From Caulobacter sp. 73W (GTDB lineage Bacteria; Pseudomonadota; Alphaproteobacteria; Caulobacterales; Caulobacteraceae), in the NCBI RefSeq assembly GCF_041021955.1, contig NZ_CP158375.1, forward strand, positions 62,001 through 126,000: 64,000 nucleotides of DNA, written 5' to 3'. This document shows positions 1 to 64,000 of this stretch, piece after piece. How positions within the stretch are numbered: position 1 is the stretch's first letter; every line of letters begins with the position of its first letter. The notes beneath the pieces are model-generated. The model ran no database searches and was not told the DNA's origin. It saw only the letters and a program-made list of their open reading frames with translations. The position numbers were made by a program, and so were the translations under genes.

Positions 1-2378
1 GTACTTACGCGATGCTCGGCGGCCTGAGCGACGACAGAGTACGAGACCCCGTTCTCAGGATTGAGGAAGAACACTGGGGCCGTCTGCCCGGTGCCGGCCA
101 GCGACGTGGCCACGCTGGCCGTGACGTCGCGCTCGGTCAGGCCGAACTGGCCGATTCGGCTGCGGTCTACATTGACGTTGAGCTGGGGGTAGCGCGAGGA
201 CTGCTGGATCCGGGCGTCGGCGACGCCGGGGATGGCCGCGATCCGGCGCATGATCTTGCGGGCGTAGGCCTCGTTGGCGACGCTGTTGCGGCCCACGATC
301 TGTATATCGATCGGGGCGGGCGTGCCGAAATTGAGGATCTGGCTGGTGATGTCGGCCGGCAGGAAGGCGAACTGGGTGCCGGGGAAGGCGCGCGGCAGTT
401 CCTCGCGCAGCTGGCGCACATAGTGGGCGGTCGGCTTATGGCCCTTGGCCAGCTGCACCATGATGTCGCCGTCCTGCGGACCGATGGTGCCGGAGTTGTT
501 GTAGATCGCGTTGATCGAGCTGACCGGCAGGCCGATGTTGTCGACGATCGACAGCACCTCGTCCTGCGGCACGATCTGGCGGATCTTGCGGGTGATGCGG
601 TCGAAGTGGGCGGAGGTCTCCTCGATCCGCGAGCCAACCGGCGCGCGCACATGGATGGCCATGGCGCCGGCGTCGACCGCCGGGAAGAAGTTGCGCCCCA
701 GGAACGGCGTCAGCAGCAGCGAAAGCAACACCGCGCCGACGAAGATGAGGGCGAAGGGCCGCGGATTGGCCAAGGTCGTCTCGAGCGTGCGGCCATAGCT
801 GGCGCGAAACGCCTCGAACCGTCGCTCGAACCCGCGCTGGAAGCGCACGAACGGATTGGCCGGCGGCGCGGCCGGATCGTGGACCCCGCCGTGGACGTGC
901 GGCCGCAGCAGGTACATCGACAGGGTCGGCACGAGCGTTCGCGACAGTACGAACGAGGCGACCATGGCGAAGATCACAGCCAGCGCCATCGGCACGAACA
1001 GGAAGCCCGCCACTCCGGGCAGGAAGAACATCGGCACGAAGACGATGCAGATGCAAAGCAGGGAGACGAAGGCCGGCACGACGATCTGCTGGGCGCCGTC
1101 GAGGATGGCCTGGCGGACGGGCTTTCCCTGCTCCAGGTGCCAGTTGATGTTCTCGATGGTCACCGTCGCGTCGTCGACCAGGATGCCGACGGCCAGGCTG
1201 AGGCCGCCCAGCGTCATGATGTTCAGGGTGTTGCCCGTCGCCGCCAGGGCCGCGATGGCGGCCAGGACCGCCAGGGGGATCGACACGGCGATGATGGCGG
1301 TGGAGCGCCATGAGCCCAGGAACAACAGGATCATCAGGGAGGTGAGGGCGGCGGCGATCACCCCTTCGTGCATCACGGCCTCGACGGCGGCTTCGACGAA
1401 CACCGACTGATCGCCGATCGGTACGATCTTGAGCTCATCGGGCAGGGTCTGTTGCAGCTTCGGCAACATGCCCTTCAGCCCGTCGACGATGGCCAGGGTC
1501 GAGGTCGCGCCGTTCTTTAGGATGGTCACCACGACCGATCGGCTGCCGTCGACATGGACGACATTGGTCTGTTGGGCGGCGCCATCGCGCACGAAGGCCA
1601 CGTCGCGCAGATAGATGGTGGCGCCATCGACGACCTTGACCGGCAGGTCGTTCATGTCGGCGATGGAGGCCGGCGCGTTGTTGAGCTTCACCGCGTACTG
1701 ATAGGCGCCGATCTTGGCGAAGCCCGCCGGGTTGATCTGCATCTGGGCGGCGATCGCCAGACTGACGTCCTGGGCCGACAGCCCCTTCGATTGCAGGGCC
1801 TGGGGATCCAGGTCGATCTGCACCTGCCGCTGGCGGCCGCCGGAGGGAAGGGGGATGGCCGCGCCGGGAACGGTGACGAGCACGGGGCGGATCTGGTTCT
1901 GGCCAAGATCGAAGAGCTCGCCTTCCGACATGCCCTTGCCGGCCAAGGCCAGCTGAAGGATCGGGACGGTCGAGGCGTCGTAGTTGATGATCAGCGGCGG
2001 CTGCACGCCCGGAGGCATCTGGCGAAGCACGCTTTGCGAGACCGCCGTGATCTGGGCGGTGGCGGTGCGCACGTCGGCGCCCGGCTGCAGGAAGATCTTG
2101 ACCACGCCGATGCCGGGCATGGCCTGGCTCTCGACGTGCTCGATATTGTTGACCGTGGTGGTCAAGGTCCGCTCGTAGGGCGTGATGATCCGGCCGGCCA
2201 TCTCCTGAGGTGACAGACCCTGATACTGCCAGGCGACGCCCACGACCGGCACGCGGATGGCGGGGAAGATGTCGATAGGCGTGCGAAGCGCGGCCAGGGT
2301 GCCGATGATGGTGATCAGGATGGCCATGACGATGAAGGTCAACGGCCGGCTGAGCGCGATCTTGACGATGCCGATCAC
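1..2378 (-). CDS. RND multidrug efflux permease (HAE1/AcrB type), C-terminus cut by window edge
   Basis: Inner-membrane proton-driven RND pump subunit. The frame read from GTG at 2378 is open to the window edge, about 792 codons of a family usually near 1,030-1,050. It begins with a short cytoplasmic stretch and TM1, followed by the first periplasmic porter domain (PxxxFP-like TPIDIFPAI). Around 1150-1230 lies the TM4 signature GILVDDATVTIENI, whose paired aspartates relay protons. That motif points to the drug-type HAE1 subfamily rather than heavy-metal HME pumps, despite the copper operon next door. A membrane-fusion partner or outer-membrane factor is not visible and would lie outside the window. 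An ATG is absent near the start, so GTG is chosen because it immediately precedes the conserved N-terminus (IGIVKIALSRP). Confidence 0.9.
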   Translation of the reverse strand, partial: MIGIVKIALSRPLTFIVMAILITIIGTLAALRTPIDIFPAIRVPVVGVAWQYQGLSPQEMAGRIITPYERTLTTTVNNIEHVESQAMPGIGVVKIFLQPGADVRTATAQITAVSQSVLRQMPPGVQPPLIINYDASTVPILQLALAGKGMSEGELFDLGQNQIRPVLVTVPGAAIPLPSGGRQRQVQIDLDPQALQSKGLSAQDVSLAIAAQMQINPAGFAKIGAYQYAVKLNNAPASIADMNDLPVKVVDGATIYLRDVAFVRDGAAQQTNVVHVDGSRSVVVTILKNGATSTLAIVDGLKGMLPKLQQTLPDELKIVPIGDQSVFVEAAVEAVMHEGVIAAALTSLMILLFLGSWRSTAIIAVSIPLAVLAAIAALAATGNTLNIMTLGGLSLAVGILVDDATVTIENINWHLEQGKPVRQAILDGAQQIVVPAFVSLLCICIVFVPMFFLPGVAGFLFVPMALAVIFAMVASFVLSRTLVPTLSMYLLRPHVHGGVHDPAAPPANPFVRFQRGFERRFEAFRASYGRTLETTLANPRPFALIFVGAVLLSLLLTPFLGRNFFPAVDAGAMAIHVRAPVGSRIEETSAHFDRITRKIRQIVPQDEVLSIVDNIGLPVSSINAIYNNSGTIGPQDGDIMVQLAKGHKPTAHYVRQLREELPRAFPGTQFAFLPADITSQILNFGTPAPIDIQIVGRNSVANEAYARKIMRRIAAIPGVADARIQQSSRYPQLNVNVDRSRIGQFGLTERDVTASVATSLAGTGQTAPVFFLNPENGVSYSVVAQAAEHRVS

Positions 2379-2910
2379 TGCGAAAGCCTGTCTACGACTG
2401 GGGGCATGCAACTAGGACGTCTGGCGCCGCAAAAGCCTCATCTGACTGGGCCGATGTCACGGCGCCTGGCGGCGGACGCTGCGACCGCGTCCGGAATCGG
2501 GCGCTGGAGTGTTCGTATACTATCCTGAACCCGATCGCAGGCGCGGCGCCAAATCGGCTCGACGCCGGCGGTGCTTTCCTATCTGGCGGCTCAAGGCGCC
2601 CGCCCGCCGGGCGGTGAAGCGGCGGAGAGCCTCGATCTTGGGCGCCGACGGGCTGCGGATCGTGCCCATGGTCTAACGCAACGCCATGGGGCGTCACGAG
2701 CGACTTTGCGGCGGTCTCGATTCCAAGCGGGGCTGCTGTGATGGATGATCGACAGGAGCGCAGACTGGCGCTAACCGATCTCGTCGGCAGATTGCTGCGA
2801 TCGCCTTGTGGTTCCGGCTTGCCCATTTGAGGGTTCGAGGGAATGTCGCGCGTATCTGAGGCGGTCGATCGCTCTTTAGGGGTCGCTGCGGACGCGGCGG
2901 CTTTCAGTGT
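2379..2910. other. 532-bp divergent intergenic region, no gene recognised
   Basis: This gap separates the minus-strand RND gene from the plus-strand copA gene, so it must carry two divergent promoters. A minus-strand frame starting near 2670 gives a short basic peptide (MGTIRSPSAPKIEALRRF and onward) with no family I recognise; it may be decayed coding sequence. I could not identify a convincing CueR or CopY-type operator. Confidence 0.4.
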
Positions 2911-4584
2911 ATGCTTTGGAAATCCAATTCGCTGTCGCGTCGACAGCTGCTGGGCGCCGGCGCAGCCGCCACCCTGCTTCCCGCCTGGGCCAGGGCGTTT
3001 GAAGGACGCTCGACGTCGGCCCTGACGGGCGACGACATCGCCCTGACCATCGGCCATTCCAGCGTGACCCTTGATGGCCGCAAGGGCCATGCGGTGACGA
3101 TCAACGGGACGGTCCCTGGTCCGCTGATCCGGCTGAATGAAGGCCAGAACGTCCGCATCGCGGTGACCAACAAGCTGCACGAGGACACCTCGATCCACTG
3201 GCACGGCCTGCTGGTGCCGTTTCAGATGGACGGGGTGCCGGGCGTCAGCTTCCCGGGCATCAAGCCGGGCGAGACTTTCGTCTACGACTTTCCGGTCATC
3301 CAGGCGGGGACCTACTGGTATCACAGCCACTCCGGCCTGCAGGAGCTGGAGGGGCACTACGGCCCGCTGATCATCGATCCGAAGGGCGCAGAGCCCGCGC
3401 CCTATGACCGCGAGCACGTGATCGTGCTGTCGGACTACAGCTTTATGCACCCGCACAAGTTGATCCAGCGGCTCAAGCAGCAGGCTGGCTACTTCAACAT
3501 GCAAAAACAGACCCTGGCCGGTCTGTTGAAGGGCAAGGACCAGCCGTTGAGCGAGCGGGTCGAATGGTCCGCCATGCGCATGGATCCGACGGACATCCTG
3601 GATGTCACCGGTTCGACCTACACCTATCTGATCAACGGCCATGGCCCTAAAGACAACTGGACGGGCCTGTTTGAGCCTGGTCAGCGGGTGCGCCTGCGGG
3701 TGATCAACGCCGCCTCCATGTCGGTGTTCAACCTGCGAATTCCCGACCTGCCCATGAGCGTGGTCCAGGCCGATGGCCTGCCGGTCCGCCCCGTGGAGGT
3801 GGACGAGCTGCAGATCTCGCCGGCCGAGACCTATGACGTGATCCTCACACCCGGCGACCGCGCCTATACCCTGGTGGCCGAGGCCGCCGACCGGTCGGGC
3901 ATGGCCCGCGCCACCCTGGCGCCGCGGGCCGGCATGACAGCGCCGGTCCCGCCGCTGCGCCGCCGTCCGATCTTGACCATGAAGGACATGGGCATGGATC
4001 ACTCCATGCCGGGCATGGACCATGGCGACATGTCCATGCGCGATCCGATGATGGCGCCGCAGGTGGCGCTGACGCCTGGCGTGCAGATGATCTCGCCGAT
4101 GCCGGCCGATCGGGTGGGCGACCGGGGCGTGGGCCTGGCCGACGTGGAGCACCGGGTGCTCGTCTACACCGACCTTGTCGCCCTGGAGGCCAATCCCGAT
4201 CCAAGGCCGCCATCCCGCGAAGTGGAGATCCATCTGACCGGCAACATGGAACGGTTCATGTGGGGCTTCGATGGCAAGAAGTTCAGCGAACTGGTTGATC
4301 CCATTGCGTTTCGTCTGAACGAGCGAGTGCGGGTGACATTGGTCAACGACACCATGATGTCCCATCCGATCCACCTGCACGGCCACTTCTTCGAGGTGGT
4401 GAATGGGCATGAGGGGCATCATCCGCGCAAGCACACGGTGACGGTGCAGCCTGGCGGCAAGGTCAGCTTTGACCTCACCGCCGACGCCGAGGGCGACTGG
4501 GCCTTCCACTGCCACATGCTGATCCACATGCATGCGGGGATGTTCAATGTGGTCACTGTCCGCAAGGAAGGAGAGGGGGCATGA
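2911..4584 (+). CDS. copA: Copper resistance multicopper oxidase CopA/PcoA
   Basis: Periplasmic multicopper oxidase that oxidises Cu(I) to the less toxic Cu(II). The 557-residue product starts with a twin-arginine signal (SRRQLLGAG, residues 9-17), fitting export of a folded copper enzyme. All copper-site motifs are visible: HWHG at 96-99, HSH at 138-140, HPIHLHGH at 485-492 and HCHMLIHMHAGM at 533-544, which supply the type 1, 2 and 3 copper ligands. A methionine/histidine-rich insert (MDHSMPGMDHGDM, around residues 364-376) is typical of CopA and may bind Cu(I). The stop overlaps the copB start by ATGA, implying translational coupling. The start is the ATG just before the Tat signal. No CopC or CopD gene follows. 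Confidence 0.95.
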   Translation: MLWKSNSLSRRQLLGAGAAATLLPAWARAFEGRSTSALTGDDIALTIGHSSVTLDGRKGHAVTINGTVPGPLIRLNEGQNVRIAVTNKLHEDTSIHWHGLLVPFQMDGVPGVSFPGIKPGETFVYDFPVIQAGTYWYHSHSGLQELEGHYGPLIIDPKGAEPAPYDREHVIVLSDYSFMHPHKLIQRLKQQAGYFNMQKQTLAGLLKGKDQPLSERVEWSAMRMDPTDILDVTGSTYTYLINGHGPKDNWTGLFEPGQRVRLRVINAASMSVFNLRIPDLPMSVVQADGLPVRPVEVDELQISPAETYDVILTPGDRAYTLVAEAADRSGMARATLAPRAGMTAPVPPLRRRPILTMKDMGMDHSMPGMDHGDMSMRDPMMAPQVALTPGVQMISPMPADRVGDRGVGLADVEHRVLVYTDLVALEANPDPRPPSREVEIHLTGNMERFMWGFDGKKFSELVDPIAFRLNERVRVTLVNDTMMSHPIHLHGHFFEVVNGHEGHHPRKHTVTVQPGGKVSFDLTADAEGDWAFHCHMLIHMHAGMFNVVTVRKEGEGA

Positions 4585-5528
4585 GCCATCTTGTCCTGAT
4601 CCTGGCGCTGAGCGCCGCCACCGCGCCCGCTCTGGCCCAGACCGACCCGCATGCCGCTCATCACATGCCGGCCGCCCCAGCCCCGGCCCCAGCCCATGCC
4701 GAGCATGACAACTCTGGGCACGGAGCGCCGCCTTGGGCTGATGCGCCCGATGAGCACGCGGGGCATGAGGGCCATTCCGCGGCGCCCGCGGTCGCCGAGC
4801 CTACGAGCGCCCCCCAAGCGCCCAAGGACTTCGCCGCCGAGCGCTTCTACGATCCCAAGGTCATGGCCGCGGCCCGCGCTCAATTGCAGCGCGAGCACGG
4901 CGACATCCGTTGGTCACAAGTGATGCTGGAGACGGCCGAGCGCCGGCTGGGCGATGGAGACGGGTATGGCTGGGAAGGCCGGGCCTCCTTTGGCGGCGAC
5001 ATCAACCGCCTGGTCCTGAAATCGGAAGGCGAGGGCGACGATCACAGCCTGGAGGCCGCCGAACTGCAGGCGCTCTACGCGCGCACGATCGGTCCGTACT
5101 TCAACCTGCAGGCGGGCCTGCGTCATGACTTCAAGCCAGGTCCATCGCGCACCTACGCCGCGCTCGGCGTCGAGGGGTTGGCCCCTTACTGGTTCGAGGT
5201 CGGCGCCACCGCCTTCCTGTCTGAGAAGGGCGACCTGTCGGCGCGCTTCGAGGCCTCTTACGACCTGCGCGTCACTCAGCGCCTCATATTGGAGCCGCGC
5301 GCCGAGATCGAGCTGCAAGCTCAGGACGTCCCGGAGCTGGGGGAGGGCGCGGGCCTTTCATCCGCCGAGGTGGGGCTGCGTCTGCGCTACGCCATTCGCC
5401 AGGAGTTCGCGCCCTATATCGGCCTGATGCATGAGCGAAAGTTCGGCCAGACCGCCGACTACGCGCGCGTCCACGGCGAAGACCCCAAGGCAACCCGCTT
5501 CGTGGTCGGCCTGCGCGCCTGGTTCTGA
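4581..5528 (+). CDS. copB: Copper resistance outer-membrane protein CopB
   Basis: A 315-residue protein with a Sec signal peptide ending near ALAQ (residue 20), then a His/Met-rich region to about residue 75 (HAAHHMPAA, DEHAGHEGH) likely to bind copper, then a C-terminal domain of alternating beta strands typical of the CopB/PcoB outer-membrane barrel (YGWEGRASFGGDINRLVLKSEGEG is the family core; it ends in aromatic RAWF, as barrel proteins do). The gene overlaps copA by 4 bp (ATGA). Together with copA and the CusF-like gene it makes a compact periplasmic copper-detoxification operon. The exact biochemical role of CopB is not settled in the family. Confidence 0.92.
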   Translation: MSHLVLILALSAATAPALAQTDPHAAHHMPAAPAPAPAHAEHDNSGHGAPPWADAPDEHAGHEGHSAAPAVAEPTSAPQAPKDFAAERFYDPKVMAAARAQLQREHGDIRWSQVMLETAERRLGDGDGYGWEGRASFGGDINRLVLKSEGEGDDHSLEAAELQALYARTIGPYFNLQAGLRHDFKPGPSRTYAALGVEGLAPYWFEVGATAFLSEKGDLSARFEASYDLRVTQRLILEPRAEIELQAQDVPELGEGAGLSSAEVGLRLRYAIRQEFAPYIGLMHERKFGQTADYARVHGEDPKATRFVVGLRAWF

Positions 5529-5563
5529 TCCAACAAGCTTCCAAGCCCCTGGAGATTTAGAAG

Positions 5564-5872
5564 ATGAAATCCGCTTTGATCGCCGCCGCCGTTTTGGCCA
5601 TCGCGTCGCCGGCGCTCGCCCAATCTCACGACCACCATGCCGCTCCCGCGGCCAAGTCCGCGGGCGCCGAGGGCGTGGGCGTGGTCAAGTCGATCGACGT
5701 CAAGGCGGGCAAGGCCGTCATCGCCCATGAGCCGATGCCGGCGCTTAGCTGGCCGGCCATGACCATGGCCTTCAAGGTCACCGACAAGGCCGGCCTGGCC
5801 GCCGTCAAGCCGGGCCAGAAGGTGCGTTTCACCGTGACCGGCCAGACGGTGACGGCGATCAAGGCCTACTGA
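5564..5872 (+). CDS. CusF-like periplasmic copper-binding protein
   Basis: A 102-residue protein with a cleavable Sec signal (about 1-20, ending ALAQ), a short His-rich segment (HDHHA) and one CusF-type OB-fold domain. The diagnostic copper site is readable: His in HEPMP, Trp in SWPAMTM, and the two methionines of that same motif (PAMTMAF), matching the Cu(I) site of one His, two Met and a stacking Trp in CusF. CusF chaperones Cu(I) to an RND pump; here the nearest candidate partners are CopA and CopB, since the RND gene nearby is of the drug type. A Shine-Dalgarno-like GGAGAT lies about 10 bp before the ATG. It ends 6 bp before the convergent PepSY gene. Confidence 0.85.
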   Translation: MKSALIAAAVLAIASPALAQSHDHHAAPAAKSAGAEGVGVVKSIDVKAGKAVIAHEPMPALSWPAMTMAFKVTDKAGLAAVKPGQKVRFTVTGQTVTAIKAY

Positions 5873-5878
5873 CGACCC

Positions 5879-6589
5879 TTAGGTTCGCCACCGCGCCAGC
5901 TTCGTAAAGTCGCTGGCGCGGAAGACCTTGAACAACAGCAAGATCCCCGTCAGCGCGATCCATACGGCGCCGAGCGCCGCGACGATGATAAGGGGATGGT
6001 TGAAGCTGCTGCGCTTGGCGTAGTCCATGTTGTGCAGCATCCAGAAGAAGTCCCAGGCGCGATAGGCGCGGGAACGACGCTCGACGATCTCTCCGCTGCC
6101 TTGGGAAATGTAGAACGTCGTCCTGGGCGCATCATCAAACGCGACCGCCCATAGGGCGCCCCTGGCTTCGCGCGCTTCCAGCGGCGGCGTGGCGTGGTGC
6201 GTGACGTCGGCCACGGCGCCGACGCCGGCATAGGCGCCTTTGGCGATGGCGGTCGCCTTATCGCGATCCACAATGACGTGCTGGCCAGCTTGCGCATCGA
6301 GCAGCACGGCGCCCTTCTGCGTGACGATCTCCACAGTGGGCCGGCCATCGACCAGGAAGCTGCGGAGCGCCAGAACCTGGCTGTCGCCCGCACCGGCGAT
6401 GAGCGCCTGCATGGATGCCGACGAGCCGGCGCCGGGACGCGCGACCGGGTCGCGAGACAGGCCTTCGCCGGCGACGGCGTGGTGGTCCAGCATGGCCATG
6501 GCGGCGCCTGACACTGTCCATACCACCAGTTGAAGGCCCAGGCCCAGGCCGACCCATTTATGCAGACGGCGAAGAAGCAGCAGGTCCAT
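5879..6589 (-). CDS. PepSY domain membrane protein (second of a pair)
   Basis: A 236-residue protein with an N-terminal transmembrane segment (LHKWVGLGLGLQLVVWTVSGAAM, about 9-33), a periplasmic PepSY-like alpha/beta region containing the WAVAFDD and TFYISQGSGEIVERR strands, and a C-terminal transmembrane segment (about 200-220) preceded by the WMLHNMDY motif. This topology is the PiuB-like PepSY-TM family, often encoded next to TonB-dependent receptors and proposed to act in iron or flavin-linked reduction at the inner membrane. The ATG overlaps the stop of the upstream paralogue (TAATG), so the two are co-translated. The pair is divergent from the TBDR that starts at 7666. Confidence 0.8.
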   Translation of the reverse strand: MDLLLLRRLHKWVGLGLGLQLVVWTVSGAAMAMLDHHAVAGEGLSRDPVARPGAGSSASMQALIAGAGDSQVLALRSFLVDGRPTVEIVTQKGAVLLDAQAGQHVIVDRDKATAIAKGAYAGVGAVADVTHHATPPLEAREARGALWAVAFDDAPRTTFYISQGSGEIVERRSRAYRAWDFFWMLHNMDYAKRSSFNHPLIIVAALGAVWIALTGILLLFKVFRASDFTKLARWRT

Positions 6590-7296
6590 TACGTCGTACT
6601 CCGCGCGCGGCGGCGCTTGCGTTTGGGGAAGCTGTAGAGGAGCAACCAGGCGCCGCTCAGGGTGGTGAAGGCGGCGGCGACGGTGACCACCCGCAGCAGC
6701 GGGTTGTTCACGTCCGCGCGCTCCTTATAGTCCATGATGTGCAGCATCCAGGCGATGTCAAAGGCTCGCCAGAGATCATGCCTGCGCGACACCAGCTCGC
6801 CTGTCTGCGGCGACAGATAGAAGGTCGGGTCGCCCAAGCCTTCGAACTCGACGCGCCAGATCGGCATCGCCCGCCCCTTGATCTCCCCGGGAGCCTTGGT
6901 CAGCAGCTCGGCCGTCTCGATGGCGCCGTCGCCGGTGTAGAGACGCTGAGCGATGGGGCGGATTTCGGCTTCGTTCAGTGGAGGCAGCGGCGCGCCGCTG
7001 CGGGCGTCCACAACGCGACGGCCGCTCGCGCCGTCGATCACATAGGCGGGGGCTCCACGAAGACTGATGAGCCGGGCGCCTTGGTCGGATGACGGGTCCA
7101 TCAGCTCGGCCGGAGCGCTGAGCGCACGCAGATCGAAACGAGCCGGCGGCAGGGATCTGACGAGGTGGTCGCCATGGATGATGTCGATGTGGACGACGAC
7201 CATATAGAGGCCGCTGAGGGTCCAGATCGCGAGCTGCACGCCCACCACTAGCGCCAGCCACTTGTGAAGGCTCCGCGCCAACCAAGGCAACCTCAT
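6589..7296 (-). CDS. PepSY domain membrane protein (first of a pair)
   Basis: A 235-residue paralogue of the next gene with the same plan: N-terminal membrane helix (SLHKWLALVVGVQLAIWTLSG), a central PepSY region (WRVEFEGLGDPTFYLSPQTGELVSRR pattern), the conserved WMLHIMDY segment and a C-terminal helix followed by a very basic tail (KRKRRRARS). A frame is open 39 nt further upstream, but the ATG at 7296 has a strong AAAGGGGG ribosome site six bases before it, so that start is preferred. The tandem arrangement suggests a heterodimer. Reductase or transport function is inferred only from family association with TBDRs. Confidence 0.8.
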   Translation of the reverse strand: MRLPWLARSLHKWLALVVGVQLAIWTLSGLYMVVVHIDIIHGDHLVRSLPPARFDLRALSAPAELMDPSSDQGARLISLRGAPAYVIDGASGRRVVDARSGAPLPPLNEAEIRPIAQRLYTGDGAIETAELLTKAPGEIKGRAMPIWRVEFEGLGDPTFYLSPQTGELVSRRHDLWRAFDIAWMLHIMDYKERADVNNPLLRVVTVAAAFTTLSGAWLLLYSFPKRKRRRARSTT

Positions 7297-7479
7297 CAGA
7301 TCCCCCTTTCGGCGCCCATGAGAGCAGGGCGCCACCCCTGTCTATACGTCCCGCCGCCACCGCACCCTCACGAGAAAAAAGTTCGAGGCGCCGCGAGGGA
7401 GGGCTCCACCTGGCGCGTAGTTGATGGCGGACAAGCGCGTCGGGACAGCCCCTCGTCGGCCCTAACGCATGCTCGAATA

Positions 7480-7507
7480 GCGAGAAAGAAATAACCCACA
7501 TTCTCGC
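7480..7507. promoter_or_regulatory. Inverted repeat in the PepSY/TBDR divergent promoter region
   Basis: Perfect 7-bp arms GCGAGAA and TTCTCGC are separated by 14 AT-rich bases in the 369-bp gap between the divergent PepSY pair and the TBDR. The position suits an operator acting on one or both transcripts. The arms loosely recall metal-regulator boxes but do not match a canonical Fur box. No further coding sequence was seen in 7297-7665. Confidence 0.4.
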
Positions 7508-7595
7508 AAAACCAAGCAGGACATGCTGCGAGGTTGATCAAAAGCGCCTCAAACTGGCAAAAAATTGCCATTTGATGAAAGTCATCGACTTGACA

Positions 7596-7605
7596 TGTCT
7601 ATACA
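7596..7605. promoter_or_regulatory. TGTCTATACA palindrome upstream of TBDR
   Basis: The decamer TGTCTATACA fits the TGTnTAnACA symmetry bound by GntR/HutC-type regulators and sits 61 bp before the TBDR start, right behind a TTGACA hexamer at 7590-7595. That hexamer could be the -35 element, in which case the palindrome lies in the spacer. No GntR gene is in the window, so the assignment is only suggestive. Confidence 0.35.
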
Positions 7606-7665
7606 ATCTCGCAGAGCGTTAAGGCGCTCGGTCCCTCAGGGATCTCATCGATAGGGGGTAGTTCG

Positions 7666-10329
7666 ATGCGCGTACGGAATGTCTTGATGGCCGCGACGGC
7701 CATCGCTGGGGGCGTGCTTGCCGCGCCCGTTACGGGTTGGGGGCAGGAGGCCTCGGTCGACGAACTCATCGTCACCGGCAGTCGGATCCGCCGCGCCGAT
7801 ATCGAGGGCGTGGGCCCTGTCACCGTCCTTGACGAAAAGCAGATCGCCAACACCGGCATCGTCAGCGTCGAGAACCTGCTGCAGCGTCTGCCGGCTTCCG
7901 CCGGCGCCGCCGGCAACCAGACCAACGCCTATTGGACAGGCCGCGGTTGGGGGACCGCTCAGGTCAACCTGCGCGGCCTTGGCATCAATCGGACCCTGAC
8001 CTTGCTCAACGGTCGACGTCTGGTGAACGGCGGCACGGGCGCCAACAGCGCGCCTGATCTGAACACCATTCCCACCGCCATCATCGGCCGTATCGAGGTG
8101 CTCAAGGATGGCGCTTCGGCGGTCTATGGCGCGGACGCCGTGGCCGGCGTCGTCAACATCATCACCAAGACCGATCTCGAAGGCTTCGCCGTCGCTGGAC
8201 GCTACGGGCTTTCGGGCGAGGGCGATGGCGGCGACCTGACGCTCGACGCTTCCTATGGCGTGCGGGGCGATCGCGGGGGCTTGGCTTTCGCGGTCAGCTA
8301 CCAGACCACGGATGCGGTCAACATGGCCAAGCGCGCCCCGTGCCCGCTGAGCGGAGCCACTGGGGCTTTAGTTTGCCTTGGAAGCGGCTCCACCGCCGGC
8401 GGCCGCGTCAGCCTGGCCAACGGTCAGACCGTCAACTTCACGACCGGCAATGCATATGAGCCCTATAGCGCGGCCGCCCATGGCTTTAACGGCAACCCGT
8501 ACCTGAACGCCGTCAATCCGATCGATCGTCTGACCACGGGTCTGTTTGGCGACTACGAACTCACCGACAGCATCACGCTCTTTGGCGAGTTCCTCTACAC
8601 CCACCGCCAGACCACCCAGCTGTCCTCGCCGGGGACCTTGGCTGGCTTTGCAGTGGCGGCGAGCAATCCGACCAACCCGACGGGCGGCGCCATCAACATC
8701 ATCCAGCGCCGGCTGGTTGAAGGGGGGCCGCGCAACGCCTTCCAAGAGACCAATACCTATCAGGCCACCCTCGGCGCCCGCGGCGATCTGATCGCCGACT
8801 GGACCTGGGAAGCGGCGGTGAACTACGGCCGCAACACCGGCGTCGACGGCTTCACCAACATCGCCAACAAGCAGCACGTCACCAACACGCTCAATACGGC
8901 CGTGTGCAGCTTCGCGGCGGGGGCGGCCATTCCATGCGGCGACTATCTGGGCGCCGGCGATCTCACGCCCGACGTGCTGCGCTACATCATGGCGACGACC
9001 CGCGACTACGGCGGCAACGAGACGGTCAACGCCAACTTCGACGCCACCGGCTCGCTGTTCAATCTGCCGGCCGGAGCCCTGCAGGCCGCCGTCGGCGTCA
9101 TGTATCGCAAGGACCACGGTTGGCGCTCTCCGGACAACCTGATCGTCCTGGGCATCGCTAACTCCAACCAGCAAAGCCCGATCGATGGCGAGATCGAAGC
9201 GATCGAAGGCTACGCCGAAGTCAGCGCGCCGCTCCTGAAGGACTTGCCGCTGATCGAGATGCTGCGTGTCGATGGTGCTGTGCGCTATTCCGACTATGAG
9301 CGCTTTGGCAGCGACACCAACTACAAGATCGGCCTGGATTGGACGTTGGGCTTTGGATTGCGCGCTCGCGCCACCTGGGGCACGGCGTTCCGGGTGCCGA
9401 GCGTCGCCGAGCTGTTTGGCGGTCTGTCTCAGGGGCTGCTGACGACCAGTGATCCATGCAGCCGCTACGCCACCAGCACCAATGCTGTCGTCGTGGCCAA
9501 CTGTCGCGCCAGCGGCGTGCCCGCCAACTACATCCAGCCCAACAACAACATCCTGACCACGACGGGTGGCAATCTCAACCTAACCCCTGAGACCGCCGAG
9601 ACCCTCACGCTTGGCCTGGTGTACGAGCCGACCTTCGTGCCGCGCCTGTCGCTGACGGTCGACTACTTCGACATCAAGATCGACGACGCCATCCGCTCGA
9701 TCACCGGCTCGACCAAGCTTTCCGTCTGCTACAACACGCCCAACATGAACCACCCGTTCTGCAGCCCGCAGAACTTCACCCGCAGCAATGTCACCGGCGA
9801 AGTCGGCTTCCTGTCTTCGCAGCAGGTGAACGTGGGCTCTGAGACCATGAAGGGCGTCGACGCCGCCGCGCGCTACAGCTTCGATCTGGCTGGGCGCACC
9901 GCCATGTTCGACGCGGGCGTCACCTATCTGGACGACTACACCATCGTTCCGTTCCCGGGCGGCGCGCCGATCCTCTACAAGGGCCACATCGGCGGCGGCA
10001 ACGGCGGCTATCCCAAGTGGCGCGGCCTCACCAGCCTGACCGTGGACGACCCCAAGTGGTCGGCGACCTATTCGATCCAATGGATCGGGCGGGCGACTGA
10101 TTTCAACGCCGCGCCCACGGCCCTGGGCTACCGCACGCCCAACGTCTTCTATCACAACGCCCAGTTCTCTTACCGCTTGACGGAGAAGGCCATCATCGCC
10201 GTCGGCGGCGACAACATCTGGGACAAGAAGGCTCCTTATCTGCCGTCCTATACGGACGCCAACACCGACACCATGACCTACGACCTGATGGGCCGTCGTG
10301 GTTATGTTCGAATGACCTACGCCTTCTGA
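7666..10329 (+). CDS. TonB-dependent outer-membrane receptor
   Basis: An 887-residue TBDR: Sec signal (1-26), then a TonB-box-like stretch (DELIVTGSRIRR), plug domain with the VLKDGASAVYGADAVAGVVNIITK signature, and a 22-strand barrel ending in a terminal aromatic (RMTYAF). It energises uptake of a large or scarce substrate across the outer membrane through TonB-ExbBD. It is of the large SusC-independent Caulobacter/sphingomonad type with a TGSRI start rather than a siderophore receptor, so the substrate cannot be read from sequence. It is divergent from two PepSY genes, a pairing seen with metal or cofactor acquisition. An AGGGGG ribosome site precedes the ATG. Confidence 0.9.
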   Translation: MRVRNVLMAATAIAGGVLAAPVTGWGQEASVDELIVTGSRIRRADIEGVGPVTVLDEKQIANTGIVSVENLLQRLPASAGAAGNQTNAYWTGRGWGTAQVNLRGLGINRTLTLLNGRRLVNGGTGANSAPDLNTIPTAIIGRIEVLKDGASAVYGADAVAGVVNIITKTDLEGFAVAGRYGLSGEGDGGDLTLDASYGVRGDRGGLAFAVSYQTTDAVNMAKRAPCPLSGATGALVCLGSGSTAGGRVSLANGQTVNFTTGNAYEPYSAAAHGFNGNPYLNAVNPIDRLTTGLFGDYELTDSITLFGEFLYTHRQTTQLSSPGTLAGFAVAASNPTNPTGGAINIIQRRLVEGGPRNAFQETNTYQATLGARGDLIADWTWEAAVNYGRNTGVDGFTNIANKQHVTNTLNTAVCSFAAGAAIPCGDYLGAGDLTPDVLRYIMATTRDYGGNETVNANFDATGSLFNLPAGALQAAVGVMYRKDHGWRSPDNLIVLGIANSNQQSPIDGEIEAIEGYAEVSAPLLKDLPLIEMLRVDGAVRYSDYERFGSDTNYKIGLDWTLGFGLRARATWGTAFRVPSVAELFGGLSQGLLTTSDPCSRYATSTNAVVVANCRASGVPANYIQPNNNILTTTGGNLNLTPETAETLTLGLVYEPTFVPRLSLTVDYFDIKIDDAIRSITGSTKLSVCYNTPNMNHPFCSPQNFTRSNVTGEVGFLSSQQVNVGSETMKGVDAAARYSFDLAGRTAMFDAGVTYLDDYTIVPFPGGAPILYKGHIGGGNGGYPKWRGLTSLTVDDPKWSATYSIQWIGRATDFNAAPTALGYRTPNVFYHNAQFSYRLTEKAIIAVGGDNIWDKKAPYLPSYTDANTDTMTYDLMGRRGYVRMTYAF

Positions 10330-10342
10330 TCCTTCAGGCCTG

Positions 10343-10381
10343 CCGGGTCGATCTTGCTTCTTGTGAGCCAGATCGACCCGG
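10343..10381 (+). terminator. Hairpin after TBDR
   Basis: Perfect 11-bp inverted repeat CCGGGTCGATC / GATCGACCCGG with a 17-nt loop begins 14 bp after the TBDR stop. There is no U-tract, so it may act as an mRNA 3' end stabiliser or a Rho-assisted terminator rather than a classical intrinsic terminator. Confidence 0.6.
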
Positions 10382-10476
10382 TGAGGGCAGGGGACGGCTT
10401 GCTCGTCCAGATGGATTGGTTGAGGGTCCGCTCCGTTTGGCGCGTATTATGCCTCGACGACCGTGGAGATGGCCCC

Positions 10477-10767
10477 TTGAAGCCCAACCTTGATCAGCTG
10501 CTTGCCCAGGCCAATCAACAGCCGCTCCCCAAGCTGGAGGGGCTGGAGGATCGGGTGTGGGCGCAGATCGCGCGCCATTCGCCGGTGAACGTCGAAACGG
10601 CGACCTGGCGGCTGAAGGCGGCCATGATCTCGGGCGCTTTGGCGCTTGGCCTCGCGGTCGGAGGCGCGACCGCGGCCGCGGCCGCTGGCCAGGCGAGCAA
10701 AGAGATATCGGCCTTCGGCGCCCGGATCGACCTTGCGCCTTCGACTCTTCTGGAGGGAATTGGTTGA
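10477..10767 (+). CDS. CnrY-like short transmembrane anti-sigma factor
   Basis: The 96-residue frame from TTG at 10477 has an amphipathic N-terminal cytoplasmic half (LDQLLAQANQQPLPKLEGLEDRVWAQI) and a single membrane helix (about residues 47-70, MISGALALGLAVGGATAAAAAG), ending in a short periplasmic tail. This is the architecture of CnrY, which holds the ECF sigma CnrH at the membrane until the periplasmic sensor CnrX signals. The TTG is chosen because a GGAG lies nine bases upstream and earlier ATGs would add an unconserved N-terminus running over the hairpin. The stop overlaps the next gene's TTG start. Sequence similarity in this family is weak, so the call rests largely on operon order. 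Confidence 0.65.
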   Translation: MKPNLDQLLAQANQQPLPKLEGLEDRVWAQIARHSPVNVETATWRLKAAMISGALALGLAVGGATAAAAAGQASKEISAFGARIDLAPSTLLEGIG

Positions 10768-11204
10768 GGCGGCCGTCGCTCGGATTTGTCCTGACATTCG
10801 TCGCCGCTGTCTTGGCCGCTGGCCTGGGCGGCTGGCTGGGCGCCTCCAAGGTGGCGGAGCGTAAGCATTCCACCACCGTCCACGATCTTTTGCTCGAAGG
10901 CATCGAGGTGACGGCCGAACAGGACCTGCGCCTTCGTGCCCTGGACGGCGACTACGAGGATCTGAAGCGGCGGCGCGAAGCCGAGCTGCGCAAGGCCAAC
11001 GCCGAACTGGCTGCGGCGATCCTGGAAGGACACGCCTACACGCCCAAGGTCGCCGCCGCAGTCGAGCAGTTCCACCACGCGATGGGCGAATTCCAAAAAG
11101 AGACGATCGTCCACGTGCTGGAAATGCGGGCTGTGTTGACGCCCGAACAGGCCGAGCGCCTCGACAAGCGCGTGGCTGAAGCCCTGACTACGCAAGAGCC
11201 GTGA
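10764..11204 (+). CDS. cnrX: CnrX-like periplasmic heavy-metal sensor
   Basis: A 146-residue protein with an N-terminal membrane anchor (about 7-27) and a helical hairpin domain in the periplasm. Length and the motif IVHVLEMR (H117, M121) match CnrX/NccX, where these residues help bind Co or Ni. H40 aligns with another ligand. By my alignment from memory, the position of the CnrX His46 is Leu44 here, and Glu63 is replaced by Asp61, so the metal site is altered. The start is TTG at 10764, overlapping the anti-sigma stop, with a strong GGAGGG six bases upstream. It should sense a metal and release the sigma factor encoded next. Confidence 0.8.
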   Translation: MRRPSLGFVLTFVAAVLAAGLGGWLGASKVAERKHSTTVHDLLLEGIEVTAEQDLRLRALDGDYEDLKRRREAELRKANAELAAAILEGHAYTPKVAAAVEQFHHAMGEFQKETIVHVLEMRAVLTPEQAERLDKRVAEALTTQEP

Positions 11205-11779
11205 GCGAACGCGACGACGCCGATGATCGCCGCCTCGCTCATGAGGCGGTGAACGGCGTCGAGCGCGCCTTCACCGAGCTGATGCGCCGCCACAAGCAGT
11301 CCTTGTTTCGCTTCGTGGTTCGTTACGTCGGCGCAGAAGACGCCGCCTACGAGATCGTCCAGGAGAGCTTTGTTTCGGCCTGGCTCGCGATCGCCAGGTT
11401 CGACCCGAACCGGTCCTTCATCGTCTGGCTGCGAGCGATCGCCTTCAACAAGTGCCGCGACTATGGGCGGAGGGGAAAGACGCGGCGAGCCGTCTTCGCC
11501 GAAGCCGCCAACGATCAGATCGCCGCTGAGGTCTATCCCGATCCTGCGGCCTCGCCAGAACGCGTCGCGGTCGACAACGATCAACTGCGGCGACTGGATG
11601 AGGAGATCCGCAGGCTGCCTGAGCCGCTTCGGCAGGCCTTTCTCCTGGCCGGTTTTGGCGAGCTGACCGTGCGCGAGGCGGCCGAGGTGCTGGGGGTTTC
11701 CGTCAAGACCGTGGAGATGCGTCTCTATCGCGCCAGGGGGCAGCTGACGAAGGCGCTGCAAATGAGCTTTGAAGGCTAG
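11201..11779 (+). CDS. cnrH: ECF sigma factor, CnrH-like
   Basis: A 192-residue ECF sigma-70 protein. Region 2 spans about residues 20-95 (FTELMRRHKQSLFRFVVRYVG, DAAYEIVQESFVSAW, FDPNRSFIVWLRAIAFNKCRDYGRR) and region 4 about 125-185 (LPEPLRQAFLLAGFGELTVREAAEVLGVSVKTVEMRLYRARGQL). The GTG start overlaps the sensor's stop (GTGA), so sensor, anti-sigma and sigma form one coupled operon. It presumably directs transcription of metal-resistance or uptake genes and of its own operon, but no cnrCBA-type efflux genes lie downstream; a toxin-antitoxin pair follows instead. Confidence 0.88.
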   Translation: MSERDDADDRRLAHEAVNGVERAFTELMRRHKQSLFRFVVRYVGAEDAAYEIVQESFVSAWLAIARFDPNRSFIVWLRAIAFNKCRDYGRRGKTRRAVFAEAANDQIAAEVYPDPAASPERVAVDNDQLRRLDEEIRRLPEPLRQAFLLAGFGELTVREAAEVLGVSVKTVEMRLYRARGQLTKALQMSFEG

Positions 11780-11823
11780 CCAATGAACGCTGATGCGCTT
11801 CCCGGTCTCTTGTTACCGTCGGC

Positions 11824-11851
11824 AATTGTGACTATGTTTATGGTCATAATT
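11824..11851. promoter_or_regulatory. Operator-like inverted repeat before the toxin-antitoxin genes
   Basis: Arms AATTGTGAC (11824-11832) and GTCATAATT (11843-11851) are reverse complements except for one base, separated by 10 bp. The repeat ends 11 bp before the antitoxin ATG, overlapping the expected promoter. Phd/YefM antitoxins autorepress through such palindromes, so this is the likely autoregulatory site. Confidence 0.6.
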
Positions 11852-11862
11852 GAGGATTGCTG

Positions 11863-12114
11863 ATGAGCACCTACAGTGTGGCGGATGCCAAAAGCGGTTT
11901 GCCCAGGCTGATAGATCGCGCCCTTGAAGGGGAGGAGGTCATCATTTCTCGGCATGGGAAAGCGGTGGCTGAACTGCGACCTGTTACAGCGGTTCCGCGC
12001 CGAACGCCGCCAGCGACTTATGCGTGGCTTCAAGCAAGGCGGCAGTCGCGCGGTTCGGTCGGCATCAGCTCTGTGGAGCTGCTCAATCAGCTTTACGAGG
12101 ATCCGGAGGCTTGA
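11863..12114 (+). CDS. Phd/YefM family antitoxin
   Basis: An 83-residue protein with the Phd/YefM N-terminal DNA-binding fold (STYSVADAKSGLPRLIDRALEGEEVIISRHGKAVAELRPV), which pairs with a C-terminal disordered segment that would wrap the toxin. A TTG codon two codons upstream is in frame, but the ATG at 11863 has GAGG at the correct distance. Its stop overlaps the toxin's TTG start (TTGA). It neutralises the downstream PIN toxin and probably represses the operon through the palindrome at 11824-11851. Confidence 0.88.
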   Translation: MSTYSVADAKSGLPRLIDRALEGEEVIISRHGKAVAELRPVTAVPRRTPPATYAWLQARRQSRGSVGISSVELLNQLYEDPEA

Positions 12115-12539
12115 GTATCTACCTCGACGCCAGCGTCATATTGCCGGCTTTGATTGAAGAGCCAGGAAGCGCGGTCGTCGATAGATTTCTGAGCGAGCTG
12201 GATGATGAGTTCATCATCAGCGAATTTGCGGCCGCCGAGGTGGCGTCGGCTTTATCGCGCCTGGTGCGGACCGAGTTGCTGGTTCTCGAAGATGCCAGTC
12301 GACGGCTCGCAGACTTTGACGCATGGCGAGCGGCGGCGGCGCGTGACCTAGATTTTCAGGCCGCTGATGTGCGTTTGGCCAATGTCTTCGTTCGGCGCTT
12401 TGATCTCATGCTTCGTGCGCCAGACGCGCTTCACGCTGCGATGTGCCGCCGAGAGGACCACTTGTTGGTAACGATGGACAAGCGCCTGGCTGCGGCAGCG
12501 CGGGAGTTGGGGGTTCGAACCAAGCTCCTGGCCGTATGA
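12111..12539 (+). CDS. PIN-domain ribonuclease toxin (VapC-like)
   Basis: A 142-residue PIN protein. The acidic active-site residues are visible: Asp in IYLDASV near the N-terminus, Glu in FAAAEVASAL, Asp in APDALHAA and Asp in LVTMDKRL, the normal set for a metal-dependent RNase. The start is TTG at 12111, overlapping the antitoxin stop; the longer upstream frame would run inside the antitoxin gene. VapC toxins cleave tRNA or rRNA; here the antitoxin is of the Phd type rather than VapB, a recognised mix-and-match pairing. Confidence 0.87.
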   Translation: MSIYLDASVILPALIEEPGSAVVDRFLSELDDEFIISEFAAAEVASALSRLVRTELLVLEDASRRLADFDAWRAAAARDLDFQAADVRLANVFVRRFDLMLRAPDALHAAMCRREDHLLVTMDKRLAAAARELGVRTKLLAV

Positions 12540-12816
12540 TATTTCTGGGATCGCCGCGAATAGGGCCGCCTACCAACCGGCATTTCCGATAATATATCTT
12601 AGACGACAAATGGGTATGCTCCCCGATCGGGATGTCACCAGCCTTGGCGTTCGAGATGGCAGGGTCTGCCTCTAGCGGTTCTGGCGTCACAGTGACGGCT
12701 AAGGATCCTCGCGCGCGGACGTCCCGCTTCCGGCGCCAGCAGGTTGTTCGGTTGTGGGGGCTGTATTCCGTGTCGAGCGATTATCAGCCATTGATCGCCT
12801 CCAGCGCAGCAACCCA

Positions 12817-13239
12817 ATGGTCGTGATGCAGCCCACGGAACTCGATTTCGCGCCCGATGGTGAGAGCCGCTGGGCCGGTATGGGCGACTACATTCTTCGT
12901 TCGCCCGATCGCTCTCACGAGATTGCGTTGCGGTACCTGGGCGAACCGCCGCATGGCGACAGCTACCACGAGCTGCACATCGATGGCGTAAGGATGCCTG
13001 GCTATGTTTGGGGCTGCAATTTCGCGTTCACGCCAGACTCGAAGCTGCTGGCCGCCAGCTGGATGGCCGAGCGATATGAACGCAAGACCGTCCTGATCGA
13101 CGTTGAACAGCGGCGTTTTGCGGTTCTACCCGAGTACCTCGAGAATTTTGGGTTCAACGAGGGCAAGCTGGTCGGGGTGGACCTGAGCGCGGGGAAATCC
13201 TGTGCAGTCGCAGCGGTTGGAAATTGGACGAGCTTCTGA
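12817..13239 (+). CDS. Hypothetical protein, beta-rich
   Basis: A 140-residue frame with protein-like composition (WAGMGDYILRSPDRSHEIALRYLG, FAFTPDSKLLAASWMAERYERKTVLIDVEQRRFAVLP). The pattern of short strands with a TPDSKLLAASW turn recalls one blade or two of a beta-propeller, but I do not recognise a family. The ATG at 12817 is chosen because the residues before it look non-coding. The last 15 residues read unlike the rest, and another frame (GWKLDELLMGEAPSPWPPEYR) stays open past 13239, so a frameshift near 13180-13200 is possible. The neighbours are a toxin-antitoxin pair and orphan genes. 12540-12816 holds nothing I recognise. Confidence 0.5.
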   Translation: MVVMQPTELDFAPDGESRWAGMGDYILRSPDRSHEIALRYLGEPPHGDSYHELHIDGVRMPGYVWGCNFAFTPDSKLLAASWMAERYERKTVLIDVEQRRFAVLPEYLENFGFNEGKLVGVDLSAGKSCAVAAVGNWTSF

Positions 13240-13458
13240 TGGGCGAAGCCCCCTCCCCTTGGCCGCCAGAGTACAGAAATTTCGCAGTGATCAGGGCCTC
13301 GTCTGCTCAGCAACTATCGGCAGGTTTGCGCCACTTACGGACATTGAGTTAGACCCACAGACTTGCCGTTCGAGGCGCGCCTGATCGCTCGTCGGCTACT
13401 GGCGTGAATGCGCCAAAGGGCGACATACCGATCGCTTCGAAACTAGCGATACTGACCC

Positions 13459-14220
13459 TTAGTGGCCTGCAGGCTCCGATACTACTGCGCCCGGCCAACC
13501 TAGATCGCCTAGCCACGGAACAATCGCGCCGGCAAGTTCCTCGGGCGCCTCGAGCGGAATCATGTGGCCTGAGCTTTGGATGACGACCATCTTCGAATGG
13601 GCGATACCTTCATGAAGGGCTGACGCCTCAGTTAACGAACGTAGCTGATCTTGCGCCGCAGCCACGATAAGGGTGGGGCACGTGAGCTCGCTCAACCGGT
13701 CGGCGTCGCTAGTTCTGACGAGGGCTGACTGGCGTTGGAAGACGCTCCCACCCAGACGCTCGCTCATGGCTCGGATACGGTCGATAATCGGCCCGTCGAC
13801 ATGTGATGGCGCAACGGATGACAAAACCGCGGAGCGGCTCAGGCCCGCAAACTTTGAGGGGTCGAAGGCTCGCGCGACGGCGTCTTTGCGCTGCCGTTGA
13901 ATTTCATTGTCGCCTTCGGACGAGGTCGCGATGAGAATCAGGGCAAGCACACGTTCGGGCGCCCTTCGGGCGACCTCTCGCACCACGTATCCCCCCATCG
14001 AGAAGCCAATCAAGACGAAGCGCTGGGGAGCGTCCGTGAGCAGCCGCGTCGCCATCGCTTCAATCGTGGCGTCCTGCGTAAGGTCGGCATGATGAATGCT
14101 GAACCTTGGCTCGTCCGAAGCTGACATTCTCGCTTCGAGTTCCCGCCACAGATCGCGGTCGAGCATGTAGCCCGGGACGAGGACAATCGGAACAACGATA
14201 GCTGGGCTCATCGGCTTCAT
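13459..14220 (-). CDS. Alpha/beta-fold hydrolase
   Basis: A 253-residue cytoplasmic alpha/beta hydrolase. The oxyanion/lid start is VLVPGYMLDRDLWREL, the nucleophile elbow is GFSMGGYV (Ser), the acid is in VAAAQDQL and the catalytic His is in SSGHMIPLEAPEELA, all in the usual order and spacing. It belongs with esterases or C-C hydrolases of the MhpC/BioH type; the substrate is not deducible. The frame extends upstream to 14286, but MKPMSPA at 14220 is the first methionine adjacent to the domain; 14211 is an alternative. It stands alone on the minus strand. Confidence 0.8.
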   Translation of the reverse strand: MKPMSPAIVVPIVLVPGYMLDRDLWRELEARMSASDEPRFSIHHADLTQDATIEAMATRLLTDAPQRFVLIGFSMGGYVVREVARRAPERVLALILIATSSEGDNEIQRQRKDAVARAFDPSKFAGLSRSAVLSSVAPSHVDGPIIDRIRAMSERLGGSVFQRQSALVRTSDADRLSELTCPTLIVAAAQDQLRSLTEASALHEGIAHSKMVVIQSSGHMIPLEAPEELAGAIVPWLGDLGWPGAVVSEPAGH

Positions 14221-14344
14221 GTAGTCCCGGAGTGGGCGTGCCACCAACTGATCAGCGCATAATTGCCTGCGCACATTTGACCGCAAACCGTCGAACGCTC
14301 AAAGCGGACGCGTCCAACGGCGGCCGTGAGCCGTGTGCGGCCAC

Positions 14345-14396
14345 CCTACCAACTCGCAACGCCCCAACGGGGACTCTACCAACAGTCCCCTTGCGA
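14345..14396. repeat. Compact repeat/hairpin cluster
   Basis: CTACCAAC occurs twice (14345-14352, 14376-14383). The second copy is the loop of a hairpin with arms GGGGACT (14369-14375) and AGTCCCC (14384-14390), and outer arms TCGCAA / TTGCGA bracket it. It lies in a gap between two divergent orphan genes. It could be a regulatory hairpin or a remnant of a small repeat element. Confidence 0.35.
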
Positions 14397-14435
14397 CTCT
14401 TGCGGACTTGGTTACGCCCAGCGATCTTGGAACCG

Positions 14436-14741
14436 ATGGACCAGTTTCTGCGAACCGCGCTGATATCGATTACGACCGATTTTCTAGAGGGACGTATTTC
14501 ACCGTTGGAGGCAGCAATCGCGCTCGCTCCGTTTGAAGATGACGTCGCCCCTGAGCTTCGAGAGTGCATCGCTGATATGGTCCTAGTCTCGAGCGAAACC
14601 GACGCAATCCCGGTCGGTTCTCGACGCGATCTCTGGCATCCGGACGTGCGGGCGCGTGAGGATGAGAAACACGACAGCGCACAGGCTTGGGCCGAGCCGA
14701 TGGTGAGGGCTACCTGTCAGAGGCTTGCAGCTGAACTCTAA
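14436..14741 (+). CDS. Hypothetical protein
   Basis: A 101-residue acidic, mostly helical protein (MDQFLRTALISITTDFLEGRISPLEAAIALAPFEDDVAPELRE pattern) ending in a Trp-containing tail. No family recognised. The composition and size resemble small immunity-type proteins, but nothing in context proves that. The ATG at 14436 follows a GGAA; the longer upstream frame crosses the repeat cluster and looks non-coding. Confidence 0.5.
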   Translation: MDQFLRTALISITTDFLEGRISPLEAAIALAPFEDDVAPELRECIADMVLVSSETDAIPVGSRRDLWHPDVRAREDEKHDSAQAWAEPMVRATCQRLAAEL

Positions 14742-14868
14742 GCTAATCGCCGATTTGCGCGCTCAGACTTTGCGGCGCGTTACCGCAAAGCCGACCTAAC
14801 CAACGACCTCAATGAGCCGTTTCTCCACGTTACATTGCATTGCGGCGCTAGTGGAATGAGGCTGCAGC

Positions 14869-15477
14869 ATGGTCGACCGCACCCTTAGGTTATTCGAGAG
14901 CAGCGACGGCAGACGCCAAGCGAGCGTCTTCAGCAGAGGTGACTTCTACCTCTACGACGAGCATGCGCTGATCGACGATGACGGAGAGGTCGTCTGGTCA
15001 CCACAGGACGAGTCCGGCCTGTACGCTACCGCAGCCGCTGCGGAGACCGCCCTGCGTGCCTCCATTGTCTGGATGCGTCAGGACGGCTGGCGAGCCTTGT
15101 TGCCCCCAACGCCAGGCTCCTGGACGTCGCTCCAACTGCCGCATGCGCGCCAGGCGCTGCTTGATGTGCTTTGCGAAGATCTAGCCGTCATCGACCCGCT
15201 TCAGGCCTGGGCTGATCAGCGTGCGAACGGCTGGGTGGCCGGGATTGATGTGATCATCCACCAGCTATTCGACGATAACGATTTCACTGCACACGCGATC
15301 GGTGAAAGCTTGTTCGACGAGGCGGAGGCCACAGCAGTCAGCCATGTCCTCGCGGCGCTCCGGTCACTTCTCGAGCGGCATCCCAACGGCACTGACGAAG
15401 ACTTCGTCCGCGATCCCCAATGGCCGCGTCTGCGCAACGCCGCCATCGCCGCCTGGGCGAGGCTTCGTGATCGTTGA
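14869..15477 (+). CDS. SCO4402-like hypothetical protein
   Basis: A 202-residue protein. The first 85 residues form an unrecognised beta-rich domain (FYLYDEHALIDDDGEVVWSP). Residues about 86-200 follow the pattern of the SCO4402 family: a helix with ARQALLDVL, an acidic FDDND segment preceded by IIHQLFD, a paired-helix region and the closing DPQWPRLRNAAIAAWARL. Members are small cytoplasmic proteins of unknown function, frequent in actinomycete and proteobacterial accessory regions next to toxin or immunity genes. The ATG is 4 bases after GCTGCAGC with no strong ribosome site. The assignment is by pattern only. Confidence 0.6.
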   Translation: MVDRTLRLFESSDGRRQASVFSRGDFYLYDEHALIDDDGEVVWSPQDESGLYATAAAAETALRASIVWMRQDGWRALLPPTPGSWTSLQLPHARQALLDVLCEDLAVIDPLQAWADQRANGWVAGIDVIIHQLFDDNDFTAHAIGESLFDEAEATAVSHVLAALRSLLERHPNGTDEDFVRDPQWPRLRNAAIAAWARLRDR

Positions 15478-15750
15478 CGCTCTCGAAAGGGGCCTCCTAG
15501 TGCAGACATCCATCGCGTCCGCATAGAGCCGAGTCCGGTCTCAGCCCGCTGCCAACGCGCCATCTGTCCACGTTAACCTTCCTCTATAGACGCAACACCC
15601 GGCTCTAGGCGGTGGGCATCCGTAGAGGACCGCGGCTAGAGCCGCGTAGCGGATGTCATCAAGTTCAGGGCCGGGTGGGAGCTGCCCTCGCCTGATCGGC
15701 GTCGATGGGTCCTCAACCTCTGGGGGCCGCCGGGCCAACGAGCACATGGC

Positions 15751-16467
15751 TTATTGTCCCGCGAAATCGGCGATGGCGTCCGCGAGCTCGTCATCCTGGC
15801 CAGCGAAGCCGTGATGGGCTGCGAACCGGCAGGGATTGCCCTCCTCGGTTCCACCCTCAAGCCACACTACAGACACTCTGCCGGAGGCCCAGTCGACGAA
15901 GGGCTGGACGCCCTCAGGACGGGTGAAGCGACAACCATCCGCCCTGTGATGGATGACGAGGGTCTCCGGCAGATGCGCCGGATCGCCGAGAATGTCGCCC
16001 ACGCCTCGGGAGGGGCCGGAGGCGTCGCTGAGGAAGCCGGACGTCAGGATCAGCCGGTCAGGCGTCGCGCCGGCCAACAGGCCTTCGGCTGCCCGAGGCG
16101 TGCCGGCGCTCGTCGCCACGACAGTGACCGGACCGCCAAGCTGGCGCGCATGGTCCACCGCCTCGGACAGAACCGTGCCTTCCTCGACCAGCAGAACGTT
16201 GAATCCGCGCGCCGCAAACCGATGGGCGTTCCGAATGAGAACATTCGTCGCGTTCTCCAATATGGTCGCGCCTTCGCCGACGCCGAGCCGCCCGTTTCCG
16301 CCTGTCAGCACGACGAGACTGCCCCGCGCGCCCCGCGCACGCACAAGAATGTTCGGGACCTCGCCAACCTGCAGCACCTCCCCGCCCGCGACCGCTAGGG
16401 GCACGCTGGCGGGCGTTTGAGTTTGAACCGCGAGGAGCGCGGTGGCGAAGAGGGCGGCGAGGTTCAT
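15751..16467 (-). CDS. Exported alpha/beta hydrolase-like protein
   Basis: A 238-residue protein with a short Sec signal (MNLAALFATALLAVQTQTPAS) and an alpha/beta hydrolase fold: strand and turn GSLVVLTGGNG, nucleophile-elbow-like VATSAGTPRA, acid-like HHRADGC and His in AAHHGFAGQ. The elbow is S-A-G-T rather than G-x-S-x-G, so activity is less certain. A GGAGAT motif precedes the ATG. It stands alone on the minus strand. 15478-15750 has a weak 9-bp inverted repeat (CGGCTCTAG at 15600, CTAGAGCCG at 15636) and no gene. Confidence 0.65.
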   Translation of the reverse strand: MNLAALFATALLAVQTQTPASVPLAVAGGEVLQVGEVPNILVRARGARGSLVVLTGGNGRLGVGEGATILENATNVLIRNAHRFAARGFNVLLVEEGTVLSEAVDHARQLGGPVTVVATSAGTPRAAEGLLAGATPDRLILTSGFLSDASGPSRGVGDILGDPAHLPETLVIHHRADGCRFTRPEGVQPFVDWASGRVSVVWLEGGTEEGNPCRFAAHHGFAGQDDELADAIADFAGQ

Positions 16468-16701
16468 CGAAATCTCCTGAAAAGGGCTGTGGCGGAAGCA
16501 GCCGTCCTGGCTGCGGGCCTGCCGCTTGCCTGCTCACCCAGTCTCCCAAAGCCGATGACTCTTTCACCCGGCGTCTACGACACCCCGCCGCGCGCGGCCG
16601 TACAGAGTGGATGGCGGGCCCTCGCGGTTGGCCGAGCCCCTTTGGTGTTCCCCCCGGACGGTGAAAACCTACACGGCGCGCGCTGCGATTAAAATTCCAG
16701 T

Positions 16702-16724
16702 AGCGGACTGCAGTTCAGTCCGCT
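16702..16724 (-). terminator. Hairpin with U-tract after small membrane gene
   Basis: Arms AGCGGACT (16702-16709) and AGTCCGCT (16717-16724) with a 7-nt loop. On the minus strand the stem is followed closely by ATTTTAA, giving a plausible intrinsic terminator about 40 bp after the stop of the gene ending at 16764. The rest of 16468-16763 shows no gene. Confidence 0.55.
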
Positions 16725-16763
16725 CCGAGCCGTTATGCGCCGTTCCTAACCAAGCAGCGCGGA

Positions 16764-16994
16764 TCATCCTGGACCAGTGCTGATCTGGAGAACGGCGGCC
16801 GCGAAGAACGTCATAAAGACCGCCAGCGCCGTTCCCTTCAATGCGCCAAGCAACTTGCGGCCCCAGCTTCGTCCTTCTTCACGAGCGACGCTTCGCTCGA
16901 TCACCGCGCCGAAAAGGGTGATCCAGACGAGCACCAGGATACCCCATGCGTGGGTGCTAGCTTGCAACCAGACCGGATCAGAAAGCCTGCTCAA
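16764..16994 (-). CDS. Small two-helix membrane protein
   Basis: A 76-residue frame with two hydrophobic segments (AWGILVLVWITLFGAVI, about 16-32, and GTALAVFMTFFAAAVLQI, about 54-71) joined by a basic loop (REEGRSWGRKLLGALK). The alternation of membrane helix, charged loop and helix, plus a downstream terminator-like hairpin, supports a real gene. Family unknown. Confidence 0.45.
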   Translation of the reverse strand: MSRLSDPVWLQASTHAWGILVLVWITLFGAVIERSVAREEGRSWGRKLLGALKGTALAVFMTFFAAAVLQISTGPG

Positions 16995-17058
16995 GGCGTG
17001 GCCTGTTCATTCCAACAGCGGAAGTCCGGAATGGGCAACACACAGGGTTCCTAAGACG

Positions 17059-17403
17059 CTACCTGGTTGAACCGATCGCCAGGGTTTCGCTCAGGCGCGC
17101 TTTTTGAAGCACTACTTCCAGCTGGTCGAAAGCGCGCAGCACGGCCGCCCTCTCCCCCTCCACGCTGCTGACGAATGAGCGCGTCTCGATCTTGGCGCGA
17201 AGATCGCCCACCGCTTCGATGACGATGTGCAGGGCGGCCATGATCACCGGGTCAGGCTCGATCCTGGCGTCGATCTCGCGAACGGCGTTGAGAATGTTGC
17301 GAAGATTATGGCCAGGATCGAGGTACGGGGTCACCGCCTCGGTCTGGGAGCGGCCAAGCTCAAGCCAGGCCCAAAGCGTCTCAACTGCCGTCATGATCGC
17401 CAT
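17059..17403 (-). CDS. Hypothetical protein
   Basis: A 114-residue helical protein (MTAVETLWAWLELGRSQTEAV, AVREIDARIEPDPVIMAALHIVIEAVGDLRAKI, FDQLEVVLQKARL). No family recognised. The start could be 17403 or the methionine at 17394. It is divergent from the siderophore receptor operon, with 159 bp between them. Confidence 0.5.
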   Translation of the reverse strand: MAIMTAVETLWAWLELGRSQTEAVTPYLDPGHNLRNILNAVREIDARIEPDPVIMAALHIVIEAVGDLRAKIETRSFVSSVEGERAAVLRAFDQLEVVLQKARLSETLAIGSTR

Positions 17404-17562
17404 CTTACGACCCCGCGCCTCCCAGGCGAAGCCGATTTGCCCATCGCAAGCGAGGCGTTTGAGCCACTCACCCGGCTGAAGTGCGTGTTACCCGCGTCTG
17501 CACTTGCGACGCGTTCTTATCGGTCCTAGAAGCCCGGCACGTTTCATAGGACTTTTTTTCGC

Positions 17563-19623
17563 ATGCGTCTGCTCCTCTCCGCATCTATCGCCGTGCTCGC
17601 CGTTGCTTCAGCCGGCGCCGCCACCGCTCAGACCAATGTCGATGAGGTGATCATCACCGGCGAGCGCGCCACCACGGCGACGAAGACGGACACGCCTGTC
17701 ATCCGCACCCCCCAGGCGATCAGCGTCGTCGAAGCAGACCTGTTCAACGACCGCGCCGCGCTCACCGTCCAAGAGACGCTGCGTTACTCGGCCGGCGCCG
17801 GCGCCGAGCCCTATGGCCTGGACACCCGCGGCGACGGCCCTTCCCTGCGCGGCTTCAGCTCGGCGCAATATCTGGACGGCCTGAACAAGGTTCTGGGCTT
17901 CAACCTGGTCCCCCGCACCGAAGTCTTCACCCTCGAGCGGATCGAGATCCTGCGCGGCCCCTCCTCCATGCTTTATGGACAAGGCTCGACCGGCGGCGTG
18001 GTCAACATGATCTCCAAAAAGCCGACTTTCGAGCGCGGCGGCCAGATCGCCGCACAGATCGGCTCATTCGATCGCTACCAGGGCATGTTCGACTACCAGT
18101 CGCCACTCACCGAGGACGGTGACCTGGCCGCCCGCCTGGTGGCCGTGGTTCGCGACGCCAACATGCAGACCGATCATGTGCGCGACGACCGCGTCGTGAT
18201 CTCGCCGTCGATCAGCTGGAAGCCGGATGCGGCGACGACCCTGACCCTGATCGGCCTCTATCAGGACGACAAGACCAGCTCGAGCCAGCAGTTCCTGCCT
18301 TACGTGGCGACGCTGCAAGACACGTTCGCCAAGCTGCCGGTCGACCGCTTCCTGGGCGAGCCGAGCTATGATCGTCTGAACACTGACCAGCTGGGCGTCA
18401 CCCTGCTGGCCAACCGTCGCTTCAACGACGTCTTCGAAGCCAACGCCAACGTGCGCTACGTGGACGCTTCGACCGAGTTTCGGGAGATCTACGCCTACAC
18501 CTATGGCAACCCGGCCAACCCGTTCATCGATCCGGCCAACCAGATCATCCCGCGTTCGGCCTACGCCATCAACTCCGACACCAATATCTTCACCGCCGAC
18601 ATCAACGGCACCGCGCGCTTCACGACTGGTGAGATCGAGCACGTGCTGCTGGCCGGAGTCGACATCCTGGACCTGAACAGCAAGTCGGCCAGCGGCTTCG
18701 GCATGGTCACGCCGATCAACGCCTATAACCCCATCTACGGCCAGCCGTTCGACGCCCCTGCCCTGGCGACCATGCCCAAGCTCGACCAGAGCCAGCTGGG
18801 TCTCTACATCCAGGACCAGCTGCGCTGGCGTCAGCTGACCGTGGTCGCCGGCGTGCGCCGCGACCGCGCCAAGCAAAAGACCGAAGGCTCGGCCACGCAG
18901 ATCGATGAGGCCACCAGCTTCCGCGTCGGCGCGATCTACGACCTGGGCAACGGCTTCTCGCCCTACGCCAGCTATTCAGAATCCTTCCTGCCGGTGGCCG
19001 GCCTGAACGCCTACGGCGTCGCCTACCGCCCGCAAAAGGGCGAGCAGTTCGAAGTCGGCGTGAAGTGGCGCCCGATCCTCGGCGCCCTGATCACGGTCGC
19101 CGCCTACGATCTGAACGAGACCAACCGTCAGACCAACGACCCGGACAACGTCGTCAACCTGATCCAGACCGGCAAGATCAGCGGCAAGGGCGTCGAGTTC
19201 GAAGCCAGCTGGACGAGCCCGCGCGACCTGACGGTCACCCTGGCGGCCAGCCACGCCAAGACCGAGATCGAAAACTCCTCGGCAGCTTACGAGGTGGGTC
19301 GTCAGGCTTCCGACACGCCGCGCAACACCGCCTCGGTCTGGGCGATCAAGACGCTGCAGTTGCAAAACGACGTCGACTTCCGCTTCGGCGGCGGCGTCCG
19401 GTATGTCGGCCACACGGACTCCATCGGCTCGAACATCACCCTGCGCACCCCTTCCTACACGATCGCCGACGCCCTGATCGGCGTCGATTGGGGTCAGTGG
19501 TCGCTGAGGGCGACGGCGACCAACCTCTTCGACAAGCAGTACTTTGCGCCCTGCCGCTTCTTTGGCGACTGCTTCACCGGCCAGGGCCGCAACGTCATCG
19601 CCACCCTCGGCTACCGGTTCTAG
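17563..19623 (+). CDS. TonB-dependent siderophore receptor
   Basis: A 686-residue receptor of the FhuA/FpvA-like siderophore class. Sec signal (1-22), TonB-box-like NVDEVIITGER, plug with TPQAISVVEADL, RGFSSAQYLDGL and LRGPSSMLYGQGSTGGVVNMISKKP, then a barrel with YIQDQLRWRQLTVVAGVRRD, PYASYSESFLPVAG, GEQFEVGVKW, RNTASVWA and the closing ATNLFDKQYFAPC...ATLGYRF. Each of these is a hallmark of ferric-siderophore receptors. It leads an operon with a PepSY protein and a 59-residue membrane protein. I did not find a clear Fur box in the 159-bp upstream region. Confidence 0.94.
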   Translation: MRLLLSASIAVLAVASAGAATAQTNVDEVIITGERATTATKTDTPVIRTPQAISVVEADLFNDRAALTVQETLRYSAGAGAEPYGLDTRGDGPSLRGFSSAQYLDGLNKVLGFNLVPRTEVFTLERIEILRGPSSMLYGQGSTGGVVNMISKKPTFERGGQIAAQIGSFDRYQGMFDYQSPLTEDGDLAARLVAVVRDANMQTDHVRDDRVVISPSISWKPDAATTLTLIGLYQDDKTSSSQQFLPYVATLQDTFAKLPVDRFLGEPSYDRLNTDQLGVTLLANRRFNDVFEANANVRYVDASTEFREIYAYTYGNPANPFIDPANQIIPRSAYAINSDTNIFTADINGTARFTTGEIEHVLLAGVDILDLNSKSASGFGMVTPINAYNPIYGQPFDAPALATMPKLDQSQLGLYIQDQLRWRQLTVVAGVRRDRAKQKTEGSATQIDEATSFRVGAIYDLGNGFSPYASYSESFLPVAGLNAYGVAYRPQKGEQFEVGVKWRPILGALITVAAYDLNETNRQTNDPDNVVNLIQTGKISGKGVEFEASWTSPRDLTVTLAASHAKTEIENSSAAYEVGRQASDTPRNTASVWAIKTLQLQNDVDFRFGGGVRYVGHTDSIGSNITLRTPSYTIADALIGVDWGQWSLRATATNLFDKQYFAPCRFFGDCFTGQGRNVIATLGYRF

Positions 19624-19628
19624 ATCAG

Positions 19629-20771
19629 ATGAAGCACGGCGCGCTGAGAAGCTGGTTTTGGGTGCACAAGTGGACGAGCCTCGTCTGCACCCTTTTCCTG
19701 TTGCTGCTCTGCGTGACCGGGCTTCCGCTGATCTTCGCCGAAGAGATCGGGCATCTGACCGGCGCGGCGGTTGAACCGCCGCCGCCGCCGGCGGGTTCGC
19801 AAGCCCTGAACGTCGATGACCTCGTCGCTCAGGCCAACGCCAAGTATCCCAGCGACGTGCCGCTGTTTTTTGGCTGGGACGCGCACTCCACCGGCGTATA
19901 CGTCAACCTGGGCGCTGAGCCCTCCACGCCGCCGGCGGGCATGAACACCGTCGTCATGGACGGTCATACCGGCCGTGACATGGAAGCCCCGCAGTTCAAC
20001 ACCGGCTTCATGTACGTCCTGCTTCGCCTGCACACCGACCTTTATGGCGGTCTGGCTGGCTATCTCTTCCTCGGCGTTATGGGCCTGCTGTTCGTCGCCT
20101 CGACGGTGTCGGGCGTGGTCCTCTATTCGCCCTTCATGAAAAAGCAGGCGTTCGGGGCCTTCCGCACCGACCGCAGCCGTCGCCTGGCGTGGCTGGACCT
20201 GCACAACCTTCTGGGCGCAGCCTCGATCATCTGGGTGCTGACCGTTGGGGTGACGGGCGCGATCAACACGGTCGCAGGGCCGCTGCAGAGCGCCTGGCAG
20301 GCCGATGCCGTGTCTGCTTTCGCCGCGCAGTATGAGGGCCGCCCTGCCCCGACCAAGCTTGCTTCCGTCGATCAGGCGATCAAGACGGCCCGTGAGGCCG
20401 AACCGAACATGCGGCCCGCCTTCGTGGCCTGGCCTGGCACGGGCTACAGCGGCGACCACCACTATGGGGTCTTCATGGCCGGCACGACGCCCGTGACCGC
20501 CCAGCTCTACTACCCCGTCCTCATCGACGCGGTGACTGGTGAGCTGACCGCTCAGCCCAAGGCGCCCTGGTACATCACCATGCTGCTGCTAAGCCAGCCG
20601 CTGCACTTTGGCAATTACGGCGGCATCGCCCTGAAGGTCATCTGGGCGCTTCTCGACCTGATGGTGATCGCCATCCTGGTCAGCGGCGTGGTGCTGTGGC
20701 TTCGCAAGTCCGGCGACACCAAGCGCCTGGACAAGCTCAAGGTCGCCCATGACGCCAAGGCGCACGCATGA
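19629..20771 (+). CDS. PepSY-TM domain protein (PiuB-like)
   Basis: A 380-residue inner-membrane protein: N-terminal helix (VHKWTSLVCTLFLLLLCVTGLPLIF), a PepSY periplasmic domain with VVMDGHTGRDM, a central pair of helices (LAGYLFLGVMGLLFVASTVSGVVLY; LHNLLGAASIIWVLTVGVTGAINTV), a second PepSY domain with PVLIDAVTGELT, and a C-terminal helix (VIWALLDLMVIAILVSGVVLWL). The conserved HKW, LHTDLY, LHNLLG and PLHFGNYGG histidines fit a b-heme or iron-reductase role proposed for siderophore-linked members. ATG at 19629 is 5 bp after the receptor stop; a longer frame from 19065 is a shadow. Confidence 0.9.
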   Translation: MKHGALRSWFWVHKWTSLVCTLFLLLLCVTGLPLIFAEEIGHLTGAAVEPPPPPAGSQALNVDDLVAQANAKYPSDVPLFFGWDAHSTGVYVNLGAEPSTPPAGMNTVVMDGHTGRDMEAPQFNTGFMYVLLRLHTDLYGGLAGYLFLGVMGLLFVASTVSGVVLYSPFMKKQAFGAFRTDRSRRLAWLDLHNLLGAASIIWVLTVGVTGAINTVAGPLQSAWQADAVSAFAAQYEGRPAPTKLASVDQAIKTAREAEPNMRPAFVAWPGTGYSGDHHYGVFMAGTTPVTAQLYYPVLIDAVTGELTAQPKAPWYITMLLLSQPLHFGNYGGIALKVIWALLDLMVIAILVSGVVLWLRKSGDTKRLDKLKVAHDAKAHA

Positions 20772-20947
20772 AGAGCTATTCGCTTCGCCCCTTCCTGATC
20801 CCGACCATACTGGGCGTCATCACCGGATTTGCGCTTCTGGCCGCGCTTTTGAGCGACGGCCTCTTAGAGACCATTTCGGTCGTTCTGCTCGGCGGCGTGG
20901 TGGCGCTGGTCATCGTGCATCTGCTGCGACGGCAGCCCCGCAGCTAG
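20768..20947 (+). CDS. 59-residue membrane protein, siderophore operon
   Basis: A 59-residue protein with two hydrophobic segments (FLIPTILGVITGFALLAALLS and TISVVLLGGVVALVIVHLL) and a basic C-terminus (RRQPRS). It starts at an ATG overlapping the PepSY stop (ATGA), so it is the third coupled gene of the receptor-PepSY operon. Proteins of this size and topology recur after PepSY genes in siderophore loci and probably form part of the same inner-membrane complex; function unproven. Confidence 0.72.
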   Translation: MKSYSLRPFLIPTILGVITGFALLAALLSDGLLETISVVLLGGVVALVIVHLLRRQPRS

Positions 20948-20956
20948 GGCTTGGCT

Positions 20957-21390
20957 TCAAAGGCCAAGAGGCCGTTGCTCACGGATCAGGTCGATCAGCA
21001 GCTGCAGCGCCGTAGGTACCTGCCCGAGCCTTGAATAGTGGACGTACAAGCCCGGGCCCGAGGTCGCCCAATCGTCGAGCACGACCTCTAGCTTGCCCCT
21101 GGACAATTGCCCGTGAATGGCGATCTGCGGCGCGAACGTCAGCGCGGCGCCGCGCTGGGCCAGGCTGAGGGCGAACTGGGTCTCGTCGACGGTGATTGAG
21201 CCGGGAGCGGCCGTCAGCTCGCTGAAGCCCTTGTCAAACTCCCAGTCATAGATTTCGTCGGCTCCGGTGCGGATGCGAAGGCGCTGATGGTCTTTCGGAT
21301 CTTCCGGATGCTGGCTTCCGGTGTCGCACGATGTAGGCGGGCGATGAGGCGACGATCTATCGGATATCAGCCCGCGAGCGCGCCGATCAT
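20957..21390 (-). pseudogene. LysR-type regulator remnant, frameshifted and 5'-truncated
   Basis: On the minus strand, an in-frame stretch of about 110 residues ending at 20957 reads as the C-terminal half of a LysR effector domain (HQRLRIRTGADEIYDWEFDKG, ITVDETQFALSLAQRGAALTFAP, LGQVPTALQLLIDLIRE). Just upstream the typical SSPAYIVRH motif sits in a different frame, and further upstream another frame carries PIDRRLIA, with stops between. The DNA-binding half is missing; the remnant abuts the 3' end of the next hydrolase gene. It is dead as a regulator. Confidence 0.78.
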
Positions 21391-21400
21391 CGGGGTGGCT

Positions 21401-23458
21401 TCAGTTGGGGAAGATGTAGCCGCAGGACGTATCGGCAGGATCATGCGCCAGAACGCGGTCGTACATCCCGGCGCGCTCGGCCAGGCGAGCTTCCAGCTCG
21501 TCGGCGGCCAAAAAGCCCTCCGTTACCTGACGCTGCAGCGCGGCCCTGGTCGCGGCGATGAAGGTTGAGCGGTCGGCGTATCGCTCCTCGATGGAACGGC
21601 GCGAGTCCTTGGCGGCGACGCGCTCGGCTTTCGTTCTGGCGAACGGCACGAACGAGCCGTCAAAGCGCCCCTGCGACCAGCCAAAGCCGGTCTTCGGCGC
21701 GCGAAGGTTCCAGCCGGTGTGGGTGCCAAGCGGAACTTCCAGCTCAGCCTGGCGCACGCCTGCGACGTCATTGCCGTCCGCGTCCGGGCGGGGAACGAGC
21801 GTGGTGTAGGGCGCAAGATGCCTGGGCGGCAGCTTGTCGACGATGCCGTCGCTCTCGAAACGGCTTCCCAGATCCAGGCGCGGCGGCGTCAGGGGCTCGC
21901 GCGGTAGCGTGAGGCCCGTGCCGGTCGGGAAGGCCGCCTTGTAGGCGGCGGTCGAGACAAGCTCGCCCTTGGCGATGGAGGGATAGCGGCTGGCGGGCGG
22001 CTCCTTGCCCGTGCGCACCCACTCGTCCAGGGCGTACATCAGCGCCCGCTCGACCGGATAGTGGTTGGCGGTGTTGACGCAGGCCGTCAGCGGCGCGCGT
22101 TCGCGGTTACGGCCGACAAAGTGCTGCGAGCCCGCCAGCAGATAGACGCGGGCGTTGGGATCCTCAACGGCATCCGCCTTGCCGTCTGGCGTGGTGTGGA
22201 GCAGCGAGGCCGAGCGGTTCCAATACTCGGCCGAGGTGTTGACGAAGAAGACCTTGGGCAGAGCGCCTGCCGCCCGCGCGCCATCGAGCATGGAGCCGCT
22301 TTTGCCGGTCGCCGGATCGACGCTCGGCGCGCTGGTGAACGGGAACGCGTCGGTGGGATGATCGTGCTCGACCAGCGGGCTGAAGTGGCGTGTGGGCATG
22401 GCGAAGCGGTGATTGAAGCTCCCCCTCCCCGCGCCCGGCACATGGCTGAAGGCGCCGTCAAAGGCGGGACGGCCCTGCTCGTCCCGGTTCATGCCCAGAT
22501 AAAGCATCGTGTTGATCACGCGGCCTGATTGGGAGATGCCGAAGATCAGAGAACGGTCGTAGGGCTTTTGCCCGGCGAAAGGCGTGGTCTTCACGTACGA
22601 CAGCAGGTCCCGGATTCCCGCCATGCCGACGCCTGTGATCACGGGATCCTTGGCCAGATAGGTCAGCTCATAGAGCTTGCCAGTCTGGAAGCCGCCATCA
22701 AGTTCGACGTTGGAGGCAAGCTCGCCCGCGACCGGCTCGACGATCCGCCAGGTCTTGCGGTCGATCACGTGGCGCTTGGCCGTTGGGCCATCGCGCCAGG
22801 TCAGGGTCGCCTCGCCAAAGCCGTCTGCGGGCGGATGGATCTTGGCCAGGTTGCCGGTGAACCGCGCCGTGAGCGCAGGCGCGTCGACCAGGAATTCGTA
22901 GGCGACCTTGCCGGTGATCGCCTTGCCGTTCTGCGTGGCGGCGGGGGCTTTAAGGATCAGGGTCTTGTTGCCGGCGGCCGGCGGCTCGACGTCCCAGGTC
23001 CAGGCCGACCACAAAAGCGTGTAGCCCCGCTTGAGCAGATGAGCCGGGCCTAGGTCCTCCAGCGTGGTCGGATCGTTGTTGGGCGGGCTCTTGCCGTTGA
23101 CCTGGCCCATGATGGCCAGGCTGCCGCGATTGTTGACGTCGTAGATCACCGCGCCGGCGCCGGGGCTTTGGCCGGGAGCGACGGGGCGCAACATCAGCAC
23201 GTCGGTGAAGAAGCGCACCTTGCCGTCGGCGTCCCGAGGTGCAAGATCCAGATCATGGATCGCGGCGTTGGCCTTGTCATAGGGGTCGAGGGCGACGAGC
23301 GCGCGGCCGCGGATTTTCTCGTAAGCGCCGGCTTGGCCAAATGCCGCGCCGCCAGCCAGCGCGGTCCGTTCCAGGACGTCGATGCGCTCCACGGCGGCCT
23401 CGGCGGCGGTGGCTACCAGGCAGGTGGCGAGGACAGTCGCGGCGACGCTGCGGATCAT
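21401..23458 (-). CDS. Secreted alpha/beta hydrolase domain-containing protein
   Basis: A 685-residue exported protein of the large alpha/beta-hydrolase-domain family (DUF type often annotated 'alpha/beta hydrolase domain-containing protein'). Sec signal of about 22 residues (ending AAEAAVE). An N-terminal beta-rich region contains YEKIRGRALVALDP and VIYDVNNRG. The catalytic part has LIFGISQSGRV (nucleophile Ser), RPAFDGAFSHVPGAGRGSFNHRF, LPKVFFVNTSAEYWNRSASLLH and AGSQHF (candidate His). It may cleave esters or amides in the periplasm. The ATG at 23458 fits the signal peptide; the frame continues upstream to 23608 but looks non-coding. Confidence 0.85.
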   Translation of the reverse strand: MIRSVAATVLATCLVATAAEAAVERIDVLERTALAGGAAFGQAGAYEKIRGRALVALDPYDKANAAIHDLDLAPRDADGKVRFFTDVLMLRPVAPGQSPGAGAVIYDVNNRGSLAIMGQVNGKSPPNNDPTTLEDLGPAHLLKRGYTLLWSAWTWDVEPPAAGNKTLILKAPAATQNGKAITGKVAYEFLVDAPALTARFTGNLAKIHPPADGFGEATLTWRDGPTAKRHVIDRKTWRIVEPVAGELASNVELDGGFQTGKLYELTYLAKDPVITGVGMAGIRDLLSYVKTTPFAGQKPYDRSLIFGISQSGRVINTMLYLGMNRDEQGRPAFDGAFSHVPGAGRGSFNHRFAMPTRHFSPLVEHDHPTDAFPFTSAPSVDPATGKSGSMLDGARAAGALPKVFFVNTSAEYWNRSASLLHTTPDGKADAVEDPNARVYLLAGSQHFVGRNRERAPLTACVNTANHYPVERALMYALDEWVRTGKEPPASRYPSIAKGELVSTAAYKAAFPTGTGLTLPREPLTPPRLDLGSRFESDGIVDKLPPRHLAPYTTLVPRPDADGNDVAGVRQAELEVPLGTHTGWNLRAPKTGFGWSQGRFDGSFVPFARTKAERVAAKDSRRSIEERYADRSTFIAATRAALQRQVTEGFLAADELEARLAERAGMYDRVLAHDPADTSCGYIFPN

Positions 23459-23561
23459 GGAACGGCTCCCCAAACTCGAAGCCGCAAGGTGTCGTCGGCT
23501 TCGCCATTGTTGGCAACTGCCGCCGACCGTTCGGACGCTCAGGATTTGCAGCTTGCCTGCG

Positions 23562-24152
23562 CTAGCGCGGGATAGTTCGCTCGATGCCACGCTCTCTTCG
23601 CCGTTCACGCTGCAGCTTTCGCTCTATCTCGCGATCCTCTTCTCGAAAGCGCTCGATAAGGCGCGATTTGCGAGTTAGCGCCTCGCCAATCCGTTGAACG
23701 CGCACCGAGAGCGCGTATCCGAGCTCCATGTCTTCCCTGTCCGGCGAATCCATCAGGGCATGGGCCACTTGCCGATAGCCCATGACCGCTTCGTGTCGCT
23801 TGTGCCGAACGAGATCGTCCCAGGGTGAATGGGTTTGGCCGTCCTCGTAGGCACGGCGGGCGTCGTCGAGAATGCGGGCCTCGCGGCGGCTTGGTTGCCG
23901 CTGCTCTGGATCCTGATCCTTGGCATGGACGTGTTCGGCCATCGAGCGTCGTTGCGTCTCAAATATGCCGCGAACCCACCGCGGCGTGGCTATGGTCTCC
24001 AACCCGTTGTTGCGCAGCTTTTCCGCCCACACCTCGCGCCACCGCTTGAGTTGTGGGAGCCGTAGGTCAAGCTGAGCGCCGTCTTCGCCAAACGAGCGAA
24101 CGGTGATGTGAAGGTGCGGGTGGTCGGTGTCGGTGTGGAAGGCGGTGATGCC
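23562..24152 (-). pseudogene. Relaxase (MobA/VirD2-type) C-terminal remnant
   Basis: About 196 codons with the histidine-triad motif of MOBP/MOBQ-like relaxases: TDTDHPHLHITVRSFGEDG, followed by LDLRLPQLKRWREVWAEKLRNNG and a basic charged C-terminal tail (RERRRERGIER). The 5' part with the catalytic tyrosine is missing; the frame begins abruptly at about 24152 where it abuts nucleotidyltransferase sequence. No start codon lies at the junction. It marks a former integrative or conjugative element. A methionine at about 24032 would only give a shorter open frame. Confidence 0.72.
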
Positions 24153-24331
24153 CAGTCGCCGCGGGCGTAGGAACCGTAGAGAATGATCTTGAGGATCTTT
24201 GCGTCGCGCAACCTGGCTGAGGTTCGGTTCGCCGTCTTCTTGGCGAATTCCTCGCGCAGAACCTCGACCACGTAGTCCAACTCACGGCGTTTGACCGTGG
24301 GTAGCTGGCTGAGGTCCTTGGGCTTGCTCAT
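24153..24331 (-). pseudogene. Nucleotidyltransferase (MNT-type) N-terminal remnant
   Basis: From ATG 24331 the frame reads as a nucleotidyltransferase N-terminus (LPTVKRRELDYVVEVLREEF, then KILKIILYGSYARGDW), the GS signature of minimal nucleotidyltransferases that partner HEPN domains. Right after GDW, before the catalytic D-x-D, the sequence switches to relaxase sequence in another frame, so the enzyme is truncated. A GTG/ATG start further up (24415) is possible. 24332-24645 holds no other recognisable gene. Confidence 0.68.
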
Positions 24332-24645
24332 AGCCAAGGTAATAGCCCGGTCACGGGCTCTGGCAACCAAACTCTCAAGCTGACCCTGCTTGTCGAAACG
24401 CCTTACGCCGACCATGCGTCACAAACCTTGTTCATGGTCGCCAAACCACCTGAAGTAGAACAAATGACGAACCACATGTCTATCGGTATGTAGACGATTG
24501 GCGGAGCCAAACCTTGTGCAACAAGGGCTCGCATTGCGCTCGCATGTCAGGCGCCCGGCTATTCGCGCATGAAGGTGACTTCGCCTTCCGTTGACTGTGC
24601 TGATCGCTAGCTCGACCCTTACGGACGACAGCTTGGGGATGAGCA

Positions 24646-24888
24646 ATGTCGACAATTGGGGCCGCCATAGAGGCGGCGGGCTCTGATCTGGCGGGGCGCC
24701 AGCAGGCCATTCGAGCGATGAAAGTGCTGGGCGCCCTGCCCGACCGCGTTCGCTGCGCCTTCGTGCTCATTCGCTTCGAGGGGCAAAGCTATCGGGATGT
24801 GGCCGCCCGCCTTGGCGTGCAGGTCAGCACGGTGGAGATGGATGTCGCTCTGGCGCTGCGCAGCCTGGCCATCGAAATGAGCCTGTAG
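24646..24888 (+). CDS. Sigma-70 region 4 domain protein, no region 2
   Basis: An 80-residue protein that reads as an ECF sigma region 4 (LGALPDRVRCAFVLIRFEGQSYRDVAARLGVQVSTVEMDVALALRSL): helix-turn-helix for the -35 element with the VSTVEM recognition helix. Region 2, needed for core RNA polymerase and -10 binding, is absent from the 230 bp upstream in any frame. It may be a remnant of an ECF gene or a free-standing DNA-binding modulator. It is followed by a DUF885 gene on the same strand 132 bp away. Confidence 0.6.
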   Translation: MSTIGAAIEAAGSDLAGRQQAIRAMKVLGALPDRVRCAFVLIRFEGQSYRDVAARLGVQVSTVEMDVALALRSLAIEMSL

Positions 24889-25020
24889 TCACGAGCAGCA
24901 CTAAGGTCTGAGTTCGTTCGGAGTTGAGCAAAGCTCGGCGGGTACCGCCTTTCCCGTACAGCAGAATCCCCGCTCAGTCCTGGTGGCTTGTCCCTGGTGG
25001 CGGGGAGGCGCGCTCACGGG

Positions 25021-26781
25021 ATGATCGGCATGGACAGACGTCAGGTTCTCATTGGCGCAGCCGCGGCCCTTGGCCTGCCGCACGTGGGTCTTGCGGCCGG
25101 CCCCGGATCGGGCGACGCCGCCCTGGCGCGCCTTTTGGACGAGCATGCGCGGGCGCTGCGCGACGAGGCTGGAACCGCGGACCGGTTGCGCGACTACTCG
25201 ATGGCCGCCCGCGCTGCGGCGGGCCGGGCGGCACGCTTGCGGCTGGCCCAACTGGACGCGATCCGTCGCCAGGACCTCAGCGCCGCATCGGCTATCGACC
25301 ACGATGTGGCTCGCTTCGTCCAACAGGCGCTCACCGATCAGTACGCAAGGTACGGGTCGTCGGACATCAACTTGCGGCCAAGCCCCTACGTCGTCAGCCA
25401 GATGAACGGCGCCTACTACTGGCTACCCGCCAGCTTGGCCCGAAGGCCCTTGTCGGCTGGCGATGGGCAAAGCCCCTATCTTGATGCCCTTGGCCAGTTG
25501 GCGCGGGCGCTGGACCAGGAGACCGCGCAGATCGGCCACGACGCGCAGCTTGGCGTCGTGCCGCCGCGCTTCATCCTGGCGAAGACCCTCAGACAGATCG
25601 CTCAACTTCGCGATACGCCCCTGGCGCAAAACCCGCTGACCGCCCCTGCTATCGCCGGCGCGCCGGCTGGCTTCGAAGCAAAGGTCACGCAGGCCTTCGA
25701 GCGCCAGGTGGCTCAAGCCCTAACCCGCCAGATTGAAGCGCTCGAGGCGATGCGCCCCAAGGCCGATGATCGTGCAGGCGTCTGGGCCCAGCCCGGCGGC
25801 GCGGCCTACTATGCAAGCGCGCTGTCTTCGAACACCACCACCTCGTACGACCCCGCCGAGCTTCACGCCCGGGGTCTGCAATGGGTTGAGGCGATCACCG
25901 CGCAGATCGACGTCGCTCTACGGGCTGAAGGTCTCAGGGAAGGTTCGATCGCCCAGCGCATGGCCGCCCTTGATCGAGACCCGCGCTTCGTCGTCGCCGA
26001 CAGCGACGCAGGTCGTGCGAGGATCCTCGACTATGCGCGAGGCTGCCTGCGCAAGGCCCAGGCCCTCACCCCGCGGGCCTTTCATCTGACGCCTGATGAT
26101 CCGGTGGAGGTCTCGCGCGTGCCGGTCGCCATTGAGAACGGCGCGCCCGGAGCCTCCTATTCGGGTAGTGACGATCCCGCCCGCAAGCCTTCGGTTACGA
26201 TCAACCTGCGCTCCACGGCCGAAAACGCGCTTTGGCGTCTGCCCACCCTGCTTCACCACGAAGGCGTGCCGGGCCACCACTTCCAGGCCAGCGTCCTTCG
26301 TCGGGCGGGATCGCTGTCGCCGTTTCGGCGCACGGTGAGATTTTCGGCCTGGACCGAAGGCTGGGCGCTCTACGCCGAGCAGCTGGCCGACGAGATCGGC
26401 GCCTATGAGGACAACCCGCCAGGTCGCATCGGCTATCTGCAGGGCCAACTCTTTCGGGCCTGCCGGGTGGTCGTCGACACCGGGCTGCACCACGCGCGCT
26501 GGACGCGCGAGCAGGCGATCGCCTGGATGGTGGAGCACGCTGGTGAACAGCCCGACGCCGCCGAGCGCGAGATCGACCGCTACTGCGTCTATCCAGGCCA
26601 GGCCTGCAGCTTCATGGTCGGCAAGGCGCAGATCGTCGCCTCGCGCGAGGCGGCCAGGAAGACGTTGGGCGCTCGCTTCGACCTTCGGGCCTTCAACGAC
26701 CTGGTCCTCGGCTCGGGTCCGCTGCCCATGGCCGTCCTTGACCGGCTCGTGGCCGACTGGGCCGCGACGCAACGGTCATGA
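25021..26781 (+). CDS. DUF885 family exported zinc-peptidase-like protein (copy 1)
   Basis: A 586-residue protein with a Tat/Sec-like signal (MDRRQVLIGAAAALGLPHVGLA) and the DUF885 domain. The metal-binding motif HHEGVPGHHFQ starts near residue 412, and downstream AWTEGWALYAEQLADEIGAYEDNP, FRACRVVVDTGLHHARWTREQAIAW and YPGQACSFMVGKAQI are all family signatures. DUF885 resembles thermolysin-fold metallopeptidases, probably dipeptide or amide hydrolases in the periplasm. ATG 25021 or 25030 are both possible starts; the frame opens earlier at TTG 24988. It is convergent with a TBDR. Confidence 0.87.
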   Translation: MIGMDRRQVLIGAAAALGLPHVGLAAGPGSGDAALARLLDEHARALRDEAGTADRLRDYSMAARAAAGRAARLRLAQLDAIRRQDLSAASAIDHDVARFVQQALTDQYARYGSSDINLRPSPYVVSQMNGAYYWLPASLARRPLSAGDGQSPYLDALGQLARALDQETAQIGHDAQLGVVPPRFILAKTLRQIAQLRDTPLAQNPLTAPAIAGAPAGFEAKVTQAFERQVAQALTRQIEALEAMRPKADDRAGVWAQPGGAAYYASALSSNTTTSYDPAELHARGLQWVEAITAQIDVALRAEGLREGSIAQRMAALDRDPRFVVADSDAGRARILDYARGCLRKAQALTPRAFHLTPDDPVEVSRVPVAIENGAPGASYSGSDDPARKPSVTINLRSTAENALWRLPTLLHHEGVPGHHFQASVLRRAGSLSPFRRTVRFSAWTEGWALYAEQLADEIGAYEDNPPGRIGYLQGQLFRACRVVVDTGLHHARWTREQAIAWMVEHAGEQPDAAEREIDRYCVYPGQACSFMVGKAQIVASREAARKTLGARFDLRAFNDLVLGSGPLPMAVLDRLVADWAATQRS

Positions 26782-26787
26782 TGCAAA

Positions 26788-26816
26788 AGGCCGGCGACGC
26801 AAAGCGCCGCCGGCCT
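26788..26816. terminator. Bidirectional terminator hairpin between convergent genes
   Basis: Arms AGGCCGGCG (26788-26796) and CGCCGGCCT (26808-26816) with an 11-nt loop, followed by CCTGTTT on the plus strand and by CCTTTTGC on the minus strand. It sits between the convergent DUF885 gene and the TBDR, so it can end both transcripts. Confidence 0.75.
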
Positions 26817-26863
26817 CCTGTTTGTGGCCCCGCCCCAAGCGAGGCGTGGCCACGGGTGGATGA

Positions 26864-29854
26864 TCAGAACTTGCGACGAAGGCCGATGTAATAGGAGCGG
26901 CCCATCACATCGTAGTTCTGCGGGTCATAGTTGCCTTCGGTGTCGCCGACTTGCGGCGGCGCCTTGTCGAACAGGTTGTTGACGCCAAAGCGCATGTCGA
27001 CGTCGTAGGGCAGGTCCACCGTCGCGTTCAGGTCGAACGCGTCATAGGACTTAACCCCGCGCGAGGTGCTGGCCGGCGTGACGATCTTGGCCGAGTTGAT
27101 CATCTCGTCGATATGGCGCCAGCGCAGGCCAAGGCTGGCCGGCCCCCAGCGATAGCCGACGCTGGTCACCGACTTCCACTTGGGGTGGGCCGTACCGGCG
27201 CTGGCCTCGACCGCCTGGCCGTGGCTGCCCGCATAGTCGTAGGTCGGGGCGGTCGGTAGCTGCTGGATCTTGAAGCTGTCGAGGTAGCCGAGCGCCACGT
27301 TGATCGACAGGACGCCAAAGTCGCCAAGGCCGGCGTCCTGGAAATCGACGCTCCAGTCGACCTGCAGGTCGACGCCGGTCGTCTGGAACTGCCCCAGGTT
27401 CAGCAGCGGCTGCACCGGGTTCAGCGGCACGCCGCTGGCGGTGTTACGGGTGACCAGCGAGCAGTAGTAGTTGTTCGGGTCGAAGCTTGGATTGTTGCCG
27501 CCCGAGTTGAAGCAGTACTGGAAGGCGTTGGCGATCGAGAGGCTGCCGACGGCGTCCTTGACCTTGATGTTGTACCAGTCGACCGAGGCCGTCAGGCGGC
27601 TCAGCCACGGGCTCTCGAACGGCGAGCGCAGCACCGCGCCGAGGGAATAGGTGTCGGCGGTTTCTTCCTGCAGGTCGGGGTTGCCGCCGGTCAGGGCGAA
27701 CACCTGGGCGGTGCCCAGCTGGTAGCTGTCAATGATGCTGGTGGGCACGCCTTGCTGGAGGCAAAGCGCCCTCACCCGCGCACCGTCGGCGCCCAGGCGA
27801 TAGGACGAGCGCACGTCGCAAGGATCGCCGTTGACCGTGGTCGCGGTCGCCGTGCCGATGGCTACCGAGCCGGTGGAGACCGGCGCGAAGAGCTCTCCGA
27901 CGCTGGGGGCCCGGATGGCGCGATTGTAGCCGCCGCGCAGGCGAACCGCGTCGATCACCTTCCAGTCGAAGTCGGCCTTGTAGGTATGGACGGCGCCCAC
28001 CGAGCTGTAGTCGGAGAAACGGTAGCCCAGGTTGGTGTTGAACTCGGCGATGAAGGGCAGATCCTTCAGGATCGGCACCAGCACTTCGCCGTAGGCTTCG
28101 TAGGTGTCCACCGAGCCGCCGGCGTCGCGCAGGACGCTGTAGCCCAGCACGTCGCTGACCCCGCCCGGCATGTTGAGCTGGCTGTCGGGGGTGAAGGTGT
28201 ACTCGTTGGCGCGGTAGTCGGCGCCCACGGCGAAGCGGACCTCGCCAGCCGGCAGGTTGAACGCCCCGCCCTGCAGGTTCACTTCCACCATCTGCTGTTC
28301 CAGACTGTTCTGGTTCAGGGTGCGGCGGGAGATGTAGTTGATGCACTCCTGCGAGGGCGTCAGGTTGCCGAAGGGGTTGAAGCCGCCGGCGCACAATTCC
28401 GTCCCGCCCGTGGGGCTGTAGAGCAGCCTGGCCACCGCGCTGGCGCTGGCGCCGCCGGTCTGCTCGTTGTCGAACTTGGCCTTGCTGTAGGACGCATAGG
28501 CGTTCCAGCTCCAGTCCTTGTAGCCCACCTCCCCATCGATGCCGTTGATCAGCTGGAAGACGTCGTAGCTGTACTTCTGTACGCGCGGCCCAAGGATGCT
28601 GAAGGCCTTGTAGAAGGTGAAATCAGCGCCGGGCGTCGGGCGCGAGGCCAGGATCGAGCGGAAGTCCGACGAGATGTACGGGTTGGAGACCGGGATCGTC
28701 AGTCCGTAGACGTTGGAGGCCAGGGTCGGGTTGGTCACGCCCACCGAGACATAGTCGGTGAAGGTGAATTGCGAGAAGACCCGCAGGTTGTCGGCCAGCT
28801 CATAGTCGACCTTGCCGAACACCGAGTAGCGGTCGAGGTCGGACTGCAACGAGCCGCCATTATAGCCAAAATTGATCTGCTGGCTGGTGCCGGCGGCGTT
28901 GGAGTTGACGATGTACGCTTCGTCTGTTTGCGGGTCGCGGAAGTTGCGGACCGGCACGCCGGAAGTTGAGAACAGGGTCTGGTCAGTGTTGAAGCCGATC
29001 TGGCCGGTGTAGCGGCCGGCGGCGTTGCCGGTCAGCGCGGGCGTGCCGTAGCGGCCCACAAACACCGCATTGACCGAGGCCAGCGTCGGCAGGTTGGCGC
29101 CGAACAGCACATTGCCCTGCGGAATGGTCGCCAGGCCGGGCGCCGAGGTGCGGAAGATGTAGTAGTCGCGCGACGCCTGCAGGGCGCGGTCGCGGTTGGT
29201 GTAATCGAATGACAGGACCGCGCTGCCCTTGTCGTCGGCGAAGCTTGAGCCCCCGGTGATCGAGATCTTGAAGGACTCCCCGTCCCCCTTCTCCGACGTG
29301 CCGTACTGGCTGTCGATCATCAGGCCGTCGAAGTTGCGGCGCAGGCGAAAGTTGACCACGCCGGCGGTGGCGTCAGAGCCATAGGCCGTCGACGCGCCCC
29401 CCGTGATCACCTCGACGTTCTCGATCAGGGCTTCGGGAATGATGTTCAGGTCGACCGAGCCGTCCGGGTTGGAGGGCTGCAGGCGGCGGCCGTCCAGCAG
29501 GATCAAGGTGCGCTTGGCGCCCAGACCCCGAAGGCTGGCGTAGGACTGGCCGCCGTTGAGGCCCGTGCTGGTCGAGCCGGTGTTGCCCTGCCCAAAGCTG
29601 CCCGAGAACTGGGGCATCTGCGACAGTGCCTTCTCCACCGTGACCTGGCCGGTGGCTTCAATGGCCGCCTGGCCGACCGAGACGATCGGGCTGTTGGCCA
29701 CATAGTCCTGACGGGCGATACGCGAGCCCGTGACGATCACTTCTTCGACCGCAGCCGGCTCCCCAGCCGACTGAGCCTGGGCGGCGCCCGCCATAAGCGC
29801 GCCATAGGCGCTGGCGCCGAACATCAACCACTTGAACGCTTGTGACTGCTTCAT
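26864..29854 (-). CDS. TonB-dependent receptor, large oligomer/peptide class
   Basis: A 996-residue TBDR: signal peptide about 1-27 (ending AQAQ), VEEVIVTGSRIARQDYV TonB-box region, plug with LILLDGRRLQPSNPDGSVDLN and VEVITGGASTAYGSDATAGVVNF, and barrel ending YYIGLRRKF. The plug and barrel strands follow the type found in Caulobacter and sphingomonads beside peptidases. Upstream on the same strand lie a DUF885 gene and a LysR gene; it may be the uptake component of that unit. The substrate is not readable. A GAGGGGA ribosome site precedes the ATG. Confidence 0.92.
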   Translation of the reverse strand: MKQSQAFKWLMFGASAYGALMAGAAQAQSAGEPAAVEEVIVTGSRIARQDYVANSPIVSVGQAAIEATGQVTVEKALSQMPQFSGSFGQGNTGSTSTGLNGGQSYASLRGLGAKRTLILLDGRRLQPSNPDGSVDLNIIPEALIENVEVITGGASTAYGSDATAGVVNFRLRRNFDGLMIDSQYGTSEKGDGESFKISITGGSSFADDKGSAVLSFDYTNRDRALQASRDYYIFRTSAPGLATIPQGNVLFGANLPTLASVNAVFVGRYGTPALTGNAAGRYTGQIGFNTDQTLFSTSGVPVRNFRDPQTDEAYIVNSNAAGTSQQINFGYNGGSLQSDLDRYSVFGKVDYELADNLRVFSQFTFTDYVSVGVTNPTLASNVYGLTIPVSNPYISSDFRSILASRPTPGADFTFYKAFSILGPRVQKYSYDVFQLINGIDGEVGYKDWSWNAYASYSKAKFDNEQTGGASASAVARLLYSPTGGTELCAGGFNPFGNLTPSQECINYISRRTLNQNSLEQQMVEVNLQGGAFNLPAGEVRFAVGADYRANEYTFTPDSQLNMPGGVSDVLGYSVLRDAGGSVDTYEAYGEVLVPILKDLPFIAEFNTNLGYRFSDYSSVGAVHTYKADFDWKVIDAVRLRGGYNRAIRAPSVGELFAPVSTGSVAIGTATATTVNGDPCDVRSSYRLGADGARVRALCLQQGVPTSIIDSYQLGTAQVFALTGGNPDLQEETADTYSLGAVLRSPFESPWLSRLTASVDWYNIKVKDAVGSLSIANAFQYCFNSGGNNPSFDPNNYYCSLVTRNTASGVPLNPVQPLLNLGQFQTTGVDLQVDWSVDFQDAGLGDFGVLSINVALGYLDSFKIQQLPTAPTYDYAGSHGQAVEASAGTAHPKWKSVTSVGYRWGPASLGLRWRHIDEMINSAKIVTPASTSRGVKSYDAFDLNATVDLPYDVDMRFGVNNLFDKAPPQVGDTEGNYDPQNYDVMGRSYYIGLRRKF

Positions 29855-30076
29855 GCGTTGTTCCCCTCATTGGGGCGCGCCCTCCGCGCGTCCCAACAAG
29901 CACGACGCAGCATTTGAGCTGGACCACACCGGCGTTATCCACAGCGTGTCATCGAAATGTCGGGTGAACGCCCGCCGCCAAAATTTGCGGCGTCGGCATG
30001 CTGCGGCGCATCATTTGTAGGCGCTGGATGGCGAGCTCCGCAGCTTCTGCAAGCAAGGCCTTGCTCCATAAGGAAT

Positions 30077-30107
30077 GGGCGCGGCCGGAACCTGTCCGAC
30101 CGCGCCC
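30077..30107 (-). terminator. Hairpin after DUF885 copy 2
   Basis: Arms GGGCGCGG (30077-30084) and CCGCGCCC (30100-30107) with a 15-nt loop, about 33 bp past the DUF885 stop on the minus strand. The trailing sequence is ATTCCTTAT, a weak U-tract. It would separate the DUF885 transcript from the downstream TBDR, so the TBDR may have its own promoter in the 285-bp gap. Confidence 0.5.
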
Positions 30108-30139
30108 TTCGCCAGGCTCTAAAGCTCAATCTGCGGTCG

Positions 30140-31948
30140 TTAGACAGCCATGGCCGCCCGCACGCGGCGATCCAGAACGGTCAGCGGAATATTGCCGCCG
30201 TCGATCATGGCGGCGTGGAACTTCTTCAGATCAAAGCCTGGCTTTGCCTGCAACTCGTCGCGCAGGCGCGACATGAAGGTCTCGCCGATCTTGTACGAGC
30301 AGGCTTGGCCGGGAGCCACGCAGTAGCGCTCGACCTCGGCTTCGTTGCCGTCGCCCAGGTTGTTGCGGAAGTAGGCGATGGCCTGCTCGCGGCTCCAATC
30401 TTTGTGGTGGAGGCCGGTGTCGACCACCAGGCGGCAGGCGCGGAAGAGGAAGCTCTCAAGGTAGCCGATGCGGCCGAACGGGTCGTTCTCATAGACCCCC
30501 AGCTCGTCGCCGATCCGCTCCGAATAGAGGCCCCACCCTTCCCCATAAGCGGAGAAGCCGCCGCCGATCCGGCGGTAGAGCGGAAGCGCGCCTTGTTCCT
30601 GGTTCAAGGCGCCCTGGAAGAGGTGGCCGGGCGCGGCCTCGTGGTAGGTCAGGGTCTTCAGCGTCCAGCGCGGCCACTCGGCGGTGTCGCGCAGGTTGAT
30701 GTAGTAGGTCCCCGGACGCGTCCCATCCAGCGATCCGCCCTGGGCGTACCCGCCCGGCGCGCCGGCCTGGATCGAGACCGGCACGCGGCGCACCACGAAA
30801 TCGGTCTTGGGAATGCGCGGAAAGACTTCGGGCATGCGGGCGCGAATGGCGGCCATCTCGGCGTTCACATAGGCCAGCAGCTCCTCGCGGCCCTTGTCGT
30901 CATTGCTGAACCGGAACCTCAACTCTTCGCGCAGGCCCGCCAGGCGCTCGGCCACCGTGCCCTTGGTGTAACCTTCCTTGCGCAAGAGCACATCGATCTT
31001 GGACGACAGGTCGGCGACCTGGTCGAGGCCGATCTGGTGAATCTCGGCGGGGCTGTACTCGGTCGTCGTAAAGTTCTTCAGGTTCCAGGCGTAGTAGGCC
31101 TGGCCGTCCGGCAGGCGATGGACGCCGGCCTGATGGGTGGTCTTGGCGCGCAAGCGCTTGATCTCGGCGATCTGGCGGTCGAGCGCTTCGCGCACCGGCC
31201 CGTCGAAGATCGCCGCGGCCTTGGCGCTTTCATCCTTCAGCCCCTTCTCGGCCGAGCGACGCTGGAGGGACTTGATCATCGGCTGTTCGGCGCCCGGACG
31301 GTCGCGCAGCGCCGTGAGCTGACCGATGGTCTGGTCGAGGATGAAGTCGGGCGCGATCACGCCCATGGCGGCGTTGGCGCGCGTGCGTTCGGTGTCCTGG
31401 TCGAGCGCGGTCACAAACGCCTGGGTGCGGGCGATGAACGCCTCGACGTCGGCGGCGTCGTTGATCGGATGACGGCTGTCCAGGAAGTCGGGAACGATGG
31501 CGTAGGCCCCGCCAAGCTGCGAGACCCCGTAAGGCGTCTGGCGCCAGCCATCCGGCGTGTGCCAGGCGAACTTGCGATAGCCGTCGGAGATGGTGCGCTG
31601 GAAGAGCGCGATGTCGTAGGACAGGCGCGCCTCGGCGTTCAATTTGTCCGGATTGATCGTCTTCAACTCGGCCAGCCGCTTGGCCGCGCGGTCCCGGTCG
31701 GCCGCGAAGCCCGCCGAGGAGCGATCATCGAGCTTGCTGCGCTGGCCGGCGCGCTTGCCCACGTCCAGGCCAAGGCTGGTGACGCCCTCGTGCGAGCGAT
31801 CCAGGTTGTCTTCGAGCTGGCGCGTGAGCAGCGCGTCCAGACGCGCGGACTCATCGGCCTGGCGCGCCTGCGCGCTGGTCGACAGGCCCAGCGACGGCAG
31901 GGCCGCGAGGCCTGCGGTTGCGCCCAGTAGTTGGCGACGATCGATCAT
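30140..31948 (-). CDS. DUF885 family exported zinc-peptidase-like protein (copy 2)
   Basis: A 602-residue DUF885 protein with a twin-arginine-like signal (MIDRRQLLGATAGLAALPSLG). Metal motif HEAAPGHLFQ, then YGEGWGLYSERIGDELGVYENDPFGRIGYLESFLFRACRLVVDTGLHHKDWSREQAIAYF and PGQACSYKIGE. All catalytic-looking residues are kept. It is a distant paralogue of the 25.0-kb and 36.2-kb copies. The start at 31948 is preferred because the Tat motif begins there; the frame opens further up at 32005. The LysR gene lies 70 bp upstream on the same strand and may regulate it. Confidence 0.88.
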   Translation of the reverse strand: MIDRRQLLGATAGLAALPSLGLSTSAQARQADESARLDALLTRQLEDNLDRSHEGVTSLGLDVGKRAGQRSKLDDRSSAGFAADRDRAAKRLAELKTINPDKLNAEARLSYDIALFQRTISDGYRKFAWHTPDGWRQTPYGVSQLGGAYAIVPDFLDSRHPINDAADVEAFIARTQAFVTALDQDTERTRANAAMGVIAPDFILDQTIGQLTALRDRPGAEQPMIKSLQRRSAEKGLKDESAKAAAIFDGPVREALDRQIAEIKRLRAKTTHQAGVHRLPDGQAYYAWNLKNFTTTEYSPAEIHQIGLDQVADLSSKIDVLLRKEGYTKGTVAERLAGLREELRFRFSNDDKGREELLAYVNAEMAAIRARMPEVFPRIPKTDFVVRRVPVSIQAGAPGGYAQGGSLDGTRPGTYYINLRDTAEWPRWTLKTLTYHEAAPGHLFQGALNQEQGALPLYRRIGGGFSAYGEGWGLYSERIGDELGVYENDPFGRIGYLESFLFRACRLVVDTGLHHKDWSREQAIAYFRNNLGDGNEAEVERYCVAPGQACSYKIGETFMSRLRDELQAKPGFDLKKFHAAMIDGGNIPLTVLDRRVRAAMAV

Positions 31949-32018
31949 GGCGGTCTCCCCAGATTCAGTTTTCGGCATAAGGACGTATGGCTGGCGAGGC
32001 GGCAACCCCGCCTTGGTC

Positions 32019-33020
32019 TCAAACGGCGACCCGCACCTTGTTCATGTGCGCCAGGGCGGCGATCTCCGAGGCTATGATCTCCTCGAGAACGGCTACGAGA
32101 CCCAGCACCACGGGTGCGCCGGCCTGTTCGGCGCTGACGACCGCCGACAGATCGGCAAGGCCCACCCAATCGGTGGACACCTCGACCACCTTGCCCTCGG
32201 CCAGCGCCTTGCGCGCCTTGACGCCCAGGGTCATGGCGATGGCGTCGCTGGCCTGGCAGATGCTCTGCAAAATGCCGTCGTCATTGGAGACATAGGCGGT
32301 CAGGTTCTGCTGCTCGGCAGGCGAGATCGCCGCCGGAAGGTGGCGGCGCAGCAAGTGCTCGGCGCGCGGATGGGCCAGCGGCCAGCGCAGCATCGAGCGA
32401 AGCGAATGGGGACCAGGCTCGCTGAGGATCGGATGGCCTGGCCGCACGACGAACGCCCCGACAAGGTCCTTACCGACCTTGATCTCTTTGAGCCCATCCT
32501 GGAGCGGCGCCAGGGAGGCGCTGGCGATCACCACGTCAAGTTCGTGGTCCTCCAGGCGCTGGTAGAGGATCTCTGCGCTTTCGGAGATCAGTTCGAGCGC
32601 CAGGCCTGGATGGTCGCGAAGGACGCGCTCGACCAGAAGCGGCCCCAGCCAAGCGCGCGCCGCGCTGCCCAGTCCGACCCGTAGGCGACCGGTGTCACCG
32701 ATGGCCAGCCGACGAAGTTCGGAGACCAGGGCGGAGGTGCTGGTGAGCACCTTGCTGGCGTGACGGGCCAGATAGCGTGCATAGGCGGTGGGCTTGGCCG
32801 CGCCCGCGGCGCGATCAAACAGGATGACGCCGATCTCGTCCTCGAGCCGCGCGATGCTGCGGCTGAGCGTGGGCTGCGAGACACCCAAAATCTCGGCCGC
32901 CCGGCCGAAGCTGCCCGCTCGGCAGATCTCGATGACCTGCCGCATCTGACGCGTGTCCAAACTCGAACGCCCCTTGATCCCCGTCAAACTGCATAGGCAC
33001 GATTCAAACAGGCGTCTCAT
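32019..33020 (-). CDS. LysR family transcriptional regulator
   Basis: A 333-residue LysR regulator. N-terminal helix-turn-helix about residues 23-82 (LDTRQMRQVIEICRAGSFGRAAEILGVSQPTLSRSIARLEDEIGVILFDR), linker helix, and a periplasmic-binding-like effector domain (GRLRVGLGSAARAWLGPLLVERVLRDHPGLALEL onward). It is the first gene of a minus-strand run LysR, DUF885, TBDR, so it probably responds to a breakdown product of their substrate. Unusually, LysR is co-directional rather than divergent. The start of 33020 is the first methionine; a later start near residue 20 is possible. Confidence 0.88.
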   Translation of the reverse strand: MRRLFESCLCSLTGIKGRSSLDTRQMRQVIEICRAGSFGRAAEILGVSQPTLSRSIARLEDEIGVILFDRAAGAAKPTAYARYLARHASKVLTSTSALVSELRRLAIGDTGRLRVGLGSAARAWLGPLLVERVLRDHPGLALELISESAEILYQRLEDHELDVVIASASLAPLQDGLKEIKVGKDLVGAFVVRPGHPILSEPGPHSLRSMLRWPLAHPRAEHLLRRHLPAAISPAEQQNLTAYVSNDDGILQSICQASDAIAMTLGVKARKALAEGKVVEVSTDWVGLADLSAVVSAEQAGAPVVLGLVAVLEEIIASEIAALAHMNKVRVAV

Positions 33021-33112
33021 TCAATTTATGCGATAGGCGCCCAATTCTTTGCATTGGCGTATGGCGCAGCTTCACGGCGGTATGGGGCCCGACACGACTG
33101 AATCGCAGCGGG

Positions 33113-33355
33113 GTGATGATGGGTGCGTCGCTATCTGGTTTCACAAACTGTGGTTGTGCGCAGAAGGAAGACCTCGTCGAAGGTCTCCGCAGCGCCGTGG
33201 CGATCTTGCGCGCCATCGATGAAGGCGAGCTGCTTTCGGTTCTGCCGGCGCCGCCCGAGGCGCGCAGCCGCCATCAGACGGCGGTGACCTTGCTGTCCTT
33301 GCAGGAAAAATTGCTCGGCGAGCTGATCACCAGGGCCCGCTGCGCGACGCACTGA
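33113..33355 (+). CDS. Small hypothetical protein
   Basis: An 80-residue frame (EDLVEGLRSAVAILRAIDEGELLSVLPAPPEARSRHQTAVTLLSLQEKLLGELI) with two predicted helices. It starts at GTG/ATG/ATG in a row (33113-33121), so the first codon is uncertain. No family is recognised; codon use fits a real gene, and it is divergent from LysR. Confidence 0.45.
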   Translation: MMMGASLSGFTNCGCAQKEDLVEGLRSAVAILRAIDEGELLSVLPAPPEARSRHQTAVTLLSLQEKLLGELITRARCATH

Positions 33356-33373
33356 CCAGAAGCGTCCGCCGCC

Positions 33374-33964
33374 CTACCCGGCCGCCATCCGGTTGAAGGC
33401 GGCCAGACGCGCGCCCCAATCGCCGACCAGGATTTCGGTAACGCCGCCAGGCGCAGCGGCTAATCGGCCATGACGCGCAAGGTCCAGATCCAACACCAGA
33501 CAGACGGCCGCGCACACCACCTCTGGATGGGTGACCGCGACGATCGAGCGGCCTTCGTGCTCTGTGCTCATGCGGCCCAGGAAGCGACCGACGCGCTGTG
33601 CGACGCCGGACAGCCCCTCGCCTTGCGGCTGGCCGCCCATCAGAAGATCGAACGCCGGATCATCGCCGGCCAGGAACGGCGCGATCGGCTCGCCCGTGCG
33701 CTCGCCAAGATCGATGGCCTGAAGCTCATCGTCCAGCCTGATCGTCTGCCCCGCCGCCTTGGCGATGGGCCACGCCGTCAGCCGGGCCGGGCGCAGCGGG
33801 CTGCAATAGACGCCGGCCAGTCGCCGCCCGGCCAAGGCCGCGGCGATCGCGTCGGCCTGCTTTTGGCCGTCGGCGCTCAGGTCCAGATCGTGCACCCGGC
33901 CGCCCGGCATGGCGGGGCCAAGTCCGCAGGAGGCGTGGGTGACGAAAAGGACCTCGACGGTCAT
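33374..33964 (-). CDS. Histidine phosphatase superfamily protein with altered RHG motif
   Basis: A 196-residue phosphoglycerate-mutase-fold protein (LSADGQKQADAIAAALAG, VYCSPLRPARLTAWPIA, LQAIDLGERTGEPI, IVAVTHPEVVCAA). The first catalytic motif normally reads RHG, but here it is VTHAS (Thr9-His10-Ala11): the phosphohistidine is kept but the Arg that binds phosphate is missing. The second His (THPEV) is present. It may therefore be weakly active or binding-only. ATG overlaps the acylase stop (ATGA), so the two are co-translated. Confidence 0.8.
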   Translation of the reverse strand: MTVEVLFVTHASCGLGPAMPGGRVHDLDLSADGQKQADAIAAALAGRRLAGVYCSPLRPARLTAWPIAKAAGQTIRLDDELQAIDLGERTGEPIAPFLAGDDPAFDLLMGGQPQGEGLSGVAQRVGRFLGRMSTEHEGRSIVAVTHPEVVCAAVCLVLDLDLARHGRLAAAPGGVTEILVGDWGARLAAFNRMAAG

Positions 33965-36132
33965 GGGCGGTAGCGGCGCTCCACGTGACCTTCCAGTTCG
34001 TCGGGGTGGAAGTAGACCGGCCGCAGCGCCCCCTTGGCGTAGCGTTCGGACTGATCGCTGAAGTGCTTGGAGCTCGGGTCGCTGCTTTCGCCCCCGACGC
34101 TGATCGCGCGGGCCTGCACCTTGGGGCCGAACTCCACCGCGGCGACGAAGCTGTTGCCGAGCGTTCCGTAATAGCGCCTGGTCCCAGGATAACGCTTGGC
34201 GCCGAAGGCGGCCAGGGAGCCCCACTGGGACGCGGTGAACGGCACGCCGATGCTGGGCTTGGCGTCATCGAAGGTCTGGACGATGGCGCCGTCATTGCGC
34301 TGCAGACGATTGATCTGGCCCCACGCCACGCGCCAGGAGCCGAAGTCCTGGACCAGTCGATCGGAGGCTTCGGCGAGCGCCCCAAGCCGCTGGGCGTCGC
34401 TCGTGCGCTCGGCCATATAGTCCCACACCGAAATCCCCGCCGCCTTGGCCGGCGCGGCCGACGGCGCCCAAAGCGCCTCGCCCCAGAAGACGGCCAGGGA
34501 TGTCGCCTCTGAGGTCAGCCCCCAGCGCTTGTCCCAGCTGCGCAGCAGCTCGATCTGGCCAGCCAGTTTGGCCTTCAGCGGATCGCTGGGCGCCAGGCGG
34601 TCATAGGCGGCGGTGAGCGTGGGGATCAGCCGCGAGAAGGCCGTCAGATGTGGATCGTAGGCCGCCTCGATCAGGGTCGGCAGGCTGAAATCCTTGCGGG
34701 CGGTCAGCACCTCGACCGCATGCGGCCCGCGCGGGTTCTCGCCGGCCTGATCCATGTAGCGGGGGAAGCTTGAGGCCTTGGGACTGTCGGCGCCCGCGGC
34801 GGTCCAAGGCCAGTTGTTGGTGTTCATCGCCCAGCCGCTGGCGGGATTGACCACGGACGGCAAGGTCGCAAGGTCGTGCAGGCCCTTCCAGTCGGTGGCC
34901 GGATCGGAGCCGTCGACGGGCTTCTTGTAATCGAAGCGGTCTTCGCGAACCGGCACGAACTGCGGATGCAGATAGGCGATGGTCCCGGCGCTATCGGCGA
35001 ACAAGGTGGCGTTGGACGAGTTGGCCTTCAGGTCGGCGACCTTGATGAACTCGGCGTAGCCCTTGGCCTTGGTGCGCAGGAACGACTGCTGCAGGGCCGC
35101 GACCGGCTTATTCATCAAGGCGAAGGCGACCCACTTGTCCCCCTCCTGGCGGACGATCGGGCCATGATGGGTGGCGTAGGTGGTGAAGGTACGCTGGGCC
35201 AGCGCGCCGTCCGCCGTTCGGTAGCTGAGGGTCACCGGCTTTTGGATCACCGCGCGGCGCTCGGCGCCGTAGCGATAGGTCAGCTTGCCGTCCGCCCTGT
35301 CGATGGTCTCGGCGAACTCGTCGACATTGTCGATGCCGCTGGAGGTGTGCATCCAGCCGGCGGTGGCGTTGAAGCCCTGGTAGATGAAGAACTGGCCCCA
35401 GGTCGCCGCGCCATAGGCGTTCAGGCCCTCATCGCTGGTCACCTGCTGTTCGGAGCGGAAGAAGAAGCTGGTGTGCGGATTGATCAGCAACAGCGCCTTG
35501 CCGTCCTTGGTGTTGGACGGCGCGATGGCGAAGCCGTTGGAGCCTTGCGGCTCACGATAGACCAGACCCTTCTCGTCGGCGGTCATGGCGACTTTGCGCT
35601 GGCCATAGAAGGCTTCCAGCTGGGTCAGGGGCACACGCTCGATGTCGCCGCCGATGCTGCCCTCGGTGAAGCTCAACGCCATCCACGGCTCGAACTTGGT
35701 CAGGACGCGCGGCTTTATGTTCGGATGGGTGGCGAGGAAGTGGTTCAGCCCATCTGCCCACGCGATCATCAGCGTCTTCAGCCATTGCGGGCTGGCGGCG
35801 TAGTCGGCCTTGAGGACCTGTGGGTCGATGAACAGGCGCTGGCGAAGATCCTGCCAGATCGCCTTCTCGCCTTCGGCCTCGGCCAGGCGGCCCAAATTGA
35901 CCAGGTAGTTGGTCTCGATGCGGGCAAAATCGTCTTCGGCCTGGGCGTAGATCATGCCGAACACCGCGTCGGCGTCGGTCTTGCCCTTGATGTGGGCGAT
36001 GCCCCAGTCGTCGCGGGTGATGGTCACGTTCGCCGCGTGCGCGCTGGCGGCGGTCTCGGCGGCCAAGGCCGTCGATGCGAAGGTCAAGACAGCCAGTGAG
36101 GCGGCGATGGCGAAGCGGGACGAGGTGCGCAT
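33961..36132 (-). CDS. Penicillin acylase family Ntn hydrolase
   Basis: A 723-residue exported precursor of the penicillin/acyl-homoserine-lactone acylase family. Signal peptide about 1-24. N-terminal alpha chain begins VTITRDDWGIAHIKG. The self-cleavage site is Gly197-Ser198 (PQGSNGFAIAP), placing the catalytic serine at the N-terminus of the beta chain. Beta-chain motifs INPHTSFFF, YGAATWGQFFIYQGFNATAGWMHT and the late Asn-Asn-Trp (TNNWPW) region are visible. It hydrolyses an N-acyl amide in the periplasm. The ATG at 36132 is preferred to the TTG at 36138. The histidine-phosphatase gene overlaps its end. Confidence 0.9.
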   Translation of the reverse strand: MRTSSRFAIAASLAVLTFASTALAAETAASAHAANVTITRDDWGIAHIKGKTDADAVFGMIYAQAEDDFARIETNYLVNLGRLAEAEGEKAIWQDLRQRLFIDPQVLKADYAASPQWLKTLMIAWADGLNHFLATHPNIKPRVLTKFEPWMALSFTEGSIGGDIERVPLTQLEAFYGQRKVAMTADEKGLVYREPQGSNGFAIAPSNTKDGKALLLINPHTSFFFRSEQQVTSDEGLNAYGAATWGQFFIYQGFNATAGWMHTSSGIDNVDEFAETIDRADGKLTYRYGAERRAVIQKPVTLSYRTADGALAQRTFTTYATHHGPIVRQEGDKWVAFALMNKPVAALQQSFLRTKAKGYAEFIKVADLKANSSNATLFADSAGTIAYLHPQFVPVREDRFDYKKPVDGSDPATDWKGLHDLATLPSVVNPASGWAMNTNNWPWTAAGADSPKASSFPRYMDQAGENPRGPHAVEVLTARKDFSLPTLIEAAYDPHLTAFSRLIPTLTAAYDRLAPSDPLKAKLAGQIELLRSWDKRWGLTSEATSLAVFWGEALWAPSAAPAKAAGISVWDYMAERTSDAQRLGALAEASDRLVQDFGSWRVAWGQINRLQRNDGAIVQTFDDAKPSIGVPFTASQWGSLAAFGAKRYPGTRRYYGTLGNSFVAAVEFGPKVQARAISVGGESSDPSSKHFSDQSERYAKGALRPVYFHPDELEGHVERRYRP

Positions 36133-36173
36133 CGTCAATGGCTATCGCCCGCTCGCAAGCTCGGCAAGTGCAA

Positions 36174-36208
36174 GACCCGCGCGGCGCTCAAGCAGGGCCG
36201 CGCGGGTC
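36174..36208 (-). terminator. Strong hairpin between DUF885 copy 3 and the acylase
   Basis: Perfect 12-bp arms GACCCGCGCGGC (36174-36185) and GCCGCGCGGGTC (36197-36208) with an 11-nt loop, 11 bp after the DUF885 stop on the minus strand. No clear U-tract follows, but the stability is enough to reduce read-through into the acylase gene. Confidence 0.6.
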
Positions 36209-36218
36209 CGATAAGCGG

Positions 36219-37976
36219 CTACTGGGCCGCGGTCGTCTTGGTCTTGGACTCTTCGATGAAGGCGTCCATCTCCTCGGCCAGGGCCGGCAGGGTCGCCACG
36301 CCGAGCGCCAAGAATTGGTCATGGAAGGCGCGGATGTCGAACTTGGGACCAAGCTCGGCCTCGGCCTTCGCCCGGATGCGCAGGATCTCCATCTGACCCA
36401 GCTTGTAGGCCAGGGCCTGGCCCGGCCAGGTGATGTAGCGATCGACCTCGGTCGTCACTTCGTGGTCGGAGAGCGCAGTGTGGCTGGCCAGGTAGTCGAT
36501 GGCCTGCTTGCGGGTCCAGCCCTTGGCGTGCACGCCGGTGTCGATCACCAGGCGGGCGGCGCGCCACATCTCGTAGCTCAGACGGCCAAAGTCGTCGTAT
36601 GGGGTCTCATAGACGCCCATCTCGACGCCCAGCTTTTCGGTGTAGAGGCCCCAGCCCTCGCCGTAGGCGCTGATGTAGGTCTGCGTGCGGTAGGGAGGCA
36701 GGCCCTTGATGTTGCGCTGGACGATGCCCTGGAAGGCGTGGCCCGGATTGCACTCATGCACCGTCAGGGCGGCGATGTTGTACTTGGGGCGCGACGGCAG
36801 GTCGTAGGTGTTGAGCTGACACGAGCCATTGCCGCCGCGACCGGCGGTGTAGAACGGCGCGATGTTGTCCGGCACCGGGATCAGGGTGAAAGGCGTCTCG
36901 TTCAGCGTTCCGAAATAGCGCGGCAGCTGGCCGTCGACCTTCTTGATGATCCAGGCGCCGTACCACAGCAGGTGCTCGGGCTTGTCGAATTTGAACTGCT
37001 TGTCAGTCTTCAGATAGGTGTTGAAGGCCGCCAGATCGCCCTGGAAGCCAACCTTGGTCTTGATGGCTTCCATCTCTCCGGTGATGCGCGCCACCTCCTG
37101 CAGACCGATCTTGTGGATCTGGTCGGGGGTCAGGTTGGTGGTCGTGTATTGGCGGATCTGCGACTGGTAGAAGGCCTTGCCGTCCGGCAGCACTTCGGCG
37201 CCCAGCGTCGTGCGGGCCTTGGGCAGGTATTCCTGACGCCAGAAGGTCAGCAGCTTTTGGTGCGCCGGGATCACCGCCTGGGCGATCACAGTCTGCGCTT
37301 CGGCGCGAAGGCGCGCTTGGTCCGCCGCCGGGATCGACGACGGCATCTTGTTGAAGGGCTCGTAGAAGAGGTTGGCCTTGGGATCGGTCACGTCGGCGAC
37401 GGCGGCGATGGAGGCGTCACGGCCCGCCAGGGTCTCACGTGGCTGGGTGAAGCCGCGCTTGATGCCGGCGCGCATGTTGGCGATCTGGTCGTCGTAGTAC
37501 TTTGGCGTGCCGCGCAGACGGGTGAGGTACTGATCGTACTCGGCCGTCGTCGTCATGGTCCGGCGCGCCTGGCCCGCCAGGCCGGCCCAGAAGGAGCTGT
37601 CGGCGTTGAACGGCATCTCATAGAGCTTGAAGCGGCCGTCCTCGACGAAGTTGTCGATGTCGTGCTTGTAGACGGCGTAGGTCGTGCGCTCCGAGATCGG
37701 CAGCTTGGAGATGTCCACGCCCTGCAACTGCTTTTGGACATTCTCCCAGTAGGCCAGACGGCGCGCCTGGGCGGCGGCGCTGACATCGGGCATCACCAGA
37801 TTGCCGCGCTGGGGAATCTCCTTTTGGCGCCAGGCCCACTCGGTGTCGGCGATCTTACGGAAGGCGGCGACGGCGTCGGACTGCAGGGCGGCTGCGGGCT
37901 GGGCCAGCACGTGCGGCGCGGTCATGGCAAAGGTGGCGCCGGCCGCGAGCGCGGCGGCCAGGACAATCTTCTTCAT
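36219..37976 (-). CDS. DUF885 family exported zinc-peptidase-like protein (copy 3)
   Basis: A 585-residue DUF885 protein with a Sec signal peptide (MKKIVLAAALAAGATFAM, cleavage near VLAQ). Metal motif VHECNPGHAFQ, then SAYGEGWGLYTEKLGVEMGVYETPYDDFGRLSYEMWRAARLVIDTGVHAKGWTRKQAIDYL and TWPGQALAYKLGQMEILRI, with all expected conserved residues. It uses a Sec-type rather than the Tat-like signal of the other two copies. It is divergent from the dienelactone hydrolase gene across 187 bp; a GGGGGA ribosome site precedes the ATG. Confidence 0.88.
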   Translation of the reverse strand: MKKIVLAAALAAGATFAMTAPHVLAQPAAALQSDAVAAFRKIADTEWAWRQKEIPQRGNLVMPDVSAAAQARRLAYWENVQKQLQGVDISKLPISERTTYAVYKHDIDNFVEDGRFKLYEMPFNADSSFWAGLAGQARRTMTTTAEYDQYLTRLRGTPKYYDDQIANMRAGIKRGFTQPRETLAGRDASIAAVADVTDPKANLFYEPFNKMPSSIPAADQARLRAEAQTVIAQAVIPAHQKLLTFWRQEYLPKARTTLGAEVLPDGKAFYQSQIRQYTTTNLTPDQIHKIGLQEVARITGEMEAIKTKVGFQGDLAAFNTYLKTDKQFKFDKPEHLLWYGAWIIKKVDGQLPRYFGTLNETPFTLIPVPDNIAPFYTAGRGGNGSCQLNTYDLPSRPKYNIAALTVHECNPGHAFQGIVQRNIKGLPPYRTQTYISAYGEGWGLYTEKLGVEMGVYETPYDDFGRLSYEMWRAARLVIDTGVHAKGWTRKQAIDYLASHTALSDHEVTTEVDRYITWPGQALAYKLGQMEILRIRAKAEAELGPKFDIRAFHDQFLALGVATLPALAEEMDAFIEESKTKTTAAQ

Positions 37977-38163
37977 GGATATTCCCCCAAAACGTATCCG
38001 GGCCTTAAAGCCCGAGGCGGGGGATGTCAGTCCGCCTTGCGCCGCCGGTCAAGTTCGTTCGGCGGAACCTCGATATCCTTGCGCGCTAAGGAGCCCCTTC
38101 CCCTCGGCTGCGGTCCGGGCAACAGTGCCGGCCAGTTTCAATGCAGAGGTTTGAGGAACAGCC

Positions 38164-39024
38164 ATGTGTGACGACGACATCCACCCGGGCCTGGTTGTTG
38201 ACCCAAGCCTTTCTCGCCGCGCCTTTGGCCTGATGGCCGTGGCGGCTGCCGGCGTCGCCGGGGCGGCGCACGCCGCGGCGGTTGTTGAGAAGGACGTGGA
38301 GATCAAGACCGCCGACGGGACCGCTGATGCGGCCCTCTACTATCCCGAAGGCAAGGGCAGCTGGCCCGCCGTGCTGATCTGGCCGGATGTCATGAGCCTG
38401 CGTCCCGCCTTTCGCGAAATGGGCCGCCGCCTGGCCGCTTCGGGCTATGTGGTTTTGGTGCCCAACCTCTACTACCGCGTCAAACGCGCCCCGGTGATCG
38501 AGGGAAGCTTCAACTTCTCCAACCCTGAAGATCGCGCCAAGATCACGCCGATGCGCGCCACGGTGACGCCGGACGGCACCGCGCGCGACGCGACGGCCTA
38601 TCTGGCCTTCCTCGACGCTCAACCGCAAACCAATAAGAAAAAGAAGGCCGGCGTTCAGGGCTATTGCATGGGCGGGCCGCTGTCGGTGCAGACGGCCGCG
38701 GCCGTGCCTGACCGCATCGCTGCGGTAGCCAGCTTCCACGGGGGCGGCCTCTTCACCGACCAGCCGACCAGCCCCCACCTGCTGCTGCCCAAGACCAAGG
38801 CCGAGTACTTGGTCCTGGTGGCTGAGAACGACGACAAGCAGGACCCGAGCGCCAAGGAGAAGTTCAAGGCCGCGCTGGACGCCGCCAAGCGCCCCTCCAA
38901 GGTCGAGGTCTATGCCGGCGCCGCCCACGGTTGGACCGTCAAGGGCAGCCAAGTCTACAACGAGCCGGCCGCCGAAAGGGCCTGGGCCGAACTGCTGGAC
39001 CTCTACAAGCGCAACCTGGGCTAG
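38164..39024 (+). CDS. Dienelactone hydrolase family protein, Tat-exported
   Basis: A 286-residue dienelactone hydrolase. N-terminal twin-arginine motif SRRAFGLM (about 17-24) followed by a hydrophobic run. Catalytic Cys is in GVQGYCMGG, the Asp in LVAENDD and the His in AGAAHGWT, matching the Cys-Asp-His triad of the family. Family members open lactones or cleave esters. It is divergent from DUF885 copy 3 and may share regulation. GAGGA lies 7 bp before the ATG. Confidence 0.88.
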   Translation: MCDDDIHPGLVVDPSLSRRAFGLMAVAAAGVAGAAHAAAVVEKDVEIKTADGTADAALYYPEGKGSWPAVLIWPDVMSLRPAFREMGRRLAASGYVVLVPNLYYRVKRAPVIEGSFNFSNPEDRAKITPMRATVTPDGTARDATAYLAFLDAQPQTNKKKKAGVQGYCMGGPLSVQTAAAVPDRIAAVASFHGGGLFTDQPTSPHLLLPKTKAEYLVLVAENDDKQDPSAKEKFKAALDAAKRPSKVEVYAGAAHGWTVKGSQVYNEPAAERAWAELLDLYKRNLG

Positions 39025-39085
39025 GACATCAGCTGACGCGGCCGGCGGAGCGTTCGCCGGCCGTTTTCTCTTTCAAGGAGGCGGC

Positions 39086-39397
39086 ATGAGCGACGAGATT
39101 TTCGAGGTCATCAACAACGAGGCCGACGGCCGCTTCGAAATCCATCTCGACGACAAGGTCGCCTATGCCGAGTACCGCGTGCTGGCCAGCGGCGTGCTCT
39201 TTCCCCACACCGAGGTGCCTGTCTTCTTCGAAGGGCGCGGTGTCGGCTCGGCCCTGGTCAAGGCGGCCATGGCCTGGGTGCGCGAGCGCCAGCTGCTGGT
39301 GATGCCGGCCTGCACCTTCGTGGCCGGCTACATCCAGCGCCATCCCGATCTGCACGACATGGTGCATCCAGGCTATCGGGCTGCGCTGGGGATCTAG
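39086..39397 (+). CDS. GNAT-related N-acetyltransferase (small, YjdJ-like)
   Basis: A 103-residue protein of the small GNAT/YjdJ class: FEIHLDDKVAYAEYRV and LFPHTEVPVFFEGRGVGSALVKAAMAWVRERQL with the acetyl-CoA loop EGRGVGSALV, then MPACTFVAGYIQRHPD. Perfect AAGGAGG ribosome site before ATG 39086; the longer frame upstream reads through the end of the dienelactone hydrolase and is rejected. The target is unknown. Confidence 0.88.
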   Translation: MSDEIFEVINNEADGRFEIHLDDKVAYAEYRVLASGVLFPHTEVPVFFEGRGVGSALVKAAMAWVRERQLLVMPACTFVAGYIQRHPDLHDMVHPGYRAALGI

Positions 39398-39477
39398 ACC
39401 ACAAAACAAGGTTCACCAGGGAGCATAAGGCCGCGCCCGGCGTTTAACTGCCAAGCTGCAATCAAACCGGAGGCGAT

Positions 39478-39753
39478 ATGCCCAAAGCCAAGCGTGAACC
39501 ATTCGTGGGCGACGCCGTCCTGTCCTTCCGTCGTTGCAAGGAACCCGTCGCTTTCTCGATCGATGGCGATCGCAATCTGGCCCAGGGCAAAGGCTCGCTG
39601 ACGGGGGATATCGAGCAACTGCGGGCGGCCTTCCGCGAAGGGGCCGCGGAGTTGGCGCTTGAAGATGGTCGCGTCCTGCCGATCACCGTCGTGGCGCACA
39701 GCGAAGGCGCGCCGACGGCCTATTTCGAGATCCGCGCCGCTCGGCGCTACTAG
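39478..39753 (+). CDS. Hypothetical protein
   Basis: A 91-residue cytoplasmic protein, beta-rich (VGDAVLSFRRCKEPVAFSIDGD, LALEDGRVLPITVVAHSEGAPTAYFEIRA). GGAGG lies just before the ATG. No family recognised. It is co-directional with the acetyltransferase gene, 80 bp downstream, and convergent with the next gene. Confidence 0.62.
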   Translation: MPKAKREPFVGDAVLSFRRCKEPVAFSIDGDRNLAQGKGSLTGDIEQLRAAFREGAAELALEDGRVLPITVVAHSEGAPTAYFEIRAARRY

Positions 39754-39757
39754 GCGA

Positions 39758-40018
39758 TCAGCCTGCGAAGGCGGCGGCGCCCGTTTCCATGACCGCCGCC
39801 TTCACAGTCAGGCATGCGGCGACGAGAATCGCCACCTCACGATTGACCGGATAGGCCCACGGCTTTTCCGCCACGGCGTTGGCCAGGGCGGCGATTTCGC
39901 TCGGCGTGCCGGCCGAAGCTTCGGCGATATCCCTGGCGGCGCGCGCTTCGATATCCGCACGGTCGCGCGGGTTCAGCGTGGCCAGAAGCGATTGTGCAGA
40001 GTGCAGCGCAACTTTCAT
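39758..40018 (-). CDS. Hypothetical protein
   Basis: An 86-residue alanine-rich helical protein (SLLATLNPRDRADIEARAARDIAEASAGTPSEIAALANAVAEKPWAYPVNREVAILVAACLTV). GGAGG precedes the ATG at 40018. Unknown function. The 190-bp gap to the VOC gene (40019-40209) contains an AT-rich stretch likely to hold its promoter. Confidence 0.58.
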   Translation of the reverse strand: MKVALHSAQSLLATLNPRDRADIEARAARDIAEASAGTPSEIAALANAVAEKPWAYPVNREVAILVAACLTVKAAVMETGAAAFAG

Positions 40019-40209
40019 CAGGGTCCTCCTCCAGCCTTTGGGAAGGTGACTTTATCGAAGCGACAATAAGAACAAAACAATAACCGTCGTTCATCCACAG
40101 GCGGCGGCGCAAGTGAGAATGACTTACGGCGATCAGGCTTGATTGCGAACAATCTGCGGCACCCGCCGATGAGCCGCCTTGGCGATTGGCAGCCTTCGGC
40201 TTGGTGAGG

Positions 40210-40635
40210 CTAGGCTTCTCGGAAGACCGCCTCGATGTTGTTTCCATCCGGATCGAAAACGAAGGCGGCGAAGTACCCCGATGGATAGCCGCCCGTGCGA
40301 AGTCCCGGAGCGCCATTATCGCGGCCTCCGGCCTCGATGGCCGATCGGTGGAAGGCCTCGACCTCCGCGCGGCTTATTGCTCTGAACGCGGTGTGCTGTC
40401 TGACGCCGGCAGGATGAAAGAGGTCGATCCAGAAGATCGGATAGTCGCGGCCGTAGCCCACGCCGGCCAGGTCGGGATCATCGGCGCCGCTGGCCTGGCC
40501 GAACGTCGTGGTGATGCGCATGAGCGGGCGAAGGCCAAGGCTGCCCAGGACCGCGTCGTAGAAGCGTGCGGAGGCTCGGATGTCGCCAACCCCGACGCCG
40601 GTGTGATCGATCCGCCAGTTCAGGTCCTGAGACAC
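40210..40635 (-). CDS. VOC family (glyoxalase/extradiol-fold) protein
   Basis: A 141-residue vicinal-oxygen-chelate protein: IDHTGVGVGDIRASARFYDAVLGSLGLRPL first module and AFRAISRAEVEAFHRSAIEAGG, YFAAFVFDPDGNNIEAVF second module, with metal ligands His near the start and Glu at the end (EAVF) kept. GTG start with AGGAG about 7 bp upstream. The function is not predictable within this family. Confidence 0.85.
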   Translation of the reverse strand: MSQDLNWRIDHTGVGVGDIRASARFYDAVLGSLGLRPLMRITTTFGQASGADDPDLAGVGYGRDYPIFWIDLFHPAGVRQHTAFRAISRAEVEAFHRSAIEAGGRDNGAPGLRTGGYPSGYFAAFVFDPDGNNIEAVFREA

Positions 40636-40644
40636 ACTCGCTCC

Positions 40645-40799
40645 TCAGTGCGGGTCGAGCTTTCCCACTAACGAATTTGACGTGGGCGCCCGGTGAGTGA
40701 CTATGCGGGCATTGCGGGCGAACGCCAGTTTCAGGAGGCGGTCGTCTTCCTGGGCGTCAGGCAAGTCATTGATCGCCGCCTTGTCAGCCTGGACGACCT
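40645..40799 (-). pseudogene. PIN-domain toxin C-terminal fragment
   Basis: Between the M24 gene stop and the VOC start, the minus strand encodes about 50 residues (AINDLPDAQEDDRLLKLAFARNARIVTH) with the C-terminal PIN pattern LPD-x-x-DDRLL...A.IVT; the acidic pair DD is retained. There is no start codon and the fragment runs into the 3' end of the M24 gene, so the 5' half was lost. Confidence 0.5.
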
Positions 40800-42032
40800 T
40801 TACGGGCCAAAGGGCGTGTCGATCGAGGGCGGCGGCTCGGAGAACCAGCGCGGGCCCTGGGCGGTCATGTAGAGGCAATCCTCAATGCGCACGCCAAAGC
40901 GGCCCGGATCATAGATGCCCGGCTCGTTGGAGAAGCACATGCCCGCCGCCAGCAGCGTCTTTTCGCCGTGCACGAAATTGACCGGCTCGTGGACATCAAG
41001 CCCAATGCCGTGGCCGGTGCGATGGGTCAGGCCCGGCGTGCCGTAGCCTGGCGCATAGCCGCGCGTGGCGTAGAAGGCGCGCACGGCGTCGTCGACCTCT
41101 CCGGCGGGCCTGCCTAGCCGTGCGGCGGCGAAGGCCGCGTCCTGGCCCTTGCGGACATCCTCCCACACGGTGCGCACCGCCGCTGCGGGCTCGCCGATCA
41201 CGCAGGTGCGCGAGACATCGGCGTGATAGCCCTCGACCGTGCAGCCAAAGTCCATGAGCACCACGGAGCCGGACCGCACGACCTGCGGCTTGGTGCTGCC
41301 GTGCGGGAAGCTGGTGGCCGCATCGACCGTCGCCTCGCCCGCCGGTGTGGCGCCGCCGCCAGCGGCCATGGCCGCATGCATGGCGCCTGTGATGTCCTGG
41401 CGCGTCATGCCGATGGCGATCGCGCCGCCGACCTTGCGATAGGCGGCGATGGTGATGTCGGTGGCCGCCTGCATCAGGGCGATCTCGGCCGGCGACTTGA
41501 TCATGCGGCACGCGTCGACGATGGCGGCTCCGCTCACCCCGCTGGCGCCGGGGGCGGCCTTCAAGATCCCGTCGGAGACGAAGTGGCGAACGCCGGCGTC
41601 GAAAGCCAGCTTGGCGCCGCCAAGCTTGCGATCCATCAGCCAGCCGGCCGCCAGGGCGTAAGGGTCTTCATGCTCGTTCCAGACGCGCACGTCGGCGGCG
41701 ATGGCCAGCAGCTCTCGCAGGCGATCTTCCTCGAAGGCCGGCGTAATCATCTCCGCCGGCCCCTCGCGCGGGATCATCAGCAGGGTTGGTCGCTCGCTCA
41801 GCCACCACGACACGCCGCAAAAATAGATCATGCTCGAGCCCGGCTCGACGATCAGCGCCGCCAGACCCGACTGCTGCAGGAGCCTTTGGGCCTTGGCGAT
41901 CCGCCCTGCCCGCTCGGCCGCTGAGATCGGCGCTGGTCGGGCTTTGGCCAGAGCAAAGCCGGGCGTCGCAGCCGCGGCGGCCAGGCCCGCCATCAGGCCG
42001 CGCCGGTGGATGGAGAAACGTTTAGCGTCCAT
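40800..42032 (-). CDS. M24 family peptidase (Xaa-Pro aminopeptidase-like), exported
   Basis: A 410-residue M24 protein with a Tat-like signal (MDAKRFSIHRRGLMAGLAAAAATPGFALA). N-terminal domain 33-150 (LLQQSGLAALIVEPGSSMIYFCGV) and C-terminal pita-bread domain with all metal ligands: VVLMDFGCTVEGYHADVSRTCVIGE (two Asp), THRTGHGIGLDVHE (His), CFSNEPGIY (Glu) and RIEDC (Glu). It probably removes an N-terminal residue before proline or opens a related bond. Its start overlaps the M20 gene by 11 bp, so it closes the left-arm operon. Confidence 0.9.
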   Translation of the reverse strand: MDAKRFSIHRRGLMAGLAAAAATPGFALAKARPAPISAAERAGRIAKAQRLLQQSGLAALIVEPGSSMIYFCGVSWWLSERPTLLMIPREGPAEMITPAFEEDRLRELLAIAADVRVWNEHEDPYALAAGWLMDRKLGGAKLAFDAGVRHFVSDGILKAAPGASGVSGAAIVDACRMIKSPAEIALMQAATDITIAAYRKVGGAIAIGMTRQDITGAMHAAMAAGGGATPAGEATVDAATSFPHGSTKPQVVRSGSVVLMDFGCTVEGYHADVSRTCVIGEPAAAVRTVWEDVRKGQDAAFAAARLGRPAGEVDDAVRAFYATRGYAPGYGTPGLTHRTGHGIGLDVHEPVNFVHGEKTLLAAGMCFSNEPGIYDPGRFGVRIEDCLYMTAQGPRWFSEPPPSIDTPFGP

Positions 42033-43458
42033 GACCGGCGATCTCCCCCAAGAGCACGTTCCAATAGGTCAGCTCCTTGTCGAAGGACGCCAGCGGCACG
42101 CGCTCGTTGGCGCCATGGGCGCGCATGTCGTCGGGGAAAAGGCCAAGGCTTCCCGCCCCATAGGTCGGCACGCCGGCGCGGCGATATTCGCGCCCCTCGG
42201 TGCCGCCCGACGACAAGCTCGGCTCCAGGGTGACGCCGGGCCAGGTGGCGTTGGTCGCCGTCTGCAGGGCCGCCAGGATGTCCTTGCGCACCGGGGAAAT
42301 CGGGCTCTCCACCGCCTCCCCCACCAGAGAGATGGCGATCTTGTCGCCCACGGCCTTTTGGATCTTGGCCTGGACCGCGGCGGCCGGCGTGCCCGGCAGG
42401 ATGCGGCAGTTGACCGTGGCCGTGGCGCCGGTCGGCAAGGCGTTGGGCGCATTGCCGCCGCGCAGCATGGTGGCCACGCAGGTGGTCCACAGGATGTTGC
42501 TGGAATTGGGATGGCGCTTGGCCTCGGCAATAGCCGCCGCATCGGTCGGATCGGTCAGCAGGCGCTCCAGCGCCGAGCCGAAAGCGCCGCCCTCGTCCTT
42601 GGCCATCTTGGCGGCCATGGGCCGGGTGATCTCGTTGAGCTCGACCGGGAAACTCAGCGCCTGGACGGCCTTGAGGGCGTCGGCCAGGTCGTAGACGGCG
42701 TTATCGGGACGCGGCGCCGAGCTGTGGCCGCCCGGGTTGGACGCGGTCAGCTCGAACGTGGCCGTGGTCTTCTCCGCCGCCTGCATGCTGAAGGCCACGG
42801 GCTTGCCGTCCTTGCTGAGCAGGCCGACTCCGGCGTCGGCGTTCAGGGCATACTCGACGCCCTGCATCAGCGGATGGGCGATGACCTTGCGCGTCGACAG
42901 CATGCCGGTCTCCTCGTCGCCCGAGAAAGCGAGGAAGAGATCGCGATCGGGCGTCCAGCCGGCCCGTTTGAGCCGCGCGAAGGTCTCGGTCAGCACGGTG
43001 ACGGCGAACTTGTTGTCGGTGGAGCCTCGGCCATGCAGGTAGCCGTCCTTCTCCATTGGAACATAAGGGTCGCTCGTCCAGCTGCCGGGGACCGCGTCGA
43101 CCACGTCCATGTGGGCGAGCAGGGCCACGGGCTTCTTGGGACCGCCCTTGCCCTTGTAGCGGACGATGAGGCCTTGTGTGCGCTCGCCATCGATATCGAT
43201 GGGCACGCGAACGATGTCTTCTGGCGCGAAGCCGGCCTGCGCCAGGCGGGCTGTCACCACCTCGACCACCTTGGGGACCTGCCCTCGCCCCTTGGCGCTT
43301 GGAATAGCGACCAGGGTCTTGAGCAAGGCGCGGGCGGCTGCGCGGTCGGCGTCGGTGGGCGCAGGTCCCGCCGGCGCGGCGCCCGCCACGCCCGACTGGG
43401 CGAGCATGGCGGAGGCGGCGACGGCGGCGACGAGCGATCGGGCGAGAAGCGACGGCAT
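42022..43458 (-). CDS. M20 family metallopeptidase, exported
   Basis: A 478-residue M20 peptidase with a Sec signal (about 1-27, ending AGAAPAG). Metal and catalytic motifs: LLAHMDVVDAVPGSW (His, Asp), HGRGSTDNK (Asp), AFSGDEETG (Glu, Glu) and GGTEGREY (His-substitute region at the end; the terminal ligand is in HGANERVPL). It cleaves dipeptides, N-acyl amino acids or similar amides in the periplasm. It sits directly before the M24 gene and after tandem hairpins that follow the TBDR. Confidence 0.9.
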   Translation of the reverse strand: MPSLLARSLVAAVAASAMLAQSGVAGAAPAGPAPTDADRAAARALLKTLVAIPSAKGRGQVPKVVEVVTARLAQAGFAPEDIVRVPIDIDGERTQGLIVRYKGKGGPKKPVALLAHMDVVDAVPGSWTSDPYVPMEKDGYLHGRGSTDNKFAVTVLTETFARLKRAGWTPDRDLFLAFSGDEETGMLSTRKVIAHPLMQGVEYALNADAGVGLLSKDGKPVAFSMQAAEKTTATFELTASNPGGHSSAPRPDNAVYDLADALKAVQALSFPVELNEITRPMAAKMAKDEGGAFGSALERLLTDPTDAAAIAEAKRHPNSSNILWTTCVATMLRGGNAPNALPTGATATVNCRILPGTPAAAVQAKIQKAVGDKIAISLVGEAVESPISPVRKDILAALQTATNATWPGVTLEPSLSSGGTEGREYRRAGVPTYGAGSLGLFPDDMRAHGANERVPLASFDKELTYWNVLLGEIAGHGR

Positions 43459-43485
43459 GGGTGATCCTTCAGAACAGTAAGGGGA

Positions 43486-43520
43486 CCTTGCGGGCCAGGC
43501 TGTGGGCTAGGCCCGCAAGG
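43486..43520 (-). terminator. Tandem hairpin (proximal to the M20 gene)
   Basis: Arms CCTTGCGGGCC (43486-43496) and GGCCCGCAAGG (43510-43520), 11 bp perfect with a 13-nt loop. It lies in the 108-bp gap between the TBDR stop and the M20 start, and is the second of two such hairpins in the direction of transcription. Confidence 0.6.
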
Positions 43521-43527
43521 CGGAGTG

Positions 43528-43559
43528 CGGCGACCGGGCGGGTCAACGACCGGTCGCCG
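43528..43559 (-). terminator. Tandem hairpin (proximal to the TBDR)
   Basis: Arms CGGCGACCGG (43528-43537) and CCGGTCGCCG (43550-43559), 10 bp perfect with a 12-nt loop. It begins 7 bp past the TBDR stop. Together with the next hairpin it may cap the TBDR message or attenuate expression of M20/M24. Confidence 0.6.
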
Positions 43560-43566
43560 AACCGTC

Positions 43567-46500
43567 TTAGAACGCCACCGTGATGGCGCCGAACAGATAG
43601 CGGCCCGCCGCGTCGTAGAACTGCGGGTAGGTGTTGCCGTTGCCGCCGTCCTCGATGGCCGCCGTCGTGGTCAGCGGCGGATCCTTGTCGAAGATGTTGT
43701 TGACGCCGGCGCGCAGGGACACGCCCTCGCGGATGTCATAGGCCGCCGACAGGTCGAAGTAGCTGCGCGCCGCCAGTTTCTCATTGGCCTGCGAGAAGCT
43801 GCCGCTGAGGGCCGGCTGGCTGCTGGTCTGGGAGATCTTCACCTCCGAGATGTAGCGCCAGGTGGCGTTGAACTGGACGTTCCACGGCGAGCTCCAGCTG
43901 GCCAGGAGCTTGTGGCGCCATTCGGGACGCGGACGACCGCAAAGGCCGCCGTAGAGACCCGAGCACTCATAGACGTCGGACGTCGGCGAGTTGGGGAGCG
44001 GTTCGGTCTCGTACTTGTCGAGCCAGGTGCCAACCAGGTTGAAGTTGATGGCGCCCAGGCTCTCCATGCCGAGGTTGGCCAGGTTCAGGCGGTAGTCCAC
44101 CGACAGGTCGACGCCCGAGGTCGTCAGCGAGCCGGTGTTGATGTTGAACCGCTTGAAGTAGCCGTCGTCGGTCAGCCACAGGCTGCCGCCGGCGCCGCGT
44201 TGGATCAGGCTGCAGAAGTAAGGATCGCCGCTGGCCAGGCAGTTGTTCATGGCCAGGCCCGGGTTAACCGAGCCGATCATGTCGGCGACCTTGATGCTGA
44301 AGTAGTCCAGCGAGACGGTCAGGCCCGGCACGAAGCCCGGTTGGGCCACGACGCCCAGCGAGTAGGTGTCGGCCTTTTCGGGGTTCAGGTCGGGGTTGCC
44401 GCCGATCAGCGAGTTGAACTGGCCGGCCGGGTTGTCGATGACGCGGCCGTACTGGGCGGCGCTGACGCCGGTGCGGGCGCACTGGGCGGCCGTCGCGAAG
44501 GGCGTGGCCCCCGCGCACGGATCGTAGAGGCCGTTGGCCAGTTCCGTCAGCTCGGCCTCGAAGAGGCTTTGCGAGGAGAAGAGCTCGACGACGTTGGGGG
44601 CGCGGACCGCGCGCTGGTAGGAGCCGCGCAGGCGCAGCTCACGAACCGGCGACCAGTTCAGCCCAGCCTTGAAGGCGTCGGTCTTGAAGCCGGTGTTGTA
44701 GTCCGAATAGCGATAGGCGCCTTCGAACGAAAGAAGGTGGATGCCAGTGCGGCCTTCCACGAGCGGGGCGTTGATTTCGGCGAAGAGTTCCTTGGCCGAC
44801 GTCGTGCCGTTGACGGGGAACTCCGGGCTTACGGCGTTTTGGTAGGCCTCGTCCGGCACCAGATCGAGGGTGTTCTTGCGGTATTCGGCGCCGAAGGCGA
44901 CGCCTACGCCGTTCTCGGCCATCGGGCTGGTGATGCCGTACTTGCCAAGATCGCCGCTCACCGAGAAGACGATGTCGGTCAGGGCCGTGTCGCCCGTGAT
45001 GCTCTTGGATTTAGCGATGTAGTCGATGGCCGCTGCGCTAGTGCCGCTGGTCCCGAAGTAGTTGAGCGGGGTGCACTTGGCGTCGTTGTTGCCGCTGTTG
45101 GCGTCGGCGTTGATGGCGCAGACCGCCTGGCCGAAGGTCGACGAGCCGGTGCGGCGATCGGTGACCACGTTCAAGGCGTTGGCCACCCGTTGCTGGTTGG
45201 CGTCGCCGGTGAAGCGCGAGCGGTAGCTGACATTGGCGTAGGACGCAAAGAAGTCATAGCTGAAGGCTTCGTTCAGCTGGCCGCGCAGGCCGCCGACGAA
45301 GCGGAAGGTGGTGTGGCGGATGTCGTCCTGGCGCGTGCCGCCTTCGACGTTGCGGCGCGACAGCACGACGCCGTTGGCGATGCTCTGCGGGCCAAGATAG
45401 GCGCCCGCGGCGTCGTAGTTGCTCCCCGTCGCCCTTCCGCCTGACGTGCAGAGGAAGCCGGCTTGCTGAGCGCTGAGCAGCGGGTTGTCGCAGTTGATCC
45501 CGCCGGCGCTGCCGAAGATCCCGCCCGACACCGTGCCCGGCGCGATCTGGGCGACCGAGCGGTCGTCCATGAAGCCCACCTCGAAGTAGGGCTCGAACAT
45601 GTCGTTGATCTTGTAGTGGCCGATGGCGCCCAGCGTGTAGCGCTGGTCAGGCCGCTGATAGTAGTTGTAGGGCGCGAAGTTGAAGGTTTGCGTGCCGGCC
45701 GCGAAGGTGCCGTTGGCGTTGCGGAACGCGGTCGGCACGCCGGCCAGCCCTGCGGTGTTGGAGAAGTTGGCCGGGTTGTTGAAGCCCGAACCCGAGCAGG
45801 AATACTGGCTGCCGTTGGGGCCCGTCGTGCCCAGGGCGCAGGCGCTGTAGTCGTAGTCCTTTTGCAGGACCGCATCCACCTTTCGATAGGTGGCGTAGGC
45901 GGTGATGTTGCCCTCGCCGCCGGCGCTGTTGACGCCCGCGATGATCGAGTAGTCCTGGGTGAAGCCATTCCAGACGTTCTTGTCGGGCTTCAGGTACTCG
46001 CCCGGCAGGCGCGCATTGTTCTGATCGAGCAGATCACGCAGACCGCCGCGGTCGTTGTTGTGCTGGAAGGTGCTGAAAGCCGCGCCCAGCTTGATGCCTT
46101 CGAAGTTGTCCAAAAGCGTGAAGTTGACCACGCCGGCGATGGCGTCCGAGCCGTAGACGGCCGAGGCGCCGCCGGTCAGGACCTCGACGTTCTTGATCAG
46201 GGCCGCGGGCACTTGGTTCAAGTCCGACGGGGTCGACTTGGGCGAGCCGTAGGGCAGACGCCGGCCGTTGACCAGAACCAGGGTGCGCGATGGGGTCAGG
46301 CCGCGAAGGTCGACCTGGGCGGTGCCGGTCGCCTCGTTGGACGCAGCCGCGCCCTGAGCTGCGAACACCTGCGGCAGGGCGTTGACCAGGTCTTCGGTGC
46401 GCGTCGCGCCGCGCGCGGCGAACTCCTCGCCGCCGATCTGCACGATGGGGCTGACGCTCTCGACATTGGCCGAGCGGATGCGCGTGCCGGTGATGACGAT

Positions 46501-46620
46501 CTCTTCGACGACCGCGTCGTCTTGAGCATGCGCCGTCTGCGCGACCGCCAGACCCCCGAACAGGCTGGTCGCCAGAAGCGCGGCCTTCAAGGTCGCGCCA
46601 GGTCGTAAGGTAGAAGCCAT
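43567..46620 (-). CDS. TonB-dependent receptor in left arm of divergent locus
   Basis: A 1,017-residue TBDR. Signal about 1-34 (ending AHAQ), TonB-box region VEEIVITGTRIRS, plug with LVLVNGRRLPYGSPKSTPSDLN and VEVLTGGASAVYGSDAIAGVVNF, then a barrel ending YLFGAITVAF. The plug-barrel organisation is that of the 26.9-kb receptor. It is flanked by an esterase and two peptidases on the same strand, so it probably imports their common substrate. ATG 46620 has AAGGGGG seven bases before it; the frame begins 18 codons earlier but looks non-coding. Confidence 0.93.
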   Translation of the reverse strand: MASTLRPGATLKAALLATSLFGGLAVAQTAHAQDDAVVEEIVITGTRIRSANVESVSPIVQIGGEEFAARGATRTEDLVNALPQVFAAQGAAASNEATGTAQVDLRGLTPSRTLVLVNGRRLPYGSPKSTPSDLNQVPAALIKNVEVLTGGASAVYGSDAIAGVVNFTLLDNFEGIKLGAAFSTFQHNNDRGGLRDLLDQNNARLPGEYLKPDKNVWNGFTQDYSIIAGVNSAGGEGNITAYATYRKVDAVLQKDYDYSACALGTTGPNGSQYSCSGSGFNNPANFSNTAGLAGVPTAFRNANGTFAAGTQTFNFAPYNYYQRPDQRYTLGAIGHYKINDMFEPYFEVGFMDDRSVAQIAPGTVSGGIFGSAGGINCDNPLLSAQQAGFLCTSGGRATGSNYDAAGAYLGPQSIANGVVLSRRNVEGGTRQDDIRHTTFRFVGGLRGQLNEAFSYDFFASYANVSYRSRFTGDANQQRVANALNVVTDRRTGSSTFGQAVCAINADANSGNNDAKCTPLNYFGTSGTSAAAIDYIAKSKSITGDTALTDIVFSVSGDLGKYGITSPMAENGVGVAFGAEYRKNTLDLVPDEAYQNAVSPEFPVNGTTSAKELFAEINAPLVEGRTGIHLLSFEGAYRYSDYNTGFKTDAFKAGLNWSPVRELRLRGSYQRAVRAPNVVELFSSQSLFEAELTELANGLYDPCAGATPFATAAQCARTGVSAAQYGRVIDNPAGQFNSLIGGNPDLNPEKADTYSLGVVAQPGFVPGLTVSLDYFSIKVADMIGSVNPGLAMNNCLASGDPYFCSLIQRGAGGSLWLTDDGYFKRFNINTGSLTTSGVDLSVDYRLNLANLGMESLGAINFNLVGTWLDKYETEPLPNSPTSDVYECSGLYGGLCGRPRPEWRHKLLASWSSPWNVQFNATWRYISEVKISQTSSQPALSGSFSQANEKLAARSYFDLSAAYDIREGVSLRAGVNNIFDKDPPLTTTAAIEDGGNGNTYPQFYDAAGRYLFGAITVAF

Positions 46621-46754
46621 TTTATCCCCCTTGGATTTTGGCTGCGCCGGGATCTTCCGGCTAGGTCGGAGCAAGGCTTGGGCGTCGACCGCTTCGGGTG
46701 TCGAAGCGGCCTGGCCTTAAGCTTGGGTGGAACATGTCGCCGGCGGCGGGTCGG

Positions 46755-48482
46755 TCAGTACCGCCAGCTGGTCAGGTCAGCCCCCTTGGGCGCGGTCTCT
46801 TCGATGCGCTTGAGGATTTTGGGCAGGTAGAAGGTGTTGTAGCGAAGCCTGGAGATGGCGATGGGATTGGCCTTGTCGCCGTTCCAGCAGTGCTCGTCGC
46901 GGTCGCCGTAGGTCACCTCGCCGCCATAGGGCGGATCGGTCTTCTTGAGGAAGTCCTCCATCAGGTAGACGGCGTTGTTGAGATAGAAGTTGTCCATGTC
47001 GCCGACATAGACGTTGATCTTGCCCTGCAGCTTGGGACCCAGCGTTTTCCAGTCACGCTCCAGGATGTGGCGCAGGTCGTAGTTTTCGCGCCAGTAGGCG
47101 GCGACCTTGGGGTCGATCACGCCCGTGCGCTTGTCCCAGATGCGCTGCGGATAGCCGTCCTCGCCCATGGGCGAGAACACCGCCTCCCAGATGTCCCACT
47201 GGCCGCCGGACCGGGTCTTGTCACCCATGACCAGCTCCCAGCGGTTCTCCATCTCCATCGTATAGGGGACGTGACCCAGATAGTTGCGCTTGCCGGGACG
47301 GGCGATGCGCGTGAACGGGCCTTCGCGCCAATAGGCGTTCTTGTCCTCGTAGATGTTGGTGACCATCAGCTGACGAAAATCGATCGGGTCCGGACAGGCT
47401 GCGTAAGCGCCGTTGTAGTCGTCGGGATATTTGACCTGTACGCCGAGGGCCTCCCAGCCGCCGGTGGAGCCTCCATAGAGGAAGCGAGCCCAGCCGGCGC
47501 CAAGGCCCCGGTACTTCTTCTCGAGCGCCGGGATGAACTCATGGGTGATGGCGTCGCCATAGGGCCCGATATTGGCCGAGTTCACCGCATAGCTGTCGTC
47601 GTAGTACGGGTTGGAGTGATCGATCTCCACGATCAGCATGCGCGGGAACTTGTCCGACACCCACTGGCGATAGAAGTCGTAGGCTTCCTGCTGCTCGGTC
47701 TTGTTGTAGCAGGGCAGATTGAAGCGCTCGGAGTACTCGCACTTCAGGTTGGGATCGGGCGGCGTGGTGCGAAAGCCCCCGAAGTCCTCGGGGAAGTGGC
47801 CGTGGAAGATGGCCAGCGGGTATCTGGCCTCCGGATGCTTGTCGAAATCCTTGGGCACCAGGACGTGGCCGCGGATGAAGACGTCGCGGCCCCAGAACTT
47901 GGAGAGCTTGTCGCTGCGGATCTTGAAGTGGCGGACGAACTCGGTGTCCTTGGGCTCGGCGATGGGCGGATTGACCCGATCCAGCGTCACTTCGATCTCG
48001 CCGGCGCGCTTGGGATCAAAGTCGATCTGCCTGGGCGTGGAGACCAGGTTGCCCGGCTCCTTGCGCCAGTTCTGGCCAGCGCCGCGGGCGGCCGGCAGCT
48101 TCACCACCTTGCCGTTCTCAAGCTTGTAGGTGTCGTACTTGTGCAAGACCGCCTGCACGAAGTAGCGGCCGGCGGGGACCTGCGACAGGTCCTCGGCCGG
48201 AAAGCCCAAGACCCCCTTCCCCACGCTCGTCGACTCGCCCGATTTGAGGCCATCGACGGTGACGCCGAACATCTGGGCGCCGAAATAGTCCGGGCGGGTC
48301 TGATCCTTGGGCTCGGTCTTGCCGTCCGGGGTCAACATGACCATCACCCGGCCATCATAGGATCCTTGCGGCGCGTCCTTGGGCACGCTCACCTTGAAGG
48401 TCTCGGCCGACGCCGGCGAGGCCGCCAGGATCAGGGCTCCCAAGGCGGCGCTGAACGCCAGCGCCTTGCTCCATCCCGTCAT
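46755..48482 (-). CDS. Exported alpha/beta hydrolase (esterase A), paralogue of 53.5-kb gene
   Basis: A 575-residue exported esterase-like protein. Sec signal about 1-26. N-terminal beta-rich domain (TFKVSVPKDAPQGSYDGRVMVML), then the alpha/beta fold with [41 protein letters not shown], the nucleophile GGSTGGWEA (Ser339) and C-terminal [18 protein letters not shown] (acid region) with EHCWNGD (His). It resembles feruloyl-esterase-like or peptidase-S9-type hydrolases. Nucleotides 47388-48180 are nearly identical to esterase B, whereas the ends differ, indicating gene conversion. It starts 22 bp after the M24 gene. Confidence 0.85.
   Translation of the reverse strand: MTGWSKALAFSAALGALILAASPASAETFKVSVPKDAPQGSYDGRVMVMLTPDGKTEPKDQTRPDYFGAQMFGVTVDGLKSGESTSVGKGVLGFPAEDLSQVPAGRYFVQAVLHKYDTYKLENGKVVKLPAARGAGQNWRKEPGNLVSTPRQIDFDPKRAGEIEVTLDRVNPPIAEPKDTEFVRHFKIRSDKLSKFWGRDVFIRGHVLVPKDFDKHPEARYPLAIFHGHFPEDFGGFRTTPPDPNLKCEYSERFNLPCYNKTEQQEAYDFYRQWVSDKFPRMLIVEIDHSNPYYDDSYAVNSANIGPYGDAITHEFIPALEKKYRGLGAGWARFLYGGSTGGWEALGVQVKYPDDYNGAYAACPDPIDFRQLMVTNIYEDKNAYWREGPFTRIARPGKRNYLGHVPYTMEMENRWELVMGDKTRSGGQWDIWEAVFSPMGEDGYPQRIWDKRTGVIDPKVAAYWRENYDLRHILERDWKTLGPKLQGKINVYVGDMDNFYLNNAVYLMEDFLKKTDPPYGGEVTYGDRDEHCWNGDKANPIAISRLRYNTFYLPKILKRIEETAPKGADLTSWRY
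47388..48180. repeat. Inverted repeat copy 1 (793 bp, in esterase A)
   Basis: Reverse-complement match of 53829-54621, same length (793 bp). By my line-by-line comparison there are about 10 differences (about 98.7% identity), most at third codon positions. The rest of the two genes is visibly more divergent. The repeats are in inverted orientation and flank about 5.6 kb containing M24, MarR, DUF3830, FAD oxidoreductase and BASS genes. Confidence 0.85.
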
Positions 48483-48504
48483 GTCTCTCCCCCGTGCCAT
48501 GTGC

Positions 48505-49893
48505 TTACCGGCCCCCGCCGATGAGCGTGATCTCGGTCTGGCGCCCATCCAAGAAGCGGACGCGTTCGCCGTCGAAGAAGGCGTTCTCCTCGGTGCGGAA
48601 CTGCACTTCGTCGCCGCCCCATTCGGGGACCTTGGCGTAGGCGGCCAGCTCGATGGACCAGGCGGTGTCGGCCCGCACGATCCATTCGCCCTTGTCGTCG
48701 CCGTTTTGGTTGTCCCACATGCCGATCGCGGCGCCGGCGGCATGGCCGTGATAGCCCAGCGGGTGGGTGTAGATGGACGGCTTCAGGCCCTGGGCGATCG
48801 ACTTTGCCCGGGCGGCCTTCAAGATCTCATTGCCGCTTGCGCCCACCTTGTAGGAGGAGAGCAAAGCGTCCTGCACCCTGTTGGCCTGAGCCAGGCCCGC
48901 GCGCAGGCCTGCCGGGGCCTGGGTCTCGCCGTCCTTCAGCACATAGGCCAGGTGCTGGGTGTCGGTGTTCAGCCGCAGATAGGTGATGCCAAAGTCGGTC
49001 CACAGCATGTCACCCTTTTGGATGACGGTGTCGCCCTCGAGCATGTCCTTGTGGCCCTGGCGGATCACGGCGATGGAGGGCTGGAACCAGGCGATCAGGC
49101 CAAGGCGGGCCAGCCGCTCGCGATAGAACCACACCACATCGTCCGTGGTGGTGACGCCTGGCTTGATGACCTCGCTGGAGAAGGCCTCGGCGATGATCGA
49201 GTGGGCCAGGCGCAAGATGCCCGGATAGATCTTCATCTCGGCCGGCGTGCGCGTCTCAAGCCAGCCCACCGACAGCGCCTCGCCCGAGACGATGCGGTCC
49301 TTGAACTTCGGATCCAGCGCCTTGGTCATCTCGCCATACTGGCTAAGCGTCATGCCGTCGCCAAAGGCGGTGAGCGCCGAGGTGTTGATGGCGATCTTGT
49401 CAGGGTTGCGCGCGGCCACCAGGTCGGCGAACGCCTTCCACTGGTCAGGCTGTTGCTCAGGGACCCATGCGGCCTTGAAAAGCCCGCCCAGGCCGTAGCG
49501 GCTGACGGTCAGCCGCTCGATCGGCTTGCCTTCGCCCGGATCGTAGAAGACCAGGATGGTGCGGCGCCGGGCGTGCATGCTCTCGGCGTTGAGCATGGTG
49601 GCGATCACCGGCTCTTCGAAATACTCGCGGGCGACCAGCACCCACATGTCGATCTTCTGCTCGCGCATCAGGCGGGGCACGACCGTGTCCAGGCGCTCGG
49701 CGAGCAGGCGGTTCTGCACCTTGGCCCGATCGCGCATGGTCAGGATCGGCGGCATGGCCGGCTTGGCTTGCTCGACCTCGCTCATGGGAATCACTGGCGG
49801 CTCGGCGGCCGTGGCGGCGAGCGGCGCCAGCGCGGCGGCGACCGCCGCGGCCCAGGCAGCCTTGAGGTTTCGGTTTTTCACAACGCTGGACAT
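48505..49893 (-). CDS. M24-fold metallopeptidase-like protein, exported
   Basis: A 462-residue exported protein with signal about 1-29 (ending ATAAE) and an M24 fold. The N-terminal domain has MREQKIDMWVLVAREYFEEPV. The C-terminal domain has LWTDFGITYLRLNTDTQHLAYV (two Asp), GYHGHAAGAAIG (His), WSIELAAYA (Glu) and FRTEENAFF (Glu). All five metal ligands appear present but spacings differ from classic aminopeptidase P, so creatinase- or amidohydrolase-like chemistry cannot be excluded. ATG 49893 follows a G-run. It is the first gene of the left arm, divergent from MarR. Confidence 0.83.
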   Translation of the reverse strand: MSSVVKNRNLKAAWAAAVAAALAPLAATAAEPPVIPMSEVEQAKPAMPPILTMRDRAKVQNRLLAERLDTVVPRLMREQKIDMWVLVAREYFEEPVIATMLNAESMHARRRTILVFYDPGEGKPIERLTVSRYGLGGLFKAAWVPEQQPDQWKAFADLVAARNPDKIAINTSALTAFGDGMTLSQYGEMTKALDPKFKDRIVSGEALSVGWLETRTPAEMKIYPGILRLAHSIIAEAFSSEVIKPGVTTTDDVVWFYRERLARLGLIAWFQPSIAVIRQGHKDMLEGDTVIQKGDMLWTDFGITYLRLNTDTQHLAYVLKDGETQAPAGLRAGLAQANRVQDALLSSYKVGASGNEILKAARAKSIAQGLKPSIYTHPLGYHGHAAGAAIGMWDNQNGDDKGEWIVRADTAWSIELAAYAKVPEWGGDEVQFRTEENAFFDGERVRFLDGRQTEITLIGGGR

Positions 49894-49908
49894 GGCACCC
49901 CCCCCCAA

Positions 49909-49950
49909 TGACGATGAACGGATCGTCAATTTGCGTGAGAATGGGCGCAT
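49909..49950. promoter_or_regulatory. Candidate operator cluster before the left arm
   Basis: Two elements overlap: an inverted repeat TGACGAT (49909-49915) / ATCGTCA (49922-49928), and a 24-bp stretch (49927-49950) that matches the motif at 50741-50764 at 19 of 24 positions. They begin 16 bp upstream of the M24 ATG, where a repressor would act. In this 321-bp gap no other gene was seen. Confidence 0.5.
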
Positions 49951-50214
49951 CTTGAAAACGCTGTCAAGCGAACGTCACACTGCGGACGCAGCATCTTGCC
50001 TGGCGCCCAATCGGCGTTCACAAGTGATCTTAAGAGCCGGCGCTGACCGGCGCATTCAATGACCGGTAAGGCGACGGTCGCGTCGCAGCCCAATCTGTCT
50101 TGCGCGGACCTGCAGGGGTGGTCTGCAGCGGGACCTGGGCGGCGGCTTTTGATCCGAGCCCTTTCGGTGACCGGCGTTCGCCCGTATAGAGGCGCGCGCC
50201 AGAAGGACCCTAAC

Positions 50215-50688
50215 TTGAATCCAACCTCGATGTTCGATCCCAGCAGCGCGACGTTTCGCTTGTCGAGCTCGCCGTTCTACCTCATCGCCCACGCCGACTT
50301 CATGTATCACGACGCCATGGAGCGGACCCTGCAAAGGCATGGAATAACAAGGCCGATCTACCGCATCTTGACGGTCTTGCGCGAATACCAACCCAGCAGC
50401 GTGACCTTCCTGGCCGACACCGCCCTGATCAAGCGCACCACTGTCAGCCGCATCGTCGACAAGATGAGCCAGATGGGCCTGGTGGCCACCGGTCAGGGCG
50501 GCGAGGACGGTCGCGTCACCGAGGTCAGAATGACCCAAGAGGGTAAGGCCCTGCTCGATCGCCTCACCCCGATGATCGCCAAGCTGATCGCCCGCGCCAC
50601 CGAGGGGATCAGCCACGCCGAACTGACGCGCCTTGTGGCGACCTTGCAGATCATGAGCGCCAACCTCAACCGCTCGCCTCTGGAATAG
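50215..50688 (+). CDS. MarR family transcriptional regulator
   Basis: A 157-residue MarR protein: helices FYLIAHADFMYHDAMERTLQRHGITRPIYRILTVLREY, winged helix SVTFLADTALIKRTTVSRIVDKMSQMGLVATGQGGEDGRVTEVRMTQEG, and dimerisation helices at the end. It should repress the divergent operons until a phenolic or other small ligand binds. The TTG at 50215 is chosen because AGAAGGA lies about 7 bases before it; ATG 50230 is the alternative. The longer upstream frame is not supported. The next gene follows after 136 bp, which carries the second copy of the shared motif. Confidence 0.86.
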   Translation: MNPTSMFDPSSATFRLSSSPFYLIAHADFMYHDAMERTLQRHGITRPIYRILTVLREYQPSSVTFLADTALIKRTTVSRIVDKMSQMGLVATGQGGEDGRVTEVRMTQEGKALLDRLTPMIAKLIARATEGISHAELTRLVATLQIMSANLNRSPLE

Positions 50689-50740
50689 GCGCCTACGCCC
50701 CAACGACGGCGACCGCTGGACAAGATCATTTTATTCGCTC

Positions 50741-50764
50741 CAAATCGCGTGATAATGGTCGCAA
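50741..50764. promoter_or_regulatory. Second copy of the shared 24-bp motif
   Basis: This stretch between MarR and the DUF3830 gene has half-sites ATCGCG and CGCAAT separated by ten bases (TGATAATGGT), an imperfect palindrome, and it repeats the motif seen at 49927-49950 in the same orientation. Shared motif, nearby MarR and two target promoters fit a MarR operator pair. It could also cover the -10 region. Confidence 0.5.
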
Positions 50765-50824
50765 TATGGCGGCGGCGATCGGGGGGCGCATGTCGATCAG
50801 AACACCCAGACGCAGGTGTGCCCG

Positions 50825-51313
50825 ATGGCGCGCCTGAGGATATGCGAGCCGCGCTCCGGTCTGGATGCGCGCTTTGACCTTCTGGAGGCGCAGGCGCCCG
50901 CTTCGTGCGCAGTGCTGGTCATACTGGCCCGCCAGAATGTTCCGCGCGCGGCGTTGCACGCGATGTGGACAGGACCAGAGATTTCCTGCCCCCTGCCCGG
51001 CCGCGAACTGCCCGTAGGCATCGATCTTGACCGGCTTCAGGTGGAGAACCCGGTACGCCAGCCTGCGGCCGGCGACCTGGTGCTCACACCCTTCACGCCC
51101 GGTCCGGTCGGGCCGACCCGCCCATTCGCCGAGGGCGGCCTGGATCTTGGCGTCTTCTACGGCGAGGATGGCCGCCTTTTCTTCCCCGGCGGCTGGATCG
51201 AGGGCTCTCTTTGCGCTCGGGTCATTCCAGAAGACCTCGCGGGCCTGGCCCAGGCGGCGCGCCTCATCCGCCAAAACGGGGCCTGTGAGCTTACCCTGGA
51301 GCTGGCGCCATGA
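50825..51313 (+). CDS. DUF3830 cyclophilin-like protein
   Basis: A 162-residue protein of the DUF3830 family, recognised by HAMWTGPEIS, a PAAGDLVLTP strand, and the GVFYGEDGRLFFPGGWIEGSLCARV pattern. The fold is cyclophilin-like beta barrel. Known members cluster with peptidases, racemases and amidases, but no reaction is established. The start at ATG 50825 is preferred over the upstream GTG. Its stop overlaps the FAD oxidoreductase start (ATGA), so the two are coupled and should act in one pathway. Confidence 0.8.
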   Translation: MARLRICEPRSGLDARFDLLEAQAPASCAVLVILARQNVPRAALHAMWTGPEISCPLPGRELPVGIDLDRLQVENPVRQPAAGDLVLTPFTPGPVGPTRPFAEGGLDLGVFYGEDGRLFFPGGWIEGSLCARVIPEDLAGLAQAARLIRQNGACELTLELAP

Positions 51314-52602
51314 TGCGCCATTCTCTTTGGGGTGCGGTCGGCGGCGGCCCTGCCCCTCGCCCCTCGCTGGATGGTCGTCAGGACGTCGAGATCGCCATTG
51401 TCGGCGCCGGCATCGCCGGCCTCAGCCTGGCTTGCGAACTGGCGGCGGCGGGGCGGACCGTCTGCGTGGTCGAAGCCGTGACGCCCGGCGCCGGCGCCCT
51501 AGGTGCAAGCGCCGGGATCATCGCACCGCAACTGGTGCGCACCACGCCCAACAAGGTCCTGGAGAAGCTAGGTCCCGACCTTGGCGCCAGCTGGCTGCAT
51601 CTGGTGGGAGAAAGCGGCGGCCATCTGTTCGATCTGATCCGCACCTTGCAGATCGACTGCGACGCTCGACCCTACGGCTTCATCGCCCCGGCGCGGGGCG
51701 CCGCGGCCGAGCAGCGGCTGCAACAGGTGCTTGAGGAGTGGAGGCCGTTTCGCCAGGACCTCAGCGTCCTGGACGCGGCGACCACCCAGGCCATGACCGG
51801 GTGCCGCGGCTACGGCGCAGCCGTGCTCGACGCCAGCGGCGGCGGGGTCAATCCGCTCAAGCTGGCCGCCGGCTTAGCGGCCCGCGCGGTCGAGGCCGGA
51901 GCCGCTCTCTTCCATCACAGCCCAGCAACCGCCCTTGAGCGGGTCGGAACGCGCTGGCGGCTGGAAGCTGGAGGCGGCGTGGTCGAGGCCGACAAGATCG
52001 TGCTGTGCGCCAACGGCGGCAACCAGTTCCTCCATCCCAGCCTCGACGCCACCGTCCTTCCCATGCGCGTGCATGAGCTGGCCACAGCGCCGATCTCGCA
52101 ACGCCTGCGGGCCTCCATCTTGCCTGGCGGCCAGTCGCTCACCGATCTTGAGCTCGACATCTTCTCGATCCGCTTCGCCGAGGGTGAGCGGATGGTGACC
52201 TTCTATCCGGTCAAGGAAGAGGCCTCGGCCGAGGCGATCGAGGCGGCGGTCAACCGGCGCCTGGCGGACATGCTCCTAGACTACGAGCCGGTGCGCATCG
52301 AGCATCTTTGGGAAGGGGTCGCCTGGATCAACAGCAGCCTTCTGCCGCGCATCGTCGCCCTGGACGACGGGCTCCTGGCCGTTCAGGCCTGTAACGGGCG
52401 GGGGATCGCCACCAACGCCATCGTCGGCCGGGAGATCGCGCGCATGCTGTTGAGCGACGGCCGCTATCGTCCGGCCATCGCTGTCGAGCGACCAAAGCGG
52501 ATCGGGCGTGTGCCCTTTATGCGCCAGGCCCCCGGATTGATGCTGCGGCTGGGCCGCGCGTTGAGACAAGCCAAGAGCCGCTTGCTAGGCAAGGAGTCCT
52601 GA
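51310..52602 (+). CDS. FAD-dependent oxidoreductase, DAO (PuuB/OrdL-like)
   Basis: A 430-residue flavoprotein of the D-amino-acid oxidase fold. The dinucleotide motif IVGAGIAGLSLACELAAAGRTVCVVE lies about residues 29-54, SAGIIAPQLV next, ASGGGVNPLKLAAGLAARAVEAG in the middle, and GVAWINSSLLPRIVALDDGLLAVQACNGRGIATNAIVGREIA at the C-terminus, the G-R-G flavin-contacting end seen in gamma-glutamylputrescine oxidase-like enzymes. It probably oxidises an amine or amino acid released by the envelope hydrolases. It lacks a signal peptide and acts in the cytoplasm. Confidence 0.87.
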   Translation: MMRHSLWGAVGGGPAPRPSLDGRQDVEIAIVGAGIAGLSLACELAAAGRTVCVVEAVTPGAGALGASAGIIAPQLVRTTPNKVLEKLGPDLGASWLHLVGESGGHLFDLIRTLQIDCDARPYGFIAPARGAAAEQRLQQVLEEWRPFRQDLSVLDAATTQAMTGCRGYGAAVLDASGGGVNPLKLAAGLAARAVEAGAALFHHSPATALERVGTRWRLEAGGGVVEADKIVLCANGGNQFLHPSLDATVLPMRVHELATAPISQRLRASILPGGQSLTDLELDIFSIRFAEGERMVTFYPVKEEASAEAIEAAVNRRLADMLLDYEPVRIEHLWEGVAWINSSLLPRIVALDDGLLAVQACNGRGIATNAIVGREIARMLLSDGRYRPAIAVERPKRIGRVPFMRQAPGLMLRLGRALRQAKSRLLGKES

Positions 52603-52625
52603 CGTGCGCGCTAGGGGAACGCACC

Positions 52626-53519
52626 ATGGGCGGGCCAAGCCTCGCAAACATCGCCGAGAGCGTGCTCCTGCCAGCTTCGCTGGCGGCGATCATGTTCGCC
52701 ATCGGCCTGTCGCTCAAACCACGCGCCTTCCAGACCCTGACCATCGATCGTCGGCCCGTGGTCGCGGGCCTGATCGGCATTGTTCTGCTGGTGCCCCTGG
52801 CGGGCGTGGCGGTGGCCTGGGCCTTTGCGCCGACCCCGGCCTCGGCGGTGGGTCTTGTTCTTTTGGCCACCTGCCCGGTCGGGATCTTGGCCAATGTCGC
52901 CACCGACCTTTGCCGGGGCAACACCGCCCTTTCCATCGCCCTGACGGTGATGATCAGCGCGCTCTATGTGATCGCTGCGCCCCTGGTGGCGCACTACGCG
53001 GTCGAGCTCGCCTTTGGAGAGGTGCGGCGCATCCAGGCGCCGACGGGCGATCTCTTCGCCAAGGTCGCCCTGATCACCGTGGGCCCCGTCAGCGCCGGGC
53101 TGGCGACGGCGCGGGCCTTCCCGAACTTGGCCGCGCGCTGGGCTGCGCCCATCAAGACCGCCGGATCGATCGTCCTGGTGCTGGTCTTCGCCTGGATAGC
53201 CGCGCGCCAGCGCACGGTGCTGGCCGATTCCATGGGCCTGATCGTCGGCCTTGTCCTGCTGGTGAACCTGATCAACGCCGCGATCGGCGTCTTGGTGGCC
53301 CGCGCCGCCCGATTAGAGGGGCCCGACGCCACGGCAGTCATCTGCTCGCACCTGGTGCGCCAGGAAGGCACGGCGATCTTCATCGCCGTCAGCGTGCTGG
53401 GCGCGCCCGACATCGCCGTGCCGCTGATCATCAACACCTTCGTGGGGCTAGCGGTCTGCGCGGTCCTTTTCATTCCCTTGCGTCTTCGTCGGCCCATCGC
53501 CGAGGAGGCGCACCCTTAA
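52626..53519 (+). CDS. BASS (bile acid:sodium symporter-like) transporter
   Basis: A 297-residue membrane protein with about nine hydrophobic segments. Features of the BASS/arsenite permease superfamily: LLPASLAAIMFAIGLSLKPRAF, LVLLATCPVGILANVATDLCRGNTALSIALTVM (the crossing helix with small residues) and a C-terminal half AVICSHLVRQEGTAIFIAVSVLGAPDIAVPL. Such carriers move organic acids with sodium. It is 23 bp behind the FAD enzyme and 16 bp ahead of esterase B. Likely direction is import of a breakdown product, though efflux cannot be excluded. Confidence 0.83.
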   Translation: MGGPSLANIAESVLLPASLAAIMFAIGLSLKPRAFQTLTIDRRPVVAGLIGIVLLVPLAGVAVAWAFAPTPASAVGLVLLATCPVGILANVATDLCRGNTALSIALTVMISALYVIAAPLVAHYAVELAFGEVRRIQAPTGDLFAKVALITVGPVSAGLATARAFPNLAARWAAPIKTAGSIVLVLVFAWIAARQRTVLADSMGLIVGLVLLVNLINAAIGVLVARAARLEGPDATAVICSHLVRQEGTAIFIAVSVLGAPDIAVPLIINTFVGLAVCAVLFIPLRLRRPIAEEAHP

Positions 53520-53535
53520 GTCCTGGAGCTTTTGC

Positions 53536-55254
53536 ATGAAACGCGCCCTCGCCGCCTCTCTCAGCCTGGGCGCCCTTTGCATGGCCGCCTCCCCGACCAT
53601 GGCGCAAAGCTTCAAGGTGACCATTCCGGCGTCCGCGCCCGAGGCGGTCTATGACGGGCGGGTGCTGCTGGTACTGACCGCCAAGGGTGGCTCGGCGCCC
53701 ATCAGCCAGGTCGATCGCACCTTCGCCTCCGCCCAGATCGTCGGCACGGATGTGGAAGGTCTGGCCCGCGGCGGATCGGCGGTCATCGCCCTGGATGAGA
53801 CCGGCTATCCGGCCAAGAGCCTCAGCGAGGTCCCCGCCGGCCGCTACTTCGTGCAGGCGGTCTTGCACAAGTACGACACCTACAAGCTTGAGAACGGCAA
53901 GGTGGTGAAGCTGCCGGCCGCCCGCGGCGCTGGCCAGAACTGGCGCAAGGAGCCGGGCAACCTGGTCTCCACCCCCAGGCAGATCGACTTTGATCCCAAG
54001 CGCGCCGGCGAGATCGAAGTGACGCTGGATCGGGTCAATCCGCCCATCGCCGAGCCCAAGGACACCGAGTTCGTCCGCCACTTCAAGATCCGCAGCGACA
54101 AGCTCTCCAAGTTCTGGGGCCGCGACGTCTTCATCCGCGGCCACGTCCTGGTGCCCAAGGATTTCGACAAGCATCCGGAGGCCAGATACCCGCTGGCCAT
54201 CTTCCATGGCCACTTCCCCGAGGACTTTGGCGGCTTTCGCACCACGCCGCCCGATCCCAACCTGAAGTGCGAGTACTCCGAGCGCTTCAATCTGCCCTGC
54301 TACAACAGGACCGAGCAGCAGGAGGCCTACGACTTCTACCGCCAGTGGGTGTCGGACAAGTTCCCGCGCATGCTGATCGTGGAGATCGATCACTCCAACC
54401 CGTACTACGACGACAGCTATGCGGTGAACTCGGCCAATATCGGGCCCTATGGCGACGCCATCACCCATGAGTTCATCCCGGCGCTCGAGAAGAAGTACCG
54501 GGGCCTTGGCGCCGGCTGGGCCCGCTTCCTCTATGGCGGCTCCACCGGCGGCTGGGAGGCCCTCGGCGTACAGGTCAAGTATCCCGACGACTACAACGGC
54601 GCTTACGCAGCCTGTCCGGACAGCGTCGACTTTCGGCAGTTCAAGGTCGTGGACATCTACCAGGACGATAACGCGTTCTGGCGGATCGGCCCCTTCGGGC
54701 GCGTGGAGCGGCCCGTGGGCCGTAACTACCTAGGCCACGTGTCGCACACCAACGAGATGGAGAACCGATACGAGCGCGTGCTCGGCTCCAAAACCCGCTC
54801 CGGGGCGCAATGGGACGCCTTCTTCGCCGTCTTTTCGCCGCAGGGGCCGGACGGCTACCCGATACCGCTATGGGATAAGGCCACAGGCGTGATCGACAAG
54901 TCGGTCCTGGAATACTGGCGCGAAAACTACGACCTGCGCCACATCCTCGAGCGCGACTGGAAGACGCTGGGGCCCAAGCTGCAGGGCAAGCTCAACATCT
55001 ACACTGGCGATATGGACAACTTCTATCTCAACAACGCCGTCTACCTGATGGAGGACTTCCTCAAGAAGACCGATCCGCCCTTTGGCGGCGAGGTCGTCTA
55101 CGGCGACCGGGCCGAGCACTGCTGGAACGGCGACAAGGCCAATCCCATCGCCATCTCCAGGCTTCGCTACAACACCTTCTACCTGCCCAAAATCCTCAAG
55201 CGCATCGAAGAGACCGCGCCCAAGGGGGCTGACCTGACCAGCTGGCGCTATTGA
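53536..55254 (+). CDS. Exported alpha/beta hydrolase (esterase B), paralogue of 46.8-kb gene
   Basis: A 572-residue exported paralogue of esterase A with its own signal peptide ([24 protein letters not shown]). The N-terminal domain differs ([20 protein letters not shown]), then nucleotides 53829-54621 correspond to the block shared with esterase A, with Ser336 (GGSTGGW) and [18 protein letters not shown]. The stretch between the block and the C-terminus has diverged ([34 protein letters not shown]). Its 3' end overlaps the convergent amidohydrolase gene by 7 bp. It closes the right arm. Confidence 0.85.
53829..54621. repeat. Inverted repeat copy 2 (793 bp, in esterase B)
   Basis: Partner of 47388-48180. 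Crossing over between the two copies would invert the whole interior segment and exchange the esterase 5' ends; non-reciprocal exchange would explain the block's higher identity. Confidence 0.85.
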
Positions 55255-56519
55255 GGCTGCCGATAGATCTTGCCGGCCTTCATCACAAAACGCACGTGAC
55301 GGAGCGATCCGATATCCTTTGTCGGATCGCCCTGAACCGCCACCAGATCGGCTAGGAAGCCGTCCTGCAGCCGGCCAAGGTCGGCGTCGCGGCGCAGCAC
55401 CTTGGCGTTGCCGGCGGTGGCTGCGGTGAGGGCCTGAATGGGCGTCATGCCGTAGCGGACCATCCAGTCGAGCTCCCGCCAGCTTTCGCCGTGGGTGAAG
55501 ACGCCCACATCACTGCCGACGCCAATGTTCACGCCTAGCCGCAGGGCCGTGCGGAACGCCTTCTCGGCGGCGACCATGGAAGGCGTCGGAGCGCTTTGGC
55601 CCGGCACGTAGCCTTGGAAGTACTGAGAAGTTGAGGCCGGCGCGGTCAGGGTCGGCACATAGGTCGTCCCCTTGTCCTTCATCAGCTTGAAGGTCGCCTC
55701 CGACGCGCCATAGCCGTGCTCGATGGTGTCGGCCCCGGCCAGCACCGCACGGCGGATGCCTTCGTCGCCGGCGGCGTGGATCGCCACTGGCCGCCCCGAG
55801 GCATGGGCGATCTCGACGGCCACATCCAGCTCGCGCTGGGTGAAGGTCGGGCGGGTCGAGCCGTCCGGTCCGGTGCGATAGTCCGAATAGAGCTTGATCC
55901 AGTCGGCGCCTGCCGCCGATTGCCGCCGTACCGCCGAGGCCATCTGCGCCTCGCCGCTGACTTCCTCGGCGCCCTGCGGCAGGTCCATGTCGGTGCGAAA
56001 GCCCTTGCGCGGGCCATAGGTCCCCGTGGCCACGATCGCCCAGGTCGCCACCACAAGGCGCGGCCCTTCGATCACCCCATCGTCGATGGCTTTCTTCAGC
56101 GAGACATCGGCGTCGGCCGCGCCCTCGCTGCCCAGGTCGCGCAGAGTGGTGAAGCCAGACTGCAGCGTGCGCGCCGCGTCCCGTCCGCCGCGCAAGGCGC
56201 GGTAGTAGGGCGACTCCTTGAGCACCTGATCGTCCCAGGTGGTCTCGTTGTAGGGGTGCAGCAACAGATGGGAGTGCAGCTCGATCAGCCCGGGGATCAG
56301 CGTTGTCCCCGGCAGAGCGACCACTTCGGCGCCCATAGGCGGATCGCCGCGCGGTCCGACCCGGACGATCTTGGTCCCATCGACCGTGACCGACCAGCCC
56401 TTCTGCGGCGTCGCCTGCCCCGCGGTCCAGACCGCGTCCGGCTCCAGCACATAGGTCGCCGCTAGCGCCTGAGACGCCAAGCCGACGGCGGCGGCCGCCG
56501 CCAATGAGACGATCTTCAT
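55248..56519 (-). CDS. Amidohydrolase family protein (prolidase/Xaa-Arg dipeptidase-like), exported
   Basis: A 423-residue amidohydrolase with a Sec signal ([21 protein letters not shown]). Metal ligands: HSHLLLHP (His-x-His), WIKLYSDY (bridging Lys), AIHAAGD (His), EHGYG (His) and GSDVG (Asp). It looks like the Cc2672/Sgx9260 group from Caulobacter, described as L-Xaa-L-Arg/Lys dipeptidases, which supports peptide scavenging as a theme of this region. It is convergent with esterase B (7-bp overlap). Confidence 0.85.
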
Positions 56520-56569
56520 ACGCTTTGTCCCCGACTCCCCTGCCGCTCGATGATGGCCCGCCGCGCCGG

Positions 56570-56989
56570 CTACAGGAAGTCGAAGATGCTGCTCTGTTGG
56601 GTCTCTGGCGCTGCTTTAGGCTCCGGCGCGGGCTTGGGCGCGCGCGGCTTGGCGGCCTTGGCGGGCGGCGCCTCGACGGCCGGTTCGGGGGCCGGTGGAG
56701 GCGCCGGTGGAGACGGAGGAGGAGCAGGCGTCGCCGGCGGCGCGACGGACTTGGCCTTCACGGGCGTCTTGGCCGCAGATTTCATCGACGTGGGCTGTGC
56801 GTCGGCGCGCTCGAAGGCGGCCTCGCCCTTGGAGGCGCGACGCTGCATCGCCTCCGCGATCAGCACGCGCATCAGCTCGCCCTTGCTCAGCTCGACCTCG
56901 AACGCGATCGCGCGAAGCTGCTTATCCAGCGCCTTGGGCAGGTAAACCGTCCGCAGCACCATGTTCTCGGACGCGACGTCCTTGGCCAT
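56570..56989 (-). CDS. Ribbon-helix-helix protein with Pro/Ala-rich tail
   Basis: A 139-residue protein. Residues about 10-50 are a ribbon-helix-helix domain ([38 protein letters not shown]): a beta strand and two helices. The C-terminal 75 residues are dominated by Ala, Pro and Lys ([33 protein letters not shown]), ending in hydrophobic SSIFDFL, which may be a protein-contact motif. Antitoxin or regulator function is possible. A perfect 14-bp palindrome lies 19 bp upstream of the ATG. Confidence 0.72.
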
Positions 56990-57007
56990 TCAATCCGCCA
57001 GGTGATT

Positions 57008-57021
57008 CATATGTACATATG
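57008..57021. promoter_or_regulatory. CATATGTACATATG palindrome, likely RHH operator
   Basis: A perfect 14-bp palindrome between the divergent RHH gene (start 56989) and lipoprotein gene (start 57132). Position and symmetry fit autoregulation by the RHH dimer. Confidence 0.55.
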
Positions 57022-57131
57022 CTGATGCAACGACGAGCGACGAAGATCAATCGCACCCAAAGCTGAAGCTCGGCCTTGAATTCCCGCGTCGCGCGCACAA
57101 CTGACCAGAAGGCTCAGGGTCACCCAACGTC

Positions 57132-57620
57132 ATGCGCTTTAGAACACCGATCATCGCCGCGGCCCTGCTCGCGCTCGCCGCCTGCTCCCCGCAAAAGGAG
57201 TCCGAGGCCGACATCGCCGACGTGCAGCCCTCGGTCGGCAGCCGCGCCACGGTGATCAGCGCAGACATCCTGGTGATCGACGGCCGCCACCTGCGGCTCT
57301 CCAACGCCTTCGCGCCCGAGACCATCCCCGACGCCCGCTGCTGGGCCGAGGCCGTCGCCGCGCGCCAGGGCGTCGCCATCGTCCAGCGCCTGGTCAACAA
57401 CGCCCGCTCGGTCAGCATCGAGGAAACCGGCGGCAAGGACGAATATGACCGCGCCTTCGCGCTGGTGACGCTGGATGGCTTGGATCTGGGACAGGTGCTG
57501 ATCGACAACGGCCTGGCCGGACGCCGCACGAAGGACCTCTTCAACTGGTGCGACCCCATCAGCCGCAATTCGCCGGGCGCTCCGGCGGTTACGGCGCTCA
57601 CCGGCCCTCCCCGGCTGTAA
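57132..57620 (+). CDS. Lipoprotein with staphylococcal-nuclease-like domain
   Basis: A 162-residue lipoprotein. Lipobox LAAC with Cys18 as the acylated residue. Residues about 45-145 follow a thermonuclease/SNase fold (ATVISADILVIDGRHLRLSNAFAPETIPDARCWAEAVAARQGVAIVQRLV, EYDRAFALVTLDGLDLGQVLIDNGLAG). Classical SNase catalytic Arg-Glu-Arg residues are not all evident, so it may bind rather than cut nucleic acid. It stands divergent from the RHH gene. Confidence 0.78.
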   Translation: MRFRTPIIAAALLALAACSPQKESEADIADVQPSVGSRATVISADILVIDGRHLRLSNAFAPETIPDARCWAEAVAARQGVAIVQRLVNNARSVSIEETGGKDEYDRAFALVTLDGLDLGQVLIDNGLAGRRTKDLFNWCDPISRNSPGAPAVTALTGPPRL

Positions 57621-57629
57621 CTCATATTG

Positions 57630-57647
57630 ACCCGCGTTCGCGCGGGT
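57630..57647 (+). terminator. UUCG-loop hairpin after lipoprotein gene
   Basis: Arms ACCCGCG and CGCGGGT close a TTCG tetraloop 10 bp after the stop. There is no U-tract. It is an unusually stable hairpin likely to cap the transcript end. Confidence 0.6.
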
Positions 57648-57700
57648 GCGAGACCGCCCATTCGCTGAGGCGTCGCGCCTCTTGCCGGGGGGAGTTGGGG

Positions 57701-58957
57701 TTGAGATCGGAGAACGACCGCTCGGGCCGTCGTCGGCTTACCCAGCCCGAACTCGACATGCTGATGAGCGCCCACGCCAAGTTCGTGGCCCGTCAGCCCG
57801 GCGGCAAGCGCGCCGTCCTTAAGTTCATGCACCTGTCGGGCCTCAACCTGTCGCGCCGCGATCTGTCGGGTGTGGACCTGTCCGCCTCGGTGCTCGAAGG
57901 CTGCCAGATGGCCGGGGTCAAGCTCACCGGCGCCAACATGTTCGGCTGCGATCTGCGCCGGGCCGATCTGCGCGGGGCCAATCTGGTCGACGCCGACATG
58001 CGCGGCGTGTGCCTGCGTGGCGCGACCTTGGCCCAGGTCGACATGACCCGCGCCGACCTTCGCCCGGGCATCGTCGACGCCCCCAGCGGCGGCGCGGCCG
58101 TGCCTGGCAAGAACGTAAACGCCGACCTGCGCGTCTCCGAACTGGACGAGGCCGACCTGCACGGCGCCACCCTGACCGAGGCTCAGCTCGATGACGTCAC
58201 CGCCATGGCGGCTGACTTCTCCGACTGCTCGCTCAGCGGTGCGATGATGCGCGGCGCCAACCTGCGTGGCGCAAACTTCACCGGCGCGATCCTGCGCGGG
58301 GCCAACCTGACCAACGCCAATATCGAAAAGGCCAATTTCGAAGGCGCGGTCCTGATGCAGATCGACCTGACCGGGGCGCGCTCCAAGGGCGCACGCCTGG
58401 GCGGCTGCGTGGTCGATCCCACCGAACAGGCGCTCGAAAAGGCCAAGGCGCTGCACGCAACCTTGGTCCAGCACGATCTTTGGTGTCGCACCGACGGCGC
58501 TCAGGGCGCGCCCGCCATCGTCGACGGCGAGGACCTGCGCCCGATCATCCACCTGATCTCCGACCTGAAGCTGACCGCCATCAGCGCCCGGCGCGCCTGC
58601 CTGGTGGGCCTGCGCATGGCCGGCGCCCAGCTGCAGGGCGCGCGTCTCGACGGCGCCGACCTGCGCGGCTCGGACCTGTCGGGCGCGGACCTGCGCGGCG
58701 TCAAGCTGATGCAAGCCAACCTGACCAAAACCATCATGCGCAAGGCGACCCTTGGGCCGCTGGTCGTCGGAACCCGCGCGGTGACCGCCGACCTGACCGG
58801 CGTGCGCGGTCGCTATCTCGATGTCCAGGGCGCGGACCTGACCGGGGCCAGCCTGGTCGAGGCCGACCTGCGCGGCGCCAACTTCACGGGCGCTGAGATG
58901 AAACAGACCAACCTGGCCCAGGTGGACCTGACGCCGGTGATCGGCCTTTCGGCCTGA
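57701..58957 (+). CDS. Pentapeptide-repeat protein with two repeat blocks
   Basis: A 418-residue cytoplasmic protein with two beta-helix blocks of A(D/N)LxG-type repeats: about residues 47-250 (LSGLNLSRRDLSGVDLS to LTGARSKGARLGG) and about 305-418. Each block is preceded by a short helical module with an H-x-x-(F/W) ... GG/AQG...A(V/I) pattern (LMSAHAKFVARQPGGKRAVL, LVQHDLWCRTDGAQGAPAI), suggesting internal duplication. Pentapeptide proteins mimic DNA or scaffold partners; function unknown here. TTG 57701 is chosen: GGGGGAG stands 7 bp before it. Confidence 0.83.
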   Translation: MRSENDRSGRRRLTQPELDMLMSAHAKFVARQPGGKRAVLKFMHLSGLNLSRRDLSGVDLSASVLEGCQMAGVKLTGANMFGCDLRRADLRGANLVDADMRGVCLRGATLAQVDMTRADLRPGIVDAPSGGAAVPGKNVNADLRVSELDEADLHGATLTEAQLDDVTAMAADFSDCSLSGAMMRGANLRGANFTGAILRGANLTNANIEKANFEGAVLMQIDLTGARSKGARLGGCVVDPTEQALEKAKALHATLVQHDLWCRTDGAQGAPAIVDGEDLRPIIHLISDLKLTAISARRACLVGLRMAGAQLQGARLDGADLRGSDLSGADLRGVKLMQANLTKTIMRKATLGPLVVGTRAVTADLTGVRGRYLDVQGADLTGASLVEADLRGANFTGAEMKQTNLAQVDLTPVIGLSA

Positions 58958-58967
58958 TCGGAGCCGC

Positions 58968-60326
58968 ATGACGACCGAGACCCCGCGTTTCGCACGCACC
59001 CTCAAGACCCGCCACATCCAGTTCATCGCCATCGGCGGCGCGATCGGCGCCGGTCTCTTCCTGGGCAGCGGCGCGGCGATCGCCCAGGCGGGCCCCAGCG
59101 TTCTGATCGCCTACGCCATGGCCGGCCTGGCCGTCTTTTTGATGGCGCGAGCCCTGGGCGAGTTGACCCTCAACCGCCCGGCGGTCCCGGCCTTCACCAG
59201 CCACGTGGATGACCTGGTCGGCCACTGGGCCGGTTTCATCAGCGGCTGGAGCTACTGGCTGATCTGGGTCCTGGTCGGGATCGCCGAGATCACCGCCGCC
59301 GGGGTGTTCGTAAAGTTTTGGGCGCCGGACTTTCCCCAGTGGATCACCGCGCTGATGACCCTCGTCGGCCTCTACATCGCCAATCGCGTCGGCGTGCGCC
59401 TGTTCGGCGAGGTCGAGTTCGCCCTGACCCTGATCAAGGTCGCCGCCATCGTCCTGCTGATCGTCGGCGGCGCGGCGCTGGTCCTGTTCGGCTTTGGCGC
59501 GGCGGGCAAGGACGCCTCGTTCGCCAATCTGTGGAGCCGTGGCGGGATGTTCCCGTTCGGCCTCGCCGGTCTCTTCGCCGTGCTGCCCACCGCCCTCTTC
59601 TCCTTTGGAGGAACCGAACTGGTCGGCGTCACCGCCGCGGAGTCCGAGGATCCCGAGCGCTCCTTGCCCAAGGCGATCAACGGCGTGATCCTGCGCATCT
59701 TGCTGTTCTACGTCGGCTCCTTGGCGGTGATCATGGCCGTGACGCCGTGGAGCGGCATCCCCGCCAACGAGAGCCCCTTCGTGGCCGTATTGCAGAAGAT
59801 CGGCCTGTCCGGCGCGGCGGGCGTCATCAACTTCGTGGTGCTGTCGGCGGTGATCTCGTCGTGCAACAGCGGCGTCTTCGCCACCGGGCGGGTGCTGTCG
59901 GCCATGGCCGCGCGCGGACAAGCGCCGGCCTTCCTAGCCCGCAACGACAAGCGCCAACTGCCGACCAACGCCATCACCGCCTCGACCCTGGCTATGCTGG
60001 TCGGCGTCGGGCTGAACTACGCCTTCCCCGAGCAGGTGTTCGGCTATGTCATGTCCCTGGTGGCGGCGCTGCTTTTGTGGACCTGGCTGATGGTGGTCTT
60101 GGCCCACTTCTCGTTCCGCCGCCGGCTGGCCGCCGAGGAGCGCGCCGCCCTGCGCTTTCCGACCCTGCTCTACCCGGCATCCAACTGGATCGTGATCGCC
60201 TTCATCGCCTTGGTGACCGTGGTCATGGCGATCGAGCCAAGCGCGCGGCCGACCTTCTACACGGCGGTGATCTGGTTTTCGGGCGTCGGTTTGATCTACG
60301 CGCTGTTTGTTCGCCGCCGCCGCTAG
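58968..60326 (+). CDS. APC superfamily amino-acid permease
   Basis: A 452-residue permease with about 12 membrane helices. The consensus amphipathic motif GGAIGAGLFLGSGAAIAQAGPSVLIAY is in TM1 and the SFGGTELVGVTAAESEDPERSLPKAI segment belongs to the amino-acid transporter (AAT/GABA permease) family. It imports an amino acid with protons. The start lies 11 bp after the pentapeptide gene, so the two may be co-transcribed. The last 4 bp overlap the end of the convergent SnoaL gene. Confidence 0.9.
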   Translation: MTTETPRFARTLKTRHIQFIAIGGAIGAGLFLGSGAAIAQAGPSVLIAYAMAGLAVFLMARALGELTLNRPAVPAFTSHVDDLVGHWAGFISGWSYWLIWVLVGIAEITAAGVFVKFWAPDFPQWITALMTLVGLYIANRVGVRLFGEVEFALTLIKVAAIVLLIVGGAALVLFGFGAAGKDASFANLWSRGGMFPFGLAGLFAVLPTALFSFGGTELVGVTAAESEDPERSLPKAINGVILRILLFYVGSLAVIMAVTPWSGIPANESPFVAVLQKIGLSGAAGVINFVVLSAVISSCNSGVFATGRVLSAMAARGQAPAFLARNDKRQLPTNAITASTLAMLVGVGLNYAFPEQVFGYVMSLVAALLLWTWLMVVLAHFSFRRRLAAEERAALRFPTLLYPASNWIVIAFIALVTVVMAIEPSARPTFYTAVIWFSGVGLIYALFVRRRR

Positions 60327-60706
60327 GCGCCGACCGTCACGAAGAGCTCGGAATCGATCATCCAGCGCCCGTCGATCCGGCTCCACCCGGCCAGATACGG
60401 CCCCGACAGTCCGGTCTGGCCATGCCAGGTGGCGACCCAGCGCCCCTCCTCCGCCGCCCGCTCGCCGGAGGCGTCGAGGGTGATGGTGGCGGGCGTACGC
60501 AGATAGTTGACGAAGTCAGGGTCCTTGAACTGACCCTTGAAGGCCGCGATCAGGTTATCCACGCCCTGGATCAGCGACCCGTCGCCGACGATCACCTTCA
60601 CATCGGCGGCGAAGAAGCCGCGCAGCTTGGCGGCGTCATGCTTGGCGATGGCCTCGTTGCTCATCCGGCGCCGGGCGCGGATCAGGGTCTCGGCCTCGGC
60701 GCTCAC
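60323..60706 (-). CDS. SnoaL-like / DUF4440 nuclear-transport-factor-2 fold protein
   Basis: A 127-residue protein of the NTF2-like fold: LIRARRRMSNEAIAKHDAAKLRGFFAADVKVIVGDGSLIQGVDNLIAAFKGQFK and ERAAEEGRWVATWHGQTGLSGPYLAGWSRIDGRWMIDSELFVTV. The GTG start overlaps the MBL stop (GTGA). It sits at the end of the housekeeping operon. Likely a small enzyme or binding protein of unspecified ligand. Confidence 0.8.
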   Translation of the reverse strand: MSAEAETLIRARRRMSNEAIAKHDAAKLRGFFAADVKVIVGDGSLIQGVDNLIAAFKGQFKDPDFVNYLRTPATITLDASGERAAEEGRWVATWHGQTGLSGPYLAGWSRIDGRWMIDSELFVTVGA

Positions 60707-61500
60707 AGAGCGATCTCCACGGTCATGCCGTCATAGGCCGCCTCGACACCGGCCGGCAGCTTGGCGCGCACGTCGTCATAGTCGATGTCGATGTGCATGT
60801 TGGTCAGAATCGCCCGCCTGGGCCTTACCCGCTCGATCCAGCCCAGGGTCTTCTCCACATGGGCGTGGGTCGGATGCGGCGTCCAGCGAAGGGCGTCGAC
60901 GATCCAGACGTCCAGGCCTTCCAGGGCCGCAAAGCTGCTCTCGGGAATATCGCGGACGTCCGGCGAATAGGCGGCGTTTCCAATCCGATAGCCGACGGAA
61001 CGGACCTCGCCGTGGTCCTGATCGAAGGTGGTGATCGCGATAGCGCCGGACGGACCGTTCACCGACCAGGCCTCGCCATGCGGCGGGATCACCCACGGCT
61101 CGCAGATCGCCGGATAGCCCCCCTTAGCGTGAAAGATGTAGTCGAACTTGGTCACCAGACTGGCTTGGGTCGGATGATCCATGAAGGTCGGGATCGGCGC
61201 GCGTTGGCGCTGATAGAAGGCCCGCAGGTCGTCGATTCCGTGGGTCTGGTCGGCATGGTCGTGGGTCAGAAGGACCGCGTCTACGCGCCTGACCTTGGCG
61301 GCGATGAACTGCTCGCGCAGGTCCGGCGAGGTGTCGACGACGATGGTGGTCTCATCCGCCCCGCCCTTGCGCCGGGCCAGCAGCGAACACCGGGTGCGAC
61401 GGTTCTTCGGCTGGGCCGGATCACAAGCTCCCCAGTCCCCGTCCGCCCGCGGCACGCCGCCGGATGAGCCGCAGCCCAGGATGGTCAGTTCCAGGGTCAC
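60703..61500 (-). CDS. MBL-fold metallohydrolase (PhnP-like)
   Basis: A 265-residue beta-lactamase-fold hydrolase: LGCGSSGGVPR, then VDTSPDLREQF and LLTHDHADQTHGIDDLR (the HxHxDH zinc motif), later FDQDHG and LTNMHIDIDY. This is the PhnP/YcbX-like phosphodiesterase group regularly found after tatD in alphaproteobacteria. GTG start overlapping the TatD stop by GTGA. Confidence 0.88.
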   Translation of the reverse strand: MTLELTILGCGSSGGVPRADGDWGACDPAQPKNRRTRCSLLARRKGGADETTIVVDTSPDLREQFIAAKVRRVDAVLLTHDHADQTHGIDDLRAFYQRQRAPIPTFMDHPTQASLVTKFDYIFHAKGGYPAICEPWVIPPHGEAWSVNGPSGAIAITTFDQDHGEVRSVGYRIGNAAYSPDVRDIPESSFAALEGLDVWIVDALRWTPHPTHAHVEKTLGWIERVRPRRAILTNMHIDIDYDDVRAKLPAGVEAAYDGMTVEIAL

Positions 61501-62276
61501 GGACGCGGGATCCGATCGAACAGGGCGAAGAACGCATCCTCCGTCCGCTTCTCGGCCTCCTCGCGCGACCAGCCCCGAATTTCACCCAGCTTGTCGACGA
61601 TATGCGGCAGGTAGGCCGGCTCGTTGCGCCGGCCGCGCATGGGAATGGGCGCCAGATAGGGGCAGTCGGTCTCGACGATGATCCGGTCGGCCGGCATGTC
61701 GGCGATCACCGCGCGCACGTCCTCGGCCTGCTTGAAGGTGGCGATGCCGGAGACGGAGAACCAGGCCCCAAGCGCCGCCGCTCGCCGCGCCAGCTCAGCG
61801 CCGCTGGTGTAGCAGTGCATCAGGAGCTTGAACGGGCCCTTGGCGTACTCCTCCTCGAGGATCTGGCCCATCACCTCGTCGGCCTCACGGGTGTGAACCA
61901 CCAGCGGCAGGCCCGTCTGGCGCGCCGCCGTCACATGGGCGCGGAACACCTGCGCCTGCACGTCGCGCGGCGACAGGTCGTAGTGGAAGTCCAGGCCGCA
62001 TTCGCCGATGCCGATCACCTTGGGGCGCGCCGCAAGATCGATGAGAATCTTTGCCTCAAGTTGTGGATTCTCCTTGGCTTCGTGCGGGTGTGTTCCGACG
62101 GTCGCCCAGATGTCGTCATGCGCCATGGCGATAGCGTGCACGGCCTCGAACGACGAGACCTTGTCGCAGATGGTCACCATCATCTCGATGCCGGCGGCGC
62201 GGGCCCGGTCGATGACCTCCGCCTGATCCTCGGCGAACTGGGAAGCGTGGAGATTGACGTGACTGTCGATCAGCAT
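61497..62276 (-). CDS. tatD: TatD family deoxyribonuclease
   Basis: A 259-residue TIM-barrel metal-dependent hydrolase: LIDSHVNLH (HxH-like), GECGLDFHYD, PLVVHTREADE, LMHCYTSG and VETDCPYLAP, the usual TatD ligand set. TatD enzymes are 3'-5' exonucleases active in DNA repair. The first motif reads DSHVNLHA where DxHxH is common. ATG at 62276, 16 bp behind holB; metG, often between holB and tatD in relatives, is not here. Confidence 0.93.
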   Translation of the reverse strand: MLIDSHVNLHASQFAEDQAEVIDRARAAGIEMMVTICDKVSSFEAVHAIAMAHDDIWATVGTHPHEAKENPQLEAKILIDLAARPKVIGIGECGLDFHYDLSPRDVQAQVFRAHVTAARQTGLPLVVHTREADEVMGQILEEEYAKGPFKLLMHCYTSGAELARRAAALGAWFSVSGIATFKQAEDVRAVIADMPADRIIVETDCPYLAPIPMRGRRNEPAYLPHIVDKLGEIRGWSREEAEKRTEDAFFALFDRIPRP

Positions 62277-62291
62277 ATCGGCGCAAACAAC

Positions 62292-63296
62292 TCAGAAAGC
62301 TCGAATTTTGGCGGCCGCGCGTAGGTCGCGCACCGCCGAGAAGAAAGCATCGGCCCGATCAAGGTTCACCGCCTCGACCCGATCCGGCATGGCGACCAGC
62401 CGATCCCAGGCGGCGGCCCAACCATCGAGGCCAAAGCCCCGCCCCTCCGCCGCCTCACGGGCGGTGAAGATGTGAATCCGCTCGGCCAGGCGGTCGATCA
62501 CAGCCCGAAAGCGCTGCATGCCCTCTGCGCCCCGGAAGGTGTCCGCCAGGGCCAAAAGGGCGGCCTCGTCGGCGGCCGGCAAGGACATCAGGATTTCGCG
62601 CGCCGCGTCGTCCGCGGCCAAGGCGCCGTTGGCGGCCAACTGCAGCGCCATGCCTGGTGCGCCCTTGGCCATGCGGGCCAGCCGCAGGGCGTTCTCGCCC
62701 TCGGCGGCGCCGGCTTGCTCAAGCATTTCCACGGCCATGGCTTCGGAGCCTGACGACATCACCAGCCGACGGCAGCGCGAGCGGATGGTCGGCAGCAGTT
62801 TGCCCGGCGAGTGGGAGATCAAAAAGAGCACGCCGCGCCCTTGAGGCTCTTCAAGAGTTTTCAATAAGGCATTGGCGGCGTTGACATTCAGGTCGTCGGC
62901 GGCGTCGATGATCGCCACCCGATAGGGCGAGATCGCCGGCGCCTTGGCGAAGAACTCCGGCAGGCGGCGCGCCTCCTCGACGGGGATCACCTTGCGCGGC
63001 TTTCCGTCCTCGCCGATGCGCTCCAGCACGGTCAGGTCGGGGTGAGACCGCGCGCTGATCTGTCGGCTCACCGGGTCTTGGTGGTCCGATCCGATGCCCC
63101 CGCCCAAGGGCCTCGCGCCCATCAGCCGCCGCGCCGCCCGGTAGGCGAAGGTCGCCTTGCCCACGCCTTCAGGGCCGGTCAGCAGCCAGGCGTGGTGCAG
63201 GCGGCCACGATCGATGGCGTCTGCGAAGGCGGCCTCGGCCGTCTCCTGGCCCCTGAGGCCGAAGACGTCGCGCGGATGGGGCGGCTCGTAGGCCAT
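62292..63296 (-). CDS. holB: DNA polymerase III delta-prime subunit
   Basis: A 334-residue AAA+ clamp-loader subunit: LLTGPEGVGKATFAYRAARRLMG is the Walker-A-like loop at about residues 39-61, VIDAADDLNVNAANALLKTLEEP the Walker-B/sensor region, and SHSPGKLLPTIRSRCRRLVMS the sensor-1/SRC motif. It loads the beta clamp with tau and delta. ATG overlaps the tmk stop (TGATG), so the two are translationally coupled. Confidence 0.95.
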   Translation of the reverse strand: MAYEPPHPRDVFGLRGQETAEAAFADAIDRGRLHHAWLLTGPEGVGKATFAYRAARRLMGARPLGGGIGSDHQDPVSRQISARSHPDLTVLERIGEDGKPRKVIPVEEARRLPEFFAKAPAISPYRVAIIDAADDLNVNAANALLKTLEEPQGRGVLFLISHSPGKLLPTIRSRCRRLVMSSGSEAMAVEMLEQAGAAEGENALRLARMAKGAPGMALQLAANGALAADDAAREILMSLPAADEAALLALADTFRGAEGMQRFRAVIDRLAERIHIFTAREAAEGRGFGLDGWAAAWDRLVAMPDRVEAVNLDRADAFFSAVRDLRAAAKIRAF

Positions 63297-63928
63297 CAGC
63301 CCACCTTCAGCCGCGGCTCCACCGCAGCCCAGATGTCGGTCTCGACCTGTTCGATCGACTGGTCCGCCGGCACGATGACGCAGCGGTCCGGCTCGCGCGC
63401 GGCGATGGCCAGGAAAGCGGCGCGCAGCCGCTGATGGAACGCCTCGCCCTTGGATTCAAAGCGCGCTTCGCCGCCGCCACGGCTGGCCGCCCGCGCCAGC
63501 CCCTTTTCCACCGGCAGGTCGAGGATCAGCGTCAGGCCGGGCCAGTCGTCGCCGACCACGTATCGCTCCATGGCCTCGATCAGGCCAGGATCAGCGTCCC
63601 CGCCCGCGCCCTGATAGGCCCGCGTGGAGTCGGCGAAACGGTCGCAAAGAACGATCTTGCCGTCAGCCAGGGCCGGCCGCACCACGCGCTCCAGATGATC
63701 GCGACGCGCGGCGTACATAAGCAGGGTCTCGGTCGTGGCCGACCATTTCTCGGCGGCGCCGTTCAGCAGCAGGTCGCGGATCGCCTCGGCCCCATCGGAG
63801 CCGCCCGGCTCACGGGTGAGCATCACCTCGCGCCCAAGCCCGCGCAGGCGTTCGGCCAGCCGACGGATCTGGGTCGATTTCCCAGCCCCCTCGCCGCCCT
63901 CGAATGTGATGAAGATGCCGGTCGCCAC
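63296..63928 (-). CDS. tmk: Thymidylate kinase
   Basis: A 210-residue dTMP kinase: ITFEGGEGAGKSTQIRRLAERL is the P-loop at about residues 7-28, LTREPGGSDGAEAIRDLLL the DR(E)P-like motif, DRFADSTRAYQGAGG the substrate-binding loop and LILDLPVEKGLARAASRGG the LID region. It makes dTDP from dTMP. The start is GTG at 63928. First complete gene of the minus-strand operon tmk-holB-tatD-MBL-SnoaL. Confidence 0.95.
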   Translation of the reverse strand: MATGIFITFEGGEGAGKSTQIRRLAERLRGLGREVMLTREPGGSDGAEAIRDLLLNGAAEKWSATTETLLMYAARRDHLERVVRPALADGKIVLCDRFADSTRAYQGAGGDADPGLIEAMERYVVGDDWPGLTLILDLPVEKGLARAASRGGGEARFESKGEAFHQRLRAAFLAIAAREPDRCVIVPADQSIEQVETDIWAAVEPRLKVG

Positions 63929-63967
63929 GCCCGTTCAATCGACTGGAACGGGCCTGTTGTCCAGAAC

Positions 63968-64000
63968 CTAGAAGGGCCGGAGCACCGTGGCGTCGGGAAA
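63968..64000 (-). CDS. C-terminal end of an upstream gene (partial)
   Basis: Ten codons ending in a TAG (FPDATVLRPF) are visible on the minus strand before the window edge. In related genomes a D-alanyl-D-alanine carboxypeptidase gene lies just upstream of tmk, so this may be its end; the sequence is too short to confirm. Confidence 0.3.
   Translation of the reverse strand, partial: FPDATVLRPF

Follow-up and report, generated by a model that had tools for sequence, protein, structure and literature searches.

Recurrent gene conversion very probably maintains partial identity between two old inverted esterase genes in Caulobacter

Two esterase genes (esterases A and B) lying in inverted orientation in Caulobacter sp. 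73W are mosaics of nearly identical and diverged parts. The pair was found in a 64,000-nt stretch of the genome, which we call the window, and the same mosaic recurs in three Caulobacter lineages with nearly the same boundaries and in one orientation. As a whole, these observations are very probably best explained by recurrent gene conversion between old inverted paralogues, i.e., by partial concerted evolution. The features are listed in Table 1, where codon positions of both esterases follow the numbering of B.

Table 1. Features of the esterase cluster in the window.
Feature	Position	Strand	Basis and remarks
Stretch holding the whole cluster	40131..55254	.	Missing from the corresponding site in G009 and G282, which is empty in both
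Second M24-type gene	40800..42032	-	Sub-threshold NCBIfam matches of M24 type; leftmost gene in the unit common to three genomes
M20 peptidase	42022..43458	-	PF01546
TonB-dependent receptor (TBDR)	43567..46674	-	PF00593 + PF07715; downstream of esterase A
Esterase A	46755..48482	-	Alpha/beta hydrolase with signal-peptide-like start; ORF, weak PF00756 match, fold of paralogue B
A, C-terminal part, codons 460-572, less fully homogenised	46755..47096	-	320/339 nt identical to B
A, diverged cassette, codons 363-459, putative cap over active site	47097..47387	-	188/291 nt shared with B; genome grouping rejected (AU test)
A, homogenised core block, codons 99-362	47388..48179	-	782/792 identical to B; trees and AU test
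M24 family gene	48505..49950	-	PF00557; directly upstream of esterase A
MarR-type regulator	50059..50688	+	PF12802/PF01047; divergent from M24 gene
DUF3830 protein	50816..51313	+	PF12903
FAD-dependent oxidoreductase	51310..52602	+	PF01266
BASS-type (SBF) transporter	52626..53519	+	PF01758
Esterase B, paralogue of A	53536..55254	+	ORF, Pfam, AlphaFold model
B, homogenised core block, codons 99-362	53830..54621	+	Contains G-G-S-T-G-G motif with Ser336
B, diverged cassette, codons 363-459, putative cap	54622..54912	+	Identity and AU test; model position
B, C-terminal part, codons 460-572, less fully homogenised	54913..55254	+	Identity, AU test

The near-identical inverted esterase blocks described in the initial annotation were recovered as an inverted repeat of 1452 nt (46755-48206 and 53803-55254), whose arms are 90% complementary and 5596 nt apart. 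The annotation had counted about 10 differences in a 793-bp block (53829-54621 against 47388-48180); exactly 10 sites differ (10 in the 792 bp of the core block), and 9 of these differences fall on third codon positions. Nucleotide identity is 55% in the N-terminal region, 65% (188/291) in codons 363-459 and 94% (320/339) in the C-terminal 113 codons (460-572). Thus, the N-terminal part and the stretch after the block are diverged, as had been claimed, whereas the C-termini, placed in the same class, are not: most of their differences fall within codons 471-492 and 516-526, and the two genes are nearly identical over the final ∼150 bases before the stops. The alignment bears out that identity along the two genes is not uniform, with sharp limits of the diverged regions at codons 98/99, 362/363 and 459/460. 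The start codon of esterase A is likely the ATG at 48482. An assembly artefact was considered as the source of the mosaic in the window and rejected, as the genome is one 4.0 Mb contig and 10 block sites distinguish the copies.

The annotated gene content of the cluster and its surroundings (M24, MarR, DUF3830, FAD oxidoreductase, BASS, TBDR, M20 and amidohydrolase) matches Pfam. For the FAD oxidoreductase the nearest NCBIfam model was L-pipecolate oxidase AmaA (NF050086) with 191 bits, below the cut-off of 600, and a search of the available literature for DUF3830 found no papers. The M24 gene adjoins the esterase also at loci L017, L094, L022, L036, L046 and L065. A scan of 49900-50300 found no promoter or terminator, which says little because only sigma-70-like sites were covered. 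The divergently transcribed cluster probably imports a peptide-like compound and breaks it down. Two further Caulobacter genomes, G009 and G282, have the same inverted esterase pair, and the 14.5-15 kb cluster has a different chromosomal position in each of the three; synteny with both begins at 40810. No tRNA gene that might have served as a landing site was found in the window, and on plasmids the only related DNA was a distant match with 69% identity across 37% of the query.

Both esterases match PF00756 (Esterase) below the curated cut-off of 22 (A 21.6 bits, B 20.2 bits), and a sequence search of solved structures gave only weak matches, the best being 8z91 at E 0.0013. This soil metagenomic esterase is also the solved chain nearest to the AlphaFold model of B (mean pLDDT 83.5), with a Z of 26.9 and an rmsd of 3.2 for 308 aligned residues at 16% identity. 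The model predicts an alpha/beta hydrolase fold of the CE1/esterase-D type for B; the likeness to these hydrolases covers residues 177-568, to which B adds an N-terminal part of ∼170 residues. S336, D494 and H528 are invariant in 34 sequences and, judging from the motif, constitute a putative Ser-Asp-His triad. In the model, codons 363-459 come after the Ser336 elbow and before the strand preceding Asp494, and they probably encode a substrate cap region.

Among the 390 genomes of the family searched, with no more than 3 candidates per genome scored, 3 have two full-length copies. G066, G238 and G305 gave two matches each, in pieces that lie side by side on a single contig; the two incomplete matches in G362, on different contigs, could represent one gene or two. 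Class-wide, 2 of 385 genomes matched at E <= 1e-150, namely the window genome and one with a single copy. A set of 45 copies was assembled from 46 loci. It excludes L021 (same as G009), L049 (same as G012), L051-L054, L058-L061, L063, L066, the incomplete, B-like L064 and the distant matches L007-L011, and adds L068, L069 and L071 from the family loci besides the pairs and G012. Of these copies, 13 were used in AU tests.

Block identity between A and B was 782/792 in the window genome, 775/792 in G009 and 792/792 in G282 (98.7, 97.9 and 100%), of which the G282 value could be inflated by assembly error if that genome was built from short reads; between genomes it was 85.6-90.5%. Fourfold-degenerate block sites gave the same picture, with 122/126, 119/127 and 126/126 identical within genomes (94-100%) and 75/114 to 92/118 between them (66-78%). 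As silent block sites are thus alike within genomes, protein-level selection is not the cause. At C-terminal fourfold sites the within-genome values were 39/45 (window genome), 48/50 (G282) and 35/47 (G009), and those between genomes were 32/47 to 38/46, so the G009 value is no better. In four-way site patterns of the window genome and G009, the block had 63 concerted and 0 orthologous sites and the C-terminus 11 and 3, vs. 3 and 49 in the N-terminal region and 1 and 64 in the cassette; the third possible pairing was seen at 0, 2, 3 and 0 sites in block, N-terminal region, cassette and C-terminus, respectively.

The trees agree with these counts. In the block and C-terminal trees A joins B inside each of the three genomes, and in the N-terminal and 363-459 trees the A copies form one group and the B copies another. 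AU tests rejected paralogue clades for the block (delta lnL 465) and the C-terminus (delta lnL 60, p 3.6e-4) and genome clades for the N-terminal region (delta lnL 103) and the cassette (delta lnL 204), all at p < 0.001. Eight B-type copies make up one clade in the trees of the N-terminal region (0.94) and the cassette (1.00); the block and C-terminal trees do not unite them. The window genome and G282 have their edges at exactly 98/99, 362/363 and 459/460; the corresponding ranges in G009 are 90-101, 361-363 and 459-464. The N-terminal and cassette trees and the shared gene order place the duplication before the species split, and A and B types are present in other genera too, thus the duplication is old. 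For the block, copies within a genome are closer than orthologues, silent sites included, in all three genomes; for the C-terminus this holds in all three by trees and in two of three by fourfold sites, which makes its case for homogenisation the weaker one. Since the mosaic recurs in three species, the gene conversion between inverted copies proposed earlier is strongly supported. Three A/B pairs elsewhere are inverted but convergent and have not been homogenised (block 73-80% identical in amino acids); therefore inverted copies alone are insufficient.

We propose the following course of events. A and B are old paralogues of one alpha/beta-hydrolase family, one per cluster arm, and homologous recombination between the inverted copies, presumably RecA-dependent, would mostly have been resolved without net inversion. 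In each of the three lineages the core (codons 99-362) would have been copied again and again, and the C-terminus (460-572) also, though less fully. The signal peptide and N-terminal part and codons 363-459 would have escaped overwriting through a divergence too high for pairing, and were perhaps also held apart by selection if the partner or the substrate depends on them. The net donor seems to be A-type sequence, as in the block tree all six Caulobacter copies join the A-type L022 and L065; the direction from A to B is read from this single clade (support 0.96). B would then be an A-type core with a B-type N-terminus and cap. Alternatively, the B gene could first have been built on a duplicated A core.

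High block identity, seen in the window alone, could also suggest a single recent duplication or conversion in this strain. The recurrence of the mosaic, its edges almost unchanged, in G009 and G282, each separately homogenised, and the occurrence of both types in other genera make this extremely unlikely. Strong purifying selection without DNA exchange would agree with the many invariant block residues across 34 homologues, but the fourfold sites given above leave it a negligible probability. A refinement of the conversion model would hold that the boundaries are functionally meaningless and only mark where past divergence stopped recombination. Heterology barriers limit recombination, and identity falls abruptly to ∼65% at the block edges. 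On the other side stand the nearly identical boundary codons in three lineages and a protein identity of 95-99% between species in the A cassette. Such stable boundaries and a conserved cassette suggest constraint but are not decisive, and we regard the refinement as plausible while leaning slightly against it.

The initial annotation read the DNA between the esterases as a potentially invertible regulatory segment and a possible phase switch. In an evolved switch, the inner part would be flipped regularly by reciprocal crossover of the arms, which would swap the esterase N-termini and rewire the operon arms. Long, nearly identical inverted arms (identical throughout in G282) should indeed allow some RecA-mediated inversion, and with inverted cassettes in Salmonella 5 of 59 recombinants were inverted, with tuf genes up to a quarter (available part of PMC8262849). 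However, the segment has the same orientation in all three genomes with no opposite form, and, going by clade membership, none of the 45 copies breaks the link between N-type and cassette-type: the B clade consists of the same eight copies in both trees, thus there is no recombinant joint. The order M24-EstA-TBDR is found also in 4 of 17 non-Caulobacter loci with esterase then TBDR; most of the others have an M24 match at the far end of the operon. Among recombinases we searched for PF00589 and PF00239. No phage-integrase or resolvase match lies near the cluster (∼0.1 Mb); the genome has 0 resolvase matches and 3 phage-integrase matches, at 2.51-2.86 Mb, the nearest ∼1.25 Mb away if the contig is circular and 2.4 Mb if not. 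A flip would also not be a simple on/off change because both arms start from one divergent region, and the suggested reconnection of a promoter to the amidohydrolase fails, as this gene reads towards esterase B (convergent) and lies outside the unit shared by the three genomes. An evolved phase switch is thus unsupported and very unlikely. Rare RecA-mediated flips are possible as judged from the sequence, and a low-frequency RecA-driven bet-hedging switch, in which few cells reversibly flip the 5.6-kb segment, seems very unlikely. If it existed, it would yield two chimeric esterases, one joining the B N-terminus to the A cap and the other the A N-terminus to the B cap, and exchange the operon arm feeding the TonB receptor.

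Recurrent conversion of one part of an old gene pair has a parallel in mtrA-1/mtrA-2 of methanogens, where, according to the available part of PMC4632066, one domain of old paralogues was repeatedly converted and the other kept distinct. That pair is a tandem archaeal one with a fused transmembrane domain; here an inverted esterase pair of three bacterial genomes includes a cassette inside the genes that has escaped conversion. The catalogue of concerted evolution in PMC6053082, in the sections available, lists tuf, amo, psbA and others with full-length gene conversion in a minimum of five species, a number not reached by our three genomes. It shares with our case paralogues closer within a genome than orthologues between genomes, silent sites included; the esterase case is partial, a class named there as future work, and the two tables seen contain no esterases. 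In Salmonella, recombination between inverted tuf genes or kan cassettes homogenises the copies and sometimes inverts the DNA between them, in an experimental system with near-identical copies and an average recombination rate of 2.6e-6 per cell per generation (same part of PMC8262849). The pneumococcal invertible hsdS locus likewise has intragenic inverted repeats whose inversion exchanges gene parts, but with a dedicated recombinase, PsrA, and shown inversions (PMC7096588, as far as available), neither of which is seen here. Among the entries listed for the literature on Caulobacter, concerted evolution and gene conversion, titles and abstract beginnings revealed no such esterase pair; two papers combine all three subjects, and by the same measure neither deals with it.

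Taken together, the pair would provide a clean natural bacterial case of partial concerted evolution within one gene pair. It lets the origin of such boundaries be tested, i.e., a recombination barrier against selection on specificity, and it is a reminder that inverted gene blocks can be identical without forming a phase switch.

Esterases A and B form an inverted pair around M24, MarR, DUF3830, FAD oxidoreductase and BASS genes in a genome assembled as a single contig of 4.0 Mb. Together they make up an inverted repeat of 1452 nt that is 90% complementary, with arms spaced 5596 nt apart. In esterase B codon numbering, the two genes are identical at 126/228 nt in N-terminal codons 20-95, 782/792 nt in codons 99-362 (the block), 188/291 nt in codons 363-459 (the cassette) and 320/339 nt in codons 460-572 (the C-terminus). 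The near-identical block described in the initial annotation is thus correct, while the C-termini, which it called diverged, are a second, less fully homogenised stretch. The block used as query against the window genome identified these two places (40 of 81 candidates scored).

Positions of the two esterase genes in the window
Feature	Position	Strand	Description
Esterase A	46755-48482	-	esterase-like family, points outward
Esterase B	53536-55254	+	esterase-like family, points outward

Scoring of up to 3 candidates per genome gave relatives at E <= 1e-60 in 30 of the 390 genomes of the family and two full-length copies in 3/390, namely the window genome and two other Caulobacter genomes, G009 and G282. 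The pair is inverted and outward facing in all three, and the M24, MarR, DUF3830, FAD oxidoreductase and BASS genes between the copies are identical in order and orientation.

Comparison of these genomes strongly supports that the block, and less fully the C-terminus, has been homogenised between A and B by recurrent conversion in all three. Inside a genome the A and B blocks are 98.7% (window genome), 97.9% (G009) and 100% (G282, 792/792) identical, compared to 85.6-90.5% for orthologous blocks across genomes. At fourfold-degenerate sites of the block, 122/126, 119/127 and 126/126 are identical inside the three genomes, respectively, and 75/114 to 92/118 across them. For the C-terminus, the fourfold sites agree better inside the window genome (39/45) and G282 (48/50) than between genomes (32/47 to 38/46); in G009 the 35/47 inside the genome is not above the between-genome range. 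Informative sites between the window genome and G009 were divided into concerted (A like B inside a genome) and orthologous (A like A, B like B across genomes), giving 63 and 0 in the block, 11 and 3 in the C-terminus, 3 and 49 in the N-terminal region, and 1 and 64 in the cassette. The paralogue and within-genome arrangements were also compared region by region with the AU test in IQ-TREE using 13 sequences. The paralogue arrangement was rejected for the block (delta lnL 465, AU p 3e-8) and the C-terminus (delta lnL 60, AU p 4e-4). For the N-terminal region (delta lnL 103, AU p 1e-9) and the cassette (delta lnL 204, AU p 9e-37) it was the within-genome arrangement that was rejected. The window genome and G282 have their conversion edges at codons 98/99, 362/363 and 459/460. 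For G009, the 5′ edge falls between codons 90 and 101, single differences are seen from codon 361 onwards, and the boundary next to the C-terminus maps to codons 459-464.

Trees were built from 45 copies. A B clade made up of the three Caulobacter B genes plus the homologues L025b, L028, L038, L039 and L040 from other genomes is recovered for the N-terminal region (0.94) and codons 363-459 (1.00) and is absent for the block and C-terminus. As this clade includes other genomes, the trees place the A/B split before these Caulobacter species. In the block tree the six Caulobacter genes fall together (0.98) and are joined with the A-type homologues L022 and L065 (0.96), suggesting that B was overwritten by A-type sequence. 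The same block tree would be expected had the B gene originally been assembled on a second copy of the A core. Three A/B pairs of other genomes (L025a/b, L036 with L040, and L046 with L038) are inverted but convergent and have a block amino-acid identity of only 73-80%. These pairs are therefore not homogenised, unlike the Caulobacter pair, for which they offer a natural comparison.

The initial annotation further raised the inner segment as a possible phase switch, which present evidence does not support. Crossing over within the block would flip the inner genes and leave an A N-terminus attached to a B cassette. Such joints, sought by B-clade membership, were found in 0/45 copies, leaving the linkage between N-terminus and cassette intact, and a search for the opposite orientation returned the same orientation in 3/3 genomes. 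Integrase and resolvase families gave no match at the cluster. Across the window genome, phage integrases gave three matches, all within 2.51-2.86 Mb, and resolvases none; on a circular contig the closest of the three would lie ∼1.25 Mb from the cluster. An M24 gene directly upstream and a TonB receptor gene directly downstream of an A-type esterase are also seen in L022, L036, L046 and L065, four of the 17 loci outside Caulobacter with an esterase followed by a receptor, which makes the present gene order probably older than the Caulobacter pair. At most other loci of the 17 the nearest M24 match is at the far end of the operon. For inverted cassettes in Salmonella, the available text of one study gives inversion in 5/59 recombination cases, so that conversions there mostly occur without inversion (PMC8262849). 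By analogy, rare flips of the segment would be expected.

G009 and G282 are syntenic with the window over about 40810-55254, from the second M24 gene to the stop codon of esterase B, and both ends of the shared cluster coincide with, or lie close to, stop codons of its outermost genes. The window flanks of 40131-55254 adjoin each other in G009 (C5) and G282 (C1), with no cluster at that site; it occupies other chromosomal places in both. Part of the window's left flank is itself rearranged in G282, and DNA flanking the cluster in G009 and in G282 partly matches other places in the window genome. The cluster and its flanks show similar divergence, with 85% inside against 84-86% in the flanks for G009, and 74-81% against 77-84% for G282, which would fit relocation or an old transfer. 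The flanking amidohydrolase gene reads towards esterase B and stops inside its 3′ end on the opposite strand (55248-55260). It appears that the cluster inserted at the last codons of this gene, whose stop codon would now lie in inserted DNA. Right of the cluster, a long ORF with pentapeptide-like repeats is seen by eye in the translation (57548-58957).

Partial concerted evolution is already known, mtrA-1/mtrA-2 being the clearest case for comparison in the available text of PMC4632066. A survey of prokaryotes, as far as its available text goes, lists 26 genes with conversion over their full length, none of them an esterase, and defers partial cases (PMC6053082). A literature search found no report of this esterase pair among the matches listed. 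The pair is therefore an addition to a known phenomenon, its particular feature being the internal unconverted cassette.

In the AlphaFold model of esterase B (mean pLDDT 83.5), residues 177-568 match alpha/beta hydrolases, the best being 8z91 (Z 26.9, rmsd 3.2 over 308 residues). All 34 sequences compared carry S336, D494 and H528, which, judged from the motif, are the putative catalytic triad. Codons 363-459 follow the Ser336 elbow and precede the strand leading to Asp494, a position commonly occupied by caps in this fold. An operon of esterase, TonB receptor, M20 and M24 genes, in many cases with additional M24 genes, is found repeatedly in sphingomonads and Parahaliea (loci L018 to L065). 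In the Caulobacter cluster the neighbours are a TonB receptor, M20, two M24 genes, a BASS transporter and the FAD oxidoreductase; for the latter the closest NCBIfam model, scoring well under its cut-off, is L-pipecolate oxidase. These genes suggest that the cluster may take up and degrade a peptide-like compound containing a cyclic imino acid.
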